A model generated the notes under the pieces. It was not told where the DNA came from. It ran no database searches and saw only the letters and a program-made list of their open reading frames with translations. A stretch of DNA of 64,000 nt from a bacterium. Lineage in GTDB: Bacteria > Myxococcota > UBA727 > JAUIJE01. Shown in pieces: positions 1 to 64,000 of this stretch. Where the stretch lies: assembly GCA_030431455.1 (NCBI GenBank), contig JAUIJE010000008.1:248001-312000 (forward strand), in the 5' to 3' direction. The position numbers and the translations under genes are program-made. How positions within the stretch are numbered: position 1 is the stretch's first letter; the number at the start of each line of letters is the position of its first letter.

Positions 1-209
1 AGCCCGGTGTTCCAGTCGAGGATCACGAGCGCGAAGTTGCTGGCGAAGGCGAAATAGAAGAGCGCCCACATGACGTACAGCCAGCCCGAGCGCTGGGTCA
101 TTGGATAGACCCGCCGCTCGGGGACAGCGATGCACCAGACGGCGCCGAGCAACAGGATCAACTGAGCGCCTACGTTCGCCAGGAAGAGCGGGAAGGTGAT
201 GGCGGTCAT
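1..209 (-). CDS. Membrane methyltransferase-like protein, N-terminal part only
   Basis: The first 69 residues of a minus-strand protein are visible; the rest lies left of the window. Two hydrophobic segments (about residues 5-27 and 44-64) flank a short loop with PERRVYPMTQRSGW, and the segment ends in LDWNTG. A basic/Pro/Trp loop between helices followed by LDWN resembles the start of PEMT/ICMT-like integral membrane methyltransferases, a family also represented by the gene at 569-1180. ATG at 209 has a good Shine-Dalgarno (GGAGGAAG) just upstream. It is divergent from csoR and shares the CsoR operator region, so copper-type control is likely. The family call is tentative. Confidence 0.55.
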   Translation of the reverse strand, partial: MTAITFPLFLANVGAQLILLLGAVWCIAVPERRVYPMTQRSGWLYVMWALFYFAFASNFALVILDWNTG

Positions 210-228
210 GTTCGCTTCCTCCGGGACC

Positions 229-277
229 TTGTCCACGATACCCTCACGGGTATATGATAACATACCCATGGGGGTAT
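229..277 (+). promoter_or_regulatory. csoR promoter with CsoR-type operator
   Basis: A promoter-like TTGTCC (229-234), an 18-bp spacer and TATGAT (253-258) precede csoR. The interrupted palindrome ATACCCATGGGGGTAT (262-277; arms ATACCC/GGGTAT) lies over the expected start of transcription, and a further half-site GGGTAT lies at 248-253. CsoR-family operators are typically such C/G-tract palindromes flanked by TA. It sits between the divergent membrane gene and csoR, so it probably controls both. Confidence 0.6.
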
Positions 278-280
278 GCA

Positions 281-559
281 ATGGACGACGAAACCCGACG
301 CAAACTCAGAAACCGGCTCCGACGTGCCCAGGGGCAGCTCTCGGCTGCTGAACGCGCGCTCGACGAGACGGACGACTGTATTGACCTTCTCAACAGGCTC
401 GCTGCCGTAGAAGGCGCGCTGACCAAGGCGAGGTCTGTCTTGCTCACCCACCACATCGAGTCCTGCGTGGCGGACGCCCTGAAGTCTGGTGGTGCCGCGT
501 CGCGAGCCGTCCTCGTAGACGAGCTCATGGACGTTCTTGGGAAACAACTCGGCCGCTAG
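281..559 (+). CDS. csoR: CsoR-family metal-sensing repressor
   Basis: A 92-residue all-helical DUF156/CsoR-type repressor. The metal site is fully visible as Cys33, His58 and Cys62, with the same 25- and 4-residue spacings as the Cu(I) site Cys-His-Cys of mycobacterial CsoR. This argues for Cu(I) rather than the Ni(II) (RcnR) or formaldehyde (FrmR) branches. An in-frame ATG at 254 also exists, but it lies inside the -10/operator region; ATG at 281 (MDDETRR) begins the conserved first helix and was chosen. The gene is followed after 9 bases by a membrane methyltransferase-like gene. Family knowledge: metal binding releases the repressor from DNA and de-represses the adjacent genes. Confidence 0.85.
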   Translation: MDDETRRKLRNRLRRAQGQLSAAERALDETDDCIDLLNRLAAVEGALTKARSVLLTHHIESCVADALKSGGAASRAVLVDELMDVLGKQLGR

Positions 560-568
560 GAGGATTGG

Positions 569-1180
569 ATGAGCCGCCCGCTTCTCGCTCTTGCCCTCGC
601 GCTTGCCTTCTTCACGTTCACGTTCGGTGTGCGCTCCTTCATGATGTGGCGCAGAACCGGGACCACGGGCTTTCGCGGCATCAGCGGCCGCGTGGGGTCA
701 TTGGAGTGGCTGGGAGGCGTCGGATTTGCCGTCGCCATCGGCCTGGTCTTCGTGGCACCGCTCGCACAGCTCGCCCAGTGGATCGACCCGCTGTTCGCTC
801 AGTCGCCACCCTGGCTCGACGCGGTCGCCGTCGGCCTCATGGTCACCGGAGCGCTGGGCACCTGGTGGTCACAATCCGCGATGGGTGCGTCGTGGCGCGT
901 TGGCGTCGATGACGACGAGCCGACGACGCTCGTCAGCAACGGCCCTTTCCGGTGGGTCCGCAACCCGGTGTTCTCGTTCTTGATGGTCAGCTTGCTCGGC
1001 TTCACCATCTTTCTGCCCAGCGCGTTGAGCGGCCTGGCCATGGCCGTCGCCGTGTTCAGCCTGGAAGTGCAGGTCCGCCTGGTGGAGGAGCCGTATCTGC
1101 GGCGCGCGCACGGTGATGCGTACCTTCTCTATGAGCGCCACGTCGGCCGGTTCGTGCCTCTGATGGGGCGAGCGCGATGA
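569..1180 (+). CDS. ICMT/PEMT-family integral membrane methyltransferase-like protein
   Basis: 203 residues with four to five hydrophobic segments. The C-terminal half carries the isoprenylcysteine carboxyl methyltransferase-type signature: MGASWRVGVD, then GPFRWVRNPVFS (SAM-binding Arg-x-Pro-type loop) and, near the end, VEEPYLRRAHGDAYLLYERHV, closing with RFVP. In bacteria such proteins (about 200 residues) are common beside metal-resistance genes, but their substrate is generally unknown. The start ATG has AGGAGG 6-8 bases upstream. It lies 9 bases after csoR and is probably co-transcribed and copper-regulated. Function beyond methyl transfer at the membrane is not predictable. Confidence 0.7.
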   Translation: MSRPLLALALALAFFTFTFGVRSFMMWRRTGTTGFRGISGRVGSLEWLGGVGFAVAIGLVFVAPLAQLAQWIDPLFAQSPPWLDAVAVGLMVTGALGTWWSQSAMGASWRVGVDDDEPTTLVSNGPFRWVRNPVFSFLMVSLLGFTIFLPSALSGLAMAVAVFSLEVQVRLVEEPYLRRAHGDAYLLYERHVGRFVPLMGRAR

Positions 1181-1232
1181 GCGCCGACAGCAGCCACGTT
1201 CGAGGTCAAGAAGAAGAAGAAGGAGATGAACG

Positions 1233-2129
1233 ATGAGCCACTCGCACGACCACGGACCCGCCTCGGCCTCGAACACCAAGCGGCTCGTCGCTGCATTGCT
1301 GCTGGCAGCGTCGTACATGATGGCCGAGGTTATCGGCGGGCTGTACACAGGCAGCCTCGCTTTGCTCGCGGACGCGGGCCACATGCTCAGCGACGTGGCG
1401 GCGCTGGCGCTCGCCCTGGTGGCGATGTGGCTGGCGCGCCGGCCCGCGCCGGCCAGCCGCACATTTGGCAACCACCGAGCAGAGGTGCTCGCCGCGCTCG
1501 CGAACTCGGTCGCCCTCGCGGTCATCGGCATCTTCGTCATCGTGGAGGCGGTGGAGAGGTGGAGCTCGCCGCCTGAAGTCCTCGCCGGCCCCATGCTGCT
1601 CATCGCGACCGGTGGGTTGGTGGTGAACGTGGTCGCGCTCCTCATCCTCCGGGGAGGTCAGAAGGAGAGTCTGAATGTGCGCGGAGCGTTCCTGCATGTG
1701 ATGGCGGACGCATTGGGCAGCGTCGGCGCGATGACGTCAGGGATCCTGATCCTGCTCTTCGATTGGCGGTGGGCCGACCCGCTCGCCAGCCTGGTCATCG
1801 CCGCGCTGGTTCTCTTTTCGGCGGTGATGCTTCTTCGCCAGACGCTCGCGGTGCTGATGCAGTCGGCGCCGGCTGGGCTCGACTTGGAGGCGGTCAAGCA
1901 AGCGATGGTGAAGGAAGGTGGCCTTTCGGATGTTCACGACCTTCACGCCTGGACGCTCACCAGCGGCAAGGACCTACTGACCGCGCACATCGTGCTCGAC
2001 GATGACGGGGCATGGCGGCCGGCCATCGAGCGCCTGACGGCGCTACTGAGGGATGAGTTCCAGGTGGCTCACGTGACGCTTCAGCCCGAGCTGCCGTCAG
2101 AGGCCGACTGCCACTGTGCGTTCGCCTGA
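1233..2129 (+). CDS. czcD: Cation diffusion facilitator (zinc/cadmium/cobalt exporter, CzcD/ZitB type)
   Basis: A 298-residue CDF transporter. It starts with a His-rich tail (SHSHDHG), has six predicted membrane helices and the two metal-coordinating motifs of the transport site: HMLSD in TM2 (DAGHMLSD) and HVMAD in TM5 (HxxxD, as in ZitB/YiiP-type Zn carriers). The C-terminal cytoplasmic domain (about residues 215-295) ends in CHCAF. The length matches CzcD/ZitB. The start ATG follows AAGGAG. It lies 52 bases after the methyltransferase gene and is possibly in the csoR operon. Family role: proton-driven export of Zn2+/Cd2+/Co2+ to the periplasm. Confidence 0.88.
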   Translation: MSHSHDHGPASASNTKRLVAALLLAASYMMAEVIGGLYTGSLALLADAGHMLSDVAALALALVAMWLARRPAPASRTFGNHRAEVLAALANSVALAVIGIFVIVEAVERWSSPPEVLAGPMLLIATGGLVVNVVALLILRGGQKESLNVRGAFLHVMADALGSVGAMTSGILILLFDWRWADPLASLVIAALVLFSAVMLLRQTLAVLMQSAPAGLDLEAVKQAMVKEGGLSDVHDLHAWTLTSGKDLLTAHIVLDDDGAWRPAIERLTALLRDEFQVAHVTLQPELPSEADCHCAFA

Positions 2130-2237
2130 GTGCGGCCCGAGGGGGAACTGAGTGTGAGGTGGGTCGCGGCTGCTCAACACTTCCATCATTGGGTTGCGCT
2201 AATCGGCACGGTGAGCCGGCTACTGCTATCGGCACCC

Positions 2238-2657
2238 CTACGGCATCCGTGGCGGCTTTGACTCTTTCGGCGGTGGCGGCGGTGGGTAACGGCGAGGGAG
2301 CTGTTCCGCGAGGTTATGATCGGGATTGCAGGACCAGAAGTTGAACTGACAGCTCACGGTGTCCCACGGGTCCGGTCGCTGGTCGCCTTCGCAGGCGCTG
2401 TAGACACAGGACTCGATCTCGGTCGCCACGTCCTCGGGACAATCGAGCTCGTCGATGACGCCGCACCCGCAGTCGCACCAGCCCTCGCCCCACCACCTGT
2501 CTTCGCAAGTCCAACCTTCGGGCGGCGGCGGGGGGCCTTCCTCTTCAGCAGGCGCCCCGGCGTCGGGCGTGTCAGGTGATTGGGGACCGCCACACGCGAG
2601 CGGGACCGCCATGATGATGAAGGCGCCGCAAATGGCCAGCCTCGTTGGTGGTCTCAC
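2238..2657 (-). CDS. Small Cys-rich lipoprotein
   Basis: 139 residues. The signal peptide (RLAICGAFIIMAV) ends in a lipobox VPLAC, giving an acylated Cys. The mature part begins with a Pro/Glu-rich linker and then a compact Cys-rich region (CEDRWW..CDCGCG..DCPED..CVYSACEG..CQFNFWSCN), and ends in a Pro run. Many paired cysteines suggest disulfides or metal binding in the periplasm. GTG at 2657 was chosen because it overlaps the upstream CDF stop by 4 bases (GTGA), exactly as the CDF gene overlaps arsR; an in-frame TTG at 2675 is less likely. Third gene of the arsR-CDF operon; no family recognised. Confidence 0.65.
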   Translation of the reverse strand: MRPPTRLAICGAFIIMAVPLACGGPQSPDTPDAGAPAEEEGPPPPPEGWTCEDRWWGEGWCDCGCGVIDELDCPEDVATEIESCVYSACEGDQRPDPWDTVSCQFNFWSCNPDHNLAEQLPRRYPPPPPPKESKPPRMP

Positions 2658-3322
2658 GTCGCTGCTCCGGCGCAACCGCAGCCGCCCGAGAAGTCCGGCT
2701 TCCGCGCCTCGCGGATGGTCTCGACGCCCTCACGGGCTATCAGGGCACCGAGGACGATGGCGGCGACGCTGTCGACCCACCAAAGAGATGGCGCGACGAC
2801 GAAGATGAGGCTCCCCGCGAAGAGCACCGCGGAGAGCTTGAAGCAAGCAAGCGTGCAGCCGGCGTCACCGAGGACGGTCGGGCTTTCCAGGGCTTGCCCG
2901 GCCTTCAGCTTCGCGCGCCAGAGGAAGAGCATCAGGCTCAGCGAGAGGGCTGAGATCACGAGGCCGGGTACGGTCGTCGCCGGGTGCGCTTGCGCAATCA
3001 GCTGGGCTGTGGAGCTCCCCGCCATGACGACGGCGAGGACGACAAACAGCCCACCGATGGCCGTGGTCGCCCGGCGTTCTCGCGCTGCATTGATCTCGGG
3101 GCCTCGCCCGGCCTCGCCACGGAACCTCCACATGACGATGCTGGCCGACGCGACTTCGATGAGGCTGTCTGCGCCGAAGCCGAAGAGCGCAACGGAGTCG
3201 TCGGAAACACCGAAGGCGATGGCGACGGCGCCCTCGATGACGTTGTAGACGATCGTCACCCACGCCAGGACCAACGCGCGGCTGACCCAGTCATTATCTG
3301 CCTCGAGAGTCGTCGCGGTCAC
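2654..3322 (-). CDS. CDF-family cation transporter, short form
   Basis: A 222-residue membrane protein with about six helices and the CDF layout but without the large C-terminal cytoplasmic domain. The metal motifs are altered: the first is FGADSLIE instead of HxxxD and the second is LGDAGCTLAC. It ends with a Cys-rich tail SGGCGCAGAAT. This short subfamily is common directly behind ArsR/SmtB-type regulators. The GTG start overlaps the arsR stop by 4 bases, so the two are translationally coupled. It likely moves a divalent metal; the substrate is unclear because the site residues differ from Zn-type CDFs. Confidence 0.75.
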   Translation of the reverse strand: MTATTLEADNDWVSRALVLAWVTIVYNVIEGAVAIAFGVSDDSVALFGFGADSLIEVASASIVMWRFRGEAGRGPEINAARERRATTAIGGLFVVLAVVMAGSSTAQLIAQAHPATTVPGLVISALSLSLMLFLWRAKLKAGQALESPTVLGDAGCTLACFKLSAVLFAGSLIFVVAPSLWWVDSVAAIVLGALIAREGVETIREARKPDFSGGCGCAGAAT

Positions 3323-3720
3323 GCAACCACCTCCCGAGCCCGAGCGATGACACTTCCGACATCGACGTCACAGAGCCTGTAGAATACGAGCTTGCCCTCG
3401 GAGCGGTGTTGCACGAGACCTACCTGTCGGAGACTGCGAAGCTGATGTGAAGTGGCGGACACCGACTGCCCAACCGCTTCTGCGATGTCGCAGACGCAGA
3501 GTTCCTCGTGGGCGAGCGCTAGGAGGATCCGAAGCCGTGTCTCGCTGGCGAGCAGGGCAAAGAGCTCGGTGACGCGCGCGAGCTCATCCACGGGCGGCAT
3601 CGATACGAGCACACGTTTGAGCGCCTCGAGATGGACGACGCCCACGCTGCAGACCTGCGCCGAGCTTGCGGCCTCCCGGGGCCCGCGTGCTTCAGAGCCA
3701 GATTTCGCCCTCAATGGCAT
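3319..3720 (-). CDS. ArsR/SmtB-family metal-responsive repressor
   Basis: 133 residues with a winged helix-turn-helix. Helix alpha-3 carries ELCVCDIAEAV, the Cys-x-Cys-Asp motif of ArsR/CadC-type sensors; the recognition helix is SVSATSHQLRSLRQVGLV, followed by the wing SEGKLVFYRL. The N-terminal extension contains further ligands (Cys near residue 24, His near 30), as in SmtB/CadC-type alpha-N sites, so Cd/Pb/Zn/Co sensing is plausible. ATG at 3720 was chosen; a GTG two codons upstream is possible. It heads a tightly coupled operon with the short CDF transporter and the lipoprotein. Confidence 0.82.
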   Translation of the reverse strand: MPLRAKSGSEARGPREAASSAQVCSVGVVHLEALKRVLVSMPPVDELARVTELFALLASETRLRILLALAHEELCVCDIAEAVGQSVSATSHQLRSLRQVGLVQHRSEGKLVFYRLCDVDVGSVIARAREVVA

Positions 3721-3732
3721 CGTCACGACATA

Positions 3733-3754
3733 TGAACATTTGAGCGACTATTCA
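3733..3754. promoter_or_regulatory. Probable ArsR/SmtB operator
   Basis: An imperfect inverted repeat TGAACA (3733-3738) / TATTCA (3749-3754), with an inner TTGA/TCAA pair, lies just upstream of the arsR start. AT-rich TGAA..TTCA dyads are the usual operator of SmtB/CzrA-type repressors. It stands out from the GC-rich surroundings. Confidence 0.5.
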
Positions 3755-4013
3755 ATCGTGTTTCTATCTGCCCCGTGGGTCGCGACGCCAAATCCGGTCG
3801 TAGTGCCTGCTGAACACGCGTAGGTGAGCGGTGAGGGAGCGGCATATGGCAAGCCTCGCCTCGCAGAGATGATCACCGCACTGAATGACGCCGGGTTTGG
3901 GGGGCAAGCCGAGTTTGGTGCCATCAGTTCACCCATAGTGACGAAAAACTGCCGGTTGGGGCGGCCGCGTGTGCCCAAATGGACAGGACTGCGGATAGTC
4001 ACCGGATCATCCC
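3755..4013. other. Non-coding stretch between divergent arsR and merR
   Basis: About 330 bases separate the arsR and merR starts. Apart from the arsR operator at its left and the mer promoter at its right I see no convincing gene. A plus-strand open frame from 3824 runs into merR, but it has no family-like residues before the MerR helix-turn-helix and lacks a useful ribosome site. AT content is higher than in flanking genes. Confidence 0.5.
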
Positions 4014-4045
4014 TTGACTCTGTAGTGTACTTGAGGGTGCACAAT
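4014..4045 (+). promoter_or_regulatory. mer-type promoter with 20-bp spacer
   Basis: TTGACT (4014-4019) and CACAAT (4040-4045) are separated by 20 bases. MerR-family targets typically have overlong 19-20 bp spacers that activator-MerR untwists. The spacer contains a partial dyad around GTGTAC. The -10 ends only 6 bases before the merR ATG (4052), implying a nearly leaderless merR mRNA and autoregulation of the whole operon. Confidence 0.65.
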
Positions 4046-4051
4046 GGTCTC

Positions 4052-4498
4052 ATGATCGACATGAGCAGCTCAAGGCCATCGCCCACCCTCACCATCGGCA
4101 AGGTCGCCCGGCGCGCAGACGTCGGCGTGGAGACCATCCGCTTCTACGAACGCGAGGGGCTCCTCCCCGAGCCCGAGCGGGATCCGTCGAGCGGGTACCG
4201 GCGCTACCCCGAGATCATTGTGGCCCGGCTGCAGTTCATCGCGCGCGCGAAGGAGCTCGGGTTCACGCTGCGCGAGACGCGAGAGCTGCTCGACCTCCGC
4301 AATGGTCCTGCCACCTGTGGATCCGTGCGGGCCCGCGCCAACGAGAAGATCGAAGGCGTGCGCCGAAAGATCCATGACCTCCAGCGAATGGAGGAAGCGT
4401 TGGTCGCGCTGGCCGATGAGTGCCCAGCGGCGTCGAACGCGCTCGACGATTGTCCGATCCTCGCCGCGCTCGAAGGAGGGTTCGGCCGTGAGGGTTGA
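4052..4498 (+). CDS. merR: MerR, mercury-responsive transcriptional regulator
   Basis: 148 residues. The N-terminal MerR helix-turn-helix reads TIGKVARRADVGVETIRFYE then GLLPEPERD and SGYRRYPE, followed by a long dimerisation helix and the metal-binding end. All three mercury ligands are present: Cys89, Cys124 and Cys134, with 35- and 10-residue spacings (35 and 9 in Tn501 MerR). This marks it as a true Hg(II) sensor rather than CueR/ZntR. ATG at 4052 is chosen; ATG at 4061 is an alternative. It is first in the operon, with the promoter in front of it, unlike Tn21/Tn501 where merR is divergent. The stop overlaps the next gene by 11 bases. Confidence 0.9.
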   Translation: MIDMSSSRPSPTLTIGKVARRADVGVETIRFYEREGLLPEPERDPSSGYRRYPEIIVARLQFIARAKELGFTLRETRELLDLRNGPATCGSVRARANEKIEGVRRKIHDLQRMEEALVALADECPAASNALDDCPILAALEGGFGREG

Positions 4499-5309
4499 GC
4501 TGGTCTGGCAGCGCGACTGCCCAAACGTCTCGGCCGCGAGGGCCAACCTCATGCAGGCGCTCACGCAGGCCGGGGCCCCCGTGCGTTGGGATGAATGGTG
4601 CGTCGACGATGACGGCTGCCCTGGCCATGCCCACCGCTTCGGCTCTCCTACGGTCCTCGTCGACGGGGCCGACGTCGCCGGCGTCGAGCCCGGAACCGAG
4701 GAACGCTGCCGCGTCTACGACGACGGGACCGGTGCGCTCGTGGGCGTGCCTCCGACGGAGACGATCGCCCGCGCCCTACGTGAACACCACTCCGTCGCTG
4801 GTGCTGACACTACAAGTGGGCGCTTCGGCTGGCGCGGCGTGGGCGCCATGCTGCCGAGCATCGGCGTCGCGTTCCTCCCCAAGGTCGCGTGCCCCGCGTG
4901 TTGGCCCGCCTACGCGGGCGTGCTGAGCAGCCTGGGCGTGTCCTTCCTCGTCGACACGTGGTACCTGTTCGCGTTCACGGCCGCGTTCCTCGTCGTCGCC
5001 CTGTTCATGCTGGGGTTCCGAGCCCGCCGTCGACGTGGGTATGGGCCCCTGGCCCTCGGCGCGCTGTCCTCGACAGTGCTGCTCGTCGGCAAGTTCTACT
5101 TTGAGAGCGACCCCGCCATGTATGGCGCCCTCGGCCTGTTGGTCGCCGCGTCGCTCTGGAACTCGTGGCCTCGCAGACAGGCCGCATCACCTGCATGTTC
5201 GGCGTGTGAGCCTACGCCGCAGGTGCCGTCGTGTTGCGACACGACGACGACAAGAACCACAACGCCAACTCCACTGCGCGGGTCGGCCCCACAAGGAGTT
5301 ACGTCATGA
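4488..5309 (+). CDS. MerC-like mercury transporter with N-terminal thioredoxin-like domain
   Basis: 273 residues with two parts. Residues 1-95 look like a thioredoxin-fold domain (VELVWQRDCPNVSAARANL, then SPTVLVDG) with a CPN motif. Residues 110-235 are a four-helix membrane domain with KVACPACWPAYAGVLSSLG, the CxxC-in-helix signature of MerC/MerT-type Hg(II) uptake proteins. The tail holds extra thiols (ACSACEP, SCCD). GTG at 4488 follows GAAGGAGGG and lies inside the merR end. The next start overlaps its stop (ATGA). Proposed role: pass Hg(II) across the inner membrane and hand it to thiol carriers. The fusion is unusual compared with classical MerC. Confidence 0.75.
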   Translation: MRVELVWQRDCPNVSAARANLMQALTQAGAPVRWDEWCVDDDGCPGHAHRFGSPTVLVDGADVAGVEPGTEERCRVYDDGTGALVGVPPTETIARALREHHSVAGADTTSGRFGWRGVGAMLPSIGVAFLPKVACPACWPAYAGVLSSLGVSFLVDTWYLFAFTAAFLVVALFMLGFRARRRRGYGPLALGALSSTVLLVGKFYFESDPAMYGALGLLVAASLWNSWPRRQAASPACSACEPTPQVPSCCDTTTTRTTTPTPLRGSAPQGVTS

Positions 5310-5572
5310 CCCAACGTCAGATCGAAATCTTCAGCGCCGGGTGCGAGCTGTGCTCGGACACCGTCGAGCTGGTCAACAACATGGTGTGCGGCTCGTGCAC
5401 CGTCGAGGTGCACGACATGCAAGACCCGAAGGTTGCCAAGCGTGCCAAGGGCCTCGGCGTGCGCGCTGCGCCGGCCGTCGTCATCGACGGCAAGCTGGCA
5501 GATTGCTGCGCATCGGGTGGCGTCGATAGAGCCGCCCTGAGCGCGGCCGGCGTCGGCCAGCCGCTTCCCTGA
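5306..5572 (+). CDS. Small thioredoxin/glutaredoxin-fold protein of the mer operon
   Basis: 88 residues with a thioredoxin-like fold. It starts IEIFSAGCELCSDTVELV (CxxC at about residues 12-15), continues with a second pair CGSCTVEV, then GVRAAPAVVIDG (the cis-Pro region) and a third pair DCCASGG. The several Cys pairs fit a cytosolic carrier for Hg(II) or a thiol-disulfide exchange partner of the preceding MerC-like protein. ATG at 5306 overlaps the upstream stop by 4 bases and has AAGGAG upstream. Classical operons deliver Hg to MerA; no merA is in this window, so the final step is not visible. Confidence 0.7.
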   Translation: MTQRQIEIFSAGCELCSDTVELVNNMVCGSCTVEVHDMQDPKVAKRAKGLGVRAAPAVVIDGKLADCCASGGVDRAALSAAGVGQPLP

Positions 5573-5577
5573 AGGCA

Positions 5578-6384
5578 ATGCAGAACATGAACAAGTTCAC
5601 CGCAATGGTCGCCGCCATGCTGGCCCTCCCCGGCATGGCGGCGACGCCGCAGAGCGAAGAGGCCGTCGTGCGCATCAAGGGGATGGCGTGCGAGATGTGC
5701 AGCAAGCGAATCGTGGAGGTGCTGGAGAAGCGACCCGATATCGACGCGGTGGAGATCAACTTCACGCGCGGTCTCGCCCTCGTCCGCTACGATGGAGCGG
5801 CGCTTGATGCGCCCGGTCTGCAAGCCGCTGTTGAGCGCCTCGGGTTTGACGTCGATGGTGTCTTGAGCTTCCCGGCCGACAGGCTCCTCCTGCTCCCTCT
5901 GCGGGCGCCAGCGTGGGCAGGGAAAGTGGACATCAACGCGGAGCTCGCGCGCCAAGTGACCGCGGCTTCCCCCGGCTTCAACGTCATCGCGCGTGACGAT
6001 TCTCGCGGCGCCATCAATGCCGGAGCGGCATCCGACACGAGCAGCTGCGACAAGGGAACTTGCGCTCTTCGACTCGGGCAAGCCGCAGGCGCGCGCTACG
6101 TCGCCATCGGGCGACTCGGTTCTGCGCCAGCGGGCGAAGTCGTGCGCCTCGACGTCTTCGACTGCGCCACCGGCGTCGTCGTGACCCATGTGACGATCAA
6201 GAAAGACGACTTCGGTGGCTTGGCTGAGCCCGTCCGAGTGGGTGTAGGCGAGCTCGTTGGCGGCATTGTGGACGCACGGCGGTCTCGCGCTCTGGACCTC
6301 GATGAAGGGCCTGGTTCGTCGAGTCCTGTAACAATGCGCGACGGACGCGCGCCGCCTGATCGCCCGTTGACCGGCGAGCCGTGA
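5578..6384 (+). CDS. Exported protein with MerP-like heavy-metal-associated domain and a second domain
   Basis: 268 residues. A signal peptide (NKFTAMVAAMLALPGMA) is followed by an HMA ferredoxin-like domain (residues about 25-95) with GMACEMCSKRIVEVLE, matching the CxxC metal motif of MerP, and then a second domain of about 150 residues with SSCDKGTCALRLGQAAGARYVAIGRL. The second part resembles the sequence style of CsgG/TolB-N-like periplasmic modules of myxobacteria, but I cannot name it. Starts at 5578 and 5587 are both possible. Sixth gene from arsR and last of the mer block. Probable role: periplasmic Hg(II) capture. Confidence 0.68.
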   Translation: MQNMNKFTAMVAAMLALPGMAATPQSEEAVVRIKGMACEMCSKRIVEVLEKRPDIDAVEINFTRGLALVRYDGAALDAPGLQAAVERLGFDVDGVLSFPADRLLLLPLRAPAWAGKVDINAELARQVTAASPGFNVIARDDSRGAINAGAASDTSSCDKGTCALRLGQAAGARYVAIGRLGSAPAGEVVRLDVFDCATGVVVTHVTIKKDDFGGLAEPVRVGVGELVGGIVDARRSRALDLDEGPGSSSPVTMRDGRAPPDRPLTGEP

Positions 6385-6453
6385 AGATGCCGTTCGGGAT
6401 CTTCGTCGAAGGCCGGGAGGTGCCCAATCGAACCGTCCGACAAGCTGGACCTG

Positions 6454-7215
6454 ATGCGCTCCAGGGGGCGGCTTGGGGATGCGGCAACAGCTGCGTTGTA
6501 CGGCGAGATCCGGAGGCGGCCCCTGGCCTTGGTGGAGCTCCTCGTCCTCGGAGACAGCCTGGCGCCACCTGAGCGAGACGAGCTTCTGGGCCCACTCGCC
6601 GATGAAGAGATCGTGGCTCAGCATCAAGCCGAGGACGGCGCGCTCCAGCCTCGCGTGTTCGACGGCGGTGAGCTCCACCCCATCCCCAGTCGCGAGGGTT
6701 GGGGGAGCGAAGCGCCGTTCCATCGCTTTCAGGAACGCTTCAAAGACCGCCTCCGGGACAGAGGCTTGGCCCCTGGACCCGCGCACGCCATCGTCGGCGC
6801 GTTGGCGGAGATGAGCAGCAACACCGACGAACATGCGGGGGCGTCAGCGACGTCCCTGGCCTGCTTCTACGTGTCGGGCGAAACTTGGGGTTTTGGGGTT
6901 GGCGATCTCGGGCGCGGCGTCCGTCGGAGCCTCGCCGACAACCCGAAGTTCGGCGAGGTGAGGTCCGACCTGGACGCCCTCCAGCTCGCAGTGACGGAGG
7001 GGGTCTCGCGAACCGACGAACCGGGCCGGGGGCGCGGCTATTCATCGATGTTCAAGGCCCTCGCTGACCGACAGTGCCGCCTCAGATTCCGCACCGGCCG
7101 AGCGATCGGTGCCTGGTCGGGAGCCAGCCCAACCGCCCAGCGGCTCGCGCTGACGGCCTCACGAGTGGACCGCCCGGGGCTCTGGGTCTCCGTAGAAGCA
7201 CCGTTTGGACCCTGA
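6454..7215 (+). CDS. GHKL (histidine-kinase-type) ATPase-like protein
   Basis: 253 residues. The C-terminal half carries the ATP-binding boxes of the GHKL fold: an N-box-like EMSSNTDEHAG (about 125-135), G1-like GFGVGDLGRGVRRSL (about 151-165) and a G2-like GRGRGYSSMFKAL (about 193-205). No phosphoacceptor His domain is seen, so it is closer to anti-sigma/MEDS-type ATPases than to sensor kinases. The N-terminal 80 residues are not recognised. ATG at 6454 lacks a nearby ribosome site; GGGAGG at 6415-6420 hints that translation may begin upstream at a non-AUG codon. It pairs with the STAS-like gene that follows, an association also known for DUF4325 proteins. Confidence 0.6.
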   Translation: MRSRGRLGDAATAALYGEIRRRPLALVELLVLGDSLAPPERDELLGPLADEEIVAQHQAEDGALQPRVFDGGELHPIPSREGWGSEAPFHRFQERFKDRLRDRGLAPGPAHAIVGALAEMSSNTDEHAGASATSLACFYVSGETWGFGVGDLGRGVRRSLADNPKFGEVRSDLDALQLAVTEGVSRTDEPGRGRGYSSMFKALADRQCRLRFRTGRAIGAWSGASPTAQRLALTASRVDRPGLWVSVEAPFGP

Positions 7216-7226
7216 GCGGGGATCTG

Positions 7227-7263
7227 TTGACGGGGGCGGCTTGCGTCACTATCGTCAGTGACG
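7227..7263 (+). promoter_or_regulatory. Promoter with overlapping palindrome before the STAS/wHTH gene
   Basis: TTGACG (7227-7232), a 17-bp spacer and TATCGT (7250-7255) form a sigma70-like promoter. A perfect 7-bp inverted repeat CGTCACT/AGTGACG (7244-7250 and 7257-7263) covers the -10 and ends directly at the ATG (7264). No Shine-Dalgarno is present, so the mRNA is probably leaderless. The palindrome is well placed to be an autoregulatory operator for the winged-helix protein. Confidence 0.55.
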
Positions 7264-7821
7264 ATGATGATTGAAGAGATCGCTGTATCCGAGGTGCTTG
7301 GGCAGGTTGCATTCGCAGCTCGGCGTGAGGGGGAGGCCCACCATCTCGGCTTGCGTAAGCAGGTTGAGTCCAGCGAGGCCGATGTGGTCGCGCTCTCGTT
7401 GGCCGGTGTGGAGTTCATGTCTTCCTCGTGGTTCCTCGCTGCCCTCTGGCCGTTTTGGGGGACAGACGCCCGGAGCTTGCCGGTCATGGCCAACGCCGGC
7501 GAGCAAACGCGTGACGAGCTCAAGGTGGCGATGGACGCGGCGCGAGCGGTGGTCTGGCACGTCATCACCTCACCGGACGGGGAGATCGTCGAGGCTGCGA
7601 TCGTCGGCCAGCTCGACAGTCCGTTCGCGAACACCTTGAAGGAGCTGGAGCGTCGCGGCGAGGCCACGGCGGCGGATCTTCAGGCTGGCGAGCGCGGCAT
7701 CGGACTGACGGCGTGGAGCAACCGATTGGCCGCCCTGCACCGGCAGCGGCTTGTCGCGCGCCGGAAGGAAGGCCGCCAGCTGGTCTACTCGGTGCCCTGG
7801 AGGAGGCGGGACAATGGGTGA
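7264..7821 (+). CDS. STAS-like (DUF4325) protein with C-terminal winged helix
   Basis: 185 residues. The N-terminal half (about 1-85) has the STAS-like DUF4325 pattern: ADVVALSLAGVEFMSSSWFLAALWP, i.e. strand, Asp-phi-x-Gly-Val-x-Phe-phi-Ser-Ser and helix. The C-terminal part (about 115-180) looks like a winged helix: SPFANTLKELERRGEATAAD, then TAWSNRLAALHRQRLVARRK and GRQLVYSVPW. DUF4325 proteins are commonly encoded beside GHKL ATPases, as here, in anti-sigma/anti-anti-sigma-like switches. ATG at 7264 or 7267 is likely (GTG 7258 lies in the palindrome). It overlaps the next gene by 8 bases. Confidence 0.65.
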   Translation: MMIEEIAVSEVLGQVAFAARREGEAHHLGLRKQVESSEADVVALSLAGVEFMSSSWFLAALWPFWGTDARSLPVMANAGEQTRDELKVAMDAARAVVWHVITSPDGEIVEAAIVGQLDSPFANTLKELERRGEATAADLQAGERGIGLTAWSNRLAALHRQRLVARRKEGRQLVYSVPWRRRDNG

Positions 7822-8170
7822 GGACTTTCTGCGCAAGAAGGACGACGGATTCCGGCGGCACCGTGATGCACACTTCTCGGCCGAGCTGCAGTCGGGGGAC
7901 CTCTTCTCGGCGGTCGCGCCCGAGTGCGTCCGCACCTTCGAGGCCGACCTCACCCTCGCGGACCTCAAGGAGGGCGACACCCTCTGGCAGCCGGACGGCG
8001 AGGAGGGCCACTTCTATCGGGGCGTGCAGGTCGCCGCCAAGGTCGACGCCGACGTCCTGAGCGAAGCCGCCGTCGCCCCTGGAAGCGTCGCCCGCGTCGC
8101 TGAGGTGGACAGGGAGCTCGGCCTCGTCGTCATTGAGGTCCACGGAGGGTTGCGACCTTGGTCTCCCTGA
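7814..8170 (+). CDS. Hypothetical protein, 118 residues
   Basis: A soluble, acidic 118-residue protein with no family I recognise. It begins MGEDFLRKKDDGFRRHRD, has a hydrophilic middle and a beta-rich second half (DTLWQPDGEEGHFYRGVQVAAKV, RVAEVDRELGLVVIEV). Its start overlaps the preceding STAS-like gene by 8 bases and its end overlaps the next gene by 13 bases, so the three are translationally coupled and very likely work together. Confidence 0.6.
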   Translation: MGEDFLRKKDDGFRRHRDAHFSAELQSGDLFSAVAPECVRTFEADLTLADLKEGDTLWQPDGEEGHFYRGVQVAAKVDADVLSEAAVAPGSVARVAEVDRELGLVVIEVHGGLRPWSP

Positions 8171-9228
8171 ACGTCGACAAGCTCCGCTTCGATGGCGGGA
8201 CCGAGGCGTTGGGCTGCACTGTCTGCCCGCTTCGCCATGTCTGCGGGGGCCTCGCGCGCGACGCAGATGAGTGGGCGTGCACCGACCACTGCCGCTCCTG
8301 TGATGGGACATGTGACCTCGTCTGCCTTTCCAAGGAAGCGCGCTTCGCCGAAGACTTCGCCGAGGTCGGTGGTCTTGACCTCCAGAACCTCGACGTCACC
8401 TCGCACCCGGCCGCGGAGGATCTTCCACGTTACATCCCCGTCGTTCAGCACGGGCAGGCCCACGTCGACGAGCTGGAGGTGGAGACCGTCGCAATCCCGC
8501 TCCGTGGTCTCATGCGCGGCGGCAAGCAAGACTATGGCCCGGTGGACGCGACCGGCGCCGAGATCGCCGCCCGCTTTCGCTTCTCGCCCGACGCGCGCGT
8601 GTTCCTACTTGGCACGGGGCACGACGTCGACATCGAGCGCTACTGGCGATGGCGCCGTCTCTCCAACGCCCCCGCACGCCTCGGTGGGCTTGGGCTCTTG
8701 GGCGCCGTGGCGCCGAACTTCTCCGTGTTCCTCAACGAGCCCCGAACCCACCACCTCTACAACAAGAAACGCTCGCTAATCTGCGCCGCCGAGCTTGGCG
8801 CAGCCCGCGTGCCGGCCGTGCCGTACATCGTCGGGGTTGCTCCCCACGATTGGCGGACGTGGGAGACCTGGCTGCGAGAGCGGCCGCACATCTCAGTCGT
8901 GGCCAAGGAGTTTCAGACCGGGCTCGCCAACCCCACTCGCGGAGGGCGGGCGTTGGCGGAGCTGGACCGAATCCAGAAGGCTCTCGGACGGCCCCTTCAC
9001 GTCGTCGCGATCGGAGCTGCGCGGTTTCGGAATGATCTCGCGGCGCGCTTCAACACGTGGACGGTCATCGACTCGGTGCCGTACATGAAGGCGGTGAAGC
9101 GCCAGTGGATCGATGCGGTCGGCGCGCGCGTCGAGCACGCCTCTGCAAAGGACGTCCCCGTCGACGAGGTCTTCGCTCACAATCTCAAGACCTGGTCCGC
9201 GAGAGTCGCCGACGGCTGGCGAAGGTGA
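8158..9228 (+). CDS. Cys-rich DUF4417-like protein
   Basis: 356 residues. The N-terminus carries a dense cysteine cluster (residues about 20-57: CTVC, C, C-x3-C, C-x3-C, C) suited to a zinc or Fe-S centre. The C-terminal 200 residues follow the DUF4417 outline: GAVAPNFSVFLNEPR, then N-K-K-R, an A/G-rich turn, RVPAVPYIVG, VVAKEFQTG and HVVAIGAARF. The biochemical role of DUF4417 is not established as far as I know. The TTG start at 8158 has GGAGGG eight bases upstream and overlaps the previous gene by 13 bases. Last gene of the ATPase/STAS/unknown operon; convergent with the HEPN-like gene. Confidence 0.6.
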   Translation: MVSLNVDKLRFDGGTEALGCTVCPLRHVCGGLARDADEWACTDHCRSCDGTCDLVCLSKEARFAEDFAEVGGLDLQNLDVTSHPAAEDLPRYIPVVQHGQAHVDELEVETVAIPLRGLMRGGKQDYGPVDATGAEIAARFRFSPDARVFLLGTGHDVDIERYWRWRRLSNAPARLGGLGLLGAVAPNFSVFLNEPRTHHLYNKKRSLICAAELGAARVPAVPYIVGVAPHDWRTWETWLRERPHISVVAKEFQTGLANPTRGGRALAELDRIQKALGRPLHVVAIGAARFRNDLAARFNTWTVIDSVPYMKAVKRQWIDAVGARVEHASAKDVPVDEVFAHNLKTWSARVADGWRR

Positions 9229-9249
9229 CGCGGGTCGCCGGCCGGTCGA

Positions 9250-10680
9250 TCACGAGCAGAGCGCGGCGATGGGATCGGGCGATGCGGGCAGCTCACCGCT
9301 CTTTGGCAGCCGCTCGACCAGCCGCAAGAACGTGAAAGCGTAGGCCCGACGTGCCAGGGCAAGGTCGACGTCGGTGACGGCGCGGCCGCCGTGCACCACC
9401 TCGCTCCTCATCTTGTAGATACCCTCCACGGCGTCGACCATGGCCTTCGCATGGGGGATGTGACGCAGAAGCTGGCGGGCCCGATCGACGAGGCGCGCGG
9501 TCACGCCGGCGGCGTAGCGGTCAGTGAGGAGGACCTCGATCGCCACCGCGAGCGCGACTGCCTCGTTCCACCGGCCGTCGGAGGCCTGGAAGGACCGGCG
9601 GAAGAACGTCAACGACGAGAGCAGCTTGCGGTACACGCGCGCGCTCGTGTCCTCCTTGGCCTGCCCCAAGCAGAACTTGAAGTACCCGTGCTGAACAGCG
9701 CGAACCGCCGCGTGAAGACGATCGGCCATCGCCCTCCGGCGCCTCCAGTAGCGTGGGTCGAGCTCGACGCTCATGTCGCAGAGCTCGGCAAGCGCCGGTC
9801 CCGCGACGTGCATCGGGACGCAGTAGCCGCCGAGCGGTCCACCGCCGGGGCCGGAGTGGAGAACGACGTAGTGCTTCAGGTCGAGCGTCTGCCAGTTGTT
9901 CAACCGCGAAGAGCTGGAGAGTCGGGTCAGCGTGTCCTTCTCTTCCGGCTGCAGGGTGCTGAGCAACGAAATCAGCGACGTCGAGAAGCGGAGAAGCGCG
10001 ACCAGCTGAGCTTGGTTCTCGTAGTAGCCGCCAGGAAACGACTGCGCCTTCACCACCAACAGCGGGTTGCGCTCCAGCCAGAATGTGGGTCGGCTTCGAC
10101 GCCAGTGTTCGAGAAGATCCGTCGGAAGGCGCTTCTTCACCCCGAGCGCCGTCCGCGCCTCATCGAGAAACCGCATGGTCTCGGCGAAGGAGTTGGTTTG
10201 CGGCGACACCGCGAAGCCGTACTGCTCCGCCACAAACGAGACTCGGGTCGCGGTGAGCGTGTGGAGGAACCCCGCTCCGAGGATCCCCGTCGAGTGCACC
10301 GGATAGAGAACGAGGCCCGGATGGTGGAGCTTGCCGTCGCGGATGACCTCAAGCGCCCGAAGCAGCGGCTTCGTTGACGTGTCGTGCGCGAAGGCGTGGA
10401 AGAGGATGCTGTCGAGGACCGAGATCCCGATGAAGACCTCGCGGCTCCAAAGCTCTCGCGCCAGATGACGTCGCAGCTGCACAAGGTGGTGCTCGCACGC
10501 GCGGTGGGCTTTCGGGTCGGGTGGGTTCTCGTCGAGGGCGAAGTCCTCGATGGCCGTGTAGTTCGCCAGCTCCGCCCGCTTGCCCAGCAAGTACGCTTCG
10601 GAGTCGGCCAGCGTGAGCTTCTTGTTGACCTGGATGGCGCGCAGCTTCGTGCGTAGTCGCTCTGGTGAGATCCGGCGCAT
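9250..10680 (-). CDS. HEPN-like protein (ApeA-type C-terminus)
   Basis: 476 residues. The C-terminal 100 residues are a helical bundle with MRSEVVHGGR; R-x4-H is the catalytic motif of HEPN ribonucleases, and its setting after an AIEVLLTD helix is like ApeA/HEPN proteins of phage defence. The long N-terminal region (about 350 residues: helical segments, a SGPGGGPLGGYCVP loop, RYWRRRRAM) is not recognised and could be the sensor part. ATG at 10680 (MRRISPERL) was taken; further in-frame codons upstream reach 10749. It is divergent from the Ubl gene and convergent with the DUF4417-like gene, separated by only 21 bases. Confidence 0.6.
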   Translation of the reverse strand: MRRISPERLRTKLRAIQVNKKLTLADSEAYLLGKRAELANYTAIEDFALDENPPDPKAHRACEHHLVQLRRHLARELWSREVFIGISVLDSILFHAFAHDTSTKPLLRALEVIRDGKLHHPGLVLYPVHSTGILGAGFLHTLTATRVSFVAEQYGFAVSPQTNSFAETMRFLDEARTALGVKKRLPTDLLEHWRRSRPTFWLERNPLLVVKAQSFPGGYYENQAQLVALLRFSTSLISLLSTLQPEEKDTLTRLSSSSRLNNWQTLDLKHYVVLHSGPGGGPLGGYCVPMHVAGPALAELCDMSVELDPRYWRRRRAMADRLHAAVRAVQHGYFKFCLGQAKEDTSARVYRKLLSSLTFFRRSFQASDGRWNEAVALAVAIEVLLTDRYAAGVTARLVDRARQLLRHIPHAKAMVDAVEGIYKMRSEVVHGGRAVTDVDLALARRAYAFTFLRLVERLPKSGELPASPDPIAALCS

Positions 10681-10752
10681 GTGTACCCCCACTCGGCGTT
10701 GCTCTGAAGATCGCTCACGACGGCGGGCATAACAACGATGGAACCCCAAACG

Positions 10753-10771
10753 CCTCGTCTCGCCGACGAGG
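10753..10771 (+). promoter_or_regulatory. Leader hairpin before the Ubl gene
   Basis: A perfect 7-bp stem CCTCGTC/GACGAGG with a 5-base loop is followed directly by AGAAAGGAA (ribosome site) and the ATG at 10785. Two further genes (14442, 14900) have the same hairpin-plus-AAAGGAG layout, suggesting shared post-transcriptional control or mRNA 5' protection. Confidence 0.55.
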
Positions 10772-10784
10772 AGAAAGGAACACC

Positions 10785-11009
10785 ATGCGTGTGAAGCTCC
10801 TCCGCCTCGGGCACAGTGCCCGTGAGTTCTCCGACCTGCCCGCTGGCTCGACGATCAAGGATCTCTTGGAAAGGGCGGACGTCCCTCCGTCCATGCGGAA
10901 GTCGTTCTCAGTCACCGTCGACGGCCTCGTCGTCGGCCACGAGACCAACCTGGTGGATGGCCAGATCTGCGTGGTCACGCCGCACATCGAGGGCGGCGCC
11001 CGAGCCTGA
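10785..11009 (+). CDS. Ubiquitin-like beta-grasp protein (MoaD/ThiS-like; PRTRC-C-like)
   Basis: 74 residues with a MoaD/ThiS-style beta-grasp pattern: strand MRVKLLRLG, a turn with hydrophobic residues (REFSDLPAGSTIKDLLERA helix), SFSVTVDGLVVG, and a final strand GQICVVTPHIEGG. A Gly-Gly pair at 70-71 is followed by ARA, so the usual GG end would appear only after removal of three residues, a plausible job for the JAMM peptidase encoded downstream. A strong ribosome site follows a leader hairpin. First gene of the Ubl-E2-JAMM-E1 operon. Size and position fit PRTRC system protein C or other prokaryotic Ubls; the assignment rests on fold pattern and context. Confidence 0.7.
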   Translation: MRVKLLRLGHSAREFSDLPAGSTIKDLLERADVPPSMRKSFSVTVDGLVVGHETNLVDGQICVVTPHIEGGARA

Positions 11010-11027
11010 ACCCCAAAACCCGTCACC

Positions 11028-11065
11028 GACGTCGAAGGCCACCCACTCGGGTGGCCTTCGACGTC
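11028..11065 (+). terminator. Perfect 17-bp hairpin between Ubl and E2-like genes
   Basis: The arms 11028-11044 and 11049-11065 are exact inverted repeats (17 bp) around the loop ACTC. No U-tract follows (TTGGAGG), so this is either a partial, U-less terminator or an RNase/processing barrier that leaves more Ubl than E2 message. The E2-like gene starts 12 bases after it, within the same transcription unit. Confidence 0.65.
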
Positions 11066-11077
11066 TTGGAGGCTCAC

Positions 11078-12463
11078 GTGCTCATCAATCGCACCGACGT
11101 GCCGGCGCCGCTGCTGGCGGCCATCGACTACGAGGTCCAGCGCCTGGGCCTCGACATCTACATCAACACGCAGTCCACGCCTCCGGACGACGCGCACATT
11201 GGCAACGCTATTGAGCTGTGGTGGCCGCGCTCCGGTGACGGCGCCGACATCGCCTTCCGAGCCGGTGACGCCACCGTCCACTACACAGGGCCGTGGCACA
11301 GCGTGCGCGGCGACTACGCGATGCGCGCCACGCTCAACGACGACGGCTACGCGCCGGTCATCGCCAGTGTCCACGGCCGCCGTGTTCTTCTGGCCTTCGA
11401 GCCGTCTCGACTCGCGTCCACACCGTGGCGGGATGCTGACGGCAACGACCTCCCGGGCAACCCGCTCGGCCGCGTCCTGGGCGACGTCTTCGCCGAGTGC
11501 CTGCCACGCGCGGCCGACGCCGAGCTCGACACCCGCCCGTGGGTCGGGACCAAGCTCGCTGCCCTCGACTGCCGCGTGCAGCGGGTGCGGCAGGAGATGT
11601 CCACCAACCAGCACCGGCTCTGGGAGCTGGAGCGCGAGCTGCACAACGTCCTGACCAAGATCAGCGAGCAACGTGAGCTCATCGAGCTGCTGGACGGTGA
11701 TGTCGCCGCTCTCCGTCGTCGGAAGGCGAAGGAGGAGGCGGCCGACCTCGGCCGGCTCGTTCCCCACGCCTTCGAGCGCATCGCATCCAAGGGTGAGGCG
11801 TTGAAGGCTCGCACGTCGCCCGTCCACATACTCTGGAGTGACCGGGTGTACCCGATGGGCCGCTTTGATGTGGTCGTTCACCTTCCGAGCGGAAGCGTTG
11901 CGGCGGTTCCCGTTGACGATGGCTTCACACGCCAGGGTTACCCACACCCGCACCTCGACGCCGAGGGCAACCCGTGCTGGGGGAACATGGCCCGCCCAGT
12001 GAAGGAGGCGCTCGCCAGCGGCCAAGTCGTGGAAGCGCTGACCACGATCCGGACATTCCTCGGCCACTACAACCCCGACAACCCGTATCTGTCCATCACG
12101 AGATGGGGCGAGGACGACGTTGACGAGGAGGCCGAGCGGTTCGAGCGCTGCTACGAGAGCGCTGACCCATTCGGCGACTGCATCACCTGCGACGACTCGG
12201 ACTGCCCGTATTGGCACGACCGACACGAGAGGTGCTGGGAGGCAGGCTCGTGGTCGTCGCTACGCGACTGCGTGGGATGTGGCCGCTGCGACCACGCCAC
12301 CGACGCCGTCGAAGACTGCCGCAGCGACCACGAGGACGGCGGCTGCGTGAGCTGCCGAGTGGACGACTGCCGCTACCAGGGCCAGGCGCCCGACTGCGAC
12401 GATGAAGAACCCGAAGAACCTGAAGACGAGGGCGAAGAGCTCGTGCAGCTCGGCGCCCGCTGA
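11078..12463 (+). CDS. E2-like ubiquitin-conjugating protein with coiled coil and Cys-rich C-terminus (PRTRC-B-like)
   Basis: 461 residues. Residues about 1-160 are beta-rich and unrecognised; about 165-235 form a coiled coil (RVQRVRQEMSTNQHRLWELE onward). About 250-345 is an E2/RWD-like domain: RFDVVVHLPSG, then YPHPHLDAEGNPCWGNM with His290 and Cys300. The 10-residue His-to-Cys spacing equals that of HPN to catalytic Cys in eukaryotic E2s. The C-terminal 100 residues contain three similar clusters (CITCDDSDC, CVGCGRC, CVSCRVDDC) plus other Cys/His, likely zinc-binding, and end in an acidic tail. GTG at 11078 with GGAGG is used; the upstream GTG (11051) lies inside the hairpin. Probable Ubl transfer enzyme, perhaps with built-in E3-like part. 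Confidence 0.72.
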   Translation: MLINRTDVPAPLLAAIDYEVQRLGLDIYINTQSTPPDDAHIGNAIELWWPRSGDGADIAFRAGDATVHYTGPWHSVRGDYAMRATLNDDGYAPVIASVHGRRVLLAFEPSRLASTPWRDADGNDLPGNPLGRVLGDVFAECLPRAADAELDTRPWVGTKLAALDCRVQRVRQEMSTNQHRLWELERELHNVLTKISEQRELIELLDGDVAALRRRKAKEEAADLGRLVPHAFERIASKGEALKARTSPVHILWSDRVYPMGRFDVVVHLPSGSVAAVPVDDGFTRQGYPHPHLDAEGNPCWGNMARPVKEALASGQVVEALTTIRTFLGHYNPDNPYLSITRWGEDDVDEEAERFERCYESADPFGDCITCDDSDCPYWHDRHERCWEAGSWSSLRDCVGCGRCDHATDAVEDCRSDHEDGGCVSCRVDDCRYQGQAPDCDDEEPEEPEDEGEELVQLGAR

Positions 12464-12497
12464 AACACAAACAACAACCTGAACAAGGAGGTGCACC

Positions 12498-13178
12498 ATG
12501 CCCAAGTGCCTGTGCCCGATCGTGCCCACCATCTTCCTCGCACCGCTCGCGGCCTGGAAGATCGAGAACCTGACGATGATGTCGCCGGACGAGGTCAGCG
12601 CCCTCGGCGTGGTCCGTGACGTCTACGAAGACGACCAGCTGACCGAGATCGTCGTCGAGGACATCCGCATCCCGAGCCAGCAGGCGGGACCGGCGTCGAC
12701 GGAGATGGACCCTGAGGGGGTCGCGGCCGTCCTGGCCGAGTTCGCCGGCGACGGGGTCGACGCCGCCGACGTGCGGCTCTGGATGCACTCGCACGCGGCC
12801 ATGAAGACCTTCTGGTCGCAGACCGACGTCGACTGCATCGAGGGCCTCCGGACCGGCGAAGGCGCGCCCCTGGTGTCCATCGTCACCAACCACGACGGGC
12901 ACCGCCTCGGCCGCATCGACTGGTGGGAGCCCGTGCGCTTGACGCTCGACGATGTCCCGGTCGAGGTACTGCTCCCCGACTACGACCTGGCCGACGAGTT
13001 GTCGGCGACGCTGGCCGAGCGGGTGCGGCCCTTTCCGCCACCGCCGAAAACGAAGGCCCTCGCGATCCGCGACACGCCTGCGCCCAACCACCACGGCCTC
13101 TGGTGGGAGGACGACGGGCTCGACCTGCTCGGTGGCCACGTGTGGGGTGCCGACGTGGACGAGGAGGACGTCCGATGA
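12498..13178 (+). CDS. JAB/JAMM metallopeptidase (PRTRC-A-like)
   Basis: 226 residues. The zinc peptidase motif is complete: Glu32 (SPDEVSALG) and His97-x-His99-x7-Ser107-x2-Asp110 in WMHSHAAMKTFWSQTD, the JAMM signature of Rpn11/AMSH and bacterial Ubl-processing enzymes. The C-terminal 70 residues are Pro/acidic and unrecognised. AAGGAGGTG lies before ATG at 12498, an exceptionally strong ribosome site. It overlaps the E1-like gene by 4 bases. Expected roles: trim the Ubl tail after Gly71 and/or remove Ubl from targets. Confidence 0.85.
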   Translation: MPKCLCPIVPTIFLAPLAAWKIENLTMMSPDEVSALGVVRDVYEDDQLTEIVVEDIRIPSQQAGPASTEMDPEGVAAVLAEFAGDGVDAADVRLWMHSHAAMKTFWSQTDVDCIEGLRTGEGAPLVSIVTNHDGHRLGRIDWWEPVRLTLDDVPVEVLLPDYDLADELSATLAERVRPFPPPPKTKALAIRDTPAPNHHGLWWEDDGLDLLGGHVWGADVDEEDVR

Positions 13179-13843
13179 CGGACCGCTACCAACGACAACG
13201 CGGCCTGGTTGATGTCGATGCTCTGCGCGCGGCCCACGTCGCGCTCATCGGCTGCGGCAGCCTCGGAAGCCACGTAGCCATGGGGCTCGCGCGGATGGGG
13301 CTCGGGGAGCTGACCATCTGGGACGCCGACGTCGTCTCCGAGGTGAACCTCCCGAGCCAGGCGTTCATGAACACTGACGTCGGGCGCCTCAAGGTCGAGG
13401 CGCTCGACTCGGCGCTGTTCGGCATCGGCCACACGTCGGTGATCGTGAACGGCGAGTTGTTCGCCGGAGGCGACGTTCCCAGCGTCGTCGTTGTTGCCGT
13501 CGACTCGCTCGGGGCCCGGAAGCGCATCTGGGAGGTGCTGCGCGGAAAGGACGTCAGCCTTGTCGTTGACGGCCGCATGGCCGGCGACGTCGGCCGTGTC
13601 CTGACCGTGAGTCCGGCGTCGCTCAGCAGCCGTCGTCGGTACGCGGCGAGCCTGACCGGTGAGCCGTACGAGGCGCCGTGCACCGGGCGCACCGTGTGGC
13701 CGACGGTCGTCGCGGTCGCCGCGCTCATGACCCGGGCCGTGGCCATGCACCTGTCGCGTCGTCCCGTACCCGAGGATGTAACGCTCGACCTTGAGCTGGG
13801 GCTGATGATGGGAGGTGCGTCATGCGCGGCGCCCGCCCTCTGA
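13175..13843 (+). CDS. ThiF/E1-like Ubl-activating enzyme (PRTRC ThiF family)
   Basis: 222 residues, a minimal adenylation domain. The nucleotide loop is HVALIGCGSLGSHVA (GxGxxG at 26-31), followed by the ThiF/MoeB pattern LTIWDADVVSEVNLPSQAF with the acidic/Asn residues that hold Mg-ATP. A conserved-style Cys lies at 169 in EAPCTGRTVWPTV, the position of the catalytic/crossover Cys of short E1-like proteins. There is no zinc CxxC pair. ATG overlaps the JAMM stop (ATGA). Role: adenylate the Ubl C-terminus and pass it to the E2-like Cys300. Confidence 0.85.
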   Translation: MTDRYQRQRGLVDVDALRAAHVALIGCGSLGSHVAMGLARMGLGELTIWDADVVSEVNLPSQAFMNTDVGRLKVEALDSALFGIGHTSVIVNGELFAGGDVPSVVVVAVDSLGARKRIWEVLRGKDVSLVVDGRMAGDVGRVLTVSPASLSSRRRYAASLTGEPYEAPCTGRTVWPTVVAVAALMTRAVAMHLSRRPVPEDVTLDLELGLMMGGASCAAPAL

Positions 13844-14373
13844 CGCCTCGCGAGATCGAGCGGGTGCGAGAGGTCCTCGACGACCGGGGCCGTGGTCTGT
13901 TCGAGGTGCTTCTCAATCTTGGCCTCAGATTGAGTGAGGCGCTTGAGCTCAACGTTGGTGATGTTGTTGACGTCAGAGGCGACGTCGTTGATGAGCTCAG
14001 AGTCAGGCCCATGAAGACGGGTCGGGGCCGGCGCGTTCCGCTGAACTCCAGCGTGCGCGCCGTGCTTCGAGAACTCGTCGACGGCCGCGGCAACCACGAG
14101 GAGCCGCTGTTCGTGTCTCGGCACGGGCGGCGGCTCTCTCGCACCCAGGCGTCGCGGCTGTTCATGCGTCTGCGCGATGAGCTCGGCCTGGGCTCGCGCG
14201 TGAGCAGTCACAGCTGCCGGAAGAGCACGGCCACGCTCTTGCGGCGGCGGGGCGTCGGCCTCGACGTCATCCGATCGATCCTCGGCCACCGCGACCTCGC
14301 GTCGCTCGCCGCCTACATCGACGTCGACCCTGACGACGTCGTGCAAGCCGTCCACAGCCTCGACGACCTGTAG
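13822..14373 (+). CDS. Minimal tyrosine recombinase (catalytic domain only)
   Basis: 183 residues, close to a bare phage-integrase catalytic domain without arm- or core-binding domains. The active-site set is complete: Arg36 (GLRLSEALEL), Lys in MKTGRGR, His-x-x-Arg in SHSCRKSTAT, His in LGHRDLAS and Tyr in AAYIDV. GGAGGT precedes the ATG, and the gene overlaps thiF by 22 bases, so it belongs to the Ubl operon. It could act as Xer-like resolvase, invertase or accessory integrase; a 180-residue form is shorter than usual integrases (300-400). Confidence 0.82.
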   Translation: MRGARPLTPREIERVREVLDDRGRGLFEVLLNLGLRLSEALELNVGDVVDVRGDVVDELRVRPMKTGRGRRVPLNSSVRAVLRELVDGRGNHEEPLFVSRHGRRLSRTQASRLFMRLRDELGLGSRVSSHSCRKSTATLLRRRGVGLDVIRSILGHRDLASLAAYIDVDPDDVVQAVHSLDDL

Positions 14374-14409
14374 GTCAGGGGCACGTTTTCCACTTTTGTT
14401 TCACTCAGC

Positions 14410-14426
14410 CGTCGGAGCCCCCGACG
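14410..14426 (+). promoter_or_regulatory. Leader hairpin before the 93-residue gene
   Basis: A perfect 6-bp stem CGTCGG/CCGACG with a 5-base loop is followed by AGAAAGGAGAAGTAC and the ATG at 14442. Second copy of the leader layout also seen at 10753 and 14870. Confidence 0.5.
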
Positions 14427-14441
14427 AGAAAGGAGAAGTAC

Positions 14442-14723
14442 ATGCTGCAAATGAAGGAGCAGGAGGTGCCGGCATCCGATCCGCGCTCGGTCTACTTCCT
14501 GGGCCTGCCGGGCCGCACGCTCGTCGCCACGCCAGGGGCGTTGGAGGCGTTCACCGCAGGGGAGATTTCGTTTGCGATCTCAACCCTCAAAGAGCGCGCC
14601 GATGCCTCGGCAACCGGCCTCGACTACCTGGCTGTCTTCGAGTCCGAGGACGGCCGCCGCCTGTTTGTCATCGACGACGGCCCCGATGGAGTGGTGACCC
14701 TGCTGCTGCCCTCGGACTACTGA
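14442..14723 (+). CDS. Hypothetical protein, 93 residues
   Basis: An acidic soluble protein with no recognised family. It contains SVYFLGLPGRTLVATPGALEAF, an alpha/beta middle (ISFAISTLKERADAS) and two beta strands (YLAVFESEDGRRLFVIDDG, GVVTLLLPS). The strong ribosome site AAAGGAGAAG after a leader hairpin shared with the Ubl gene suggests co-regulation. It sits between the recombinase and the small membrane proteins. It could be an accessory protein of the cassette; no function is claimed. Confidence 0.6.
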   Translation: MLQMKEQEVPASDPRSVYFLGLPGRTLVATPGALEAFTAGEISFAISTLKERADASATGLDYLAVFESEDGRRLFVIDDGPDGVVTLLLPSDY

Positions 14724-14747
14724 ACCCGAGATCGTCACGGAGTCCTC

Positions 14748-14903
14748 ATGCTCAACGCGTGGCGGTGTTGGGTTCGCCGGCACCGCCAGTCCATTGAGGC
14801 AGCACATGCCGTTGCTGTCGTCGTCACCCTTGCGCTCGAACTGGTTCTTCAGTCGAGCTCACCCAAACTCCCGCCACCGGCGGGAAAGGAGAAGAGAATA
14901 TGA
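14748..14903 (+). CDS. Small single-span membrane protein, 51 residues
   Basis: A short open frame with its own GGAG site (14738-14741). It has a basic N-terminus (AWRCWVRRHRQS) followed by one hydrophobic helix (AHAVAVVVTLALELVL) and a Pro/Lys tail. Its TGA overlaps the ATG of the next small membrane gene (ATGA at 14900), as in the following pairs. The positive-inside basic start and the coupling support it as real, though it is too short for family recognition. Confidence 0.45.
   Translation: MLNAWRCWVRRHRQSIEAAHAVAVVVTLALELVLQSSSPKLPPPAGKEKRI
14870..14884 (+). promoter_or_regulatory. Leader hairpin before the 63-residue membrane gene
   Basis: A perfect 6-bp stem CCCGCC/GGCGGG with a 3-base loop is followed by AAAGGAGAAGAGAAT and the ATG at 14900. 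Third copy of the hairpin plus AAAGGAGAAG leader. Confidence 0.5.
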
Positions 14904-15091
14904 ACACTGTCATCAAGATCGGCATCGGCATCCTCGTCGGGGCCGCGGGCGCCCTCGGCGGCCGCGCTCTCGTTGAGCGTCGCCGCGGGCGTCCGGCGCC
15001 GTTGCCCGAGTCCTCGGCCGCGGAGTCGGTGGCGCCGAACGGCGCGACCGCTACGGCCATGCCCGCTTCCGACGCCCTGGAGGCGTCGTGA
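14900..15091 (+). CDS. Small single-span membrane protein, 63 residues
   Basis: One N-terminal helix (VIKIGIGILVGAAGALGG), a basic stop (RRRGRP), then an Ala/Ser/Pro-rich tail ending MPASDALEAS. The layout (helix, RRR, PASDA) resembles the first 60 residues of the large membrane protein at 18672 (AVGLAAGWFAARRR ... LPASDAMS), so it may be a membrane anchor related to it. Its stop overlaps the GTG of the next gene (GTGA). Confidence 0.6.
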   Translation: MNTVIKIGIGILVGAAGALGGRALVERRRGRPAPLPESSAAESVAPNGATATAMPASDALEAS

Positions 15092-15171
15092 AGATTGCGC
15101 AGACGCTCATCACCGTCATCACGCTCATCGTCGCCGCGCACGACCTCTACCAGGACCTGCGACGGCGATGA
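15088..15171 (+). CDS. 27-residue membrane peptide coupled to parB
   Basis: A GTG-start frame encodes 27 residues: a hydrophobic stretch (AQTLITVITLIVAAH) and a charged tail DLYQDLRRR. It overlaps the previous gene (GTGA) and the parB start (ATGA), so it completes an unbroken chain of coupled genes. It is too short for homology, and its reality rests on this coupling. Confidence 0.4.
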   Translation: MKIAQTLITVITLIVAAHDLYQDLRRR

Positions 15172-15830
15172 GGGTGGCGATCGGACGGCTGGACGAAAAC
15201 CCCTTTCAACCTCGCCGTCATTTCGACGAGGACGGCATCGTGGAACTCGCTCGCAGCCTCAAGGCCGACGGCCTGATGCAGCCGCTCGTTGTCGCCAAGC
15301 GTGGTCGCCGCTTCCTGCTCATCGCCGGGGAGCGGCGGCTGCGCGCGGCGCGACATCTGGGCTGGTCGCACGTAGAGGTGCGGGTGGTGGATGCCGATGA
15401 TGAAAGGCTCCGCACGCTATCGATTGTCGAGAACCTGCAGCGGCGGGACCTGTCGGACGTCGAACGCGGTCGCGCGCTCAAGGCGCTGAAGGAGGCGGAG
15501 ACGCTGACGTGGGCGCAGGTGGCCGAACGTGTCGGGCTCGGCCGGCGGCGCGTGCTGCAACTCGTGAAGTTGCTGGACGCGCCGGAGGACGTGCTGGCCA
15601 TGGTCGAGCGCGGAGAGGCCAGCGAGCGCCGGGTGCGCGAACTGGTGCGGGAGGGCGTGGCTAGCGAGGAGCTCGCGGAGCGGTTGGCCCAACAAGGGGA
15701 ACCGCGGTGCACCCCAGCGCCGGCGTGGGAGCGGCCTCTGCGCCGACTCGAGCGCGCCCTTGCGGCGGCTGGCGACGATGAGCGGGCCGAGCTCCGCGCG
15801 CACCTATTGCGGCTCCTGGAGGCGTCGTGA
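15168..15830 (+). CDS. ParB/Spo0J-family protein
   Basis: 220 residues. The N-terminal ParB/Srx domain reads RLDENPFQPRRHFDEDGIVE, then LKADGLMQPLVV and the CTP-binding GERRLRAARHLGW; the central helix-turn-helix spans about 95-150 (LSDVERGRALKALKEAETLT, then WAQVAERVGLGRRRVLQLVKLL). The C-terminus is shorter than in chromosomal ParB. No parA is adjacent. A lone ParB next to a Ubl/E2/JAMM/ThiF set is the defining pairing of PRTRC cassettes. ATG at 15168 overlaps the preceding peptide gene. Confidence 0.88.
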   Translation: MRVAIGRLDENPFQPRRHFDEDGIVELARSLKADGLMQPLVVAKRGRRFLLIAGERRLRAARHLGWSHVEVRVVDADDERLRTLSIVENLQRRDLSDVERGRALKALKEAETLTWAQVAERVGLGRRRVLQLVKLLDAPEDVLAMVERGEASERRVRELVREGVASEELAERLAQQGEPRCTPAPAWERPLRRLERALAAAGDDERAELRAHLLRLLEAS

Positions 15831-15963
15831 TCCGAGTCGTCGTCGAAATCGAAGAGGACGCTGTCGCCGCCCTTGCCGCGGTCTTCGCCGAGATGGAGGG
15901 GATGACCGCGATGGGCTGCTCCGCCGAGTACGCGAGCTGCTCGAGCGCGAAGAGAGACGATAG
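15827..15963 (+). pseudogene. Small acidic protein with apparent frame break
   Basis: GTG at 15827 overlaps the parB stop and encodes IRVVVEIEEDAVAALAAVFAEMEG. From about 15900 the protein-like continuation (DGLLRRVRELLEREERR, stop 15961-15963) is in the -1 frame, just before the terminator hairpin. The zero frame instead runs through the terminator. A one-base change in the GGGG run (15898-15901), or a programmed -1 slip there, would join the halves into a 45-residue protein. Confidence 0.3.
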
Positions 15964-15969
15964 CCGGGG

Positions 15970-15996
15970 GCCCGCCGTCCGATTGGGGCGGCGGGC
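15970..15996 (+). terminator. Hairpin at end of the parB operon
   Basis: A perfect 8-bp stem GCCCGCCG/CGGCGGGC with an 11-base loop is followed by a modest T-rich stretch (TTGCATTTCTTT, from 16006). The position directly after the last frame fits a rho-independent terminator. Confidence 0.55.
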
Positions 15997-16020
15997 CGGT
16001 GGGACTTGCATTTCTTTAGC

Positions 16021-16076
16021 CCCGGGAACACGTGGGCGACGCATGCCCGGGCTCGCTGTTCCCGGGCCTGGGAACG
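16021..16076. repeat. CCCGGGAACA repeat cluster between parB and DUF927 gene
   Basis: A perfect 10-bp inverted pair CCCGGGAACA (16021-16030) / TGTTCCCGGG (16057-16066) is followed by a third, degenerate copy CCTGGGAACG (16067-16076). The region 15997-16200 has no gene. Repeats next to a parB gene could be its binding site; they do not match the chromosomal parS consensus. Confidence 0.45.
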
Positions 16077-16200
16077 AAAAAGTTGGGCGAAGTCAGTGCG
16101 CTACCGGTTTGGACCCATTCCGGACCGCAACCACCAGTCTCTCGCTGCGCGACCGTGGGGAACTGGGGACGCCGGGAGCAGGAGAGCTAATCCGTTGGAA

Positions 16201-18156
16201 CTACGAATCTTCTCCGTTCCCAATCCGAACACAAACGAGACGTTTGTTCGGACCAAAGAGGCGGACGTTCGCCTCGTATTTCCTGCCCTTTTCGATGAGG
16301 AGAAGCCCCTGCGCCTTCCAGGCGTCCAGAATGGGCGCCGGCTCGTAGCCCCACCGCTTGAGCCGCGGCTCAAGCTCGGCGCGCGCTATGCCGAGGTGGC
16401 CCTGGTAGTCCCACCTGCCGACGCAGTCCTTTGGAGCCACGCTCACGCCGCCGCCCTCGAACAGATGGCGATGGCGCTCGGCCCAGCCCTGGAGCATCTC
16501 GAGCGCTTCAGCCGCCGGGTCCCCCTCCTTGGCCTCGTCCAAGATCTTCGACCAGAGGGGGTCAGCGAGCGGGTCGGCCTCTGACCACGGGAGGAGCCCC
16601 GCCCTGCAGCCGGCGCGGTGTGCGACGTGGAGGACTGCGGCGTGGCTCGCGAGGCGATCGCCAACGCCACGTTGCGCACCGTGCGCGTAGTCGACCCGCA
16701 TCCGCCGGTGGTAGTCCCGCCACCGTCGCCACTTGCTCTTGCGGTCGAGGAGGTAGCGCGCGAACAGCAGGAGTGCATGGCCGTGGTTTCGCTCAATCCC
16801 CTCGCGGACCTTCGACGTCAGGTCTCTCATCTCCTCTGACTGTGCACCGAAGGGAAGGTCGCGCACGACGAGGCAGCGGGCGCGGAGCCCTGCGTGTGCA
16901 GTGCCCTCCCAGATGACCTGCTCTCCCGACGAGAGGAGAATCCCTCGTTGCCGACCGCCCGCCCGCTGCCGACCGGATCGGGCTGGCGGTGCCCCCTGCG
17001 TGAAGTCGTAAACCGCGTGCGCGATCTTCTCCTTGTCGCCGCGCGCCAACTTCGTGTCGTCGAAGAAGAGGGGGTGATCGGGGAGACCGACCGCGAGATC
17101 GTTGAACGCTGCGAGACTCGCGCCCCAGGTGTGCATGACCTCGTGCGGCGCGCCGACAACGCTGGCCGCAGCCTCGATGCAGGTGGACTTGCCGGTGCTC
17201 GTGCCGGAGCCGCCGAGATGAAGGACAAAGGACTGTGCGCCTAGGATGTCGAGCAGTGGCGCCGCGAGCGCGGCGGTCACCGCCAAGCGTGCGATCGGGT
17301 AAGGCTCCAGCAAGCCCATGGCGTCCTGCCAGCCGCTCAATGTCCCAGCCTCTTTGAAGCCGCGGGTGACGTCGACCCCCGTCGTGGGCCGTTGGTACAT
17401 GACCTCGAGGTCACCCGTGCACCTCTTCCCGCTTAGGAAAGACCGCCGGTGGGTCGTGATTCCACCGTCCTCGTCGAGCCACGTGGGCTCGCCACGGTCA
17501 ATCCAACCGCAGCGATTCGAGATCCAGGTCTCCGGCAGTCGCCGCACATCGGCTTGTTCCTGCTCGGCCAGGAACTCCGCAATGCGCCGCGCGTTCTTCT
17601 GGGTCGTCGGCGCGCCCAGCTTTGCGAGCTTCCGTATGCCTCCGCTCGAGAACGCTTGGTCGCGCTCGATGACAGCACTACCGGTCGAACCTCGGGACTC
17701 CCACGCCACCTTGAGCCGCTGATGGTCGCTATCGAGTTCAAGAACCCGACCGACGACGGCGATGATGCCCGGGCATATATTCGCGCCAGACGAGTCGTGC
17801 AGAGCCTGTCCGTCGAACGCGTACCCTGCCGGCGGGAGGAGCTTGTAGCCGTCGAGGACGACGCACATCGATAGGCGTTCAAGCATGTCGTGCGTGACGC
17901 CTGCGAAACCGACGGCGCCGGAGCACTCGACAACCTGCACGCCGCCCCACCCGTGGCGCCTGGACAGTGACGCGATGACCTTCGCCCGAAGGTCAGTATC
18001 GGCGTCATCGGCGAGCGGGATTTCAACGCCGTCGTCGGTCGTGAACTCCATCAGGTCGGCGCCGGGCCAGCCCGCCGCCCGCATCTCTCCCAGGCACTCC
18101 TGCGCTCGCGCGTTGGCGGCCTCCGAGGCCGGGCGAAAGAGGACCGAGAACCCCAT
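16201..18156 (-). CDS. DUF927-family ATPase
   Basis: 651 residues. The ATPase core is visible: LHLGGSGTSTGKSTCIEAA (Walker A, GxxGxGKST-like, about residue 315), then HPLFFDDTKLA (Walker B), and SSGEQVIWEGTAHAGLRAR, the typical DUF927 second region with the downstream Arg. The C-terminal 150 residues may be a winged-helix module. DUF927 proteins are helicase/packaging-like ATPases of plasmids and integrative elements, with unknown exact role. It lies 6 bases after the Xre gene on the same strand and is probably repressed with it. Confidence 0.75.
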   Translation of the reverse strand: MGFSVLFRPASEAANARAQECLGEMRAAGWPGADLMEFTTDDGVEIPLADDADTDLRAKVIASLSRRHGWGGVQVVECSGAVGFAGVTHDMLERLSMCVVLDGYKLLPPAGYAFDGQALHDSSGANICPGIIAVVGRVLELDSDHQRLKVAWESRGSTGSAVIERDQAFSSGGIRKLAKLGAPTTQKNARRIAEFLAEQEQADVRRLPETWISNRCGWIDRGEPTWLDEDGGITTHRRSFLSGKRCTGDLEVMYQRPTTGVDVTRGFKEAGTLSGWQDAMGLLEPYPIARLAVTAALAAPLLDILGAQSFVLHLGGSGTSTGKSTCIEAAASVVGAPHEVMHTWGASLAAFNDLAVGLPDHPLFFDDTKLARGDKEKIAHAVYDFTQGAPPARSGRQRAGGRQRGILLSSGEQVIWEGTAHAGLRARCLVVRDLPFGAQSEEMRDLTSKVREGIERNHGHALLLFARYLLDRKSKWRRWRDYHRRMRVDYAHGAQRGVGDRLASHAAVLHVAHRAGCRAGLLPWSEADPLADPLWSKILDEAKEGDPAAEALEMLQGWAERHRHLFEGGGVSVAPKDCVGRWDYQGHLGIARAELEPRLKRWGYEPAPILDAWKAQGLLLIEKGRKYEANVRLFGPNKRLVCVRIGNGEDS

Positions 18157-18162
18157 CGCCGA

Positions 18163-18531
18163 CTACCCCTTGCTCTCCGCGGTCTTGTCCACGGCCCGAA
18201 GCAGCGCACGAACCGCGTCCTCAGCCGCCTTTTGGACGAACTCGGGTCGGTCGGTGAGGGCATGAGCAATGCCCAGGGCGCGCGGGGACAAGCCGGGTAC
18301 CTCGGGGTCCTCTGCGCCCAATAGGTCCGCCGGATGGAGACCCAGCGCAGCTGAAAGGGCGACGATGGTGTCGAGCGTGGGCACGCGGGTGCCGCGCTCG
18401 ATGCGGTTGAGACCGTCGGGAGACATCCCTGCGACCTCTGCGAGCCTCTCCTGGCTCATGCCCTGCGCGGTCCGGAGTGCGCGGATGCGCTCTCGAACGA
18501 CGACGGCGATTTCTGATCTGGCACTCCCCAT
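18163..18531 (-). CDS. Xre-family transcriptional regulator
   Basis: 122 residues. A Cro/CI-type helix-turn-helix spans about 12-70: IRALRTAQGMSQERLAEVAG, then SPDGLNRIERGTRVPTLDTI and ALSAALGLHPADLLG. The C-terminal 50 residues are helical (PRALGIAHALTDRPEFVQKA) and could mediate dimerisation. It precedes the DUF927 ATPase on the same strand and is divergent from the membrane gene at 18672, so it may govern both. ATG at 18531 has GAGGG upstream. Confidence 0.85.
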   Translation of the reverse strand: MGSARSEIAVVVRERIRALRTAQGMSQERLAEVAGMSPDGLNRIERGTRVPTLDTIVALSAALGLHPADLLGAEDPEVPGLSPRALGIAHALTDRPEFVQKAAEDAVRALLRAVDKTAESKG

Positions 18532-18671
18532 TTGAAGCCCTCACGGACTCTTCTGGCGGAGACGCCAGGGGCATGACAGGACCAGAACGCCAGGGCTAGC
18601 ATTAAGACAACTGTCGTGTATGCGCAGTTGGCCAGGAGAACAGGCGCCGGGCGGCTGCCGGTGGGGGGCTC

Positions 18672-20057
18672 ATGGAGTTCGCGCTCGCAGGGGTGACGCT
18701 GGCGGTGGGTTTGGCCGCCGGCTGGTTTGCTGCCCGACGCCGCGTCGGCGCTGCGATGCCCGGGCCGATCGCCGAAGCAGAACACCATCCGACGTCCGAG
18801 CCGAGCGCGCTTCCGTTGCCGGCATCTGATGCGATGAGCCCGCCGGAGCTGGACGAGAACGCGGGGCTGCCAGATGGGGTGACCGTTGCGCTTCTCCCTG
18901 ACGAACCACCGCGGGCGCGGTACCGGATCGTCCCCGCCCCCGCGTCGTTAAAGACGATCATCGAGCCCTTGATCGGGCGTGGCCTCACCGCCGGTGTCTC
19001 AGGGGCGACCCTCGCCGGCGGCCTGTATCGCCTCACCTTTTCGCCGCACGTCGCGGGTGGCCTCGGATCGGGCTCGTTGTCGCTGATGAAGGCGGCGGGC
19101 GGCGTTCGGGCCATCGCCGTGGACGGTGCCAACAAGATCGTCGGCCAGGGCGTGCTTCGGAGCGCAACGGGGCTAGCCGTCGCGCACGGAGCGCTCATCG
19201 CCTGGCAGGTAGCGGCGTTCGTGACCGCCCAGAGGTTCTTAGCGGACATCAACAAGCGGCTGGGCAGCATAGAGAAGAGTGTTCAGCGCCTTCAGGACTG
19301 GCTCGAGACCGACCGCGCTGGACGACTCGACGCTGCATGGAGGTACGCGAAGGAGACCGCCGACTACCTGGCGTCCGGGGCTTACGACGAGAAGGAGGTC
19401 GATCTCCGCGTGCACCGCCTCGAAGAGCTGGAGGGAGACTGCCACGGCGTGATGCGCGCCGCGCTGCGAGACCTGGAGCAGCTGAAGGAGGAAGCGACGT
19501 GGCACGCCGATGAGGAGATGGTCCCTTCTGGGCTCGACGACGGCGCCGCGTTCGTGGAGGGTCTCTGTCAGCGCTGGACATTGCAGGCGCAGGTCTTCTT
19601 CTTCGCGGCGCAGACGCGCGCGGTTGCCGCCCAGCTGCGCTGCGCGCTGCCCGCGAGTCGCGAGGCATCGGCGCGACGGCTTGCCTCGCTGAAGGACGAG
19701 CTCGAGGAGGGCACGGCTACCATCGACGCTGTCCGCGGCGGGCTCACCGATCTCGTTTCTCACATGAAGGGCGGGTGGTTTACGTCTGAGGACGAGAAGA
19801 AAGCGGCGCGTAAAGAGCTTCGCGCAGAGATACGGAAGCTGGAAAAGGCAAAGGCCGAGCTTGGTGATGGCCTCCGCGAGGGCATCACCGATGCGATGCG
19901 CGTGGCCGGCGAGCTCGACGCACATGCAACATCAGGGATGGAGCTGATCGTAGATTTCGAAGGGGACGATGTTCGGCTGTGGCAAGACCTGTCCGCGGCC
20001 CCCGCGTCGCAGCCGGAGGGCAAGCGCAGGCGGAAGCGAAAGGCGGCGCGAAGTTGA
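18672..20057 (+). CDS. Membrane-anchored coiled-coil protein, unknown
   Basis: 461 residues. An N-terminal membrane helix (ALAGVTLAVGLAAGWFAA) is followed by RRR, a Pro/Glu linker with LPASDAMS, a weakly hydrophobic Gly/Ala-rich middle (about 100-190) and then a long helical, charged half (about 195-430) with coiled-coil segments such as EKKAARKELRAEIRKLEKAK. It ends in a basic tail (GKRRRKRKAARS). No family is recognised. It is translationally coupled to the next gene (TTGA overlap). The pair could be an envelope or surface structure of the element. Confidence 0.65.
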   Translation: MEFALAGVTLAVGLAAGWFAARRRVGAAMPGPIAEAEHHPTSEPSALPLPASDAMSPPELDENAGLPDGVTVALLPDEPPRARYRIVPAPASLKTIIEPLIGRGLTAGVSGATLAGGLYRLTFSPHVAGGLGSGSLSLMKAAGGVRAIAVDGANKIVGQGVLRSATGLAVAHGALIAWQVAAFVTAQRFLADINKRLGSIEKSVQRLQDWLETDRAGRLDAAWRYAKETADYLASGAYDEKEVDLRVHRLEELEGDCHGVMRAALRDLEQLKEEATWHADEEMVPSGLDDGAAFVEGLCQRWTLQAQVFFFAAQTRAVAAQLRCALPASREASARRLASLKDELEEGTATIDAVRGGLTDLVSHMKGGWFTSEDEKKAARKELRAEIRKLEKAKAELGDGLREGITDAMRVAGELDAHATSGMELIVDFEGDDVRLWQDLSAAPASQPEGKRRRKRKAARS

Positions 20058-21274
20058 CGGATGCCTCGCCGACGCCAGCAGATCAGCCGCCGGTGCCGGT
20101 GGCTTCAAGGCGGTGGCGGCGCGCTGCCGTCATTGTCGTAGCCCTCATTGTGGTGTTCGCCGCCGTCGGCGCAGCGGGCTACAGCCACTACCGCAGCGTG
20201 AAGCGCGAGCGCGCAGCCGCTTTGCTCGAGCTCGGCTTCGCTGAGTCTGATCTCGCCAAGGCTCAAGCCCTCGCCGAGGAGCTGGCAGCCGCAGAGTTCA
20301 AGACGTTCACCGCTGGCCGGCAGTTCGACGCCGCGGGTGAGGTCAGTTTCTACGAGGCGCATCGCCTCGATCCAAACCAGTGGTCAGGTACCAAGGTGGT
20401 GCTCATGTCGACGCAGGCCGCGTTGGACAGGAACCGGCTTGTGGACCGGCGAGGCGGCGTCACGTACAAGCTCCGAGTCCTCGACAAGGGACGCGAGCCG
20501 GTGACGATGACGAACCGAAACGCGTACCGCGAGTGGACGACCACGGAGTACTTCACCCACTACCGCGTCGTGACGGCGGCGGATCTGGCCGCGGCGAAAC
20601 AGACGTTGCTCCAGCTCAGCGCTCGTCACCAACGAGCCGTCCTCGCCGTCGCGGAGGCGAGGTTCATTTGGCAGTCGTGGACGGACGCAGCGATCGCGCC
20701 GGTGTCGAGCGAAGCGCGCGCGGCGGCCGACGAGGGGGCGTCGTCAGCGACACCGATCGTCTTTGAGATCGAGGTCTGTGGCGAGAGCCAGGAGGCGACG
20801 GCTTGGCCATCATCGAGCGTTGACGATGGGCCATTCACGATCGAGCCAGGAAATCGGGTCGGGCCGGTTGCCAACGGCAAGCCAGCATCCCCTGCGGATC
20901 TCGCGCAGCTCGGTTACGTGGTCCAGCTCGACGATGGCGGCCTCTACTGGTGGCGACGCATCGGCGACGGTGGGATCGAGGCGACCGCGCGCGACGCGCT
21001 CTCGGGCTGCCACGGTGGTTCCGCCGATGGCCGTGTCGAGACCTACCTGCAGGGCATCTCAGTCACGATCATGGACGAGCGCTTCAGGACCCCAAACGGC
21101 CACGGCGTAGGCACGTCTTTCGCGCGCGCGCGGAGGGCGATGTGCCCGGGTGGATGCGAGCTCGAGGACGAGGTTATGGGCTGGGACGCGGCGTTCAGCA
21201 CCGCCGATGGGATCACGATGTCTCGAGCGGAAGACGACCTCATCCGCGAGGTGCAGGCGACGCTCAAGAACTGA
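20054..21274 (+). CDS. Single-span membrane protein, unknown
   Basis: 406 residues starting at TTG 20054, which overlaps the previous stop by 4 bases. A basic N-terminus (SRRWRR) precedes one membrane helix (AAVIVVALIVVFAAVGAAGY); the rest is a soluble, probably periplasmic region with helices (about 60-100), a beta-rich C-terminal half and a few cysteines (EVCGES, SGCHGG, MCPGGCEL). No family recognised. Partner of the coiled-coil protein before it. Its 3' end overlaps the convergent VapE-like gene by 11 bases. Confidence 0.6.
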   Translation: MTDASPTPADQPPVPVASRRWRRAAVIVVALIVVFAAVGAAGYSHYRSVKRERAAALLELGFAESDLAKAQALAEELAAAEFKTFTAGRQFDAAGEVSFYEAHRLDPNQWSGTKVVLMSTQAALDRNRLVDRRGGVTYKLRVLDKGREPVTMTNRNAYREWTTTEYFTHYRVVTAADLAAAKQTLLQLSARHQRAVLAVAEARFIWQSWTDAAIAPVSSEARAAADEGASSATPIVFEIEVCGESQEATAWPSSSVDDGPFTIEPGNRVGPVANGKPASPADLAQLGYVVQLDDGGLYWWRRIGDGGIEATARDALSGCHGGSADGRVETYLQGISVTIMDERFRTPNGHGVGTSFARARRAMCPGGCELEDEVMGWDAAFSTADGITMSRAEDDLIREVQATLKN

Positions 21275-22301
21275 CCCCTTGGGACGTTGCCGAGGCGCGG
21301 CAAGAGCGCGCATGCTGGGATTGCGACGACACCGTAGAGCGCTGCGGCGTCAACGGCGACGAGCCCGATCCGAGCGCCCGCTGCCGAAGTTCGGCCCACA
21401 GTTGCTCGCAGTCCACCTCGAACGAGTCGTCGTACCCGTGCGCCTCAATCACCACCGTTGAGCGAGGCGCTGGTCTGAGGGCCCCCCGGTTGGCACCGAT
21501 GATCACGCAGCACTCCGCCTGAAACTGAGCCGGAGGGTTCGCAGACCACGGTGCGACCCACAGGACGTGGTGGCTGGCGACATCTGCCCGTGCCCGGCCG
21601 AACTTCCCCTTGCAGTAGAACGGGCTCGGGAACAGCTTGAAAGCGAACTCGGTCGCGCGAGCGACATCGGTGCGAGCCAGCACGAGCGCCGGGATCTGCC
21701 TGGGGGGGAACCCGAGCAGCCGGCGCGTGAGCTCCACGAGGACGCCTCCGAACGCGCCGTTCGGGTCCCTCGCGAAAATCGCCTGCCCAAGCAGTCGGTC
21801 GACGCGGGCTACACCATCCCAGGCAGGGAGCGCACCCAGGTACTCGGCCATCTCCGCGCGCGCCGTGCCCGGGGTGCTGAGCGGGCACGTCCTGCCGGTC
21901 CTCGGTGTCGGAGCCTGGAAGTTGAGCGGCTTCCCCGCTGAGATCACGGCGAGCCTCATCGCCGTAACGCCGCTGGCGCAGAGCTTCTCGAGCGCGACGC
22001 ACACGCGCGCCAACCAGGGTGATGTCGGCGCCCCCGGCACGTGCAGCAGTGCGTCCACGATGTCGGGGCCCGCGCCGCCACCGTAGTTGCGCGCCCAGTG
22101 GACGGGCGATGCCCCCTGGTCGAGCTGGCCCAATCCGCTTGCGGTGAAGCGCCACCAGCGTCCGGCACCGATCCGCACGTACACCCGCTCGAGCTCTCCA
22201 GCAGAAACGAAGGTGAACACGGAAACGTCGCCCGGCCTTCGCGGCCTGAGCCTCGAAAGGAATCTACTCCACCGCCTCTCCATCGGGTCCCGCGAGTTCA
22301 T
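21264..22301 (-). CDS. VapE-like fragment without Walker A
   Basis: 345 residues. The middle contains YLGALPAWDGVARVDRLLGQ, which matches the WDG-x-x-R-x-D motif that opens the virulence-associated E (VapE) ATPase domain, as also seen in the primase at 23170 (LPTWDGESRLDRVP). No GxxxxGK[ST] loop follows, so the ATPase core is missing or very divergent. The remaining C-terminal part (SHHVLWVAPWSANPPAQFQ, CVIIGANRG) is unrecognised. It is encoded 10 bases after the zinc-ribbon gene. It may be a remnant or an accessory of the replication module. Confidence 0.5.
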   Translation of the reverse strand: MNSRDPMERRWSRFLSRLRPRRPGDVSVFTFVSAGELERVYVRIGAGRWWRFTASGLGQLDQGASPVHWARNYGGGAGPDIVDALLHVPGAPTSPWLARVCVALEKLCASGVTAMRLAVISAGKPLNFQAPTPRTGRTCPLSTPGTARAEMAEYLGALPAWDGVARVDRLLGQAIFARDPNGAFGGVLVELTRRLLGFPPRQIPALVLARTDVARATEFAFKLFPSPFYCKGKFGRARADVASHHVLWVAPWSANPPAQFQAECCVIIGANRGALRPAPRSTVVIEAHGYDDSFEVDCEQLWAELRQRALGSGSSPLTPQRSTVSSQSQHARSCRASATSQGVSS

Positions 22302-22310
22302 CCCCGAACC

Positions 22311-22883
22311 TCACTTGCTGAGCTCTGCGTGGATCCGCCGTAGCCCCGCGACCTCATCGTCGATGGCCTTCCAAAACTCCTTACGGTACCCGTCGTACTC
22401 GGCGGCGATCCGCGCCCAGCGGCGGCGATGGCGGCCGCGCGGACGCGGAGGCGGTTCGTCCCTGAGCGTGCACGGCCACCATGCGAGCTCCCGCCACACA
22501 CCCCGGGCGCGCGCCGCCGCGCGCTCGTAGTCCGTCCGGTACTGGCTCCGATGTCGCACGCGCAGGCAATGCCGGCACCCGATCCCATCGCCCCCAACAA
22601 ACAACACGCGGACGCGGCGCTCGCAGTAGGGGCAGAGGGCATAGGGGCGCGGGCCACCGACGGCGAGGTCAACCCACTCCAGGTCAACGACAACGCCGCC
22701 AACGTGAAGACGGGGGCCGTCGCAGCCGAGCTCGGTGAGCACTCCACCGCCGAGGTCCCAGTAGTAGCAGGTGTCGGCCACGAGGAGCCGAGCTCGATGG
22801 AGCTCCGATACGTCGAGCCGAAGCAGGTCCTCGGCCCAGGGCCGGGTGCTCGTCGGGTACCTTCCGCTCTGCCAACTTCCCAT
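22311..22883 (-). CDS. Zinc-ribbon protein of integrative elements
   Basis: 190 residues. It contains a zinc ribbon CPYCERRVRVLFVGGDGIGC followed by RHCLRVRHRSQY, i.e. two CxxC knuckles about 17 residues apart, then a basic helical C-terminal part rich in Arg. Proteins with this CPxC..GCRHC layout and a following SQ are frequent hypothetical genes in plasmids and ICEs. The N-terminus (RLDVSELHRARLL, DTCYYWDLG) forms beta strands. It is followed closely by the VapE-like gene. Likely a nucleic-acid-binding accessory. Confidence 0.65.
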   Translation of the reverse strand: MGSWQSGRYPTSTRPWAEDLLRLDVSELHRARLLVADTCYYWDLGGGVLTELGCDGPRLHVGGVVVDLEWVDLAVGGPRPYALCPYCERRVRVLFVGGDGIGCRHCLRVRHRSQYRTDYERAAARARGVWRELAWWPCTLRDEPPPRPRGRHRRRWARIAAEYDGYRKEFWKAIDDEVAGLRRIHAELSK

Positions 22884-23169
22884 GGATTCTCCGGCGATCG
22901 CCGTTGAACCGCATTCTGCCGACGGGCGAACCTCGGGTCACGTGACCCCGCACCTTTCTCTCCCTCCGCGGCGGTGGGCCAGAGAGAGTTGATCGACTTC
23001 AGGGGGTTACGAAATCCGGCCCACCCCGGCCCACGCTTCTCCAAAAGGGCAGCGAAAGCTCGCGCGAGAACAGAAGGCCCCTCAAATCTCAGCGGCCCCC
23101 CGTGAGCGGAGACGAGGTAGTGGACAATCTGCCGAGGAGCCCGGGCCCCCGTGGGCCACGGGCCACCCA

Positions 23170-26100
23170 TCAGAACGGCAACGAGTCGTCGTGCGGCGGC
23201 AGCCACGTGTCCTCCTTCGCGCCTCCATCGCGCCGGGCGCAGTCGAGCTCAGTCAGGAGCGCGACCAACCCCTCCTCGGCGGTCTCCGGTACGGCGTCCA
23301 CAGCCTTCGCGAGCTCAGTGATCGTGAACGCGCCGTGGTCGAAGGCGCTGGGCGGCGGCATGGTCCCCGGCGGCACCGCGGAGAGCAGCTGCCGGAGCTG
23401 CTCCTCCTTGGTCTTCACGAAGCACCTGACGTCCTCGGGGAAGAAGGCCGGGCGCGACGGCAGCCAGAAGCGGGCCCGGCGGCCTCCGAGGCGCTTCTTG
23501 GCGCCTCCGGCGACCTTCGTGCACCCGAGGCGACGCAGAGCGTCGATGATCTCGTTGGCGGCGCGACCGTCGAGATCCTTCGCCTGCATCTTCAGCGCCT
23601 CGTCGCAGATGTCGTCACGAGTGAACGCGATCTCCTCAAGCACCTTGACCGCCTTGGGGTCCTCCACGTCCTTGAACCCCGAGACCACCCACGCCTCCGT
23701 CCGCTCTGCGAGAAACGGCTCGACTTTCTCGTCGTAAAGCCCTTCGGCCTCGAACACAGAGACCGCCTGACGTCGGGCTCCATCCTCGCTGCTGTCGAAC
23801 CAGAACTTGTTCGCCATCCACTCGTCGCTTCCCGGCGCCGCGCTCAGCCAGGCCTTCGCGATGGTCAGCGCCTCAGCGAACAGCTGGTCTCGCCACGCTT
23901 CGAGCTTCGCGAGGTCGATGCGGTCTCCGACGGGAATGACGTAGAAGCGCCGGCTGCCCGAAGGGTCGTGCAAGATCTCAGCGTCGTTCGAGGACCCGCA
24001 GAAGACACACCGACGCGGGTAGGCTTCCATGTTGCGTCCGTAGGGCTTTCGGAAGACGTCGACCTGCTTCGCCAGGAACTGCTTCACGTTGTCGACGGCA
24101 CGCCGGTTCTTGAGGTGGGTCGCCTCCGACCACTCGATCAAGACGTGAGCCGTCGCGAGCATGAGCCCGTCCTTGTCACCGAGCGGGACGCCCTCGTCGG
24201 TGAACCACTCGCCGCTAGTGCGGTGACCATCGACAAGGAGCCGGAAGAAGCTCGACTTGAGGTCCCCCTGAAGCCCGACCAGCACCAGCATGTTGTCCAT
24301 CTTCTCGCCCGGGCGGAGCTGGCGGACGACGAGACCAACGACGAAGTTGCGAAACATCGCGCCGTACACCGGCATACTGCTTGGCGTGCTGAGGATCTCA
24401 GCGGGCACGCGGTCCAAGCGCGACTCGCCGTCCCACGTGGGCAGCGAGTCGAAATAGTCGAGGACCGGGTCATAGGGGTTCGCGTTGGCCGCGGCCACGA
24501 TCGCATCTCGAACACGGTTGCGATCGGGCTGCGCCTGCCAGGCCAGCTCGATGATGCCGGCGATCTCGATCTCGTGGGCGTCGGTGAGCGGCTGACCATC
24601 GAGCTCGATGCGGCGCTTGAGCAGGTTGTACGAGAGGTCGAAGCTGAAGAACTTCGAGTGCAGGAGAAACGTGAGGAGGTTGTTGGTCGAGAGCGGGAGC
24701 GTCCACGCTCCGTTCACCTTCTTCTTGATCCAGCGGTTCCACTTGCCGGTCAGCTGGCGATCAAGGTCGACGCCGCGCCCCCGCCAGAGCAGGCGCCACT
24801 GGTGCTCGTCCTTGCTCGGCGGCGGCGGATTGCCGCCAGCGTCGCTTGAGCCGCCCGGGCCACCGCCAGAGTTCCCGCCACCGCCGCCAGGCCCGTTGCC
24901 GCCGGGGTCACCCCCACTCGACCCACTGCCGTCCCACCCGGCCTCATCGCCACCACTGTCCGCCCCGTCGCGACCGTCCGTCCCGGGGTGATGATCGGCA
25001 GCGGCGGTGCCGCTATCGCAACCGCCGAGCGCGGCCTCCGCGAAGAACTCGTCGAGCTCGAAGTCCGAGCCGTCCGGCACGTACTCGGCGTGCTCGATGA
25101 CCTTTCGGGCGCCACGGAACTCGGGCCGCTCGACGAGCAGGTACCCGGCATCGGGTCCCTTCAACGCCACGGCGTCGTTGATCTTGTGGGCCAGCTCCTC
25201 GAGCGACCAGAGCGGCTCACACCTTGGGTTGTACTCGTCCCGCAGGAGCGCGAAGGCCTCGTCTCCATCGAGGTCGAAACCGCTGACCAGACAGTTCGCG
25301 GCGTAGAAGGTCTTGTTGTGGCCGGCGTGGCCGCTCTCCGCACCCTCGATGGTCGCGAGGTAGGCGCTGGCGCGCTTCAGCTTTTCGTCCCCGCTCGTCG
25401 ACGCCCGAGCTTCCTCAACCTCACGCTCGCCACGCTTGGCCTTGAGCTTTGCCACGGAGATGGGGCCCCCCGTGCCCGGTCGCCGCCACTTCTTGCCTTC
25501 GAGCCAGGCCGGGTCGAAGTAGGGCACGTCGGCGAGCATCGCATCCGTCCAGCCCTCCGCCATCCGGTAGATGTGGCCCTTCGGGTGGAGGGCACCGGGC
25601 GCAACGACCTGACCGCCGTCACCGCGCACGTCGATGATCGGACCGGTTTCGAGTTGCTGGAGCGCCTCCGCTCGGGCGGTCGCAACCCGGGCCTCCTCGG
25701 CGGCGACCTGCTCCGGGGACATGTCGCGCGCGAGGTGGGCAACGACGTCGAGGCCCAGCTTCTCCTTCGCCTCCCACGCGAACCGCGCCTTGGAGCCGAA
25801 GATGTCCTGTCGATTCCGAACGGGTTCGCCGACCCGGCCGCCTCGGATCCGGTAGTAGTGGTGCTCGCTCTCACCCTCTCGGCTGATGGTGATCATGGGC
25901 GTGGCCGGGAACGTCGACTTTGCGACCTCGACAGCCTGGCGCCCGTCGAGGTCGAGGACGACGAGGCCGACCGACGAGAACCTGCCCGTTGCGATTCCGG
26001 GGTTGAGCTTGCCTTGGAACTCGTCCCAAATCTCGCGAAGCTCTTCCTCGGTGAAGGGCTCGCCGTTCACCACGCGCTTCCACTTCGTCGCCGGCCTCTT

Positions 26101-26202
26101 GGTACGGCGGAGCAGGGGGATGATGCTGAGGTTGGAGGAGAAGATGCGCTTGAGTTTGATGACCTCTTTGAAGGTCGGCGCACGGGGCTTGATCTTTGCC
26201 AT
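23170..26202 (-). CDS. Bifunctional primase-polymerase / VapE-type helicase
   Basis: 1010 residues. The N-terminal prim-pol domain (about 1-230) shows GIATGRFSSVGLVVLDLDG with the catalytic Asp-x-Asp, a SEHHYYR segment and VVAPGALHPKGHIYR. A long Gly/Asp/Pro low-complexity linker (about 425-475) separates it from the VapE ATPase: LPTWDGESRLDRVP, MLVLVGLQGDLKSSFFRLL (Walker A, GxxGxxKSS), a GLMLATAHVLIEWSE Walker B, ending in SRRFYVIPVG. The C-terminus has a winged-helix-like part. ATG at 26202 is coupled (TGATG) to a 38-residue frame. It is the main replication enzyme of the element; length and layout match phage/ICE primase-helicases. Confidence 0.8.
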   Translation of the reverse strand: MAKIKPRAPTFKEVIKLKRIFSSNLSIIPLLRRTKRPATKWKRVVNGEPFTEEELREIWDEFQGKLNPGIATGRFSSVGLVVLDLDGRQAVEVAKSTFPATPMITISREGESEHHYYRIRGGRVGEPVRNRQDIFGSKARFAWEAKEKLGLDVVAHLARDMSPEQVAAEEARVATARAEALQQLETGPIIDVRGDGGQVVAPGALHPKGHIYRMAEGWTDAMLADVPYFDPAWLEGKKWRRPGTGGPISVAKLKAKRGEREVEEARASTSGDEKLKRASAYLATIEGAESGHAGHNKTFYAANCLVSGFDLDGDEAFALLRDEYNPRCEPLWSLEELAHKINDAVALKGPDAGYLLVERPEFRGARKVIEHAEYVPDGSDFELDEFFAEAALGGCDSGTAAADHHPGTDGRDGADSGGDEAGWDGSGSSGGDPGGNGPGGGGGNSGGGPGGSSDAGGNPPPPSKDEHQWRLLWRGRGVDLDRQLTGKWNRWIKKKVNGAWTLPLSTNNLLTFLLHSKFFSFDLSYNLLKRRIELDGQPLTDAHEIEIAGIIELAWQAQPDRNRVRDAIVAAANANPYDPVLDYFDSLPTWDGESRLDRVPAEILSTPSSMPVYGAMFRNFVVGLVVRQLRPGEKMDNMLVLVGLQGDLKSSFFRLLVDGHRTSGEWFTDEGVPLGDKDGLMLATAHVLIEWSEATHLKNRRAVDNVKQFLAKQVDVFRKPYGRNMEAYPRRCVFCGSSNDAEILHDPSGSRRFYVIPVGDRIDLAKLEAWRDQLFAEALTIAKAWLSAAPGSDEWMANKFWFDSSEDGARRQAVSVFEAEGLYDEKVEPFLAERTEAWVVSGFKDVEDPKAVKVLEEIAFTRDDICDEALKMQAKDLDGRAANEIIDALRRLGCTKVAGGAKKRLGGRRARFWLPSRPAFFPEDVRCFVKTKEEQLRQLLSAVPPGTMPPPSAFDHGAFTITELAKAVDAVPETAEEGLVALLTELDCARRDGGAKEDTWLPPHDDSLPF

Positions 26203-26318
26203 CAGCGCACCCCCGAGAACTTGGGGTTGAAGCTGATGCGATGATTGATGTCGTCGCCGACCAGCGAAGATGCGCTCTGGTTCGACACTTTGTTCAGCGT
26301 CGGATAGTTGATATACAT
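26202..26318 (-). CDS. 38-residue peptide coupled to the primase
   Basis: A short frame starting at ATG 26318, with AAGGAC eight bases upstream, encodes 38 residues with an Asn/Ser-rich polar sequence (MYINYPTLNKVSNQ ... NPKFSGVR). Its TGA overlaps the primase ATG (TGATG), so it can couple primase translation. Composition is less GC-rich than the neighbours. No homologue is recognised. Confidence 0.4.
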   Translation of the reverse strand: MYINYPTLNKVSNQSASSLVGDDINHRISFNPKFSGVR

Positions 26319-26393
26319 GAATAGTCCTTGAGCCCTCTTCGGTTGGCAGACCTGAGGGCACCGCGGCCCCGCCTTGAGCGGGGCTGTTCCTTT

Positions 26394-26612
26394 TCAGTGG
26401 GTGGGGTGGGCTCCAGCGAGCTCGGCGAAGCCGACGGTCACCGCCTCGCCGGCGCTGAGCGCGCGGCGAAGAAGCAGGCGGACGACGTTGGCCCGGGATA
26501 CGTAAAGGCCGGGGGCCGCGTCGCCCAACTGATGGACGAGGCGGTCCAGGTCGTCGACAAGCGCGGCGTCAAGCCGGAGCGTGACGCGCTGAGGTTCGGT
26601 GGTGTTGTGCAT
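26394..26612 (-). CDS. Ribbon-helix-helix (CopG-like) protein
   Basis: 72 residues. A strand QRVTLRLDAALVDDLDRLV followed by helix and VSRANVVRLLLRRALSAG gives the ribbon-helix-helix pattern of CopG/MetJ-like DNA-binding proteins. It lies upstream of the primase on the same strand and probably represses the replication genes. ATG at 26612 follows a GGAG-type site (GCCGGAGGAGGCGAG). Confidence 0.7.
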   Translation of the reverse strand: MHNTTEPQRVTLRLDAALVDDLDRLVHQLGDAAPGLYVSRANVVRLLLRRALSAGEAVTVGFAELAGAHPTH

Positions 26613-26707
26613 GCTCTCGCCTCCTCCGGCGCCGGAGTGGCGCCGCTTTGGATGCGAAGAGCGTCTTCAATCACGGCGGCGTGCCCGAGGGGCGAAGTTC
26701 GTCCACT

Positions 26708-27730
26708 TCACCCCTTGACAGGCACGGTCGACCTTGGCCGGCGAAATCGAAGCCATCGTTTGACGAAGCGGGTGGCCGACCGGTGGTAGCGACCCGGCTT
26801 GTGGAACGCCGGATGCGTTCTGAGGTTGGCTGCCAAGAACGCGGCGTACGCATCGTCGAGACAAGAGCCCCCGTGGCGCCGCTTCTGCAGATTCCCGGCG
26901 ACTGTCGAGACATCGCAGTGTGAGATGGCGGCAACAGCCTCGATCGCAAGCGCTCGAGCACCCTGGGTCGGCTGGCGTACCTGGCGGCGGAGCACCGCGC
27001 CTGTCGCTCTGCGAAAGGTCTCTTCGTTCAATGCGTCATCGAAGGCTGCACGGAGTGCGGCCTCGATATCTCGGACAACGGCGGCAGTGCCCGTTGCCGG
27101 GGGCGTCCTGACGGTTCCAGCCGCGATCGCGACCGCAGCCTCGACTTCTCTGTGGTCTGGCAAGTCGCTGATTCTTTGGAGCACGAACGGAGCCACGACC
27201 CTCACTCGCTGCACGGCCATCGCCATCATCAACGGCCGCCGGACGCTCACGACCAGCGGGATGGGGAGCGGAATGCCGGCTGCACGCTCTGCTCCCTCAC
27301 GCATCGAAATCCGTGTGCCCTCCGGGATGGCTACATCGGTGACGAGGTCACCGAGGCGTCGGAGCGCGTGCCGCGTCTCGGGAAGCGCAAGCCGCGCGCT
27401 CGCGTCGCGGATCGCCACGAGGTGCGGGAAAGTGATGAGTGCGGCGCGGCAGTGGGTCGAGCCGGGCAGGCCGTAGCTGCCTGTCAGGGTCTTCGCGGCG
27501 ACGTCGGCGATCTGGTCGTGTGTCAGCGCCTCATCGGCGTCGAGCAGACCACTCATGAGACTGGTGGCGAGGTTGAGCGTGAACTCGTCGAGGGACTCGC
27601 GTGGTCGAGTGCGTCCCCACTCCTTGATGGCGACGCGAAGGCGCGACTTGAGCCGCTCGGCGGTGTGGGGCGCCGCGGCTGCGACCGTCGTCGTTGGGTT
27701 CGAGGACTGTGCCTCCGGCACGCGCTCCAT
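26708..27730 (-). CDS. Hypothetical protein, 340 residues
   Basis: An all-helical, Arg- and Ala-rich soluble protein without recognised domains. Helical blocks include RLKSRLRVAIKEWGRTRP, FTLNLATSLMSGLLDADEAL and a C-terminal basic end (FVKRWLRFRRPRS). It is not a tyrosine or serine recombinase: no Arg..HxxR..Tyr set or Ser-recombinase motif is present. Its start lies 2 bases after the stop of the excisionase-like gene, so the two were co-transcribed next to the attachment site. Element mobility or replication is likely from position only. Confidence 0.6.
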   Translation of the reverse strand: MERVPEAQSSNPTTTVAAAAPHTAERLKSRLRVAIKEWGRTRPRESLDEFTLNLATSLMSGLLDADEALTHDQIADVAAKTLTGSYGLPGSTHCRAALITFPHLVAIRDASARLALPETRHALRRLGDLVTDVAIPEGTRISMREGAERAAGIPLPIPLVVSVRRPLMMAMAVQRVRVVAPFVLQRISDLPDHREVEAAVAIAAGTVRTPPATGTAAVVRDIEAALRAAFDDALNEETFRRATGAVLRRQVRQPTQGARALAIEAVAAISHCDVSTVAGNLQKRRHGGSCLDDAYAAFLAANLRTHPAFHKPGRYHRSATRFVKRWLRFRRPRSTVPVKG

Positions 27731-27732
27731 TG

Positions 27733-27900
27733 TCAGCTCCGGTTCCGCGCCATGTAGGCAGCGAAGTCGTCAGGGTGGATACGGATGGCGTTGGAGACCC
27801 GCACATGCGGGATCTCCCCGCGCTTCACGAGGGCGTAGACGAGCGCCGAGTAGACCCACGATTTGGCTGATGCCCTCCATGAACCGCGCGAATGGAGCAT
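27733..27900 (-). pseudogene. Excisionase/AlpA-like helix-turn-helix gene, probably frame-disrupted
   Basis: The C-terminal 36 residues (VYALVKRGEIPHVRV, then NAIRIHPDDFAAYMARNR) are a clear MerR-like excisionase/AlpA wing. In an intact protein they follow a helix like xISQIVGLLG. Exactly that helix (MEGISQIVGLLGA) is encoded at 27880-27842, but in another frame. The in-frame sequence before VYALV is not helix-turn-helix-like. A small deletion near 27843 is the simplest reading, making this a decayed xis; a translated 55-residue version from ATG 27900 cannot be excluded. Confidence 0.5.
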
Positions 27901-28049
27901 CGGCCGAGGCGTATGTGGGACGTCCGTCGCTCCTTTCGCCGTTCGGCCGACACAGCTTTTTGGATGTCCCGGACTTCGACCACCGCAGCTGACCGGACGT
28001 GCGGGCGGCTTCGCCAGCTGCCTGCTCCTGGCGACGCGCCCCAAACGTT

Positions 28050-28069
28050 GAGTGGGACTGGTCCCACTC
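28050..28069. repeat. Perfect palindrome near the attachment site
   Basis: GAGTGGGAC / GTCCCACTC, 9-bp arms with a 2-base centre. It lies in the gene-free stretch 27901-28158 upstream of the excisionase-like gene; candidate operator for element regulation. Confidence 0.5.
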
Positions 28070-28079
28070 GGGCCGCGGA

Positions 28080-28145
28080 AGTCCGTGATTTCACGTGGTG
28101 CTCTGTGGCGCCCTGTTGTGTCAAAACGCCGTGAAATCAAGGACT
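28080..28145. repeat. Long inverted repeat beside the attachment site
   Basis: The arms 28080-28095 (AGTCCGTGATTTCACG) and 28130-28145 (CGTGAAATCAAGGACT) are inverted copies with one mismatch, 34 bases apart and 13 bases from the tRNA fragment. Arm-type integrase or excisionase binding sites are expected here. Confidence 0.55.
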
Positions 28146-28158
28146 CGCGCGGCCCAAG

Positions 28159-28207
28159 CGGATTCCGATTCCGGGGGTCGCAGGTTCGAGTCCTGCCGGG
28201 TGCGCCA
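28159..28207 (+). other. Attachment site: 3' fragment of tRNA-Arg(CCG)
   Basis: The sequence folds as the 3' half of a tRNA: anticodon stem CGGA/TCCG with 7-base loop TTCCGAT (anticodon CCG, 28165-28167), variable GGGTC, T-arm GCAGG-TTCGAGT-CCTGC, acceptor strand CGGGTGC, discriminator G and encoded CCA (28205-28207). Upstream bases do not supply a D-arm or the pairing acceptor strand GCACCCG. Identity to a tRNA therefore starts in the anticodon stem, a typical recombination point. It marks the right junction between element and chromosome. Confidence 0.8.
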
Positions 28208-28227
28208 CCTTCCAGACCTCTTTTTGT

Positions 28228-28980
28228 TCACGCCGCCGCGCGCGCCAAGCGCACCACCGTCGACGAGCGGGTGGCGGCATCGACCCGCTCGAGCCACGCG
28301 GTGAGCCGGTCCCGCTTCGCCACCGCGTCGGCTTGGCGCGGGGTCAGCGGGGTGCGCAGGCTGTGCAGCTGGGCGAACAACGCGACGTCGGCGCGGCTGG
28401 CCACCGACCCGAGCCAAAAACCGGCCGCGGGGGCGCGGGCCTCGAGTTGGTCGAGCACCCGGTCGAACCGTCGCCAACAGGCGGCCGGCCCCGCCCGCCA
28501 CACGTCGCGGGCGACGAGGGTGCGGACCACCCCTTGCCGGAGCCGGCCGGGGATCACCGCGCGCAACAGGCCGGGCATGGCCCCGAAGTAGGCCGCCTTG
28601 GTCGCGGCCCAGTTGTCGTCGTCGGCCCAGCGGGCGGCGACCAAAAAGCCGTTGATCGCGGTGTCGGCCAGCTCCTCGAAGAGGTGGGCCTCGGCCGCGG
28701 CGCGCCCTTGCAGGCCGCCGTCGAGGCGGCCGGGGGCCAGGGTCTCGAGGCGGTCGAAGATGCGGGTGGAGTCGGCCACGGGCTCGTCGCCGACGAGCAG
28801 CACCGGGACCTGCCCGGTGGGGTTGAGCGGTCGAAACGACGCGGGCTGGACCCCGTGGCGGCGCTCGTAGGGAAGCCTGGCGAGCCGGAGCCCCCGGTGC
28901 ACCTTGAGGCAAAACGGGGAGTAGCTCTCGTGGGTGGCCAAGCCGGTGTCGGCGAGCTCACAAAGGACAAGGCGGGTCAT
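28228..28980 (-). CDS. Glutathione S-transferase family protein
   Basis: 250 residues. The N-terminal thioredoxin-like GST domain shows SPFCLKVHRGLRLARLPYE (active-site Ser/Cys region), NPTGQVPVLLVGDEPVADST (cis-Pro VPVL and the ADS glutathione-contact loop). The C-terminal helical domain includes WLGSVASRADVALFAQLHSL, the GST N-capping Ser/Asp motif. Length is slightly above the usual 200-230. It is the first chromosomal gene right of the attachment site and is divergent from the NtrC-type regulator. Substrate unknown. Confidence 0.82.
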   Translation of the reverse strand: MTRLVLCELADTGLATHESYSPFCLKVHRGLRLARLPYERRHGVQPASFRPLNPTGQVPVLLVGDEPVADSTRIFDRLETLAPGRLDGGLQGRAAAEAHLFEELADTAINGFLVAARWADDDNWAATKAAYFGAMPGLLRAVIPGRLRQGVVRTLVARDVWRAGPAACWRRFDRVLDQLEARAPAAGFWLGSVASRADVALFAQLHSLRTPLTPRQADAVAKRDRLTAWLERVDAATRSSTVVRLARAAA

Positions 28981-29021
28981 GGGGTTCCTCTCGACTGGGT
29001 TTTGCCCAGTGTGCGCGCCCC

Positions 29022-29045
29022 CTCCTGACAGCGTGGTGTCAGGAG
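29022..29045. repeat. Inverted repeat between GST and NtrC-type genes
   Basis: A perfect 9-bp inverted repeat CTCCTGACA/TGTCAGGAG with a 6-base centre lies in the divergent intergenic region 28981-29111, next to a smaller CTGGG/CCCAG pair (28995-29009). Candidate regulator-binding site. Confidence 0.4.
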
Positions 29046-29111
29046 AGTGAGGCCCGCCATCCGTTGACGCGCGCGCGCGTGCGTAGTGCAGTGGCGCTGG
29101 GGGTGCGGCGA

Positions 29112-30479
<1,368 letters not shown>

Positions 30480-30491
30480 CACGGACGCCCC

Positions 30492-31583
30492 TCAGCCGTT
30501 GCCTTCCAGCCCCGGATCGAGCCGCACGTCGTCGCGGGACACAAACGGCGCGGTCCCGGCCGCGACCACGATCCCGATGTGGGCGATGCGGGCCCCGGAA
30601 AAACCCACCGGGTCCACGGTCTTGCCCACGATCACGCCCCCCTCGGGCATCTTGTAGTCGTGCACCACCTGTCCAAACACATTGTGAAGGGTGGCCAACG
30701 GCTCGCCCGCTTCGAGCTGGGCACACAGGGCCGCGGGCACGGTGATGAGCCCCCCGCCCTGGCTGTAGATCCAGTACGTGCGCTGGCACAGGATCGGCGG
30801 CGGCCCCTCGACCACGGGGCGGTTTTTGACCATGCCGAGCTCGCTCATCACCGCGCGGATGCCGGTGTAGGAGGTCTTGATGAACTCCGGCTGGAACCGG
30901 CTGGGGTTGCCGATCTCCAATGTCACTGAAGGGATATCGTCCCCCACCGCCTGGCCCCGCATGGTGCGGTCGAACACCGGCTTGTGGGCGATGATCTGCG
31001 GGCGCAGCAGGTAGGCGAGGCGCGCGCTTTTGGGGTCGGTCATGTCCGCCCGGCAGTAGAGCGAGTTGACCCGGCCCCGGGACGCGGTGTGCAAATCGAT
31101 GAGGAAGTCGGCGTGCCGGACCACCCCGTTGAACAGCCGGTGGGCGTATTGGTGCGAGGCGTTGCCGGACGGGTGACCGGGCATCAGGCGGTTGAGATCC
31201 TCGCCGTCGATGTAGCGCCGCTGGTGCCGCTGAAAACTCGGCACGTTGCTGACCAGCACCGCCACCACCGTGCCGCGCAGCTTCTTGGCGTCGATGCGCT
31301 TCATCACGTGGTGGATGACCGGAATGCCATTGATCTCGTCGCCGTGCAGGGCGGCGGTGAGCATCAACAACGGCCCCGGCTTTTTGCCCCGGGCCACGAG
31401 CAGGGGCAGGTGGATGTCGAGCCCGAGCCCGTCCTCGATGATCTTGAGCAGCAGCCGGTGGGTCTCGCCCCGCTCGAGCGCCTCGGGGTCGAACCGGTCG
31501 ATGACCCGGGCCGGGGCGGGCTCGTGTCGTTCGATGCTGGGGGTGGCCAGCTCCAAAGGGGGGTTGCCGTCGCGCGGGTTCAT
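30492..31583 (-). CDS. Succinylglutamate desuccinylase/aspartoacylase-family zinc hydrolase
   Basis: 363 residues, M14-like AstE/AspA family. Zinc ligands are visible in ALHGDEINGIPVIHHV (His, Glu) and FLIDLHTASRG (His); EDLNRLMPG is the Asn-Arg carboxylate-binding segment and VTLEIGNPS holds the catalytic Glu. The C-terminal beta domain (about 280-363) is typical. ATG at 31583 chosen from context. It is divergent from an ATP-grasp gene, so the two may make and break the same amide bond. Substrate unknown; the family is broad. Confidence 0.85.
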   Translation of the reverse strand: MNPRDGNPPLELATPSIERHEPAPARVIDRFDPEALERGETHRLLLKIIEDGLGLDIHLPLLVARGKKPGPLLMLTAALHGDEINGIPVIHHVMKRIDAKKLRGTVVAVLVSNVPSFQRHQRRYIDGEDLNRLMPGHPSGNASHQYAHRLFNGVVRHADFLIDLHTASRGRVNSLYCRADMTDPKSARLAYLLRPQIIAHKPVFDRTMRGQAVGDDIPSVTLEIGNPSRFQPEFIKTSYTGIRAVMSELGMVKNRPVVEGPPPILCQRTYWIYSQGGGLITVPAALCAQLEAGEPLATLHNVFGQVVHDYKMPEGGVIVGKTVDPVGFSGARIAHIGIVVAAGTAPFVSRDDVRLDPGLEGNG

Positions 31584-31735
31584 CACCGGTCCATCAAAGC
31601 AGGTTCGGGGACCGCATGCATCATTTCGGCCAAGTGACCAACCGACACGGGCCCTCATGGTGTCACCGCTTCGTTGGTCGACGCGCGCGCACGGGCGCGT
31701 TAACCAAGGTGTTCACGACGAGCAGGGAGGGTCCG

Positions 31736-33226
31736 ATGACGGTGACGTTGAGCAAACAAGATTTGGATCGCCCCACCGCGCAGGTGGTGACCCCCGAGAG
31801 TTTCCACCCCGAGCAGCATTTCTACCCGCGCACGCTCAACGCGCAGATTCATCCCTTGGTGGCGTTTTTTATGCGCCTGTCCAAGCTGCGCATCGTCGAG
31901 CGGTACTGCCATCTCAACCCGCAGGTGGATCGCGACGCCCTCACCGAGCTGCTGTCCACCAAGACAAAGGTACTGCATTGGGCCGGCTGCGATCTGTTCT
32001 ACGCCGCCACCGGGTCGGGCGTGCGCCGCATGATCGTGGTCGAGACCAACTCCTGCCCGTCGGGCAACAAGTCGATGCCCTTGCTCAACGAAGAGGACGA
32101 ACAGGGCGGGTACCGCCGCTTGCTCGCCCACGCCTTCGTGCCCCGGGTGCGGGCCAAAAACGACAAGGGCCAGCTCGCGGTCATCTACGACAAGAACTAC
32201 ATCGAAGCGTCCGGCTACGCCGCGGCCATGGCCGACCTGTTCAAGGAGGAGGTGCTGCTCGCCCCCTTTGCCGCCGACGCCGAGGACCCGCCGGTGCGCG
32301 TGGTGGATCGCGCGGTGGAGGTGCGCGGACCGGATGGGGCGTTTGTCCCCATCCGTGGGGCGCTGCGCTACGTGACCCAAAAGCCGTGGAACCGCCTGCC
32401 CCCGACGAGCAAAACGGTGTTGCTCAACCCGGTGATGGCCTGCCTGGCCGGGGGCCGGAACAAGCTGATGGCGTCCAAGGCCTACGAGCTGTTCAACGCG
32501 GAGATCAAAGCCGCGGGCCTGGTCATCCGCCAGCCCGAGACCATCCGCGACGTGACCATCGACGAGGTGCCGTTGTGGGTCGCCCGCTTTGGGGGGCAGG
32601 CGGTGGTCAAAAATCCCTACAGCAACGCCGGCCAAGGGGTGTGGACCATCACCTGCGACGAGGACCTCGAGGAGTTTTCCGAGGCCGAACACAGCTATGG
32701 CCAGTTCATCGTGCAGGCGCTGATCGGCAACGCCGAGTGGAGCTCGCGCCAAGAGGGGTCGCGCTTTTACCACGTGGGCACGATGCCGGATAAGAAGGGG
32801 CGGATGTTCGCCGCCGACCTGCGCATGATGGTGTGCTCGGGCCCGGACGGCTTTGTGCCGCTCTCGGTGTACGCGCGACGGGCCAAAGCCCCCCTCGCCC
32901 GGTCCCTCGACGGGGGCGCGTCGAGCTGGGACATGCTCGGCACCAACCTGTCGGAAAAAAACCTCGACGGGTCGTGGTCGGCCGACACCGAGCGGCTGCT
33001 GCTCATGGACCGGCGCGACTTCAACCGCCTGGGGCTCGGGCCGGACGATTTGCTCGAGGCCTATGTCCAGACCGTGCTCAGCGTGGTGGCCATCGACCGG
33101 CTGGCACGGAAGCTGCTCAACCAAAAGGGTGGTTTGAAAAAGCGCTTGTTCCGTTCGCTCAACGACGACGACGCGTTGGTGAACGAAGTGCAGCGCGGCC
33201 TCGGGGAGGATGCCACCGCCCCCTAG
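31736..33226 (+). CDS. ATP-grasp-like protein, unknown substrate
   Basis: 496 residues. Core residues of an ATP-grasp fold appear in GGQAVVKNPYSNAGQGVWTI (Lys-containing strand and Gly-rich loop) and in FIVQALIGNAEWSS and MFAADLRMMV (Arg/metal region). The N-terminal half includes HWAGCDLFYAA and VVETNSCPSGNKSMPLL, well formed but not assignable. The start ATG follows AGGGAGGG. Neighbours are the divergent aspartoacylase-like hydrolase and the CBS protein 21 bases downstream. It may ligate an amino acid to a carboxylate. Confidence 0.6.
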   Translation: MTVTLSKQDLDRPTAQVVTPESFHPEQHFYPRTLNAQIHPLVAFFMRLSKLRIVERYCHLNPQVDRDALTELLSTKTKVLHWAGCDLFYAATGSGVRRMIVVETNSCPSGNKSMPLLNEEDEQGGYRRLLAHAFVPRVRAKNDKGQLAVIYDKNYIEASGYAAAMADLFKEEVLLAPFAADAEDPPVRVVDRAVEVRGPDGAFVPIRGALRYVTQKPWNRLPPTSKTVLLNPVMACLAGGRNKLMASKAYELFNAEIKAAGLVIRQPETIRDVTIDEVPLWVARFGGQAVVKNPYSNAGQGVWTITCDEDLEEFSEAEHSYGQFIVQALIGNAEWSSRQEGSRFYHVGTMPDKKGRMFAADLRMMVCSGPDGFVPLSVYARRAKAPLARSLDGGASSWDMLGTNLSEKNLDGSWSADTERLLLMDRRDFNRLGLGPDDLLEAYVQTVLSVVAIDRLARKLLNQKGGLKKRLFRSLNDDDALVNEVQRGLGEDATAP

Positions 33227-33247
33227 CCCGGCCACGGGGAGGTGCGC

Positions 33248-33715
33248 ATGTCGGCCGAACGGAAAAATCTCCGCGACCTCACGGTGGACGCGTTCATGAG
33301 CCGCGACCCCTTGGTGTTCGCGGCCGACCTGCCCGCGACCGAGGCCATCCACGCGTTGGTCGAACAAGACGTGTCAGGCGCCCCCGTCCTCGATGAGCGG
33401 CGCCGGGTGATCGGCTTTTTGTCGGCCAAAGACTGCATGCTCGCGGTGCGCGGGGCCCTGTACTTTGGGCTGCCCCCCGGCTTCGTCGTCGGGGACCTGA
33501 TGACCGCGCCGGTGGAGACGATCTTTGTCCACACCCCGTTGGTCGAGGCCGCGGAGCGGTTTTCCATTCGGCCCTACCGGCGCCTCCCGGTGGTCGACGA
33601 GCAACACCAACTCGCGGGGGTCATCCGGCGCCACCACGTGTTGCAGGCCTACCTCGAACACTTCGGCACGTTCACCGGACCGGCGCAAAAAGCCAACGCG
33701 CGGTTTCCCCACTGA
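33248..33715 (+). CDS. Tandem CBS-domain protein
   Basis: 155 residues with two CBS motifs: VDAFMSRDPLVFAADLPATE ... DVSGAPVLDERRRVIGFLS, and VGDLMTAPVETIFVHTPLVE ... YRRLPVVDEQHQLAGVI. Stand-alone pairs form an adenosyl-nucleotide-binding sensor disc. ATG at 33248 has GGGGAGG 5-6 bases upstream; a GTG two codons earlier is less likely. It is co-oriented with the ATP-grasp gene (21 bases), so it may sense energy state for it. Confidence 0.85.
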   Translation: MSAERKNLRDLTVDAFMSRDPLVFAADLPATEAIHALVEQDVSGAPVLDERRRVIGFLSAKDCMLAVRGALYFGLPPGFVVGDLMTAPVETIFVHTPLVEAAERFSIRPYRRLPVVDEQHQLAGVIRRHHVLQAYLEHFGTFTGPAQKANARFPH

Positions 33716-33834
33716 CCGGACCATCGCGCCACCTCCCCCCGACGGTCCGCGTCTCCCCCGAGGGTGTTGACAGCCCCCCCGTCGATCCCCCATGCCTGCC
33801 CCGGGCGCGGTCGTCCCCGCGCCGCCGAGGCAGG

Positions 33835-35472
33835 ATGACGGAAAAGACGAACCAGACCGCCCCGAAGTCACGTCGCGCGCTCCGCAAAGGAGCGACATTG
33901 GGCAAGTACCGGGTGCGGCGCCGCATCGCCAGCGGCGGGTTCGCCGACGTGTACGAAGCCGACGACACCATCGAGGGGGTCAAGGTCGCCCTCAAGCTCC
34001 CCCACCCCGAGGAGCTCCGCGGCGACGGTCAAAAAGTGTTACTGCAAGAGATTCGCATCCTCGCGTCGCTCAAGCACCCCCACATCATGCCCCTCAAAGA
34101 CGCGGCGATGATCGACGACCGGTTCGTCATCGCGATGCCGTTGTCCAAAGAGAGTCTCGAAGAGCGCATGCGCCGCCGGCTCTCGCGGGAGCGCGCCCTC
34201 AAGTACGCCGAGGGCCTGTGCGCGGGCTTGGCCCACGCGCACGATCGCAAGATCATCCACTGCGATCTCAAGCCCCAGAATCTCTTGCTCACCGACGACG
34301 ACGAGCTGCGCATCGCCGACTTTGGCATCGCCAAGATGGCGCTCACCACCCGCACGGTCAAAGGCAGCGGGGCCGGCACCGTCGGGTACCTCGCGCCCGA
34401 GCAGCCCCACGGGCGGCTGTCCGCCCGCACCGACGTGTTCGCGGCCGGACTGGTGCTCTACGAGCTGTTCTCCAAAGAGCTGCCGGTGTGGCCCTTCACC
34501 TGGCCCCCCCTCGGCGAAAGCCGCATCCGCGAACGCTTCTCCCCCGACATCTTGCGCTGGTTGCGCATCGCGCTCTCCCCCGCGCCCAAGGACCGCTACA
34601 AAGACGGCGGCGAGATGCTCGACGCGCTGCGCGTGGCCATGGCCCAAAAAGCCGTGTCCGAAGCCGCGCCGCGCGCCACCGGCAAAAGCCGCGCGCCCCG
34701 GGTGCACGCCGGGCTGAGCCTCGACAACCCCGAGGTCATCACCGTGCCCGAGGGCGAGGTGGTGGTGTACACGCACCGCGCGCCCGGGGCCCGCAAGGGC
34801 AAGAACGAAGACGCGGTGGCGGTCCTGCGCGGCAAGGGCAGCACCATGCTCGTCGTCGCCGACGGCGCGGGCGGCTATGCCCACGGCGAACGCGCCGCGG
34901 CCACCGCGGTGAAGTGTTTTTCCAAGGCCCAGACCGAGCTCAAGACGCTCAACGCCGACGGCGTGCTCGGGGTGCTCGCCGACGCCCACCAACGGGTCAA
35001 ACGCATCGGGCGCCGGGCGGGCACGACCTGCTCGGTGGTCACGATCAAAAAAGACAGCTTCCGTTGCTTCTACGCGGGGGACTCGGTGGCCCGGGTGTAC
35101 TCGTCGCGCGGGCACGAAGTGTTCCGGCTCGCGCCCCACTCCCCCCTCGGGGACGCGGAGCGTTCGGGCCTGATCACCGTCGACAAACGCACCCGCAAGC
35201 GCGAGCGCAACGTGGTCTCGACCCTGCTCGGCCACGAAGAGCTCCGGGTCGAGGTGTGCATGTGGCGGCCCCTGCTCGCGGGCGAGACGTTGGTGCTCGG
35301 CACCGACGGGCTGTGGGACAACACCGACATGGAAGACATCGGCAAGCTGCTGACCGCCACCGACCTCGGGGCGGTGGCCGAGCGCCTGGTCGAGGTCACC
35401 CGGGGCCACGCCCTCGACGGCACCGGGGTCGCCGACGACACGACCTTCGCGCTGTTCCGCAAAAAGGCCTGA
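33835..35472 (+). CDS. Ser/Thr protein kinase fused to a PP2C-type phosphatase
   Basis: 545 residues. Kinase domain (about 22-270): IASGGFADVYEA (Gly loop), VALKLP (Lys), HCDLKPQNLLL (catalytic loop, HCD in place of HRD) and DFGIAKM, with YLAPEQ as the APE-type motif. PP2C domain (about 300-545): NEDAVAV, VVADGAGGYAHGE (metal Asp), CFYAGDSVARVYS, LVLGTDGLWDN and GVADDTTFALF, the usual metal-binding aspartates. One chain therefore holds opposing activities, perhaps a self-limiting switch. The intergenic DNA before it (33716-33834) is C-rich without clear signals. Confidence 0.9.
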   Translation: MTEKTNQTAPKSRRALRKGATLGKYRVRRRIASGGFADVYEADDTIEGVKVALKLPHPEELRGDGQKVLLQEIRILASLKHPHIMPLKDAAMIDDRFVIAMPLSKESLEERMRRRLSRERALKYAEGLCAGLAHAHDRKIIHCDLKPQNLLLTDDDELRIADFGIAKMALTTRTVKGSGAGTVGYLAPEQPHGRLSARTDVFAAGLVLYELFSKELPVWPFTWPPLGESRIRERFSPDILRWLRIALSPAPKDRYKDGGEMLDALRVAMAQKAVSEAAPRATGKSRAPRVHAGLSLDNPEVITVPEGEVVVYTHRAPGARKGKNEDAVAVLRGKGSTMLVVADGAGGYAHGERAAATAVKCFSKAQTELKTLNADGVLGVLADAHQRVKRIGRRAGTTCSVVTIKKDSFRCFYAGDSVARVYSSRGHEVFRLAPHSPLGDAERSGLITVDKRTRKRERNVVSTLLGHEELRVEVCMWRPLLAGETLVLGTDGLWDNTDMEDIGKLLTATDLGAVAERLVEVTRGHALDGTGVADDTTFALFRKKA

Positions 35473-35669
35473 GCCGGGCCTCGTCCGGGGCAAAAAGGGC
35501 CGATGGTGGGGCGTTTTGGGACCCCAGTCTGCGGGGCGGGGCCCGGGGTTGGCCGGGGTGCGCCGCCCCCGATGCGGCCGGGACGCCGCCGCCCCCGCCC
35601 AGGCATGCATCTACATTGGCACGGCCCGTGCTCAAAGCCGGACATTCCCTGTTCACCCCGGAGCCGTTG

Positions 35670-35954
35670 ATGCCCAAACTGAACCTCGCCCTGTCCTCGT
35701 TCCTCGTCGCCACCGCCCTCGCCTTGCCCGCGCAGGCCGACGACACCGCCGCCCAAAAGACCGCGGCCGAGGAGGGCGGCGACGAGGACGCGCCCAAGGC
35801 CAAAGGCAAAGCCAAGCCCAAAGCGAAGGCAAAGGCCAAAGCCAAGAAGAAGGCCAAGGCGAAGAAAAAAGCCAAGGCCAAGAAGAAGGCCAAGAAGATG
35901 GAAAAGAAGAAGAAACAGGGCAAGAAGAGCAACGCCGCCCAGAAGAAGAAATAG
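35670..35954 (+). CDS. Exported Lys/Ala-repeat protein
   Basis: 94 residues. A signal peptide (NLALSSFLVATALALPAQA, cleavage near residue 22) is followed by an acidic stretch (EEGGDEDA) and then a highly basic Ala-Lys repeat (KAKAKAKAKKKAKAKKKAK and similar) to the end. Similar repeats occur in histone-H1-like proteins, but a signal peptide argues for a periplasmic or surface location, binding polyanions such as LPS or DNA. The codon mix (AAG/AAA, GCC) is maintained, so the repeat is not just slippage of one unit. Confidence 0.6.
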   Translation: MPKLNLALSSFLVATALALPAQADDTAAQKTAAEEGGDEDAPKAKGKAKPKAKAKAKAKKKAKAKKKAKAKKKAKKMEKKKKQGKKSNAAQKKK

Positions 35955-36014
35955 GGCCGAAAAGGGCGCGCCGTCTCTGTTTCTCCTCGTAAGCTGGGAT
36001 GGAGGAGGCCGCCC

Positions 36015-36938
36015 ATGCATCTGTACATCGTCGTCAACGATGCCCGCGAGGTCGAGCAAGGGTCTGCCACCCGGCGCTTCGCCGACCGGGCCGAGGCGCT
36101 GTTCGACGAAGTCACGGTGGTCGGGGTCACCGACTTTGAGGTGACCTCGGCCCAGCGCATCATGGTGCGCTCCGGGCCGGAGACCCCGCGCCCCCTCGAC
36201 GAGAACACCGCGGTCTTGGTCCGCACCAGCCCCGGCCGGGACCTGATGCGCTGGCAGGAGCACGCCACCTGCCTGTCCCTGCTGCAGACCGCGGCCGAGC
36301 ACGGGGCCAAGGTCGAGAACAGCCCCATGGGACTGCATCGGGCGAGCAGCAAGCTGTACCTGCACCGGCTCGACCCCGAGATCGCGGCCCCGAGTTTTAT
36401 CAGCGCCCACCCCGCGGCCCTCGAGTCGTACGTCGACAAAGCCAAAGGGCGGGTGGTGCTCAAGCCGTTGCGGGGCAGCATGGGCCACGACGTGTTCGTC
36501 GTCGACAAAGACCAGCGCGAGAACCTCCACGCGATCCTCGCCCACCTCACCCGGGTGGGCTACGTGGTGGCCCAGCCGTTCTTGCCCGAGGTCACCGGCG
36601 GGGACCTGCGCGTCATCGTGCTCGACGGGGACGTGCTGTCGGTGGGCGGGGAGTTCGCCGCCGTCCGCCGGGTGCCCCAAAAAGGGTCGTTCCGGGCCAA
36701 TGTGCATGCAGGGGCTCGGGCCGTGCCCGCGACCTTGTCCGCGGCGGTGAAAGACCGCGCCCGGCGCATCAGCGCCCAGCTCGTCGACGACGGGGTGCGC
36801 TTCGCGGGCCTCGACTTCGTCGGGGACACGCTCATCGAGGCGAACGTGTTTTCGCCCGGCGGTCTCACCGACACCGACGCGTTTTACGGCGTGGACTTCA
36901 CCAGTGAAGCCCTCCGCCGGCTCTACGGCTTGTCTTGA
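36015..36938 (+). CDS. ATP-grasp ligase, GshB/RimK-like
   Basis: 307 residues. Pre-ATP-grasp part (1-110) with VLVRTSPGRDLMRWQ and ENSPMGLHRASSKLYLHRL. The ATP-grasp core shows GRVVLKPLRGSMGHDVFVVD (Lys and Gly loop), VVAQPFLPEVTGGDLRVIVL (Arg) and LDFVGDTLIEANVFSPGGL, the Glu-x-Asn metal-binding motif of glutathione synthetase followed by SPGG. Similar to prokaryotic GshB or RimK-type glutamate ligases; the peptide substrate cannot be told. The start ATG follows GGAGG. Monocistronic, convergent with rpsU. Confidence 0.78.
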   Translation: MHLYIVVNDAREVEQGSATRRFADRAEALFDEVTVVGVTDFEVTSAQRIMVRSGPETPRPLDENTAVLVRTSPGRDLMRWQEHATCLSLLQTAAEHGAKVENSPMGLHRASSKLYLHRLDPEIAAPSFISAHPAALESYVDKAKGRVVLKPLRGSMGHDVFVVDKDQRENLHAILAHLTRVGYVVAQPFLPEVTGGDLRVIVLDGDVLSVGGEFAAVRRVPQKGSFRANVHAGARAVPATLSAAVKDRARRISAQLVDDGVRFAGLDFVGDTLIEANVFSPGGLTDTDAFYGVDFTSEALRRLYGLS

Positions 36939-36945
36939 GCGCGGC

Positions 36946-37140
36946 TCAGCGGCTCGCGCGCCGGGCCTTGTTGGCCCGACGACGGGCCACGATCGCCTTT
37001 TCCTTTTTGGCCTCGGACGGCTTTTTGTAGTGACGGCGGCGTTTCAGTTCGCGCATCAGGCCCGACGACTCGATCTTGCGCTGGAAGCGACGGACCGCGC
37101 GGTCGACCGGTTCGCCATCTCGTACGTTCACCTGGGTCAC
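36946..37140 (-). CDS. rpsU: 30S ribosomal protein S21
   Basis: 64 residues, the usual S21 size: VNVRDGEPVDRAVRRFQRKI then SSGLMRELKRRRHYKKPSE and a basic Lys/Arg tail (ARRRANKARRAS). It binds the 30S platform near the anti-Shine-Dalgarno and helps initiation. GTG at 37140 is preceded by GGAGGG. The gene stands alone here, not in the rpsU-dnaG-rpoD order of enterobacteria. Confidence 0.95.
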   Translation of the reverse strand: MTQVNVRDGEPVDRAVRRFQRKIESSGLMRELKRRRHYKKPSEAKKEKAIVARRRANKARRASR

Positions 37141-37363
37141 GGTGCCCTCCTTGGGCCACGGGGCGGTTCCGACGCCCCGCTGTCTGGGATGGCCCGCGGG
37201 CGCGGACCGGCAGGGACGGAGCAGTCCGCGTGCCAGCTCGGCGGCCGCGTTCCCATGCGGGCCCCGGTCGGGCTCGCCGCGCACAGTGGGGATTTTTGAC
37301 CCACCGGCCCGCGGCCCGGGCTTGGTTTTTTTTCCCCGCCGGGTGCACTAACCGCCGGTCACG

Positions 37364-38500
37364 ATGCCGAAAAAACCGATTTGGACCCGGCCCATCCGCA
37401 GCGTGGGCGAACTGCTCGGCGCCAAACAATACGGCCCGGTGGGTCGGCCCCCCGGCGCCCTGCGCAAGAGCGAACCCCAGGCCCAGCCGGCCAAGATCCG
37501 CGCCCTCTGCTACGGCCCCGGCGGGGTGGTCTCGAGCGAGGACACCCTCGAGGAGGCCCTGGCCCGGCGCGGGGAGGCCGCGGTGGTCTGGATCGACGTG
37601 GTCGGGCCGCACGACAGCCAAGCCCTCCGGGTGCTCGGGCAAGCGCTCGATTTGCACCCCCTCTCGCTCGAGGACGCGCAGCACCTGCACCAGCGGCCGA
37701 AGTTCGACGAGTACGAGGCGCACGACTACGTCGCCCTGCGGTTGGTGCACGCCGAGGACACGTTCTCCACCGAACAGATCAGCCTGTTCCTCGCCGAGGG
37801 CTGTGTGGTCACCGTGCAGGAACATGAAGCGGACTGCTTCGACGAGGTGCGCAAACGCATCAAAGGGGGCCGGCACCGCATCACCCACAGCGGGCCCGAT
37901 TACCTCCTGTACGCCTTGGTCGACGCGGTGGTCGACCACAGCTTCCCCGCGCTCGAGCGCATCGGGGACCGGCTGGAGACCCTCGAGGACCGGGTGCTCG
38001 CCTCGCCCACCGAGGAGGTGGTGGCGGACCTGCACCTGATTCGGCGCGAGCTGCTCGCGTTTCGCAAAGCGGTGTGGCCGCTGCGTGACGCGCTCTCGCT
38101 CATCTACCGGGAGGAGCGCATCCGGCTTCTGCCCCAGACCCAAGTGTTCTTCCGCGACGCCTACGACCACGCGGTCCAGGCCCTGGACATCATCGAATCG
38201 TTCCGGGAGATGGCCTCGAGTTTGCTCGACCTCTACCTGTCCGCGGTCAGTCACCGCATGAACGACACCATGAAGGTCCTGACCATCATCACCACGATTT
38301 TTGTCCCCCTCGGCTTTCTCGCCGGCCTGTACGGCATGAACTTCGACCCCGCCCAGCCCGGCAACATGCCCGAGCTGTCTCGGCCCTACGCCTACCCCAT
38401 GCTCCTCGGCACCATGGGCCTGCTCGCCACCGCCATGCTGTTCGGGTTTTGGCGCATCGGCTGGATCGGCAACCGCAAACCCCCGGAGCCCAAGTCGTGA
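37364..38500 (+). CDS. corA: CorA-family magnesium/cobalt transporter
   Basis: 378 residues. A soluble alpha/beta N-terminal funnel (HPLSLEDAQHLHQRPKFDEY is a family hallmark) leads to the long helix (SHRMNDTMKVLTIITTIFVP), TM1, the signature YGMNF (LAGLYGMNFDP) and TM2 ending in a basic tail. Passive Mg2+ channel of the inner membrane. It is co-transcribed with the downstream MscS-type gene (GTGA overlap), linking ion and osmotic homeostasis. The intergenic region 37141-37363 to rpsU is gene-free. Confidence 0.93.
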   Translation: MPKKPIWTRPIRSVGELLGAKQYGPVGRPPGALRKSEPQAQPAKIRALCYGPGGVVSSEDTLEEALARRGEAAVVWIDVVGPHDSQALRVLGQALDLHPLSLEDAQHLHQRPKFDEYEAHDYVALRLVHAEDTFSTEQISLFLAEGCVVTVQEHEADCFDEVRKRIKGGRHRITHSGPDYLLYALVDAVVDHSFPALERIGDRLETLEDRVLASPTEEVVADLHLIRRELLAFRKAVWPLRDALSLIYREERIRLLPQTQVFFRDAYDHAVQALDIIESFREMASSLLDLYLSAVSHRMNDTMKVLTIITTIFVPLGFLAGLYGMNFDPAQPGNMPELSRPYAYPMLLGTMGLLATAMLFGFWRIGWIGNRKPPEPKS

Positions 38501-39408
38501 ACTCCGACTTCTCCAAGCTCATGAACATGGAGCTATTCCCCATTGCTGGGCAGACCATCCATGTCTCGAGCCTGGTGTTGGCGTTGGTGGTGCTGCTCCT
38601 CGGCTGGGCCTTGTCCCGGGCGGTGGACTGGACCGTGCGCCGCGCCCTCAACCGCCGCCTCAGCGCCCACGAGGGGGGCGTGCGCGCCACCGGCCGCCTC
38701 GTGCGCTACCTGGTGTTGGCCGGGACCCTCGCCGCCGCCCTCAACGTGCTCGGCATCAACATCAGCAGCCTGTTCGCAGCGGGGGCGATCTTCGCGGTCG
38801 GCATCGGCTTCGCGATGCAAAACATCGCGCAAAACTTCGTCAGCGGGGTCATCCTTCTCGTCGAGCGATCGATCAAACCCGGTGACGTTCTCCACGTCGA
38901 AGGCCGGTTTGTGACCGTGACCCACATGGGCATCCGGGCCACGGTGGCCCGCACCCCCGACGAGGAAGAGATCATCATTCCCAACTCGTCGTTGGTGCAG
39001 TCATCCGTGATCAACTTCACCATGTCGGACCCGGTGCTGCGGCTCCGGGCCCAGGTGGGGGTGAGCTACGACTCGGACATGCGCCAGGTCCGCCGGGTGC
39101 TCGAGGAGTGCGCGGCGAAGTTCACCCCCCAGGTCAAAGACCCCGAGCCGGTGGTGGTGCTGCTCGACTTTGGGGACTCCGCGGTGGTCTGGGAGGTCTC
39201 GGTGTACATCCCTTCTCCGTCCAATGCCTTTGCGCTGCGGGGTCAGCTGCGGGAGTTGGTGTGGTTCGCCCTGAAGGACGCCCACATCACCATCGCGTTC
39301 CCCCAACTCGACGTGCACTTTGATGGTGAACGAGCGCCGTTGTCGTTGGCCTGGCCCCCCGACGTGGCCGGTCCGAGACCGGGCAATGCGTCGTCCTCAA
39401 CCCCCTGA
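38497..39408 (+). CDS. Small-conductance mechanosensitive channel (MscS family)
   Basis: 303 residues. Three predicted membrane helices: about 20-40, 65-85 and the pore helix AAGAIFAVGIGFAMQNIAQN with the Gly/Ala pattern of MscS TM3. The beta domain follows as FVSGVILLVERSIKPGDVLH then IIIPNSSLV (the family IPNS motif). Pressure-gated release valve of the inner membrane. The GTG start overlaps the corA stop by 4 bases. The C-terminus is Pro/Ser rich. Length is near E. coli MscS (286). Confidence 0.9.
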   Translation: MNSDFSKLMNMELFPIAGQTIHVSSLVLALVVLLLGWALSRAVDWTVRRALNRRLSAHEGGVRATGRLVRYLVLAGTLAAALNVLGINISSLFAAGAIFAVGIGFAMQNIAQNFVSGVILLVERSIKPGDVLHVEGRFVTVTHMGIRATVARTPDEEEIIIPNSSLVQSSVINFTMSDPVLRLRAQVGVSYDSDMRQVRRVLEECAAKFTPQVKDPEPVVVLLDFGDSAVVWEVSVYIPSPSNAFALRGQLRELVWFALKDAHITIAFPQLDVHFDGERAPLSLAWPPDVAGPRPGNASSSTP

Positions 39409-39417
39409 GCCGGTCGC

Positions 39418-39957
39418 TCAGACCCCGCTGACGAGCTCGGCGGTGATGGTCAGGGTCACGTCGGCCTTCACCGTGGTGTCCTCTTCCGGGGGGGCGCCGC
39501 TCGCCTCGGTGGTGAAGCTCATGGTCTCGGCTTTGACGTAATCGGCGAGGTTGTCGTCGGTGAGTTCGAGGTCCACCGAGGTCGCGCCCGCGGGGATGTC
39601 CACCTCGCCGATGAGGGTGCGCGACAGGTCGGGGGCCTCGACGTAGAATGACACGCTGTCCATAAAATCGAGGCTCGCCCCCGACGGCGCGGTCGCACTC
39701 AGGCTGAACGCGGTGACGTAGGCCTCGGTGACCCGGTCCTTCTCCGCGTTGTTGTTCTCGAACTCTTGGGTCGAAGACAGGTCAAAGCCGCTGAAGCCGC
39801 TGAACGCGGGAATGCTCGACAGCACCCCGCCGAGCAGGCCTTGCCCCTCGATCACGGTCTCGCCCTCGAGGGGCACGTCGAACGTCACCGCCCCACCGCA
39901 CGCCACCGTGGGCACAACCCCGCCGGCCAATGCCAATAAAATTGCAACTCGTGTCAT
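39418..39957 (-). CDS. Predicted lipoprotein, unknown
   Basis: 179 residues. The signal peptide (TRVAILLALAGGVVPT) ends with VAC, a lipobox; the mature protein is all-beta and acidic, rich in Thr/Val/Asp, with no cysteine after the anchor (SVSFYVEAPDLSRTLIGEVD, SVDLELTDDNLADYVKAE). No family recognised; similar short beta-sandwich lipoproteins are common in myxobacteria. Convergent with the mscS-like gene. Confidence 0.65.
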   Translation of the reverse strand: MTRVAILLALAGGVVPTVACGGAVTFDVPLEGETVIEGQGLLGGVLSSIPAFSGFSGFDLSSTQEFENNNAEKDRVTEAYVTAFSLSATAPSGASLDFMDSVSFYVEAPDLSRTLIGEVDIPAGATSVDLELTDDNLADYVKAETMSFTTEASGAPPEEDTTVKADVTLTITAELVSGV

Positions 39958-40021
39958 GAATCGAAGTGTAACGATCTCGCCGCCGGTCTCAACCCGGGCC
40001 TTCGCCGTGTCTCGCCTTGGC

Positions 40022-42382
40022 CTACTCGTCGTCGCCCCCGGACTCGTTGCGCCGCCCCAGCACCCGCCCGATGGCCTTCTCGAGGTCGCGCTGCATACAT
40101 TTGTTGTCCGTGGCTTTGGTCTGCGCCTCGCGCAACGCGTCGAGCACCTCGTCGGTGGTCCCCGCCCGGGCCAACAACCCCACCCCCCAGCGTCGACGTT
40201 TGCAGCTCTTGGCCTCCAACAGGTCACGAAGCCCCACCCGCTCGACGTCCGCGTCACGCCCCTCTTCGCGCAGGTCGAGCACGGTGAGGGCGTGGTGGCG
40301 CGGCCACCAGCCGCCGGTCTGGGTCAGCTCCACCACCCGGTCGTACAGGCCCTCGGTGCGCAGCGCGGCGATGACCTTCTCGGCCCCGCCGGGGTCCTCC
40401 CCCTCGAGGGCGGTGAAGGCGTTCTCCACCGCGCGGGCGTCCAGGGTCCCGCCGAGCTCGGCGCACCGCAGGTACGCGGCCATGGCCTTTTCTTTTTGGG
40501 CCACCGCGAAGTGGGCGTGGCCCTTGAGCAAATGATCCTGCGCGGTGCGTTGCCGCTCGGGGATGGCGTCGATCTCTTTGATCACCGCGAGGGGCTCGCC
40601 CGCGTCGATGCGGCGCAGCCGCTCGTCGCCGGCGTAGCGGGTGTACAGCAGCGCCCCGCCGACCCCCGTCACCACCAACAACAACAGGGCGAGAGCGAAC
40701 ATCATCATCCGCCGGGCGGGAAACACATTGGACGCCACCCGGTACACCTTCGTCGTCACCCGCGGCCGCACGGTGCCTTTTTTCATCGACCGCGGGAGCA
40801 ACGACAGACCGAGCCCGGCGAACGGGAGGTCGTGGACCTCGTCCTGGCCCACCCCGTAGATGCCGACTTCGCGCTGAATGCCCTTGAGCGGGTGATGGCC
40901 GCGGCTTTCGATGGGGACCTCCGCGGTGTTCATCGTCGCGAACACCGCGTCGGAAAACAGCACCTCCCCCGGCTGGGCCATGTCGAGCAGGCGCGAGGCG
41001 ATGTTCACCGCTTCGCCAAAGATGTCCCCCTTGCGCAATCGCACTTCGCCCGCGGACAAGGTCACGCGCACGTCGATGCGCTCTCGTTCGGGGGCGTTTT
41101 TGTTGTAGAGGTGAAGCCGGTCCTGGATCGCCATGCCGCACAACACCGCGTCGGTGGGCGAGGTGAAAGTGGCCAAGAACGCATCCCCGATGGTCTTGAT
41201 CAGCCGCCCGCGGAACACCCGGATCACGGGGGGCAAGAGCGCGTCGTGCAGCTCGAGCCAGTGGTCGGCTTCTTCTCGGGACTGGTGCGCGGTGCGCTCG
41301 GAATAGCCCGCAATGTCAGTGAACATCACCGTGAGGTTGGCGGTCTTCACACTCGAGAACGACCCCGACAAGCGCGGGCTGGCGGGGGCTTTTTGCGACA
41401 CCCCGGAGAGGTTGTCCGACGGGGGCGCGTCAAACTCCGCGGGCAGGCTGCCCCACGCCTGGGTCGGCTGGTGGCCGGGGGCGGCGGGGGACGCCCCCGA
41501 GGGGCGCGAGGGCTCGTCGCTCGACAGGTCGGGCCCGGCCACCGCGGGGTCGCGGCGGACCGCGTCCAGCCGTTCGATCAGGGCGTCGTAGGTCGCGAAG
41601 CGGTCGTCGGGGGACTTGGCCAGCATGCGCTCGACGAGGAGCTTGACCGGCAACGACACCGTGGGCCGGTCTTTTTTGATGTCCGGCACCGAGCTGGTCA
41701 AATGTTGGCTGACCACGTCCATGGGCGCGTCCCCGTCGTAGGGCGGCCGATCTGTGAGCAGCTCGTACAGCGTCGCGCCGAGCGAATACATGTCGGACTG
41801 GGCGGCGGCCTCGAGCCCGCGCGCGACCTCGGGGGCAATGTAATGGGGCGTGCCCACGACGAGCCCGGCCTGGGTCAAGTCCGCGGACCCGTCGACGGGC
41901 CGGGCGAGGCCGAAGTCGGTGAGCTTGACCCCGCCCTTGGTGAGCACGAGGTTGGCGGGCTTGACGTCGCGGTGCACGTGACCGCTCTCGTGGGCCGCGG
42001 CCAGCCCCCGCGCCGCGTCGAGCACGTGACCGAGCGCGTCGCGTTCGCTCAGGGGGCCGTCGCGCTGGCTGAGGTCGTGGCCGTCGAGCAGCTCCATGAC
42101 CACGAACGGGCCGCGCGCCCCCTCGCCCACCTGAAACACGGTCACGACGTGGGGCGATTGCACCTGGGCCATGGCCCGGGCCTCGCGCAAAAAGCGCGCG
42201 GACATCTCGGGGTCTTTGGCCACGCTTTGGTGCAGGACCTTGATCGCCACGTCGCGGCCGAGGCTCTCGTCGCGGCACGCGTACACCGTGCCCATCGCCC
42301 CTTCGCCCAGCACGCGCAGGACCGGGTAGTCCCCGACCTTCTCCAAACGCTCTTTGCCGTCCTCGGTGACGTCTTGGCCCAC
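40022..42382 (-). CDS. Ser/Thr kinase fused to class III adenylate/guanylate cyclase
   Basis: 786 residues. N-terminal PknB-like kinase (about 10-270): [41 protein letters not shown] and [10 protein letters not shown]. After a Pro/Ser linker comes a class III cyclase domain (about 350-510): [14 protein letters not shown] (metal Asp), [14 protein letters not shown] (second Asp) and [11 protein letters not shown] (Asn/Arg transition-state residues). A membrane helix ([21 protein letters not shown], about 570-590) separates it from a helical C-terminal periplasmic region. GTG at 42382 with AGGAGG chosen. It could couple phosphorylation to cyclic nucleotide output. Confidence 0.9.
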
Positions 42383-42537
42383 GTCGCCTCCTGCCCGGAA
42401 CGTACCGGACCTGGCTTTTTTTTGGGAACCCTGCCCGCCCGAGAAAACCCCCTGTCCCCGAGGGACACGGCCGGCCCATTGTCGGCGCGGCACCGCTCTG
42501 TTAGCGAATACCGGTACGCACCTTTGGGGGGCCCGTG

Positions 42538-42948
42538 ATGTCGCAGGACCGTCGCAAGGCGGAACGCCGCAAGCTCAAGCAGCCGGTCGACAACGACCGC
42601 CGCAAACACACGCGGCGTCACGGCGACCGGCGGGAGCAGGCCCGCGCCCCCCTCGACCTGTGGGTCGAGGAGGAGAAGGGCGACGAGCTCTACTTCCGAC
42701 GCACCGGCAACGTGTCCATGGGCGGTCTGTACTTCGAGCAGACCATCCCCCACGCCCTCGGGACCCAGGTGCGCATCCGCTTCACCCTCCCGGGCGATCC
42801 CCGCGTGATCGAAGCGGTGGGCGAGGTGGTCAACACCCCCAAGTCCAAGGACGGCTTGGGCATGGGGGTTGCTTTCGTCGAGATGAGCGACGCGGACAAA
42901 GAGCGTCTGCAAAAGTTCGTCGACGAAAATCCCCTGCTCGGGGAGTGA
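42538..42948 (+). CDS. PilZ-domain protein
   Basis: 136 residues. The N-terminus is very basic and contains Arg-Arg clusters (RRKHTRRHGDRREQARAPL) where PilZ domains have R-x3-R; NVSMGGLYFEQ stands for the D/N-x-S-x-x-G strand; the rest is a beta barrel (VRIRFTLPGDPRVIEAVGEV). Probably binds cyclic-di-GMP and controls motility or export. ATG at 42538 follows GGGGGG; a GTG one codon upstream is possible. Divergent from the kinase-cyclase gene. Confidence 0.82.
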   Translation: MSQDRRKAERRKLKQPVDNDRRKHTRRHGDRREQARAPLDLWVEEEKGDELYFRRTGNVSMGGLYFEQTIPHALGTQVRIRFTLPGDPRVIEAVGEVVNTPKSKDGLGMGVAFVEMSDADKERLQKFVDENPLLGE

Positions 42949-42958
42949 AAGGCACATC

Positions 42959-43804
42959 GTGGCCCGCCAGAAAAAAGTCCTCGTGCTCGGCCTCGACGGC
43001 GTGCGCCCCGACGCCCTGCTGGCCGCGCGCACCCCGGTGATCGACCGGCTGATCGAAGCCGGCGCCCACAGCCTCGTGGCCCAGACCGGTGCGGTCCCGC
43101 TGTCCGGGCCCGGCTGGTCGAGCGCCCTGTGTGGGGTGTGGGCCGACAAACACGGCGTGGTCGACAACTCCTACGAGGGCAAACGGTTCGATCAGTACCC
43201 GACGTTTCTCGCGCGCATGCAGCGCGCGGGCCTGACCGTGGCGGCCCTGGTGGGCTGGGACCGCATCCAAGAACACCTCGACGGCGACTTCGAAAACGCG
43301 CACAGCGACGACGACCACTTCTTGTCCCAGAAAGCCTGCGCCCTGCTCCGCCAGGGCGGCCCCGACGCGCTGTTCATGCATTTTGATTGGCCTGACCTCG
43401 CCGGGCACGAGCACGGCTTTCACCCCGACGTGCCCGGCTACATCGACAGCATCGAAGCCTGCGACCGCCACATCGCGCCGATCCTCGCCACCATCGACGC
43501 GCGCCCCACCCGCGCCGACGAGGACTGGCTGATCATCACCACCACCGACCACGGCGGGAGCGACAAAGACCACGGCATCGACATCCCGTCGCACCGCACG
43601 ATCTTTGTCATCCTCAACGGGGACATGGTGGCAAAAGGCCCCCTCACCCCCGCCCCCGACATCGTCGACGTGGGGGCCACCGCGCTCTTTCACATGCTCG
43701 GCCCCGCCGACCCCGGCTGGGACCTCGACGGGCGCGTCATCGGCCTGCTCGCCGGCGCGCAGCCGACGCGCCCTGGCCCGATCACGTTCGCAAGAAGGCC
43801 ATGA
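42959..43804 (+). CDS. Alkaline-phosphatase-superfamily phosphodiesterase-like protein
   Basis: 281 residues, type I phosphodiesterase/nucleotide pyrophosphatase fold. Metal and nucleophile motifs: LVLGLDGVRPDALLA (metal Asp), VPLSGPGWSSALCGVWADKH (nucleophile Ser/Thr), FDWPDLAGHEHGF (Asp/His) and IITTTDHGGSDKDHG (Asp-His). The fold includes phosphonoacetate hydrolase and phosphonate monoester hydrolases, and it sits beside a phosphonate cluster, so phosphonate or phospholipid turnover is possible. GTG start at 42959, 10 bases after pilZ. It ends 23 bases inside the convergent aepY gene. Confidence 0.75.
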   Translation: MARQKKVLVLGLDGVRPDALLAARTPVIDRLIEAGAHSLVAQTGAVPLSGPGWSSALCGVWADKHGVVDNSYEGKRFDQYPTFLARMQRAGLTVAALVGWDRIQEHLDGDFENAHSDDDHFLSQKACALLRQGGPDALFMHFDWPDLAGHEHGFHPDVPGYIDSIEACDRHIAPILATIDARPTRADEDWLIITTTDHGGSDKDHGIDIPSHRTIFVILNGDMVAKGPLTPAPDIVDVGATALFHMLGPADPGWDLDGRVIGLLAGAQPTRPGPITFARRP

Positions 43805-44915
43805 ACGCTTCTTTGGCTTGGCCCGGCGTGCGCGTCGGACGTCCCAGGTCATCGCGGGCCCCGATCTGCACCTTCACCTCGAGGAACGCAGGCCCCTCCG
43901 CGGCCTTGAACGCGGCCAGGGCCTCGGGCAGTTCGGCCGCGGTCGCCACCGTGGCCGCGTGGCGGTAGCCGCTCGCCTTCGCCATCGCCACCAGGTCGCA
44001 GTCCAGGGCGACCGTGGGCTGGCCCCCGACGCTGTCGTGGGCCCCGTTGTTGAACAACACGTGGCGGAAGTGGGCGCCCCCCGACGTGGCCACGCTGGTC
44101 AGGCCCCCGAGATGCATGATCGCGGCCCCGTCCCCGTCGAGACACCACACCTCCCGCTTCGGCTGGGCCAACGCGATGCCGAGGGCGATCTGTGAACAGT
44201 GGCCCATGGAGCCCACCGTGAGCATGTCGCGCTCGTGCGATTCTTTGCGCGCCACCCGCAGCTCGAACACCTCGCGCGAGGTCTTGCCCGTGGTCGAGAC
44301 CATGGCCGCGTCGTCGGGGATGGCATCGAGCACGAGGTTGATGGCCTGCTCGCGGGTCATCTCGAAGGGCCGCTGCAGCTTCTTGGCGCTCTTGTGTTTG
44401 TCGAACGTACCCTTGCGCACCAACAATGCCACTGGACGGTGCTGGACCACGGCCGTCTCCAGGGCAGCCTTGACCTGGGCTTCGGCCTTGTCCGCTTCGG
44501 GCGACAACTCCTGCCAGGGCACGTCGATGGCCTCGAGCACCTTGGGCGAAAAGGCCCCCATGCGCATGTGTTGGGGCTCGTCTTTTTTGCCCGGCTCGCC
44601 GCGCCAGCCGATGAGCAGCACCATGGGGATGCCGTACACATCTTTGTCCGCCAGCGAGGTCAACGGGTTGATGGTGTTGCCGAGGCCCGAGTTCTGCAAA
44701 TACACCAGCGCGGGCGCCCCGGTGGCGAGGGTGTGGCCCGCGGCGATGGCCACCGCCGAGCCCTCGTTGGGGGCGATGACGTGTTGCTCCTTGGGCAACG
44801 TCTCGGCCACGTAGGCGCAAAAGTCCTTGAGCAAGGAATCGGGCACGCCGCAATAAAAGCGCACCCCGTGTTGCTCTAGAAAACCATGCAGAGCGGAGGA
44901 GGCCAGCGACATCAT
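43782..44915 (-). CDS. aepY: Phosphonopyruvate decarboxylase
   Basis: 377 residues, thiamin-diphosphate enzyme. The N-terminal Pyr domain has [15 protein letters not shown] and [17 protein letters not shown] (catalytic Glu), then [14 protein letters not shown], a hallmark of this family. The PP domain has the ThDP motif [13 protein letters not shown] ... [12 protein letters not shown]. It converts phosphonopyruvate to phosphonoacetaldehyde, the irreversible step that pulls C-P bond formation forward. ATG overlaps the aepX stop (ATGA), so order and coupling match a biosynthetic operon. Usual length. Confidence 0.93.
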
Positions 44916-46210
44916 TTGCCCCCGGGGATGAGTTCGAGGATTTCTTTGATGCCCATGCAGCCCTCGTCGGCTTCTTTGGCCCGGTGTTGGCTCAAGATGG
45001 TGCGCGCGGTGTTCACCATCGCGGGGTACGCGCTGCGCAGCAGCTGGTTGGCATAGATGACCACGTTGACCCCGCGGTCTTTCAGCTCGGCCTCGGTGAC
45101 CTGTGAATAGGTCGAGGGCACGACGACCACCGGCACCCGTTCGTCAAACTTCTCGTACTTGGCGAGGAAATCGTAAATCTCGTCGGGGGTCTTTTCCTTC
45201 GAGTGGATCATGATGCCGTCGGCGCCGGCGGCGATGTACGTCTTCGCGCGCAAGAGCGCGTCGTCGACGCCCTGCTTCAGAATCAACGACTCGATGCGGG
45301 CGATGATCATGAAGTCGGTGCCGACCTGGGCCGCCTTGCCGAGGGAGATCTTGTGCGCGTGCTCCTCGGGGGTGGCCTGGGTCTGGGGCACGTCGGTGCC
45401 GAACAGGGAGTTCTTTTTGAGCCCGACCTTGTCCTCGATGATCACCGCCGAGACCCCCAGGCGCTCGAGGGTCTTGACCAAGAACACGAAGTGTTCGGGC
45501 AGGCCGCCGCTGTCCCCGTCGAGAATGATGGGTTTGGTGGTGACCTCGAGGATGTCGTTGATGGTGGCCATGCGCGAGGTCATGTCCACCAGCTCGATGT
45601 CGGGTTTGCCCTTGGCGGTGGAGTCGGTGAGCGAGCTGATCCACATCGCGTCGAACTCTTGCAGGCCGTCGTCGTCCTCGACCACGGTCTTTTCCACGAT
45701 GAGACCGGTGAGGCCGTTGTGGGCTTCCATCACCCGGATCACGGGCTTGGCCTCGAGCAGCCGACGGAGCTGGCGGCGCCGGATGTCAGGGGTGGTGCCC
45801 ACCTCCATGGTCGCTTCGAGCCAGGCCGACGACGAGATGCCGTGGGTGTAGGCGGGCTCGACGAGCTCACCGCCCCACTCCTGCAGCACCTCGACCACCC
45901 GGTCGCGGACTTTTTTCATGTGGCCGGTGCGCCAGTCGTCGCCGTGCACGACGTAATCGGGCTTCAACGTGCGGAGGTTCTCGCTGTAGTCGGGCGAGGT
46001 CTGGGGAACGACCTGGGCCACGCCTTTGATGTTCTCCACCACCTGCTTGCGCTGGGCGAAATCGAGGAAGGGCAACCGCCGGTAGGTGGCGATGGCCTCG
46101 TCGGTGAGCAAACCGACGGTGACCTCGCCGAGCTCGGCGCCTCGTTGCAAGATGTTCATGTGGCCGGGGTGCAAGAGGTCGGCGGCGAGGGCGATGTATA
46201 CGCGCTTCAT
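44912..46210 (-). CDS. aepX: Cytidylyltransferase-phosphoenolpyruvate mutase fusion
   Basis: 432 residues. Residues 1-135 are a HxGH nucleotidyltransferase ([20 protein letters not shown], and SSSAW near the end). Residues about 145-432 are PEP mutase with the diagnostic [16 protein letters not shown] (EDKx5NS), MWISSLTDS and IILDGDSGG (metal Asp). PEP mutase forms the C-P bond of phosphonopyruvate. Fusion with an N-terminal cytidylyltransferase fold is a known layout, though its substrate (phosphonate or derived alcohol) is less clear. ATG at 46210 chosen. Confidence 0.93.
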
Positions 46211-46259
46211 GGGGTCTCCGGGGACAGCAGCAAGATCAGAACAGGGTGGTCGTCGTCGG

Positions 46260-47057
46260 TCAGGCCGCGTCGTGGGCACAGATGCGAGCGAACAGGTCTT
46301 CGCGCAGGCGCTTGAGGTCGGCGGGGAAGTCGACCTCCATGAACAGCACGTCCGCGGGCAACAGGGCCGACGAGAGCCGCCCCAGGGTCATCATGTATTG
46401 GGCGAGCTCCTCGATCTCCGAGCGCAGCTTCGCGTACGAAAAGGGTGTGCCCTCGACGGGCAGGCCCACCAACCAGGTGAGCAGACCGCGCACCAACGCT
46501 TGGTCCTGGGCCGCGAACGACCACGCCCCCGCCGACTCCCCGAGGAGCTCGAGCCCGTCGGTGACAGGGGGCAGGAGGTTTTTGCCCAACAAGTGGGGCA
46601 CGCCCGCTTTGGCATAGACGCGGACCTCTTCAGAGTCCGCGCTCGTGCGGGGGGTGATGATCGCGCGGCTGTGTTCGCTCTTTTCCAGCGCGGTGGCCAA
46701 AAAGCGCTGCTCGTACACGATGTCGCCGTCGAGGACCAAGGTCTGGGCGGTGCCGTCGAGGGGACCGTGATCCGCACAGGCCGCGAACTGCAACGAATGG
46801 GTCGAGCCGGAAGCGCTCATCGGCTCATGGCTGTTGACGACAAACGTGACGCCCAGGTGCCCGAGCCGCTCCTGCACGACCTCTTTGCGGTAGCCGATCA
46901 CGACGGTGATGTCCCCGACCCCGGCTTTTTGCAGGCAGCGCACCTGGCGCTCGAGGATGGACACCGCGCCGCCCTCCTCGATGGGGTACATCGGCTTGGG
47001 CACGTCCTCGGCCCCCAGTCGTGATCCGCGTCCCGCGGCGAGGATGATCGCGCGCAC
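46260..47057 (-). CDS. NTP-transferase, probable 2-aminoethylphosphonate cytidylyltransferase (PntC-like)
   Basis: 265 residues, LicC/GlmU-type nucleotidyltransferase: [20 protein letters not shown] (signature GxGxRxG..PK), [10 protein letters not shown] and [14 protein letters not shown] (metal Asp). In phosphonolipid pathways a PntC/LicC-like enzyme makes CMP-2-aminoethylphosphonate. Its position, first in the operon with aepX and aepY and opposite the transaminase and the CDP-alcohol transferase, fits that role. GTG at 47057 has GGAGGGAG upstream. Alternative: sugar-1-phosphate nucleotidyltransferase. Confidence 0.78.
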
Positions 47058-47195
47058 AGCTCCCTCCCTCGGCAGCCCGTCGGCCGCCTGCGGGGGCGCT
47101 CTAACGCGCCTTGCGGCCGGTGCGAAGTGCGTTCGGCGCGCCTTTTGTCAGGCCAAAGCCCCTGCTAGGAACGTTGCTTCTCTGAAGGATGGCCC

Positions 47196-48308
47196 ATGCA
47201 ACGCAACATTCTGCTCAACCCCGGCCCCGCGACCACCACCGACACGGTCAAGCAGGCCCTGGTCATCCCCGACGTGTGCCCGCGTGAGCAGGAGATCGCC
47301 GACCAACTCAAGAGCGTGCGCACGCGCCTCGGGAAGCTCCTCGACCCGTCCGGCGCCTTCGTCGGCGTGCCCTTCGCGTGCAGCGGCACCGGGGTGCTCG
47401 AGGCCTTGGTGGGCTCGGCCGTGCCCCCGGGCAAGACCGCGGTCATCGTCGACAACGGCGACTACGGCACCCGGCTGAACAAGCTCTGCGCCCGCCTCGG
47501 CATCGACGTGGCGGTGGTCGCGTGCGGCTGGGGCAAACGCATCGAGACGGCCAAGATCGAGGCCGTGCTCGACGAGGTGGGCGACAAGGCCAGCCACCTG
47601 TTCATGGTGCACCACGAGACCAGCACGGGCATGCTCAACGACATCGAAGCGGTGTGCGCCCTCGCCCATGCCCGCGGCCTGTCCGTGGGCGTCGACGCGA
47701 TGTCGAGCTTCGGGGCCATCGAGATCCCGGTCGTGCCCGGCCTGGACTACGTCGTGTCCAGCTCGAACAAGTGCATCCAAGGCATGGCCGGCATCGGCTT
47801 CATCATCGCCCGCGAATCGGCCATCGCCGCCTGCCGCGAACACGAAGCGCGCAGCTTGTACTTCGACCTCGCGGCCCAAGACCTGCACATCGGGAGCAAA
47901 GGCCAGATGTGCTTCACCTGCCCCCCGCAAATCTTGAACGCCATGGTGGTCGCCCTCGACGAGCTCGAGCAGGAGACCATCCCCGGGCGACGCGCGCGCT
48001 ATGACGCCAACTACCAATGTTTGCGCACCGGCCTCGACCGCCTCGGGTTTTCGCTGCTCCTGCCCGACGAAGACCAGAGCCGCATCCTCGTGGCGGTGAT
48101 GGAACCGGACGATGGCTCGTTCGATTTTGAGCGCGTACACGACACCCTCAAGGCGCAGGGTTTCACCATTTACCCGGGCAAGCCCAGCCAGCTGTCCACC
48201 TTCCGCCTCGCGATCATGGGCGATCTGCGCGTGCCCGACGTCGAGGCGTTCTTGGCCGCGTTCGAGGCGGCGCTGTCGCCAGACACCAAAAAGGCCGCCA
48301 ACGCATGA
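47196..48308 (+). CDS. phnW: 2-aminoethylphosphonate-pyruvate transaminase
   Basis: 370 residues, class V PLP aminotransferase. Opening NILLNPGPATTTDTVKQA, Asp of the cofactor site in SVGVDAMSSFGAIEIP, and Lys Schiff base in SSSNKCIQGMAGIGFII. In biosynthesis it runs towards 2-aminoethylphosphonate from phosphonoacetaldehyde (AepZ role). It diverges from the aepX operon across 138 bases and overlaps the CDP-alcohol transferase gene by 4 bases (ATGA). Ribosome site GAAGG. Length usual for PhnW. Confidence 0.9.
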   Translation: MQRNILLNPGPATTTDTVKQALVIPDVCPREQEIADQLKSVRTRLGKLLDPSGAFVGVPFACSGTGVLEALVGSAVPPGKTAVIVDNGDYGTRLNKLCARLGIDVAVVACGWGKRIETAKIEAVLDEVGDKASHLFMVHHETSTGMLNDIEAVCALAHARGLSVGVDAMSSFGAIEIPVVPGLDYVVSSSNKCIQGMAGIGFIIARESAIAACREHEARSLYFDLAAQDLHIGSKGQMCFTCPPQILNAMVVALDELEQETIPGRRARYDANYQCLRTGLDRLGFSLLLPDEDQSRILVAVMEPDDGSFDFERVHDTLKAQGFTIYPGKPSQLSTFRLAIMGDLRVPDVEAFLAAFEAALSPDTKKAANA

Positions 48309-49465
48309 CCGCCGCTTTGCCCCCCGACCCTGTGCGCCAACGGGCGCGCCTGTTGCCGATGCCGCGCTTTACCGACCCCGACCGCGTCTTTCACTACAAG
48401 TACTCGTGCGACGACCGCTCGATGTTGTCGCCGTACTACAAGCGCTTCATCTGTGAACCGTTCATCAAGCTCGTGCCCCGCACGCTGCACCCCAATTGGC
48501 TCACCACCCTCGCCGCGGTCTGCACCATGCTCGCGTTCGCGCTCACCGCGGACGCGTTCGGGGAGTTTGACGAGATGGGTCCGTGGGGCCCCATCGCGGT
48601 GGCGGTGCTCATCCTGGGGTACATCACCCTCGACAACAGCGATGGGCTGCAGGCCCGCCGCACCAAGACCTCGAGCCCGCTCGGCGATTTCCTCGACCAC
48701 TTCTTCGACGCCGGCGGGGTGGTGCTCATCCCCATGATGATCATGGTCGCGGCCGACATGAACCCCGCGCTCCAGATCGTGGCCGCCGCGTTCACCGCGT
48801 TTTCGTTCTGGCTGGTCAACTGGGAAAAGTCTCACACCGGCACGATGGTCATCCCGCCCGTCGGCGACGTCGAGGGCAACCTCGCGGCCGTGGGCTGGTG
48901 GTTGACCTGTGCCGCCCTCGGCGGCCCCTTGTGGAACGAGACCTTCTTCGACGTGAAGGTCATCGACGCGATGCACTACATCACCATCCCGGTGTTCGTG
49001 GCCTTCGCCATCGCGATGTGTTTTCCCCTCTACAACAACCGCGAAGGGCGCGGCGAAGCGGTGGGGGTGATGGTCAACCTCGCCCTGCTCGCGGGCTGGG
49101 GCTACTCGACGCTGCACTTTGGGCTCACGTCGTTGTTCGACGCCCCGCTGCTCATCCTGCTCATCGGCTACACCTGCGCCAAACACATCGGCGACATCCA
49201 GCGCGGCCACCTCATTGGGGCCGAATACCGCTCCTACGATCCCGTGCTCCTCGGGCTCGGCGCGCTGTTGCTCGCGTCGGTGTGGCTGGTCCCCGCCGCC
49301 CGCACCAACGATGTGCAGCTTTACCTCGGCCTCGGCTACGCCGCGGTGTTGTTGGCCAAGCTCGCCTACCAGTTGCGCCACACCGCGACGTTCATCAGTG
49401 ACAAGCTGGGCATCAAGGTGTTCTCCCTGACCGCGACCCAGAAAGAGAATCTCGCCCGCGACTGA
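48305..49465 (+). CDS. CDP-alcohol phosphotransferase for phosphonolipid head group
   Basis: 386 residues, integral membrane. The full CDP-alcohol phosphotransferase motif is present: LDNSDGLQARRTKTSSPLGD and the following FLDHFFD, i.e. D-x2-DG-x2-AR-x8-G-x3-D-x3-D. Around it lie 8-10 membrane helices, and the size resembles eukaryote-type choline/ethanolamine phosphotransferases rather than the 200-residue PgsA/PssA enzymes. With CMP-aminoethylphosphonate from the neighbouring genes it would make diacylglyceryl-2-aminoethylphosphonate. It overlaps phnW by 4 bases. Confidence 0.88.
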   Translation: MTAALPPDPVRQRARLLPMPRFTDPDRVFHYKYSCDDRSMLSPYYKRFICEPFIKLVPRTLHPNWLTTLAAVCTMLAFALTADAFGEFDEMGPWGPIAVAVLILGYITLDNSDGLQARRTKTSSPLGDFLDHFFDAGGVVLIPMMIMVAADMNPALQIVAAAFTAFSFWLVNWEKSHTGTMVIPPVGDVEGNLAAVGWWLTCAALGGPLWNETFFDVKVIDAMHYITIPVFVAFAIAMCFPLYNNREGRGEAVGVMVNLALLAGWGYSTLHFGLTSLFDAPLLILLIGYTCAKHIGDIQRGHLIGAEYRSYDPVLLGLGALLLASVWLVPAARTNDVQLYLGLGYAAVLLAKLAYQLRHTATFISDKLGIKVFSLTATQKENLARD

Positions 49466-49542
49466 GCCCGGCCCCGGGGCCACCAGATCAAGCCTTGCGG
49501 GCGACGCCCGCGGACCTAGCTTGGTGCCCAGGGGGGTGATGC

Positions 49543-50286
49543 ATGTCGAACGACCGTGTGACGACGGGGCGGTGGCGCTTGGCGCTGGCCCCATGCCTGC
49601 TGATGGCCTTGGGGGGCTGCAATCCCCTGGCGTGGCTGGTCGAGGCCATCGAGCCCGATTGGCTCACCGAGATCAAGACCGAACACGTCGAGAACAACCC
49701 GGTGATCCAAGCGAAGGTCGGGGTCCCGTTCCAGCGGGCGAAGATCAAATCGCAAAGCACCATGGGCAAGCCGATCAAGAACGCGCAAGGCGAAGTGGTC
49801 GACGTCGGCCGGGGCAAGACCGAGATCTCCTTCGACGTGGTCGGGACGATCCGGCCCGCGACCATTGACATTGTGGTGCTCGATCCCGAGTGGGCCGACC
49901 AAGGCCTGACCGTCTCGTCGATGACGCTGACCCTCGAGGGCGAAGCGCCCCTGGCGCTTCCCCCGCCGACGCTGGTGCATGACCAGCCGATGTTCCGGCA
50001 CAACCTGACCCAGGACCGCGCCCGGGAGGACGCCGAGATCGCCGCCCTCGCCGAGCTCGACAGCGACGTCGCGACCCGGCTGGGCACGCCGCTGGTGCCG
50101 GGCCCGCGCCTCGACACCACCCTGCACTTCAGCACCCGCGACCGCGGGCAGCGACACCCGGTGCAGCTCAAGGTGCGGGGGCCCAAAGGGGTCGGGGTCG
50201 TGCGCGCCGAGATCGTCACCCCCGCCGGGGGGCCGGACACGCGGTCTCACATCGAGGGCCTGGCGTTCGGCCACATGCTGCCCTGA
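49543..50286 (+). CDS. Predicted lipoprotein, unknown
   Basis: 247 residues. Signal peptide RWRLALAPCLLMALGGC (lipobox ALGGC), then a soluble beta-rich domain with EIKTEHVENNPVIQAKVGVP and two predicted beta sandwiches; little else to identify. It is convergent with the NarL-type regulator (7 bases apart). ATG at 49543 follows GGGGGTG. Position after the CDP-alcohol transferase may be incidental. Confidence 0.65.
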   Translation: MSNDRVTTGRWRLALAPCLLMALGGCNPLAWLVEAIEPDWLTEIKTEHVENNPVIQAKVGVPFQRAKIKSQSTMGKPIKNAQGEVVDVGRGKTEISFDVVGTIRPATIDIVVLDPEWADQGLTVSSMTLTLEGEAPLALPPPTLVHDQPMFRHNLTQDRAREDAEIAALAELDSDVATRLGTPLVPGPRLDTTLHFSTRDRGQRHPVQLKVRGPKGVGVVRAEIVTPAGGPDTRSHIEGLAFGHMLP

Positions 50287-50293
50287 CCGCCGG

Positions 50294-50869
50294 CTACAGG
50301 CGCTGGGCGTAGTTGATCAGCTCGGCGATGGTCTCGACCCCGAGCTTGTCTTTGAGCCGCCGCAGGTGGGTGCTCACCGTGGTGGGCGCGATGTCGAGCA
50401 TGCGCGACACGTCCCCGGGGCTCGCCCCCGCGGCGATGGCGGTGAACACTTCGCGCTCCCGAGCGGACAACTGTGCCAAGGGGTCGGCGACCTCGTCGTG
50501 ACCGAAGGGCCGCGGCACCGCTTGTTCGATGGCCGCGATCAAACGCTCCACCGGCGCGGTCTTGGACACAAACGCCGACGCCCCCAGGGCCAAACACCGC
50601 GCCTCGACGTCACCGGCGGCCCGCATCGAATACACCACCGTCGCCACCTGCGGGTACTGCACGCGGATGTGGCGCAGCAGGCCAAAGCCGTCGCCGACCT
50701 TGAGGTTCAGGTCCACCACCGCGACGTCGGGCGCGACCTCGTGCAACACCCCCAGCGCTTCCCCGCCGTCGGTGACCGCGCCCAACACCTCAAAGCCGGC
50801 CACCGCCAAAAGCGACCGCAACCCCTCGAGCACCACGGGGTGGTCGTCGACGATCAACACACGTCTCAT
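50294..50869 (-). CDS. NarL/FixJ-type response regulator
   Basis: 191 residues. Receiver: VLIVDDHPVVLEGLRSLL (acidic pocket), VAVVDLNLKVGDG (phosphoacceptor Asp), VVYSMR and AFVSKTAP (Lys). C-terminal LuxR-type helix-turn-helix: LSAREREVFTAIAAGASPGD, then APTTVSTHLRRLKDKLGV. Partner of the adjacent kinase (4-base overlap, ATGA). Target genes unknown. Confidence 0.92.
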   Translation of the reverse strand: MRRVLIVDDHPVVLEGLRSLLAVAGFEVLGAVTDGGEALGVLHEVAPDVAVVDLNLKVGDGFGLLRHIRVQYPQVATVVYSMRAAGDVEARCLALGASAFVSKTAPVERLIAAIEQAVPRPFGHDEVADPLAQLSAREREVFTAIAAGASPGDVSRMLDIAPTTVSTHLRRLKDKLGVETIAELINYAQRL

Positions 50870-52134
50870 CGGTCCTCCTCGGGGCTGGGCAACACCGCCT
50901 CGATGCGGGTGCCCGTCGGGTGGTTGTCGACCCGGCGCAGCTGGCCCCCCCGGCTCTGCAGCCGCGCGGCCATGGTGCGCAGCCCGATGCCCGGGGCCGC
51001 GTCCCCCGCCCCCTCTCGCCCGTCGTCCTCGACGAGCACGGTCCACCCCGCGGGGCCGCGGTCCACCCGGACCTTGACGTGTTGGGCCGAGGTCGCGTGC
51101 CGGCGCACGTTGGTCAGGCCTTCGCGGACCACCGCGACGATGGTGCGGGCGGTGTCGTCGTGGGGCGGGCGGTCGAACGCCATCTCCAGCGACACCGTGG
51201 CCTGGGACCAGCCGCGGGCGTTCTCCACCAGCTCCTGCAGCTGCTCGTCGAGACCGTCGCCGGACAAGGGCACGCCCCCGAGGAGCATGACGGTGTCGCG
51301 CACGCCCTGGTGGATGTCGTCGACCAGCTCCCCCACCCGCGCGAGGGCCCCGGGCTCGTTGCGCCCGGCCAAGAACAGGTGGTGACGCACCCCGGTGAGC
51401 TGTTGCGACAGGTGGTCGTGCAGATCGCGGGCCAGGTCTTCCCGCTCGCGCTCGCGCAGGGTCGCGAGCTCGGCCGAGAGGTCCGACAGCGCCCAGGTGC
51501 GTTGGGCCACCATCTCCTCCAGGGCGTCGCGCTGGGCGCTGAGCAGGCGCGCGTTCTGCCAGTTGGCCCGGGCGGTCATGCCCAAGAGCTCTCCGGAGAT
51601 GATCGACGCGAGGGCGGACATGGCCAGCACGGGAAACACCACGCTGGCGGTGTCCGACGACGGCCAGCCCCGGATCGTGACCGCCACCAGGGCGAACACC
51701 GCGGGCATGTACAGGGTCGCCACCAACCGCACCCGGAGCTTCAGCAACATGGGGGTCACGACGTGGGGCGTGGGGATGATGAACATCCACAGCCCAGCCT
51801 CGGAGAACAAATGTGCATAGCGGGGGGTGGCGAGGAACACCACGCCGCCGTACACGAGGTAGAACACCTCTCGGGCGTAGGGCCGCAGCCGGGGCGCGAG
51901 CTTGAGGGCGGCGGCCGCGGCCAAAAACACCGCCACCGGCTCGAACACCCAGGTCCAGTGCGCGACCTCGGCGCCGCCGGCCACCGCGGTGACAAACGCG
52001 ATGAGCAGCACCGCCGGGCCGGTCATGTACGCAAACTGCAGCAGCCAGAGGTTGTACGACGCGGCAAACCCCTCGAACGTCGCGTGCTCCGACGGGTCCA
52101 CATCGAGAAACCGGGCCAGCACCGGACGCTCCAA
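50866..52134 (-). CDS. Membrane histidine kinase, NarX/DesK-like
   Basis: About 422 residues. The N-terminal half has five to six membrane helices (about 25-175) with no extracytoplasmic domain; the HisKA_3 dimerisation helix is RERERE then DLARDLHDHLSQQLTGV (phospho-His in DLHDH), followed by an ATPase domain with IVAVVREGLTNVRRHA (N box), VEDDGREGAGDAAPGIGLRT and GTRIEAVLP. It likely senses a membrane property. The start is unsure: TTG 52134 follows GGGGGTG, but GTG 52125 or ATG 52185 are possible. Divergent from clpB. Confidence 0.85.
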   Translation of the reverse strand: MERPVLARFLDVDPSEHATFEGFAASYNLWLLQFAYMTGPAVLLIAFVTAVAGGAEVAHWTWVFEPVAVFLAAAAALKLAPRLRPYAREVFYLVYGGVVFLATPRYAHLFSEAGLWMFIIPTPHVVTPMLLKLRVRLVATLYMPAVFALVAVTIRGWPSSDTASVVFPVLAMSALASIISGELLGMTARANWQNARLLSAQRDALEEMVAQRTWALSDLSAELATLREREREDLARDLHDHLSQQLTGVRHHLFLAGRNEPGALARVGELVDDIHQGVRDTVMLLGGVPLSGDGLDEQLQELVENARGWSQATVSLEMAFDRPPHDDTARTIVAVVREGLTNVRRHATSAQHVKVRVDRGPAGWTVLVEDDGREGAGDAAPGIGLRTMAARLQSRGGQLRRVDNHPTGTRIEAVLPSPEEDR

Positions 52135-52301
52135 ATCACCCCCTGCGGGCCCCCGCGGCCCGGGCCAGCATACCCCGCTATGCATCAATCTGTGCGCCCC
52201 CCCTCGGCGCCCGGCCGCGGCCGCCCCCGCGGGGTCCGTCGCCTTGCCTTCCGCCCCGGAAATGGTCATGTTCGCTAGGCTGTTGTGTGGAAGGTGGGCC
52301 C

Positions 52302-54944
52302 ATGAACCTCGCGAAATACGCCAAGAAGACCCAGACCGTCCTGTCCGAGAGCCAGAAGGTCGCGCACGCGCGACAGCACCAAGCGATCGAGCCCGAGCAT
52401 CTGCTCTCCGCCCTGCTCGCCGACGAGGGCGCCCGCAGCGTGCTCGAGCAGCTCGACGTGCCCCTCGCCTCCCTCGAGCGCAAGGTCGAGGTCGAGCTCA
52501 CCAAGCTCCCCACCGTGTCCGGCGCGTCCAACTACCTCGGGCCGCGTTTTCTCAAGGTCACCGCCGCGGCCGAGACCTCGGCGACCAAGCTCGGCAGCAA
52601 GCTGGTCAACGCCGCGCACCTGCTGGCCGCCCTCTCCGACCCGTCGAGCGGGGCCACCGGACCCGGCCGCATCCTGCGCGATCACGGGGCGACCAAAGAT
52701 CGCATCGAGGCGTTGCTGAAAAAGACCGGTCCCAAGACCAAGGGCCAAAAGACCTCGTCGTTCGCCGAGGAGAGCGCCCTCGCGCAGTTCGCCATCGACC
52801 TGACCCAAAAAGCCAAAGACGGCGAACTCGACCGGGTGGTGGGCCGCGACGACGAGACCCGCCGCATCATCCAAGTGCTCACCCGGCGCCGGAAGAACAA
52901 CCCCGTGCTCATCGGTGCCCCCGGGGTGGGCAAAAACGCCATCATCGAGGGCCTCGCCCAACGCATCGCCAAAGGTGATGTCCCCTCCGCGATCCAAGAC
53001 AAGCGGCTGGTCAGCCTCGACATGGGCTCGTTGGTGGCCGGGGCCACCCTGCGCGGGCAGTTCGAAGAGCGGATGAAGAATCTCATCCAGGAGATCAAAG
53101 ACTCCGACGGCGAGATCATGCTCTTCGTCGACGAGATTCACACCATGGTGGGCGCGGGGGGCGACGGGGCCTCCGACGCGTCCAACATGCTCAAGCCCGC
53201 CTTGGCCCGGGGCGAGATTCAGGTCCTGGGCGCCACCACCCCCGACGAGTACCGCAACAGCATTGAGAAAGACAAAGCCCTCGAGCGGCGGTTCCAGAGC
53301 ATTCTCGTCGAGGAGCCGGACGATGAAGAGGCATTGCGCATCCTCCGGGGCATCAAGTCCCGCTACGAGGTGCACCACGGGGTGCGCATCCAAGACCCCG
53401 CCCTCACCGCGGCCATCGAGTTCTCCAAGCGCTACATCTCGGGGCGGTCGCTCCCCGACAAAGCCATCGATCTCATCGACGAGGCGGCGAGCCGGCTGCG
53501 CATCGAGATCGATTCGATGCCCGAGGAGCTTGACGCCGCCGAGCGCCGCCTGCTCTCGATGCGAATGGAACTGCAGGCCCTCGACGGGGAAGACGACCGG
53601 GACAGCAAAGAGCACCACGAAAAGCTGCAAAAGGAGATCGTCAGGGCCGAAGAGGAGACCGCCCAGCTCAAGGCCCGGTGGGAACGCGAGGTCGAGGTCA
53701 TTCAAAAGATCCGCGCCCACAAAGAGGCCCTCGAAGAACAGCTCAAGGAGCTCGAGGACGCCGAGCGCCAAGGGGAGGTCGAACGCGCGAGCGAACTGAA
53801 GTTCGGCTCGGTGGTGACGTTGCAGGACGAGCTCAAGGACCTCGAGCAGCAGCTCGCCGACGTGCAGAAAGCCGGGCGGCTGATCAAGGAGGAGGTCGAG
53901 CCCGAGGACATCGCCGAGGTGGTGGCCACCGTGACCGGCGTGCCGGTGCAGAGCATGCTCGAGAGCGAGCGGGAAAAGCTCGTGCACATGGAAGACCGCA
54001 TCGGCAAACGCGTGATCGGGCAGCGCGAAGCGATCCTCGCCATCGCCAAAGCCGTGCGCCGGTCGCGGGCGGGGCTCAACGACCCCAAGCGCCCGGTGGG
54101 CAGTTTCTTCTTTCTCGGGCCCACCGGGGTGGGCAAGACCGAGCTGGCCAAGGCGGTGACGGAGTTCTTGTTCGACGACGAGAACGCCCTGGTGCGGCTC
54201 GACATGTCGGAGTTCATGGAGAAACACACCGTGGCCCGGCTCATCGGCGCGCCCCCCGGGTACAAAGGGGCCGACGAGGGCGGCCAGCTCACCGAGGCGG
54301 TCCGCCTGCGGCCCTATTCGGTGGTGCTGTTCGACGAGGTGGAGAAGGCCCACCCCGACATCTTCAACATCCTGTTGCAGATCCTCGACGACGGCCGGCT
54401 CACCGACAGCCAGAGCCGCTTGGTCGACTTCAAGAACACCGTGATCATCATGACGTCCAACGTCGGCAGCTTTCATCTGCTGGAGGCGAGCCTCGACGAC
54501 GGCATCATCGAAGACGAAGCCAAGGAGAAGGCCCAGGCCGAGCTCCGCAAGAATTTCCGCCCCGAGTTTCTGGGCCGCATCGACGAGGTCATCATGTTCC
54601 ACGGCCTGACCCGGGACAACATCGACGACATCGCCGAAATCCAGTTCAAGAAGCTCAAGAAGTTGCTCGCCCACCACCGGTTGAAGATGGAGTTCACCGA
54701 GGCGGGGCGCACCTTCGTCGTCGACAAAGGGTACGAGCCCGCCTACGGAGCCCGGCCCTTGCGCCGGGCGATCCAACGCCACCTCCAAGACCCGATGAGC
54801 ATGGCCATCCTCGAAGGCGACTTCACCGAAGGCGACACCATCCTGGTGGGCCTGGCCGATCCCAAAGACCCCGACCAAGGCCTGACCTTCCGCAAAAAGC
54901 CCGCGGTGGTGCCGGAGGACGCCGCCGAGGCCGAAGCCGCCTGA
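52302..54944 (+). CDS. clpB: ClpB-like AAA+ disaggregase with altered first Walker A
   Basis: 880 residues. Clp N domain (1-145), AAA1 (about 180-400), ClpB-type middle coiled coil (about 400-520, with ERASELKFGSV), AAA2 (about 560-780) and C-terminal D2-small domain (PAYGARPLRRAIQ). AAA2 Walker A is normal (GPTGVGKTE), but AAA1 reads GAPGVGKNAIIEGLA: the Thr/Ser after Lys is Asn, and GE is GA. The first Walker B is intact (MLFVDEIHT). Family role: DnaK-linked disaggregation of proteins. ATG at 52302 with GGAAGG. Confidence 0.88.
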   Translation: MNLAKYAKKTQTVLSESQKVAHARQHQAIEPEHLLSALLADEGARSVLEQLDVPLASLERKVEVELTKLPTVSGASNYLGPRFLKVTAAAETSATKLGSKLVNAAHLLAALSDPSSGATGPGRILRDHGATKDRIEALLKKTGPKTKGQKTSSFAEESALAQFAIDLTQKAKDGELDRVVGRDDETRRIIQVLTRRRKNNPVLIGAPGVGKNAIIEGLAQRIAKGDVPSAIQDKRLVSLDMGSLVAGATLRGQFEERMKNLIQEIKDSDGEIMLFVDEIHTMVGAGGDGASDASNMLKPALARGEIQVLGATTPDEYRNSIEKDKALERRFQSILVEEPDDEEALRILRGIKSRYEVHHGVRIQDPALTAAIEFSKRYISGRSLPDKAIDLIDEAASRLRIEIDSMPEELDAAERRLLSMRMELQALDGEDDRDSKEHHEKLQKEIVRAEEETAQLKARWEREVEVIQKIRAHKEALEEQLKELEDAERQGEVERASELKFGSVVTLQDELKDLEQQLADVQKAGRLIKEEVEPEDIAEVVATVTGVPVQSMLESEREKLVHMEDRIGKRVIGQREAILAIAKAVRRSRAGLNDPKRPVGSFFFLGPTGVGKTELAKAVTEFLFDDENALVRLDMSEFMEKHTVARLIGAPPGYKGADEGGQLTEAVRLRPYSVVLFDEVEKAHPDIFNILLQILDDGRLTDSQSRLVDFKNTVIIMTSNVGSFHLLEASLDDGIIEDEAKEKAQAELRKNFRPEFLGRIDEVIMFHGLTRDNIDDIAEIQFKKLKKLLAHHRLKMEFTEAGRTFVVDKGYEPAYGARPLRRAIQRHLQDPMSMAILEGDFTEGDTILVGLADPKDPDQGLTFRKKPAVVPEDAAEAEAA

Positions 54945-55002
54945 GCCTGGGCCCGCGAGACAGCGGATGAACCCCCGCCCCCGTGCTTGATACGCTCGGA
55001 GG

Positions 55003-55854
55003 GTGGACGGCATCCGGGACGATCTGCACCGCGAAGAGATCGCGTTCAACGTGGACCATGAGGCGTTTGACCTGTTCCACGCCGCCATGCTCATCGGCCG
55101 CGTCGACGGGCAAGAGGTCGACACCAACGCGGTCGACGAAAAAATCAACGCGCTGGCCGAGGACATCGCCCGGGCGATGGAAAAGACCACCTCCGATCGC
55201 GATCGGGTGATCACCCTCCTGCGCGTGTTCTTTGGCACCCATGGCTTCACCGGGGACACCCTCGAGTACGACGCCCCCGAGAACAGCTTCATCCACCGGG
55301 TCATCGACCGCAAAAAGGGCCTGCCCATCACCTTGAGCGTCCTGTTTTGCGAGGTGGCGCGCCGGCTCGGCGTCGATGCCTACGGCATCTCCTTTCCCGG
55401 CCACTTCCTCGTCGGGCTGCACTTCGAGACCGAGAACGCCCTGCGCGACCTGCGCGTGATCGATCCGTTCCATTCCGGACGACTGCGGGACGCCAAGGAC
55501 CTCAAGGCCCACCTGAGCCGGCTCGCCGGCCGCGACGTCCCGCTCACCCCCGAGCACATCGCCCCCGCCTCGCCGCGCATCGTGCTCGAGCGCATGCTCA
55601 ACAACCTGCGCGCCTCCTACGCCCGGCGCGGCTCGCTCGAGTCGTTGTGCCGCGTGTACTCGCGGCTGCTGCTGCTCCGGCCCTGGCACGCCGGTCTGTA
55701 CCTCGAGCGGGCCCGGGCCCGCCGCGTGTTGCTCGACATCAAGGGCGCGGTGGCCGACGCCAAGCGGGCCCGCGAGGAGAGCCGCGGCGACGTGCGGGAA
55801 GCGGCCGAACATCTCCTGCTCCAGATGCGCCGCGAGACCAGCAACGTCCATTAG
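55003..55854 (+). CDS. SirB1/transglutaminase-like protein with TPR-like C-terminus
   Basis: 283 residues. Contains NSFIHRVIDRKKGLPITLSV then FCEVARRLGVDAYGISFPGH, the SirB1 family hallmark (transglutaminase-like fold), and FHSGRL. The C-terminal third (about 205-283) is helical with two TPR-like pairs (LESLCRVYSRLLLLRPWHAG). Bacterial SirB1 proteins are often encoded near prfA/hemK; here it follows clpB by 58 bases. Function is unsettled. GTG start at 55003. Confidence 0.8.
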   Translation: MDGIRDDLHREEIAFNVDHEAFDLFHAAMLIGRVDGQEVDTNAVDEKINALAEDIARAMEKTTSDRDRVITLLRVFFGTHGFTGDTLEYDAPENSFIHRVIDRKKGLPITLSVLFCEVARRLGVDAYGISFPGHFLVGLHFETENALRDLRVIDPFHSGRLRDAKDLKAHLSRLAGRDVPLTPEHIAPASPRIVLERMLNNLRASYARRGSLESLCRVYSRLLLLRPWHAGLYLERARARRVLLDIKGAVADAKRAREESRGDVREAAEHLLLQMRRETSNVH

Positions 55855-55937
55855 GTTCCGCCCGGGCCCCGCGAGACGGTCAAATCGCGCGCGGCCGGGT
55901 TTGTGAAATCGCCGAGGGCCTGCGCTAGGATGGCGAC

Positions 55938-57698
55938 GTGTCGATGCGGTTTGAATGCCCCCGCTGCCAGAACATGTTCACGACCGAGGGCGCGTCGGGT
56001 GACGCGTTTGCCGAGTGTCCGTCGTGCGGTTCGTTGGCGTTGCCCGCGGGGGGCGCCACCCTCGTCGACGGCAAGGCGGTGCCGGCCACCGATGAGGGGC
56101 CCGCGTCCGACGCGGCCACCCGCGCGCTCACCGACGAGAGCGACGCCTTCGCGCCCGGCGCGGCCGGGGTGTTCTCGGGCCTGACCGGGGCCGCGGTCTC
56201 GGTCGACGCCGCCCCCACCGAGGCGCTGGCCATTCCAGGATCATTGTTCGACGGGGCCAGCGCGCCCAGCGACGAGGACGGCAGCTACAACCCCTTCGCC
56301 ACCGGCGAGCAGAGCGTGCCCCGGGCGGTGGAGGCGCCGTTCACCGACCCGTCGAGCGAGCCCGCCCCCCTCGGGCCCACCGACGAAAGCGGCGAGGCCC
56401 CGACCTTCGATCCCTTCGCCAGCGACGACGACAGCGCGCGGGCCAACCCCTTCGAAGGCGCCGCCCCCCCGCCCGACATCGCCCCCAGCTACGAGCAGAC
56501 CCCCACCCGGGCCATCGACCGCCCCGCCGACCTCGACCTCGACCTCGGGCTCGACGACGACGAGGCCGATCCCGGCCTGCCCGCGGATCTCTTCTCCGAC
56601 GCCGAACAGCCCGGGGCCGCCCCGCTGTCCGGCGCGGCCTTTGGCGGCACCGACGAGGGCACCCCCGTGCCCGCCGGGTTCACCACCGGCGAGCCCACCG
56701 TGCGCGGCAACCTCGACGACCCGACCATGCCCCTGGCCCAGCCGATCCCCACCGACACAGATGGGTACGCGCCGGTACCCGGCGTCGACGAGGCCGCCGC
56801 CGACGCCAACGCGGTGATGCTGCAAGACCTCGAGGCCCAGCTGCGGCAGGGCGACCAGGTCGAGCTGTCGCCCTTCGGCGACAACAGCCTCAACGACGAC
56901 GCCTTCGCCGACCTCGAAGCCGCGTTCGACGAGGCGGCCCAGGTCCCGACCGACCCCCGCGCGCAGAGCCTGGTGGCCCTGCGCCAGGAGACCGGCGACG
57001 ACTTGCTCGCCCTCGCGCTGTCGCCCGACTACCAAGACAATCCCCAGCGCCGGGCGCCGGCGGCCCCGAGCCTGCGGCGCCAACAGCCCGCCCGGCCGCA
57101 CCTGTCCCTGTCCCCGGAGGCCATCCGGTTGGTCGCGCTGCCCCTGCGTCCCGCGGAGATGAGCGGGCCCGCCGCGGTCGCCCCGGCGATGACCGCGCGC
57201 CCGAGTGGCCCGGCGCCCGCGGCCCCCGCCGCCGACGAGGCCCCCGCCCCCGCCCCGCGCCAAAAGCCCGCCGTGGTCGAAGGCACGGCCGCGGCCGCGG
57301 TCGACGACGAGAAGCCGCGCGCACGGTTTTTGTCCCCGCTGCGCGCGGCCGCGTTGGTGGTGGTCAGCTTGGTGCTCGGGACCGTGGCCGGGGCGGTGTT
57401 CACCGACAAGCCCAAGCCCGAGATGACGCCGCGGGCGCGGGCCAAGGCCGAGTACATCGCGGGCAACCGCTTTTACGGCGAGGGCCGGTTCGACGACGCC
57501 GCGGCGTCGTACGAAAAGGCGGTCACCATCGACAACCAGTTCGCGCGGGCGCACAAAGCCCTCGCCGCGTCCTTGGTCAAGCTCGACCGGCATGAGCAAG
57601 CCGCGGCCGCCTACCGCCGCTACCTCGAGTTCGAGGGCGACGGGGTCGAAGCCGAACTGGTGAAAAAAGTGCTCGCCGCGTACGAGCAGGGGGGCTGA
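55938..57698 (+). CDS. Zinc-ribbon, Pro/Asp-rich, TPR-containing membrane protein
   Basis: 586 residues. N-terminal MJ0042-like zinc ribbon (RFECPRCQNMF ... FAECPSCGSLAL), then a long acidic, low-complexity region (about 50-440) rich in Pro/Ala/Asp, a single membrane helix (AAALVVVSLVLGTVAGAVF, about 470-490) and a C-terminal TPR pair (GNRFYGEGRFDDAAASYEKA). The layout is like gliding/adventurous-motility or predatory-lineage scaffold proteins of myxobacteria. GTG at 55938 or ATG at 55944. Followed after 2 bases by another TPR protein. Confidence 0.72.
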   Translation: MSMRFECPRCQNMFTTEGASGDAFAECPSCGSLALPAGGATLVDGKAVPATDEGPASDAATRALTDESDAFAPGAAGVFSGLTGAAVSVDAAPTEALAIPGSLFDGASAPSDEDGSYNPFATGEQSVPRAVEAPFTDPSSEPAPLGPTDESGEAPTFDPFASDDDSARANPFEGAAPPPDIAPSYEQTPTRAIDRPADLDLDLGLDDDEADPGLPADLFSDAEQPGAAPLSGAAFGGTDEGTPVPAGFTTGEPTVRGNLDDPTMPLAQPIPTDTDGYAPVPGVDEAAADANAVMLQDLEAQLRQGDQVELSPFGDNSLNDDAFADLEAAFDEAAQVPTDPRAQSLVALRQETGDDLLALALSPDYQDNPQRRAPAAPSLRRQQPARPHLSLSPEAIRLVALPLRPAEMSGPAAVAPAMTARPSGPAPAAPAADEAPAPAPRQKPAVVEGTAAAAVDDEKPRARFLSPLRAAALVVVSLVLGTVAGAVFTDKPKPEMTPRARAKAEYIAGNRFYGEGRFDDAAASYEKAVTIDNQFARAHKALAASLVKLDRHEQAAAAYRRYLEFEGDGVEAELVKKVLAAYEQGG

Positions 57699-57700
57699 CG

Positions 57701-58417
57701 ATGACGCAAGCGCAAAAATCTCCCTCCCAGACGCCCATCCCCGCGTCGTGGATGATGCCGGCCGAGGCGACAACCCGGCCCCTCGACGACGAATCGTCCG
57801 CCCCCGCGCGGCCGGCCCCCGCGCCCGCGCGGGGCGCGAGCCGGCTGTGGTACCTGCTGCCCCTCGTCGTGGGGTTTGTGGGCGCGATCGCGTTCGCGTC
57901 GTTCCAACCCCGCCGCGACGACACCCCGCCGCCCCCGGTCGCGGACAAGCCCGCCGTCGCCCCCCCCGCCGCGCACAAGCCGGCCTCGGTCGCCGCCGCC
58001 GAAGCGGCGGTGCGCCCCCCCGACGTCCCCGAGACGAGCCCGCCGGCGCCGCCCACCGACACCGGCGAGGCCCCCCCCGCGGACGCCCCCGCCGCCCGCA
58101 CCGACCAAGTGGGCGAGCTCGAAAGCCCCGCGCCGGTCACCTTCGAGCTCAAAGAGCTCCCGGTGCACAAGAAGATCAAAAAGCTCGTGCTGCGGGCCGA
58201 GTCGTACCTGCGCAAAGAAGAGTTCAACGAGGCGGAGCGCGTGCTCAAGCGCGCCATTCGTCTCGACCCCAACTACCCGTTGCCGTACCGCACGCTCGGC
58301 ATCGTGCGCGCGCGCGACGAGAACTACGACGGCGCGCGCTGGGCGTACCAGAAGTACCTCAAGCTCGCCCCCCACGCGCCCGACGCCCCCGACGTGCGGC
58401 GCATCCTCGGCCAGTAG
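57701..58417 (+). CDS. Single-span TPR protein
   Basis: 238 residues. An N-terminal cytosolic stretch, one membrane helix (LWYLLPLVVGFVGAIAFASF, about 47-66), a Pro/Ala linker and a C-terminal TPR domain (about 165-235: LRAESYLRKEEFNEAERVLK, then AIRLDPNYPLPYRTLGIVRA). It begins 2 bases after the zinc-ribbon/TPR gene and shares the anchor-plus-TPR plan, so the two probably act in one envelope complex. Confidence 0.75.
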   Translation: MTQAQKSPSQTPIPASWMMPAEATTRPLDDESSAPARPAPAPARGASRLWYLLPLVVGFVGAIAFASFQPRRDDTPPPPVADKPAVAPPAAHKPASVAAAEAAVRPPDVPETSPPAPPTDTGEAPPADAPAARTDQVGELESPAPVTFELKELPVHKKIKKLVLRAESYLRKEEFNEAERVLKRAIRLDPNYPLPYRTLGIVRARDENYDGARWAYQKYLKLAPHAPDAPDVRRILGQ

Positions 58418-58561
58418 CCGCCGCCGCCGCGCCGGATCATTTGCGCCACCCCGCGGGCACGCCCCCGTCGAGGGATCGCGTTGCCGTTTGCCGGGTCGTC
58501 GCCGGGCGGGTACCCTTTTCGCTGGAACGCAAGGCGTGGCCCGGCCGCGCCCGGGGGTGAC

Positions 58562-61500
58562 ATGAACAAGCTTTCCCTCCTCGTGCTCGCAGGCTGTGTG
58601 GCCGCCCTGGCCGGCTGCCCGAACGGGACCGACATCGGCGGGCCCGATGCGAGCGTGTTCGTCGGCCCCGATGGCGGCATCCCCATCTTTGGTGACGGGG
58701 ATGGCGACGGGGACGGGGATGGAGACGGCGACGGCGACGGCGACGGCGATGGAGACGGGGATGGAGACGGCGATGGCGACGGCGACGGCGACACCGTGTT
58801 CGTCGACGCGGTCACCCCGCCCACCGGGAGCACCGACGGCGGCTACCGGGTCAAGATCGAGGGCCTCGGCTTCAGCCCCCAGAGCATGGTCTCGTTCAAC
58901 GACGTGGCCGGCGACCAGATGTTGTTCATCGACGAGCGCACCCTCACCGTGCGGGTGCCGCCCAGCGACGTGCCCGGCCCGGTGACGGTCAAGGTCACCG
59001 ACCCCCTCGGCGAGGGTGAGCTCGAGGGCGCGTTCACGTACTACCGCCCGGTGTCCCTCGCCAGCATCGACCCCGCCACCGGGCCGACCACCGGCGGCAC
59101 CCTGGTCACCGCCACCGGCGCGGGCTTCAACGACGAGATGATTCTTCTTCTCGACGGGCGCCAGGTCATCGACCTCACCATCGTGTCCGACACCGAGGCG
59201 ACCTTCCTCACCCCCGCGGGGACGGCCGCGGGCCGCGTCGACGTCGAGGCCAACGACGGCTTCGCCCGCTCGACCATCGAGCTCGGCTGGACCTACGAAG
59301 ACGCGCTCACCCTCGACAGCGTGTCTCCCGATGTCATCGCCTTCGGCGAGACCCCCATCCTCGACGTGCGGGGCGCGGGCTTTGGCGACGACACCACGTT
59401 CCTCGTCGGGGGCGTGCCCGCCACCGTCGACAACTTCATCGACGACACCCGGGTGCGCATCCAGCTGCCCGCGGGCCTGTCCGGGGTGCTCGACCTGGAA
59501 GCCGACAACGGCACCACCGTCGCGCTCCTCGAGGCGGCCCTGTTCGTGTTCGACGCGCCCACCGGCGGCTTTGCCCTGCACGCGGTGCTCCCCACCCGGG
59601 GCGACCCCCTCGGGGGCACCGTGATCACCGTGCTCGGCGAAGGCTTCACCGACGGCGCCGACGCCCCCATCGTCGACAGCGTCACCGTGGGCGGCGCGGC
59701 CTGCGCCGATCTGACCGTGGTCGACGACAAACAGCTCACCTGCACCGCGCCCGCCGGGGCCGAAGGCGCAGCCGACATCGTCGTCAACGTCTCCACCCCC
59801 GACACCCTCACCCTCGGTGGCTTCGTCTACGCCACCCCGCTCACCCTCGACGCGGTCAACCCCGGCCAAGGCCCGGCCGCGGGGGGCACCGCCATCACCG
59901 TCACCGGCCGCGGCTTTGGCGGCGACACCGCGCTGTACGTGGGCGCGCTCCCCGTCGCCGACCTCGTCGTCGTCGACCCGCAGACCCTCACCGGCACCAC
60001 CCCCCAAGGGTCGGCGGGCTTGCAGAATGTGCGCGTCACCTCGGGCGGCCGCCAAGCCACCAAAACCAACGGCTTCCGCTACGTCACCGACCTCTCGGTC
60101 CTCGGCGTGTTGCCGGCCCGCGGCGGCGTCAGCGGCGGCACCTTCATCACCGTCACCGGGTCTGGCTTTCAGTCCGGCGTGACCTCGGTGCTGTTCGACC
60201 AGCTGCCCGCCCAAGAGGTGGTCGTGGTGTCCGACAGCAAGCTCGTGGCCCGCACCCCGCCCAACGCCCCGGGCATCAAAGACGTCACCGTCTCCACCGC
60301 GTTCGGCTCGGCCGTCGCCACCGCCGCTTACACATACTTCGATCCCACCTTCCTCATCGGCGGCACCCGCGGGGGCGAAATCGACGGCGCGATCTACGTG
60401 ACCGTGCTCGACGGCATCACCAGCTTGCCCGTGCCCGACATGATGGTGTGGCTCGGCACCGACGGCCAAAGCCCCCACGTGACCACCACCAACTTCATCG
60501 GCCAAGCCACATTGTCCGCCCCGAGCATCGAGGGGCCCCAGACCGTGAGTGTGGCCGGCGATGGGTATGAGTACGCCTCCCTCGTCGACGTCAACGCCAC
60601 CGAGGTCACCCTTTACCTCAACCCCACCAACCTCTCGATCCCCGGCAACGGCCCGCCCCCGCCCGCGCCCCCGCCCGCCACCATCCGCGGACGGGTGTTC
60701 GGCTTTGCCAAGGAGTTCTTCGACCCCGCCGCGCTCTCCCAGGATGAAATTGCATTGGCGGTGGTCACCACCACCGCGCGCGACGAGTTCCGTGGGGTGC
60801 CCAACCCCGGCGGCGAAAACGTCGTGTTCGAGGAGGGCGGCGAGTACTTCATCGCGTTCTCGCGCCCCGGCCGCCTCGCCCTCGTCGCCATCGCGGGCAT
60901 CTTCAACCTCGAGACCCAAGAGTTCCGCATGCGGCAGATGGGCGTGCGCCGCGAGGTGTACCCCGCGTTTGGCCTCGACCTCGAAGAGCAGGACATCGAG
61001 CTGACCATCGCCCTCGACGAGGAGGTCGAGCTCTCGATGCCCGACGCCCCCCTGGGCGAACCCGGCGGCCCCACCGTCACCCGCGTGATTCCGTTCCTGC
61101 GCTTCGGGGGCGAAGGCGCGCTCGCCTACACCACCGCGGTGGACGCGGTGCGCAACCACACGCTGTCCACCATGCCCGATGTGCCCGGGGAGATGCTCAC
61201 CTTCATCGCCGGCGCGTACAACACCGACAACGCCGGCAACCTGATCATGGAAGGCGGCACCGTCTCGTCCACCGCCGGGGACCGCAACGTGTTCGGCGAT
61301 GGCACCGAAGACTTCGCGATCGAAGATGCGTTCGGCAACAGCATTGTGGCCGGGGCCTACCTCGTCGTGACCCGCCCCGACGGCAGCCGCTGGGCGTCGG
61401 AGATCACCTCGGTGCTGAGCAGCACGCAGCTGTTCTTGGCCAAGCCCGTGCCCTTCACCGAAGCGGGCTTGACCTACCACATCGGCAACCCCGGCTACCC

Positions 61501-61957
61501 GAGTTCGCAAGTCGTGCAGGACGGCGTGGGCGACCTCATCGGCGGGGTCACCATCCAACCCGTGCTCGGTCTCCCCGAGCCCCTGGAGCCGGTCAACAAC
61601 GGCGTGCTCGGGCCCGAACGCCAGCTGCGCTGGAAAGCGGCCAACGGGCAGCTCCCGTCCATGCACCAGATCATCGTGCTCAACGGCGGCGTCGCCGGTG
61701 ACGGCGACGACGTGCGCTGGAACTTCTACATCGACGGCACCCGCACCAAGGTCCCGATCCCCCGCGTGCCCGACTCGGTGGCCGGCACCAGCCTCGACGT
61801 GCCGCCCCAAGACATGGTTCCCGGCGGGTTCGCTTGGTACCACGTGTCGATGCTGGTCCCGGGCTTCGAGTACAACAACTGGAGCTACCTCGACATCGGC
61901 CTGCTCGGCCGGCGCGCGTGGACCGAGAACCTCACGCGGTTTGTCTACGGGGAATAG
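58562..61957 (+). CDS. Large lipoprotein with Gly-Asp spacer and IPT/TIG repeats
   Basis: 1131 residues. Lipoprotein signal (KLSLLVLAGCVAALAGC) and acidic region, then a 34-residue (Gly-Asp)17 spacer, then six IPT/TIG-type beta-sandwich repeats (about 80-620), each with a PxxG..GGT.V...G.GF pattern such as PATGPTTGGTLVTATGAGF. A carboxypeptidase-regulatory-like domain and further beta regions follow; the C-terminal 150 residues read like a surface domain (VPGGFAWYHVSMLVPGFEY). Cell-surface protein of unknown ligand. ATG at 58562. Confidence 0.8.
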   Translation: MNKLSLLVLAGCVAALAGCPNGTDIGGPDASVFVGPDGGIPIFGDGDGDGDGDGDGDGDGDGDGDGDGDGDGDGDGDTVFVDAVTPPTGSTDGGYRVKIEGLGFSPQSMVSFNDVAGDQMLFIDERTLTVRVPPSDVPGPVTVKVTDPLGEGELEGAFTYYRPVSLASIDPATGPTTGGTLVTATGAGFNDEMILLLDGRQVIDLTIVSDTEATFLTPAGTAAGRVDVEANDGFARSTIELGWTYEDALTLDSVSPDVIAFGETPILDVRGAGFGDDTTFLVGGVPATVDNFIDDTRVRIQLPAGLSGVLDLEADNGTTVALLEAALFVFDAPTGGFALHAVLPTRGDPLGGTVITVLGEGFTDGADAPIVDSVTVGGAACADLTVVDDKQLTCTAPAGAEGAADIVVNVSTPDTLTLGGFVYATPLTLDAVNPGQGPAAGGTAITVTGRGFGGDTALYVGALPVADLVVVDPQTLTGTTPQGSAGLQNVRVTSGGRQATKTNGFRYVTDLSVLGVLPARGGVSGGTFITVTGSGFQSGVTSVLFDQLPAQEVVVVSDSKLVARTPPNAPGIKDVTVSTAFGSAVATAAYTYFDPTFLIGGTRGGEIDGAIYVTVLDGITSLPVPDMMVWLGTDGQSPHVTTTNFIGQATLSAPSIEGPQTVSVAGDGYEYASLVDVNATEVTLYLNPTNLSIPGNGPPPPAPPPATIRGRVFGFAKEFFDPAALSQDEIALAVVTTTARDEFRGVPNPGGENVVFEEGGEYFIAFSRPGRLALVAIAGIFNLETQEFRMRQMGVRREVYPAFGLDLEEQDIELTIALDEEVELSMPDAPLGEPGGPTVTRVIPFLRFGGEGALAYTTAVDAVRNHTLSTMPDVPGEMLTFIAGAYNTDNAGNLIMEGGTVSSTAGDRNVFGDGTEDFAIEDAFGNSIVAGAYLVVTRPDGSRWASEITSVLSSTQLFLAKPVPFTEAGLTYHIGNPGYPSSQVVQDGVGDLIGGVTIQPVLGLPEPLEPVNNGVLGPERQLRWKAANGQLPSMHQIIVLNGGVAGDGDDVRWNFYIDGTRTKVPIPRVPDSVAGTSLDVPPQDMVPGGFAWYHVSMLVPGFEYNNWSYLDIGLLGRRAWTENLTRFVYGE
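58691..58792 (+). repeat. Coding minisatellite for (Gly-Asp)17
   Basis: 102 bases made of GG(N)GA(C/T) units encode 17 Gly-Asp pairs without interruption. Synonymous variation (GGC/GGG/GGA, GAC/GAT) is mixed, so the repeat is kept by selection on protein or by recombination rather than recent slippage alone. Confidence 0.85.
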
Positions 61958-62095
61958 CCAACCACCAGCGTGGGAGCGCCTTGCGTGACGCGGGGGCGGG
62001 ACCCATGATGGGTCGATGCACGGTCTTCGGATGTGGATGGTCGGGACCCAGGACAGGCGTCAGATGTCGTTTGATGGTCTGGCCGAGTTCGGCGG

Positions 62096-62773
62096 ATGAC
62101 GAGCCGCCACGCGACCTTGCTCGGCTTGGCGCTCGCCATCGTAGGGAGCGGGTGTGGCAACCGCGACGGCCATTACGTCGAAGACGTGCGGCTCCAGTCC
62201 GAGTCCCCGCTGATCACCCCGCTCAGCCACAAGCCGGTGTGCGCGCTCGGCCTTGACGTCAGGTCGCACCGCCGAACCACGGGTCGGTCGTCGGGGAGTT
62301 CGTACGATCGGGCCCGACCCCGGTTCGCGCCGGGCCTTCATGTGCAGATGGGCGATCGCCTGTTGCCGGTGGTCGGCCACGGGGGAGACCCCGCGCCGCT
62401 CGCCACCGGGGAGCGGTGGTCCTGGGACGGCAAGACCCCCGCCCCCGACGAGCTGTTTGGCCACGGGTCCGATTCGTCGCTCCGCTGTGTGCAGCGCAAC
62501 ACCAAATACGAGTGTCTGTCCCTGACCAGCGTGTACGCGGTCGAACGGTTCGTGCGATGTGACGAGCCGATCACGCTACGTGGCTTCGTGACCCCCAAGG
62601 GGTTTGTCCTCCTGGACCCCGCCGAAGAACAAGCGGACACAGTGGCATTGCTGCTTTCTTGGTTCACCTCGGCCGCGTTTGTGATCTTCGGGGGGTTGAT
62701 GGCGGGCATGATGGTCGTGACCTGGCTCGGGTTCTGGGTGTGGAGCCGCACCGGGCGCCGGAGGAAGCCATGA
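62096..62773 (+). CDS. Predicted lipoprotein with C-terminal membrane helix, unknown
   Basis: 225 residues. Signal with SGCG at about residues 18-21 (lipobox IVGSGC), a soluble middle with Cys pairs (SLRCVQRNTKYECLS), VERFVRCDEPITLRG, and a C-terminal helix (AFVIFGGLMAGMMVVTWLGFWVW) with a basic tail. Its stop overlaps the next gene (ATGA). Shares the RCDxPxxxRG motif and helix order with that gene; the two look like diverged tandem paralogues. Confidence 0.6.
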   Translation: MTSRHATLLGLALAIVGSGCGNRDGHYVEDVRLQSESPLITPLSHKPVCALGLDVRSHRRTTGRSSGSSYDRARPRFAPGLHVQMGDRLLPVVGHGGDPAPLATGERWSWDGKTPAPDELFGHGSDSSLRCVQRNTKYECLSLTSVYAVERFVRCDEPITLRGFVTPKGFVLLDPAEEQADTVALLLSWFTSAAFVIFGGLMAGMMVVTWLGFWVWSRTGRRRKP

Positions 62774-63444
62774 AGCGGGCCGGGGCGCGCGGGTGGATGG
62801 CGGTCGCCGCGATCACCGGGGCGGCGCTGTGGTCGTCGTGCGGCGGGCTCGAACACACCAACAACCGCGTGGGGGGCGTGCTCCGGGCGGCCGCGCCCAT
62901 TTCCGCCCCGTTCAGCGGGGAGACGGTGTGCGCCCACCAGGTGGTGGCGTTTGCCCCCGGGGTGAACGCCCTGGGGGTCGTGGCCGCGGCGCGCCTGATC
63001 ACGGCCGAGGCCACCCCCGGGCCGGTGCACTACGCGCCCGGGGCCACGGTGGAGATCGAAGGCGAACGGTTGGTCGTCGACGGAGACCGGGGCGCGCCCT
63101 ATCCCTGGTCGGGGGCGCGGCGCCTGGACGACGCCGAGCGCGCAGTGGCATTGCAAGACGTGGACCGGCGCAGCGGGGACGTCGGGTCCCTGATGGAGCG
63201 GTGGATCCGGTGCGACGCGCCGGTGGCGATCCGGGGCGAGGGGGTCGACGGGCGGTTCGTGACCTTCGACGACCGCGCGGAGCGGGCGGCGCGGGTGCGG
63301 AGCAAGGAATGGTCGGTGGCGAAGTTCGGCTTTGTCCTGTTCGGCATCCCCGTGCTGTGGGTGGTCTTCTTGCTGCTCATGGCGCGTCGCTATTCACGAA
63401 TTCGAAAAGAGCGCCTCGGCGACCTCCCGCCCACGGACCCGTAG
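62770..63444 (+). CDS. Predicted lipoprotein with C-terminal membrane helix, paralogue
   Basis: 224 residues. Lipoprotein-like signal (AVAAITGAALWSSCGG), a central beta region, MERWIRCDAPVAIRGEGVDG matching the motif in the previous gene, and a C-terminal helix (FGFVLFGIPVLWVVFLLLM) before a basic end. ATG overlaps the previous stop. Envelope location; no family recognised, although the beta layout with a late helix recalls GIDE-like domains. Confidence 0.6.
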   Translation: MKRAGARGWMAVAAITGAALWSSCGGLEHTNNRVGGVLRAAAPISAPFSGETVCAHQVVAFAPGVNALGVVAAARLITAEATPGPVHYAPGATVEIEGERLVVDGDRGAPYPWSGARRLDDAERAVALQDVDRRSGDVGSLMERWIRCDAPVAIRGEGVDGRFVTFDDRAERAARVRSKEWSVAKFGFVLFGIPVLWVVFLLLMARRYSRIRKERLGDLPPTDP

Positions 63445-63545
63445 CCCGGCCTCGACGTCCGGCGACGTTCGCGTGGCTGAAGCCAGCTCGGGCGCTCGTC
63501 GTGGCCCTGGCGAGCGCACGGCAGCTTTTGATTGTGAGGTGCGCT

Positions 63546-64000
63546 CTAGAAGAAGTGCCGCCGCACGATGTTCATGAAGTCGGCGGAGAAGTTCTCCATT
63601 TCCGCGCCGATGACTTTGATGCGGTTGCCGAAATAGTTGAACGCGATGACCGCGGGGATGGCCGCGAGCAGGCCGGCGGCGGTCGCCACCAATGCCTCTG
63701 CAATCCCGGGGGCGACGGTGGTCAAGCTCGCGCTCTTGAACTTCGCGATGTCGGAAAAGGCGTTGATGATGCCCACCACCGTGCCGAACAGGCCGATGAA
63801 CGGCGCGGTCGAGCCCACGGTGGCCAAAAAGGGAATCAGCCGCTCGAGCTCGGTCATCTCGCTGGACGAGGCCCGCCGCAGGGAGCGCTCGATGTTCTCG
63901 GCGCCGTCGAGGTGGTGACCGGCCGCAGCCTCGTCCTTTTCGCGTTTCTTGACCTTGAGCAGCTCTTGGTACCCGGCGCGAAATACCTGGGCGAGCGGGC
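63546..64000 (-). CDS. TolQ/ExbB/MotA-family proton channel, C-terminal part
   Basis: The last 151 residues of a minus-strand protein; the N-terminus lies beyond the right edge. Visible are two membrane helices, STAPFIGLFGTVVGIINAF with the conserved Thr/Pro/Gly of TolQ/ExbB TM2, and TAAGLLAAIPAVIAFNYFG (TM3), separated by APGIAEALVATA. It ends in FMNIVRRHFF. It forms the energised inner-membrane motor with TolR/ExbD-type partners, probably encoded nearby outside this window. Confidence 0.88.
   Translation of the reverse strand, partial: PLAQVFRAGYQELLKVKKREKDEAAAGHHLDGAENIERSLRRASSSEMTELERLIPFLATVGSTAPFIGLFGTVVGIINAFSDIAKFKSASLTTVAPGIAEALVATAAGLLAAIPAVIAFNYFGNRIKVIGAEMENFSADFMNIVRRHFF

What the first reader, a model, noticed from the sequence alone, without database searches (positions are those of the whole stretch)
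10785..13843. Complete Ubl-E2-JAMM-E1 conjugation operon on a mobile element
Seen: beta-grasp Ubl with Gly70-Gly71, E2-like Cys300 ten residues after His290, full JAMM motif and a short ThiF with Cys169, in one operon. A lone parB follows downstream. Established: PRTRC cassettes join ParB, ThiF, JAB and E2/Ubl-like proteins; Bil/Bub systems conjugate Ubls in phage defence. Inference: a divergent PRTRC-like cassette able to attach Ubl to targets of element or phage origin.
Basis: partly seen in the sequence, partly recalled or inferred. Interest (0 to 1): 0.85.

Follow-up and report, generated by a model that had tools for sequence, protein, structure and literature searches.

The report
Phage-type ubiquitin-like tagging cassette
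A bacterial mobile element carries a complete four-gene kit that looks able to attach a small ubiquitin-like tag to proteins, and it belongs to a largely unrecognised family of such kits carried mainly by bacterial viruses, not to the plasmid or antiviral-defence kits already described.

Summary
Window 10785-13843 encodes, in order, a single beta-grasp Ubl, an E2-like protein, a JAMM isopeptidase and a minimal ThiF-type E1, each with its own ribosome-binding site. Scans that started from the E1 recovered 33 other loci with E2-JAB-E1 in the same order (25 also with the Ubl upstream): one Phycisphaerales MAG and 32 IMG/VR contigs, a few near-duplicates; 16 of 27 viral records tested hold a terminase. 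Profiles built without the window recognise all four window proteins (probability 86-99.9%). Active sites are conserved: E2 Cys 35/35, its upstream His 32/35, five JAMM residues 39/39, E1 Cys 39/39 where aligned. Most family E2s carry a Cys-rich RING/FYVE-like tail. A more distant branch with the same order lies in the replication block of crAss-like and Flavobacterium phages, annotated as 'thiamine biosynthesis'. The cassette is not a PRTRC member: PRTRC Ubl, JAB and E2 models do not match and PRTRC E1s form a separate clade. It also fails the Bil criteria I could test. Most likely it is a working, phage-type Ubl conjugation system on an integrated element. Targets and role are unknown; use by the element is likelier than host defence.

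The parts
10785..11009 (+). Ubl, 74 aa, single beta-grasp domain; conserved Gly70/Gly71 (10992-10997) followed by a short tail, i.e. a pro-form
   Evidence: ThiS PF02597 E 0.0055, below cut-off; AlphaFold2 pLDDT 82; Foldseek MoaD, SAMP1, NEDD8; class-2 Ubl profile 85.8%, E 5e-6; 18 homologues aligned, Gly conserved at 90% or more
11028..11065 (+). perfect 17-bp hairpin with 4-nt loop between the Ubl and E2 genes, perhaps an attenuator that sets Ubl excess over enzymes (inference)
   Evidence: fold -43.3 kcal/mol, z -6.3; single copy in the genome
11078..12463 (+). E2-like protein, 461 aa: N-terminal region of unknown fold, coiled coil, E2 domain with H290-P-H-x7-C300-W-G-N (Cys300 at 11975-11977), Cys-rich tail
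   Evidence: class-2 E2 profile 98.8%, E 6e-17; start chosen by SD GGAGG
12160..12405 (+). Cys-rich, probably zinc-binding tail of the E2-like protein (13 Cys after the active-site motif), comparable with tails of most class-2 E2s
   Evidence: one search counts; class-2 profile hits FYVE and RING structures (E 1e-4 to 0.05, composition bias possible); model pLDDT mostly <50 here
12498..13178 (+). JAMM/JAB isopeptidase, 226 aa; E32, H97, H99, S107, D110
   Evidence: 39/39 for all five residues; 98.1%; Rpn11 4.7e-7
13175..13843 (+). minimal E1/ThiF adenylyltransferase, 222 aa; Cys169 (13679-13681) in APCTGR; start overlaps the JAB stop codon
   Evidence: PF00899 2.8e-19; class-2 profile 99.9%, E 9e-38; Cys conserved 39/39 where aligned
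13822..14373 (+). tyrosine recombinase, 183 aa, catalytic domain only; overlaps thiF by 22 bp, own SD GGAGG
   Evidence: PF00589 1.9e-30; no homologue found near the other cassettes
14442..14723 (+). 93-aa protein of unknown function; weak homologue follows thiF in the Phycisphaerales cassette L034 (shared GRxLVATPxAL and LLPxDY)
   Evidence: pairwise E 4e-5; not found in the other loci
15168..15830 (+). ParB-like protein
   Evidence: PF02195 3.2e-23; Noc and generic ParB models score above PRTRC_parB
16201..18156 (-). DUF927/Cch-type primase-helicase of the element
   Evidence: phrog_8841 1.7e-62
23170..26361 (-). Prim-Pol plus VapE replication protein of the element

Best explanation
The locus is a complete, probably active Ubl conjugation cascade of a phage-type family. 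Proposed steps: the JAMM protease trims the pro-Ubl after its conserved glycine; the E1 adenylates that glycine with ATP and holds it on Cys169; it passes to Cys300 of the E2; the E2, perhaps helped by its zinc-binding tail as a built-in E3-like receptor, attaches it to target proteins; the JAMM protease can remove it again. Shown here: gene order, homology of each part to a family found mainly in phages, conserved active sites, predicted beta-grasp Ubl fold. Inferred: activity, direction of transfer, the E3-like role of the tail, and the targets. I think the element uses it for its own benefit, either to control its replication, partition or recombination proteins or to disarm host proteins, rather than as a host antiphage defence (confidence in the cascade about 0.75; in use by the element about 0.5).
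For: Profiles built from other loci, without the window, recognise all four window proteins: Ubl 85.8%, E2 98.8%, JAB 98.1%, E1 99.9%. 34 loci including the window keep E2-JAB-E1 order on one strand, 26 with the Ubl upstream. Invariant or near-invariant active sites across the family. JAB profile finds Rpn11; the E2-like protein finds E2 enzymes first; the Ubl model finds MoaD, SAMP1, NEDD8. Family Ubls usually have a short tail after the conserved Gly, which implies processing. 16 of 27 viral records tested have a terminase match. Class-1 cassettes lie between primase and uracil-DNA glycosylase/resolvase genes in crAss-like phages. Some class-2 neighbours are exonuclease VIII, DNA helicase and RNA ligase. 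In the window the neighbours are a recombinase, ParB, DUF927 and VapE/Prim-Pol genes.
Against: No biochemistry. The E2 fold search of the model gave no confident PDB match (best E2-type hits UbcH7, E 0.25, and a bacterial E1-E2-Ubl complex, E 0.88), perhaps because the model includes a long coiled coil and a disordered tail. The Ubl and E2 of class 2 are too diverged from their class-1 counterparts for confident profile matches, so the link between the two phage branches rests on E1, JAB and order. The window E1 branch is weakly placed in the tree. No terminase was found on the window contig, so its element is not shown to be a phage. Role and targets have no direct evidence.
Confidence: 0.75

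Rival explanations
1. It is a divergent PRTRC cassette (type 6d of Iyer 2006) used in plasmid-like maintenance.
For: Same relative order Ubl-E2-JAB-ThiF; a parB nearby; E1 profile match 98.3%; similar E2 motif GxxCxGN..P in one PRTRC B protein.
Against: No match to the PRTRC Ubl, E2 or JAB models, with controls for B and C positive; ThiF and ParB models far below cut-off; PRTRC E1s form a clade (100/99) without the window; no room for a JAB-N domain (JAMM Glu is residue 32); no protein E or F recognised; E2 and Ubl profiles do not match PRTRC B or C.
Confidence: 0.1
2. It is a host antiphage defence operon working like Bil (BilABCD), carried on a mobile island.
For: The same four activities as the Bil operon described in PMC11354881, named A-B-C-D in the same order; defence systems are often on mobile islands; a divergent gene at 9250-10680 ends with an HEPN-like RSEVVH motif.
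Against: Relatives sit in phage genomes, including the replication block of crAss-like phages; single rather than double Ubl; E1 has one adenylation domain and 222 aa; the E2 lacks the BilB CEHH spacing; PADLOC gives only generic E1-E2 hits.
Confidence: 0.2
3. It is a sulfur-carrier or cofactor system (ThiS/MoaD-ThiF type), not protein conjugation.
For: The Ubl resembles MoaD and ThiS most; the E1 is the size of ThiF.
Against: No sulfurtransferase, rhodanese, ThiG or MoaE gene was recognised nearby; an E2 with conserved Cys and a JAMM protease accompany the E1 in the 34 ordered loci, and a sulfur-carrier role would need neither.
Confidence: 0.05

Closest known systems
PRTRC cassette (type 6d operon, Iyer et al. 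2006, PMC1779556)
   Same: Ubl, E2-like, JAB and ThiF in the same relative order on mobile elements; ParB nearby; E1 homologous
   Different: PRTRC models for Ubl, E2 and JAB do not match; no room for a JAB-N domain; proteins E and F not recognised; E1 outside the PRTRC clade; upstream His in the E2 is present, whereas type 6d E2s were described as lacking it. That type 6d equals PRTRC is my reading of the gene content
Bil system (BilABCD)
   Same: Ubl, E2, JAMM DUB and E1 in one operon; pro-Ubl processing expected
   Different: one Ubl domain, not two; short single-domain E1, not two adenylation domains plus Cys domain; canonical upstream His, not the CEHH motif; Cys-rich E2 tail; kin in phages
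Bub systems and type II CBASS Cap2/Cap3 or 6A-MBL
   Same: E1, E2 and JAMM-type enzymes attaching a modifier or a protein C-terminus; a weak JAB-profile hit to BubCD (E 0.91)
   Different: CBASS and 6A-MBL use E1-E2 fusions, and no CD-NTase or MBL gene was recognised in the neighbourhood; Bub genes could not be compared directly
ThiF/JAB gene pairs of crAss-like phages (annotated thiamine biosynthesis and metalloprotease)
   Same: Ubl-E2-like-JAB-E1 order; E1 (98.7%) and JAB (60%) profile match to the window
   Different: E2 motif YxHSH...CxGxG, longer JAB and mostly longer E1 proteins, separate E1 clade (100/99)
Caldiarchaeum Ub-E1-E2-RING-Rpn11 operon
   Same: full cascade; its Rpn11 homologue is the best PDB match of the JAB profile
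   Different: separate RING gene there; here a Cys-rich zinc-type tail is fused to the E2

Membership tests
Phage class-2 Ubl-E2-JAB-E1 family (defined here) | All four proteins match profiles built without the window | tested here: met
   85.8, 98.8, 98.1, 99.9%
Phage class-2 Ubl-E2-JAB-E1 family (defined here) | Gene order and shared strand | tested here: met
Phage class-2 Ubl-E2-JAB-E1 family (defined here) | HPH...CxG E2 motif, JAMM residues, CT E1 motif, C-terminal Gly | tested here: met
Phage class-2 Ubl-E2-JAB-E1 family (defined here) | E1 falls in one well-supported clade with the other members | tested here: inconclusive
   the window is outside the PRTRC and class-1 clades but unresolved among class-2 lineages
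Phage class-2 Ubl-E2-JAB-E1 family (defined here) | Carried by a phage (usual, not required) | tested here: not met
   no terminase match on the window contig; recombinase, ParB and replication genes only
PRTRC | Matches to the TIGR03734-03742 models above cut-off | tested here: not met
   ThiF 39.9 of 144.75 bits, ParB 57.7 of 278.6, none for the others; controls
PRTRC | JAB-N domain ahead of the JAMM fold | tested here: not met
   JAMM Glu at residue 32
PRTRC | E1 in the PRTRC clade | tested here: not met
PRTRC | Relative order Ubl-E2-JAB-ThiF | tested here: met
   shared with the phage families, so not diagnostic
Bil | Double Ubl (ISG15-like) | tested here: not met
   74 aa, one domain; definition from PMC11354881
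Bil | E1 with inactive plus active adenylation domains and a Cys domain | tested here: not met
   222 aa, one ThiF domain
Bil | BilB CEHH motif downstream of the Cys | tested here: not met
   Cys300 +6, +8, +13 are Arg, Val, Ala (sequence; motif)
Bub | Bub gene set and models | not testable with these tools
   no Bub profiles identified in the libraries; the key paper is not held
Type II CBASS / 6A-MBL | E1-E2 fusion plus CD-NTase or MBL partner | tested here: not met
   separate E1 and E2; no such partner recognised

The most novel reading that the evidence does not exclude
Tailed phages and related elements widely encode their own complete ubiquitin-like cascades with an E2 carrying a built-in RING/FYVE-like E3 module, and use them to tag host or defence proteins, or their own replication proteins, during infection or maintenance: an offensive counterpart of Bil-type defence.
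Probability: 0.35. Interest if true: 0.92.

Novelty: new variant of a known kind. Interest (0 to 1): 0.74.

Why it matters
Bacterial Ubl conjugation is known mainly as antiphage defence. A family of complete cascades in phages and mobile elements, with an E2 fused to a zinc-type tail, would show the same chemistry used by the parasites, give E2-E3-like fusions informative for the origin of eukaryotic ubiquitination, and explain crAss-like phage genes now annotated as thiamine biosynthesis. Cultured crAss-like phages (crAss001 on Bacteroides intestinalis) make it testable.

Tried and rejected
Direct searches with the E2-like protein found nothing in plasmids, phages, viral contigs, genome contigs or 193 genomes of the phylum, because it is too diverged for single-sequence search. 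Weak tblastn hits of its E2 core in plasmids were checked in five records; none showed an annotated Ubl/JAB/ThiF neighbour (two of these records carry no annotation). Plasmid ThiF hits were mostly generic; those opened were a CBASS and a PRTRC locus and one with no informative annotation. A first hhalign run used a wrong global-mode flag and was repeated in local mode. ThiF hits without an E2 neighbour (L102, L105-L131, L134-L136) were left out of the ordered set. The tyrosine recombinase and the hairpin are not conserved features of the family (in L034 the Ubl and E2 genes abut). The E2 model search was inconclusive and is not used as proof. No paper in the held library was found that describes this phage cassette, but subscription papers are missing, so prior description cannot be excluded.
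Full report
Observation. Ribosome-binding sites precede each start, and thiF starts within the end of the JAB gene. Between the Ubl and E2 genes lies a perfect 17-bp hairpin, unique in the genome. The next gene after thiF is a catalytic-domain-only tyrosine recombinase overlapping it by 22 bp, then a 93-aa gene, a 63-aa ORF, then parB.

Single-sequence evidence is weak for three of the four parts. The Ubl scores ThiS at E 0.0055 and the JAB scores Prok-JAB at E 0.1, both below the curated cut-offs; the E2-like protein has no meaningful Pfam match. Against solved structures, its first nine matches are E2 enzymes with the active site aligned, best E 0.03. The E1 is clear (PF00899, E 2.8e-19).

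Relatives. The E2-like protein alone found no relatives. The E1 led to ThiF proteins of crAss-like and Flavobacterium phages whose neighbours include a JAB and, upstream, a protein with a YxHSH...CxG motif that I read as E2-like and a Ubl-like protein. An alignment of these E1s then recovered a Phycisphaerales MAG cassette (L034) and further viral contigs, and a second alignment more. Iterated profiles over these loci give 34 loci, window included, with E2, JAB and E1 on one strand in the same order, 26 with the Ubl upstream. A few are near-duplicates (L083/L084, L103/L104, L132/L133).

The window belongs to this family. Profiles built from 25 loci without the window (20 for the Ubl) match the window proteins at 85.8% (Ubl), 98.8% (E2), 98.1% (JAB) and 99.9% (E1) probability, each only to its own counterpart. 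The loci were gathered with alignments that held the window E1, so the E1 match is not independent; the matches of the other three proteins are closer to independent, though the first-round seed alignments also held the window rows. L034 is the closest E1 (36% identity); its E2 and JAB align with the window's at pairwise E 3e-9 each, the Ubl at 2e-4, and a weak homologue of the 93-aa gene follows its thiF.

Active sites. In the family alignments the E2 Cys is present in 35/35, the His ten residues before it in 32/35, the five JAMM residues in 39/39, the E1 Cys in 39/39 aligned rows followed by Thr in 32, and the ATP-site Asn, Lys and Asp in 40/40. The Ubls end in a conserved Gly (90% or more), usually followed by one or more residues, so a pro-form trimmed by the JAMM protein is likely. 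Whether the mature end is Gly70 or Gly71 in the window is not settled: the automatic alignment puts Gly71 on the conserved column, the local motif I-E-G favours Gly70.

Folds. The Ubl model (pLDDT 82) matches MoaD, SAMP1, NEDD8 and ubiquitin structures. The E2 fragment model has a confident core (pLDDT about 90-95) of beta strands followed by helices after the Cys, but the PDB search gave only weak matches, among them UbcH7, KNL1 (RWD domains) and a bacterial E1-E2-Ubl complex; the viral library gave two uncharacterised proteins with E < 0.001 and a phage protein named type II CBASS E2 at E 0.06. I treat the E2 fold as supported by sequence more than by this search. The family JAB profile finds Rpn11 at E 4.7e-7. 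The Cys-rich tail part of the E2 profile finds FYVE and RING structures (E 1e-4 and weaker), which may be inflated by Cys content.

Context. 16 of 27 viral records tested have a terminase match in one of two searches. Class-1 cassettes sit between primase and uracil-DNA glycosylase/resolvase genes in crAss-like phages. Some class-2 neighbours are exonuclease VIII, helicase, RNA ligase and an ATPase-like protein. In the window the cassette lies on an island of lower GC3 than the following chromosome, with recombinase, ParB, DUF927 and Prim-Pol/VapE genes, and apparent metal-efflux genes upstream. No terminase is on this contig. The E2-like and JAB proteins were found in no other genome of the 193 and 195 searched in the phylum, so the cassette looks acquired.

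Comparison with known systems. PRTRC: order shared, but the models, JAB-N domain and E1 clade tests fail. Bil, as described in PMC11354881: same activities, but double Ubl, two-domain E1 and CEHH motif are absent. CBASS and 6A-MBL: no fusion and no partner genes. Bub could not be tested. I therefore rate it a new variant of a known kind.

Mechanism. The parts support a full cycle of maturation, activation, transfer and removal. That it is a working conjugation system is likely from conservation; that the tail acts as an E3 module is a guess from composition and weak matches; targets are unknown. Because kin are phage genes, often in replication neighbourhoods, I favour use by the element over host defence, but this is inference.

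Noticed in passing
L031 2762-7172 (crAss001 gp79-gp76), L012, L013, L032, L141: crAss-like phages carry a Ubl-like, E2-like, JAB and E1 gene run in their replication block; annotated only as hypothetical, metalloprotease and thiamine biosynthesis, or 'E1 enzyme family protein' in bajarodcaudo virus 1.
   Followed up: partly
window 9250-10680 (-): Divergent gene of 476 aa without a Pfam family, ending with an HEPN-like RSEVVH motif, about 100 bp from the Ubl start; could be a toxin or defence protein.
   Followed up: no
window 13822-14373: Tyrosine recombinase without N-terminal DNA-binding domain, overlapping thiF; not found near other cassettes. Possible substrate or partner.
   Followed up: partly
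L137-L138 and window 1-4500: Apparent metal-efflux genes (RND pumps of CzcA type, CDF transporters) upstream on the same island, by inspection of translated ORFs only.
   Followed up: no
L100 6667-8829: Viral contig of 395 kb with two consecutive E2-like genes after the E1 (HxPHV..PCWG motif): possible E2 duplication in a very large phage.
   Followed up: no
L029 3782-6819: Cyanobacterial plasmid pLBX (Leptolyngbya) with an unlabelled run of genes in the position of PRTRC B, A and ThiF; its ThiF groups with PRTRC E1s.
   Followed up: no
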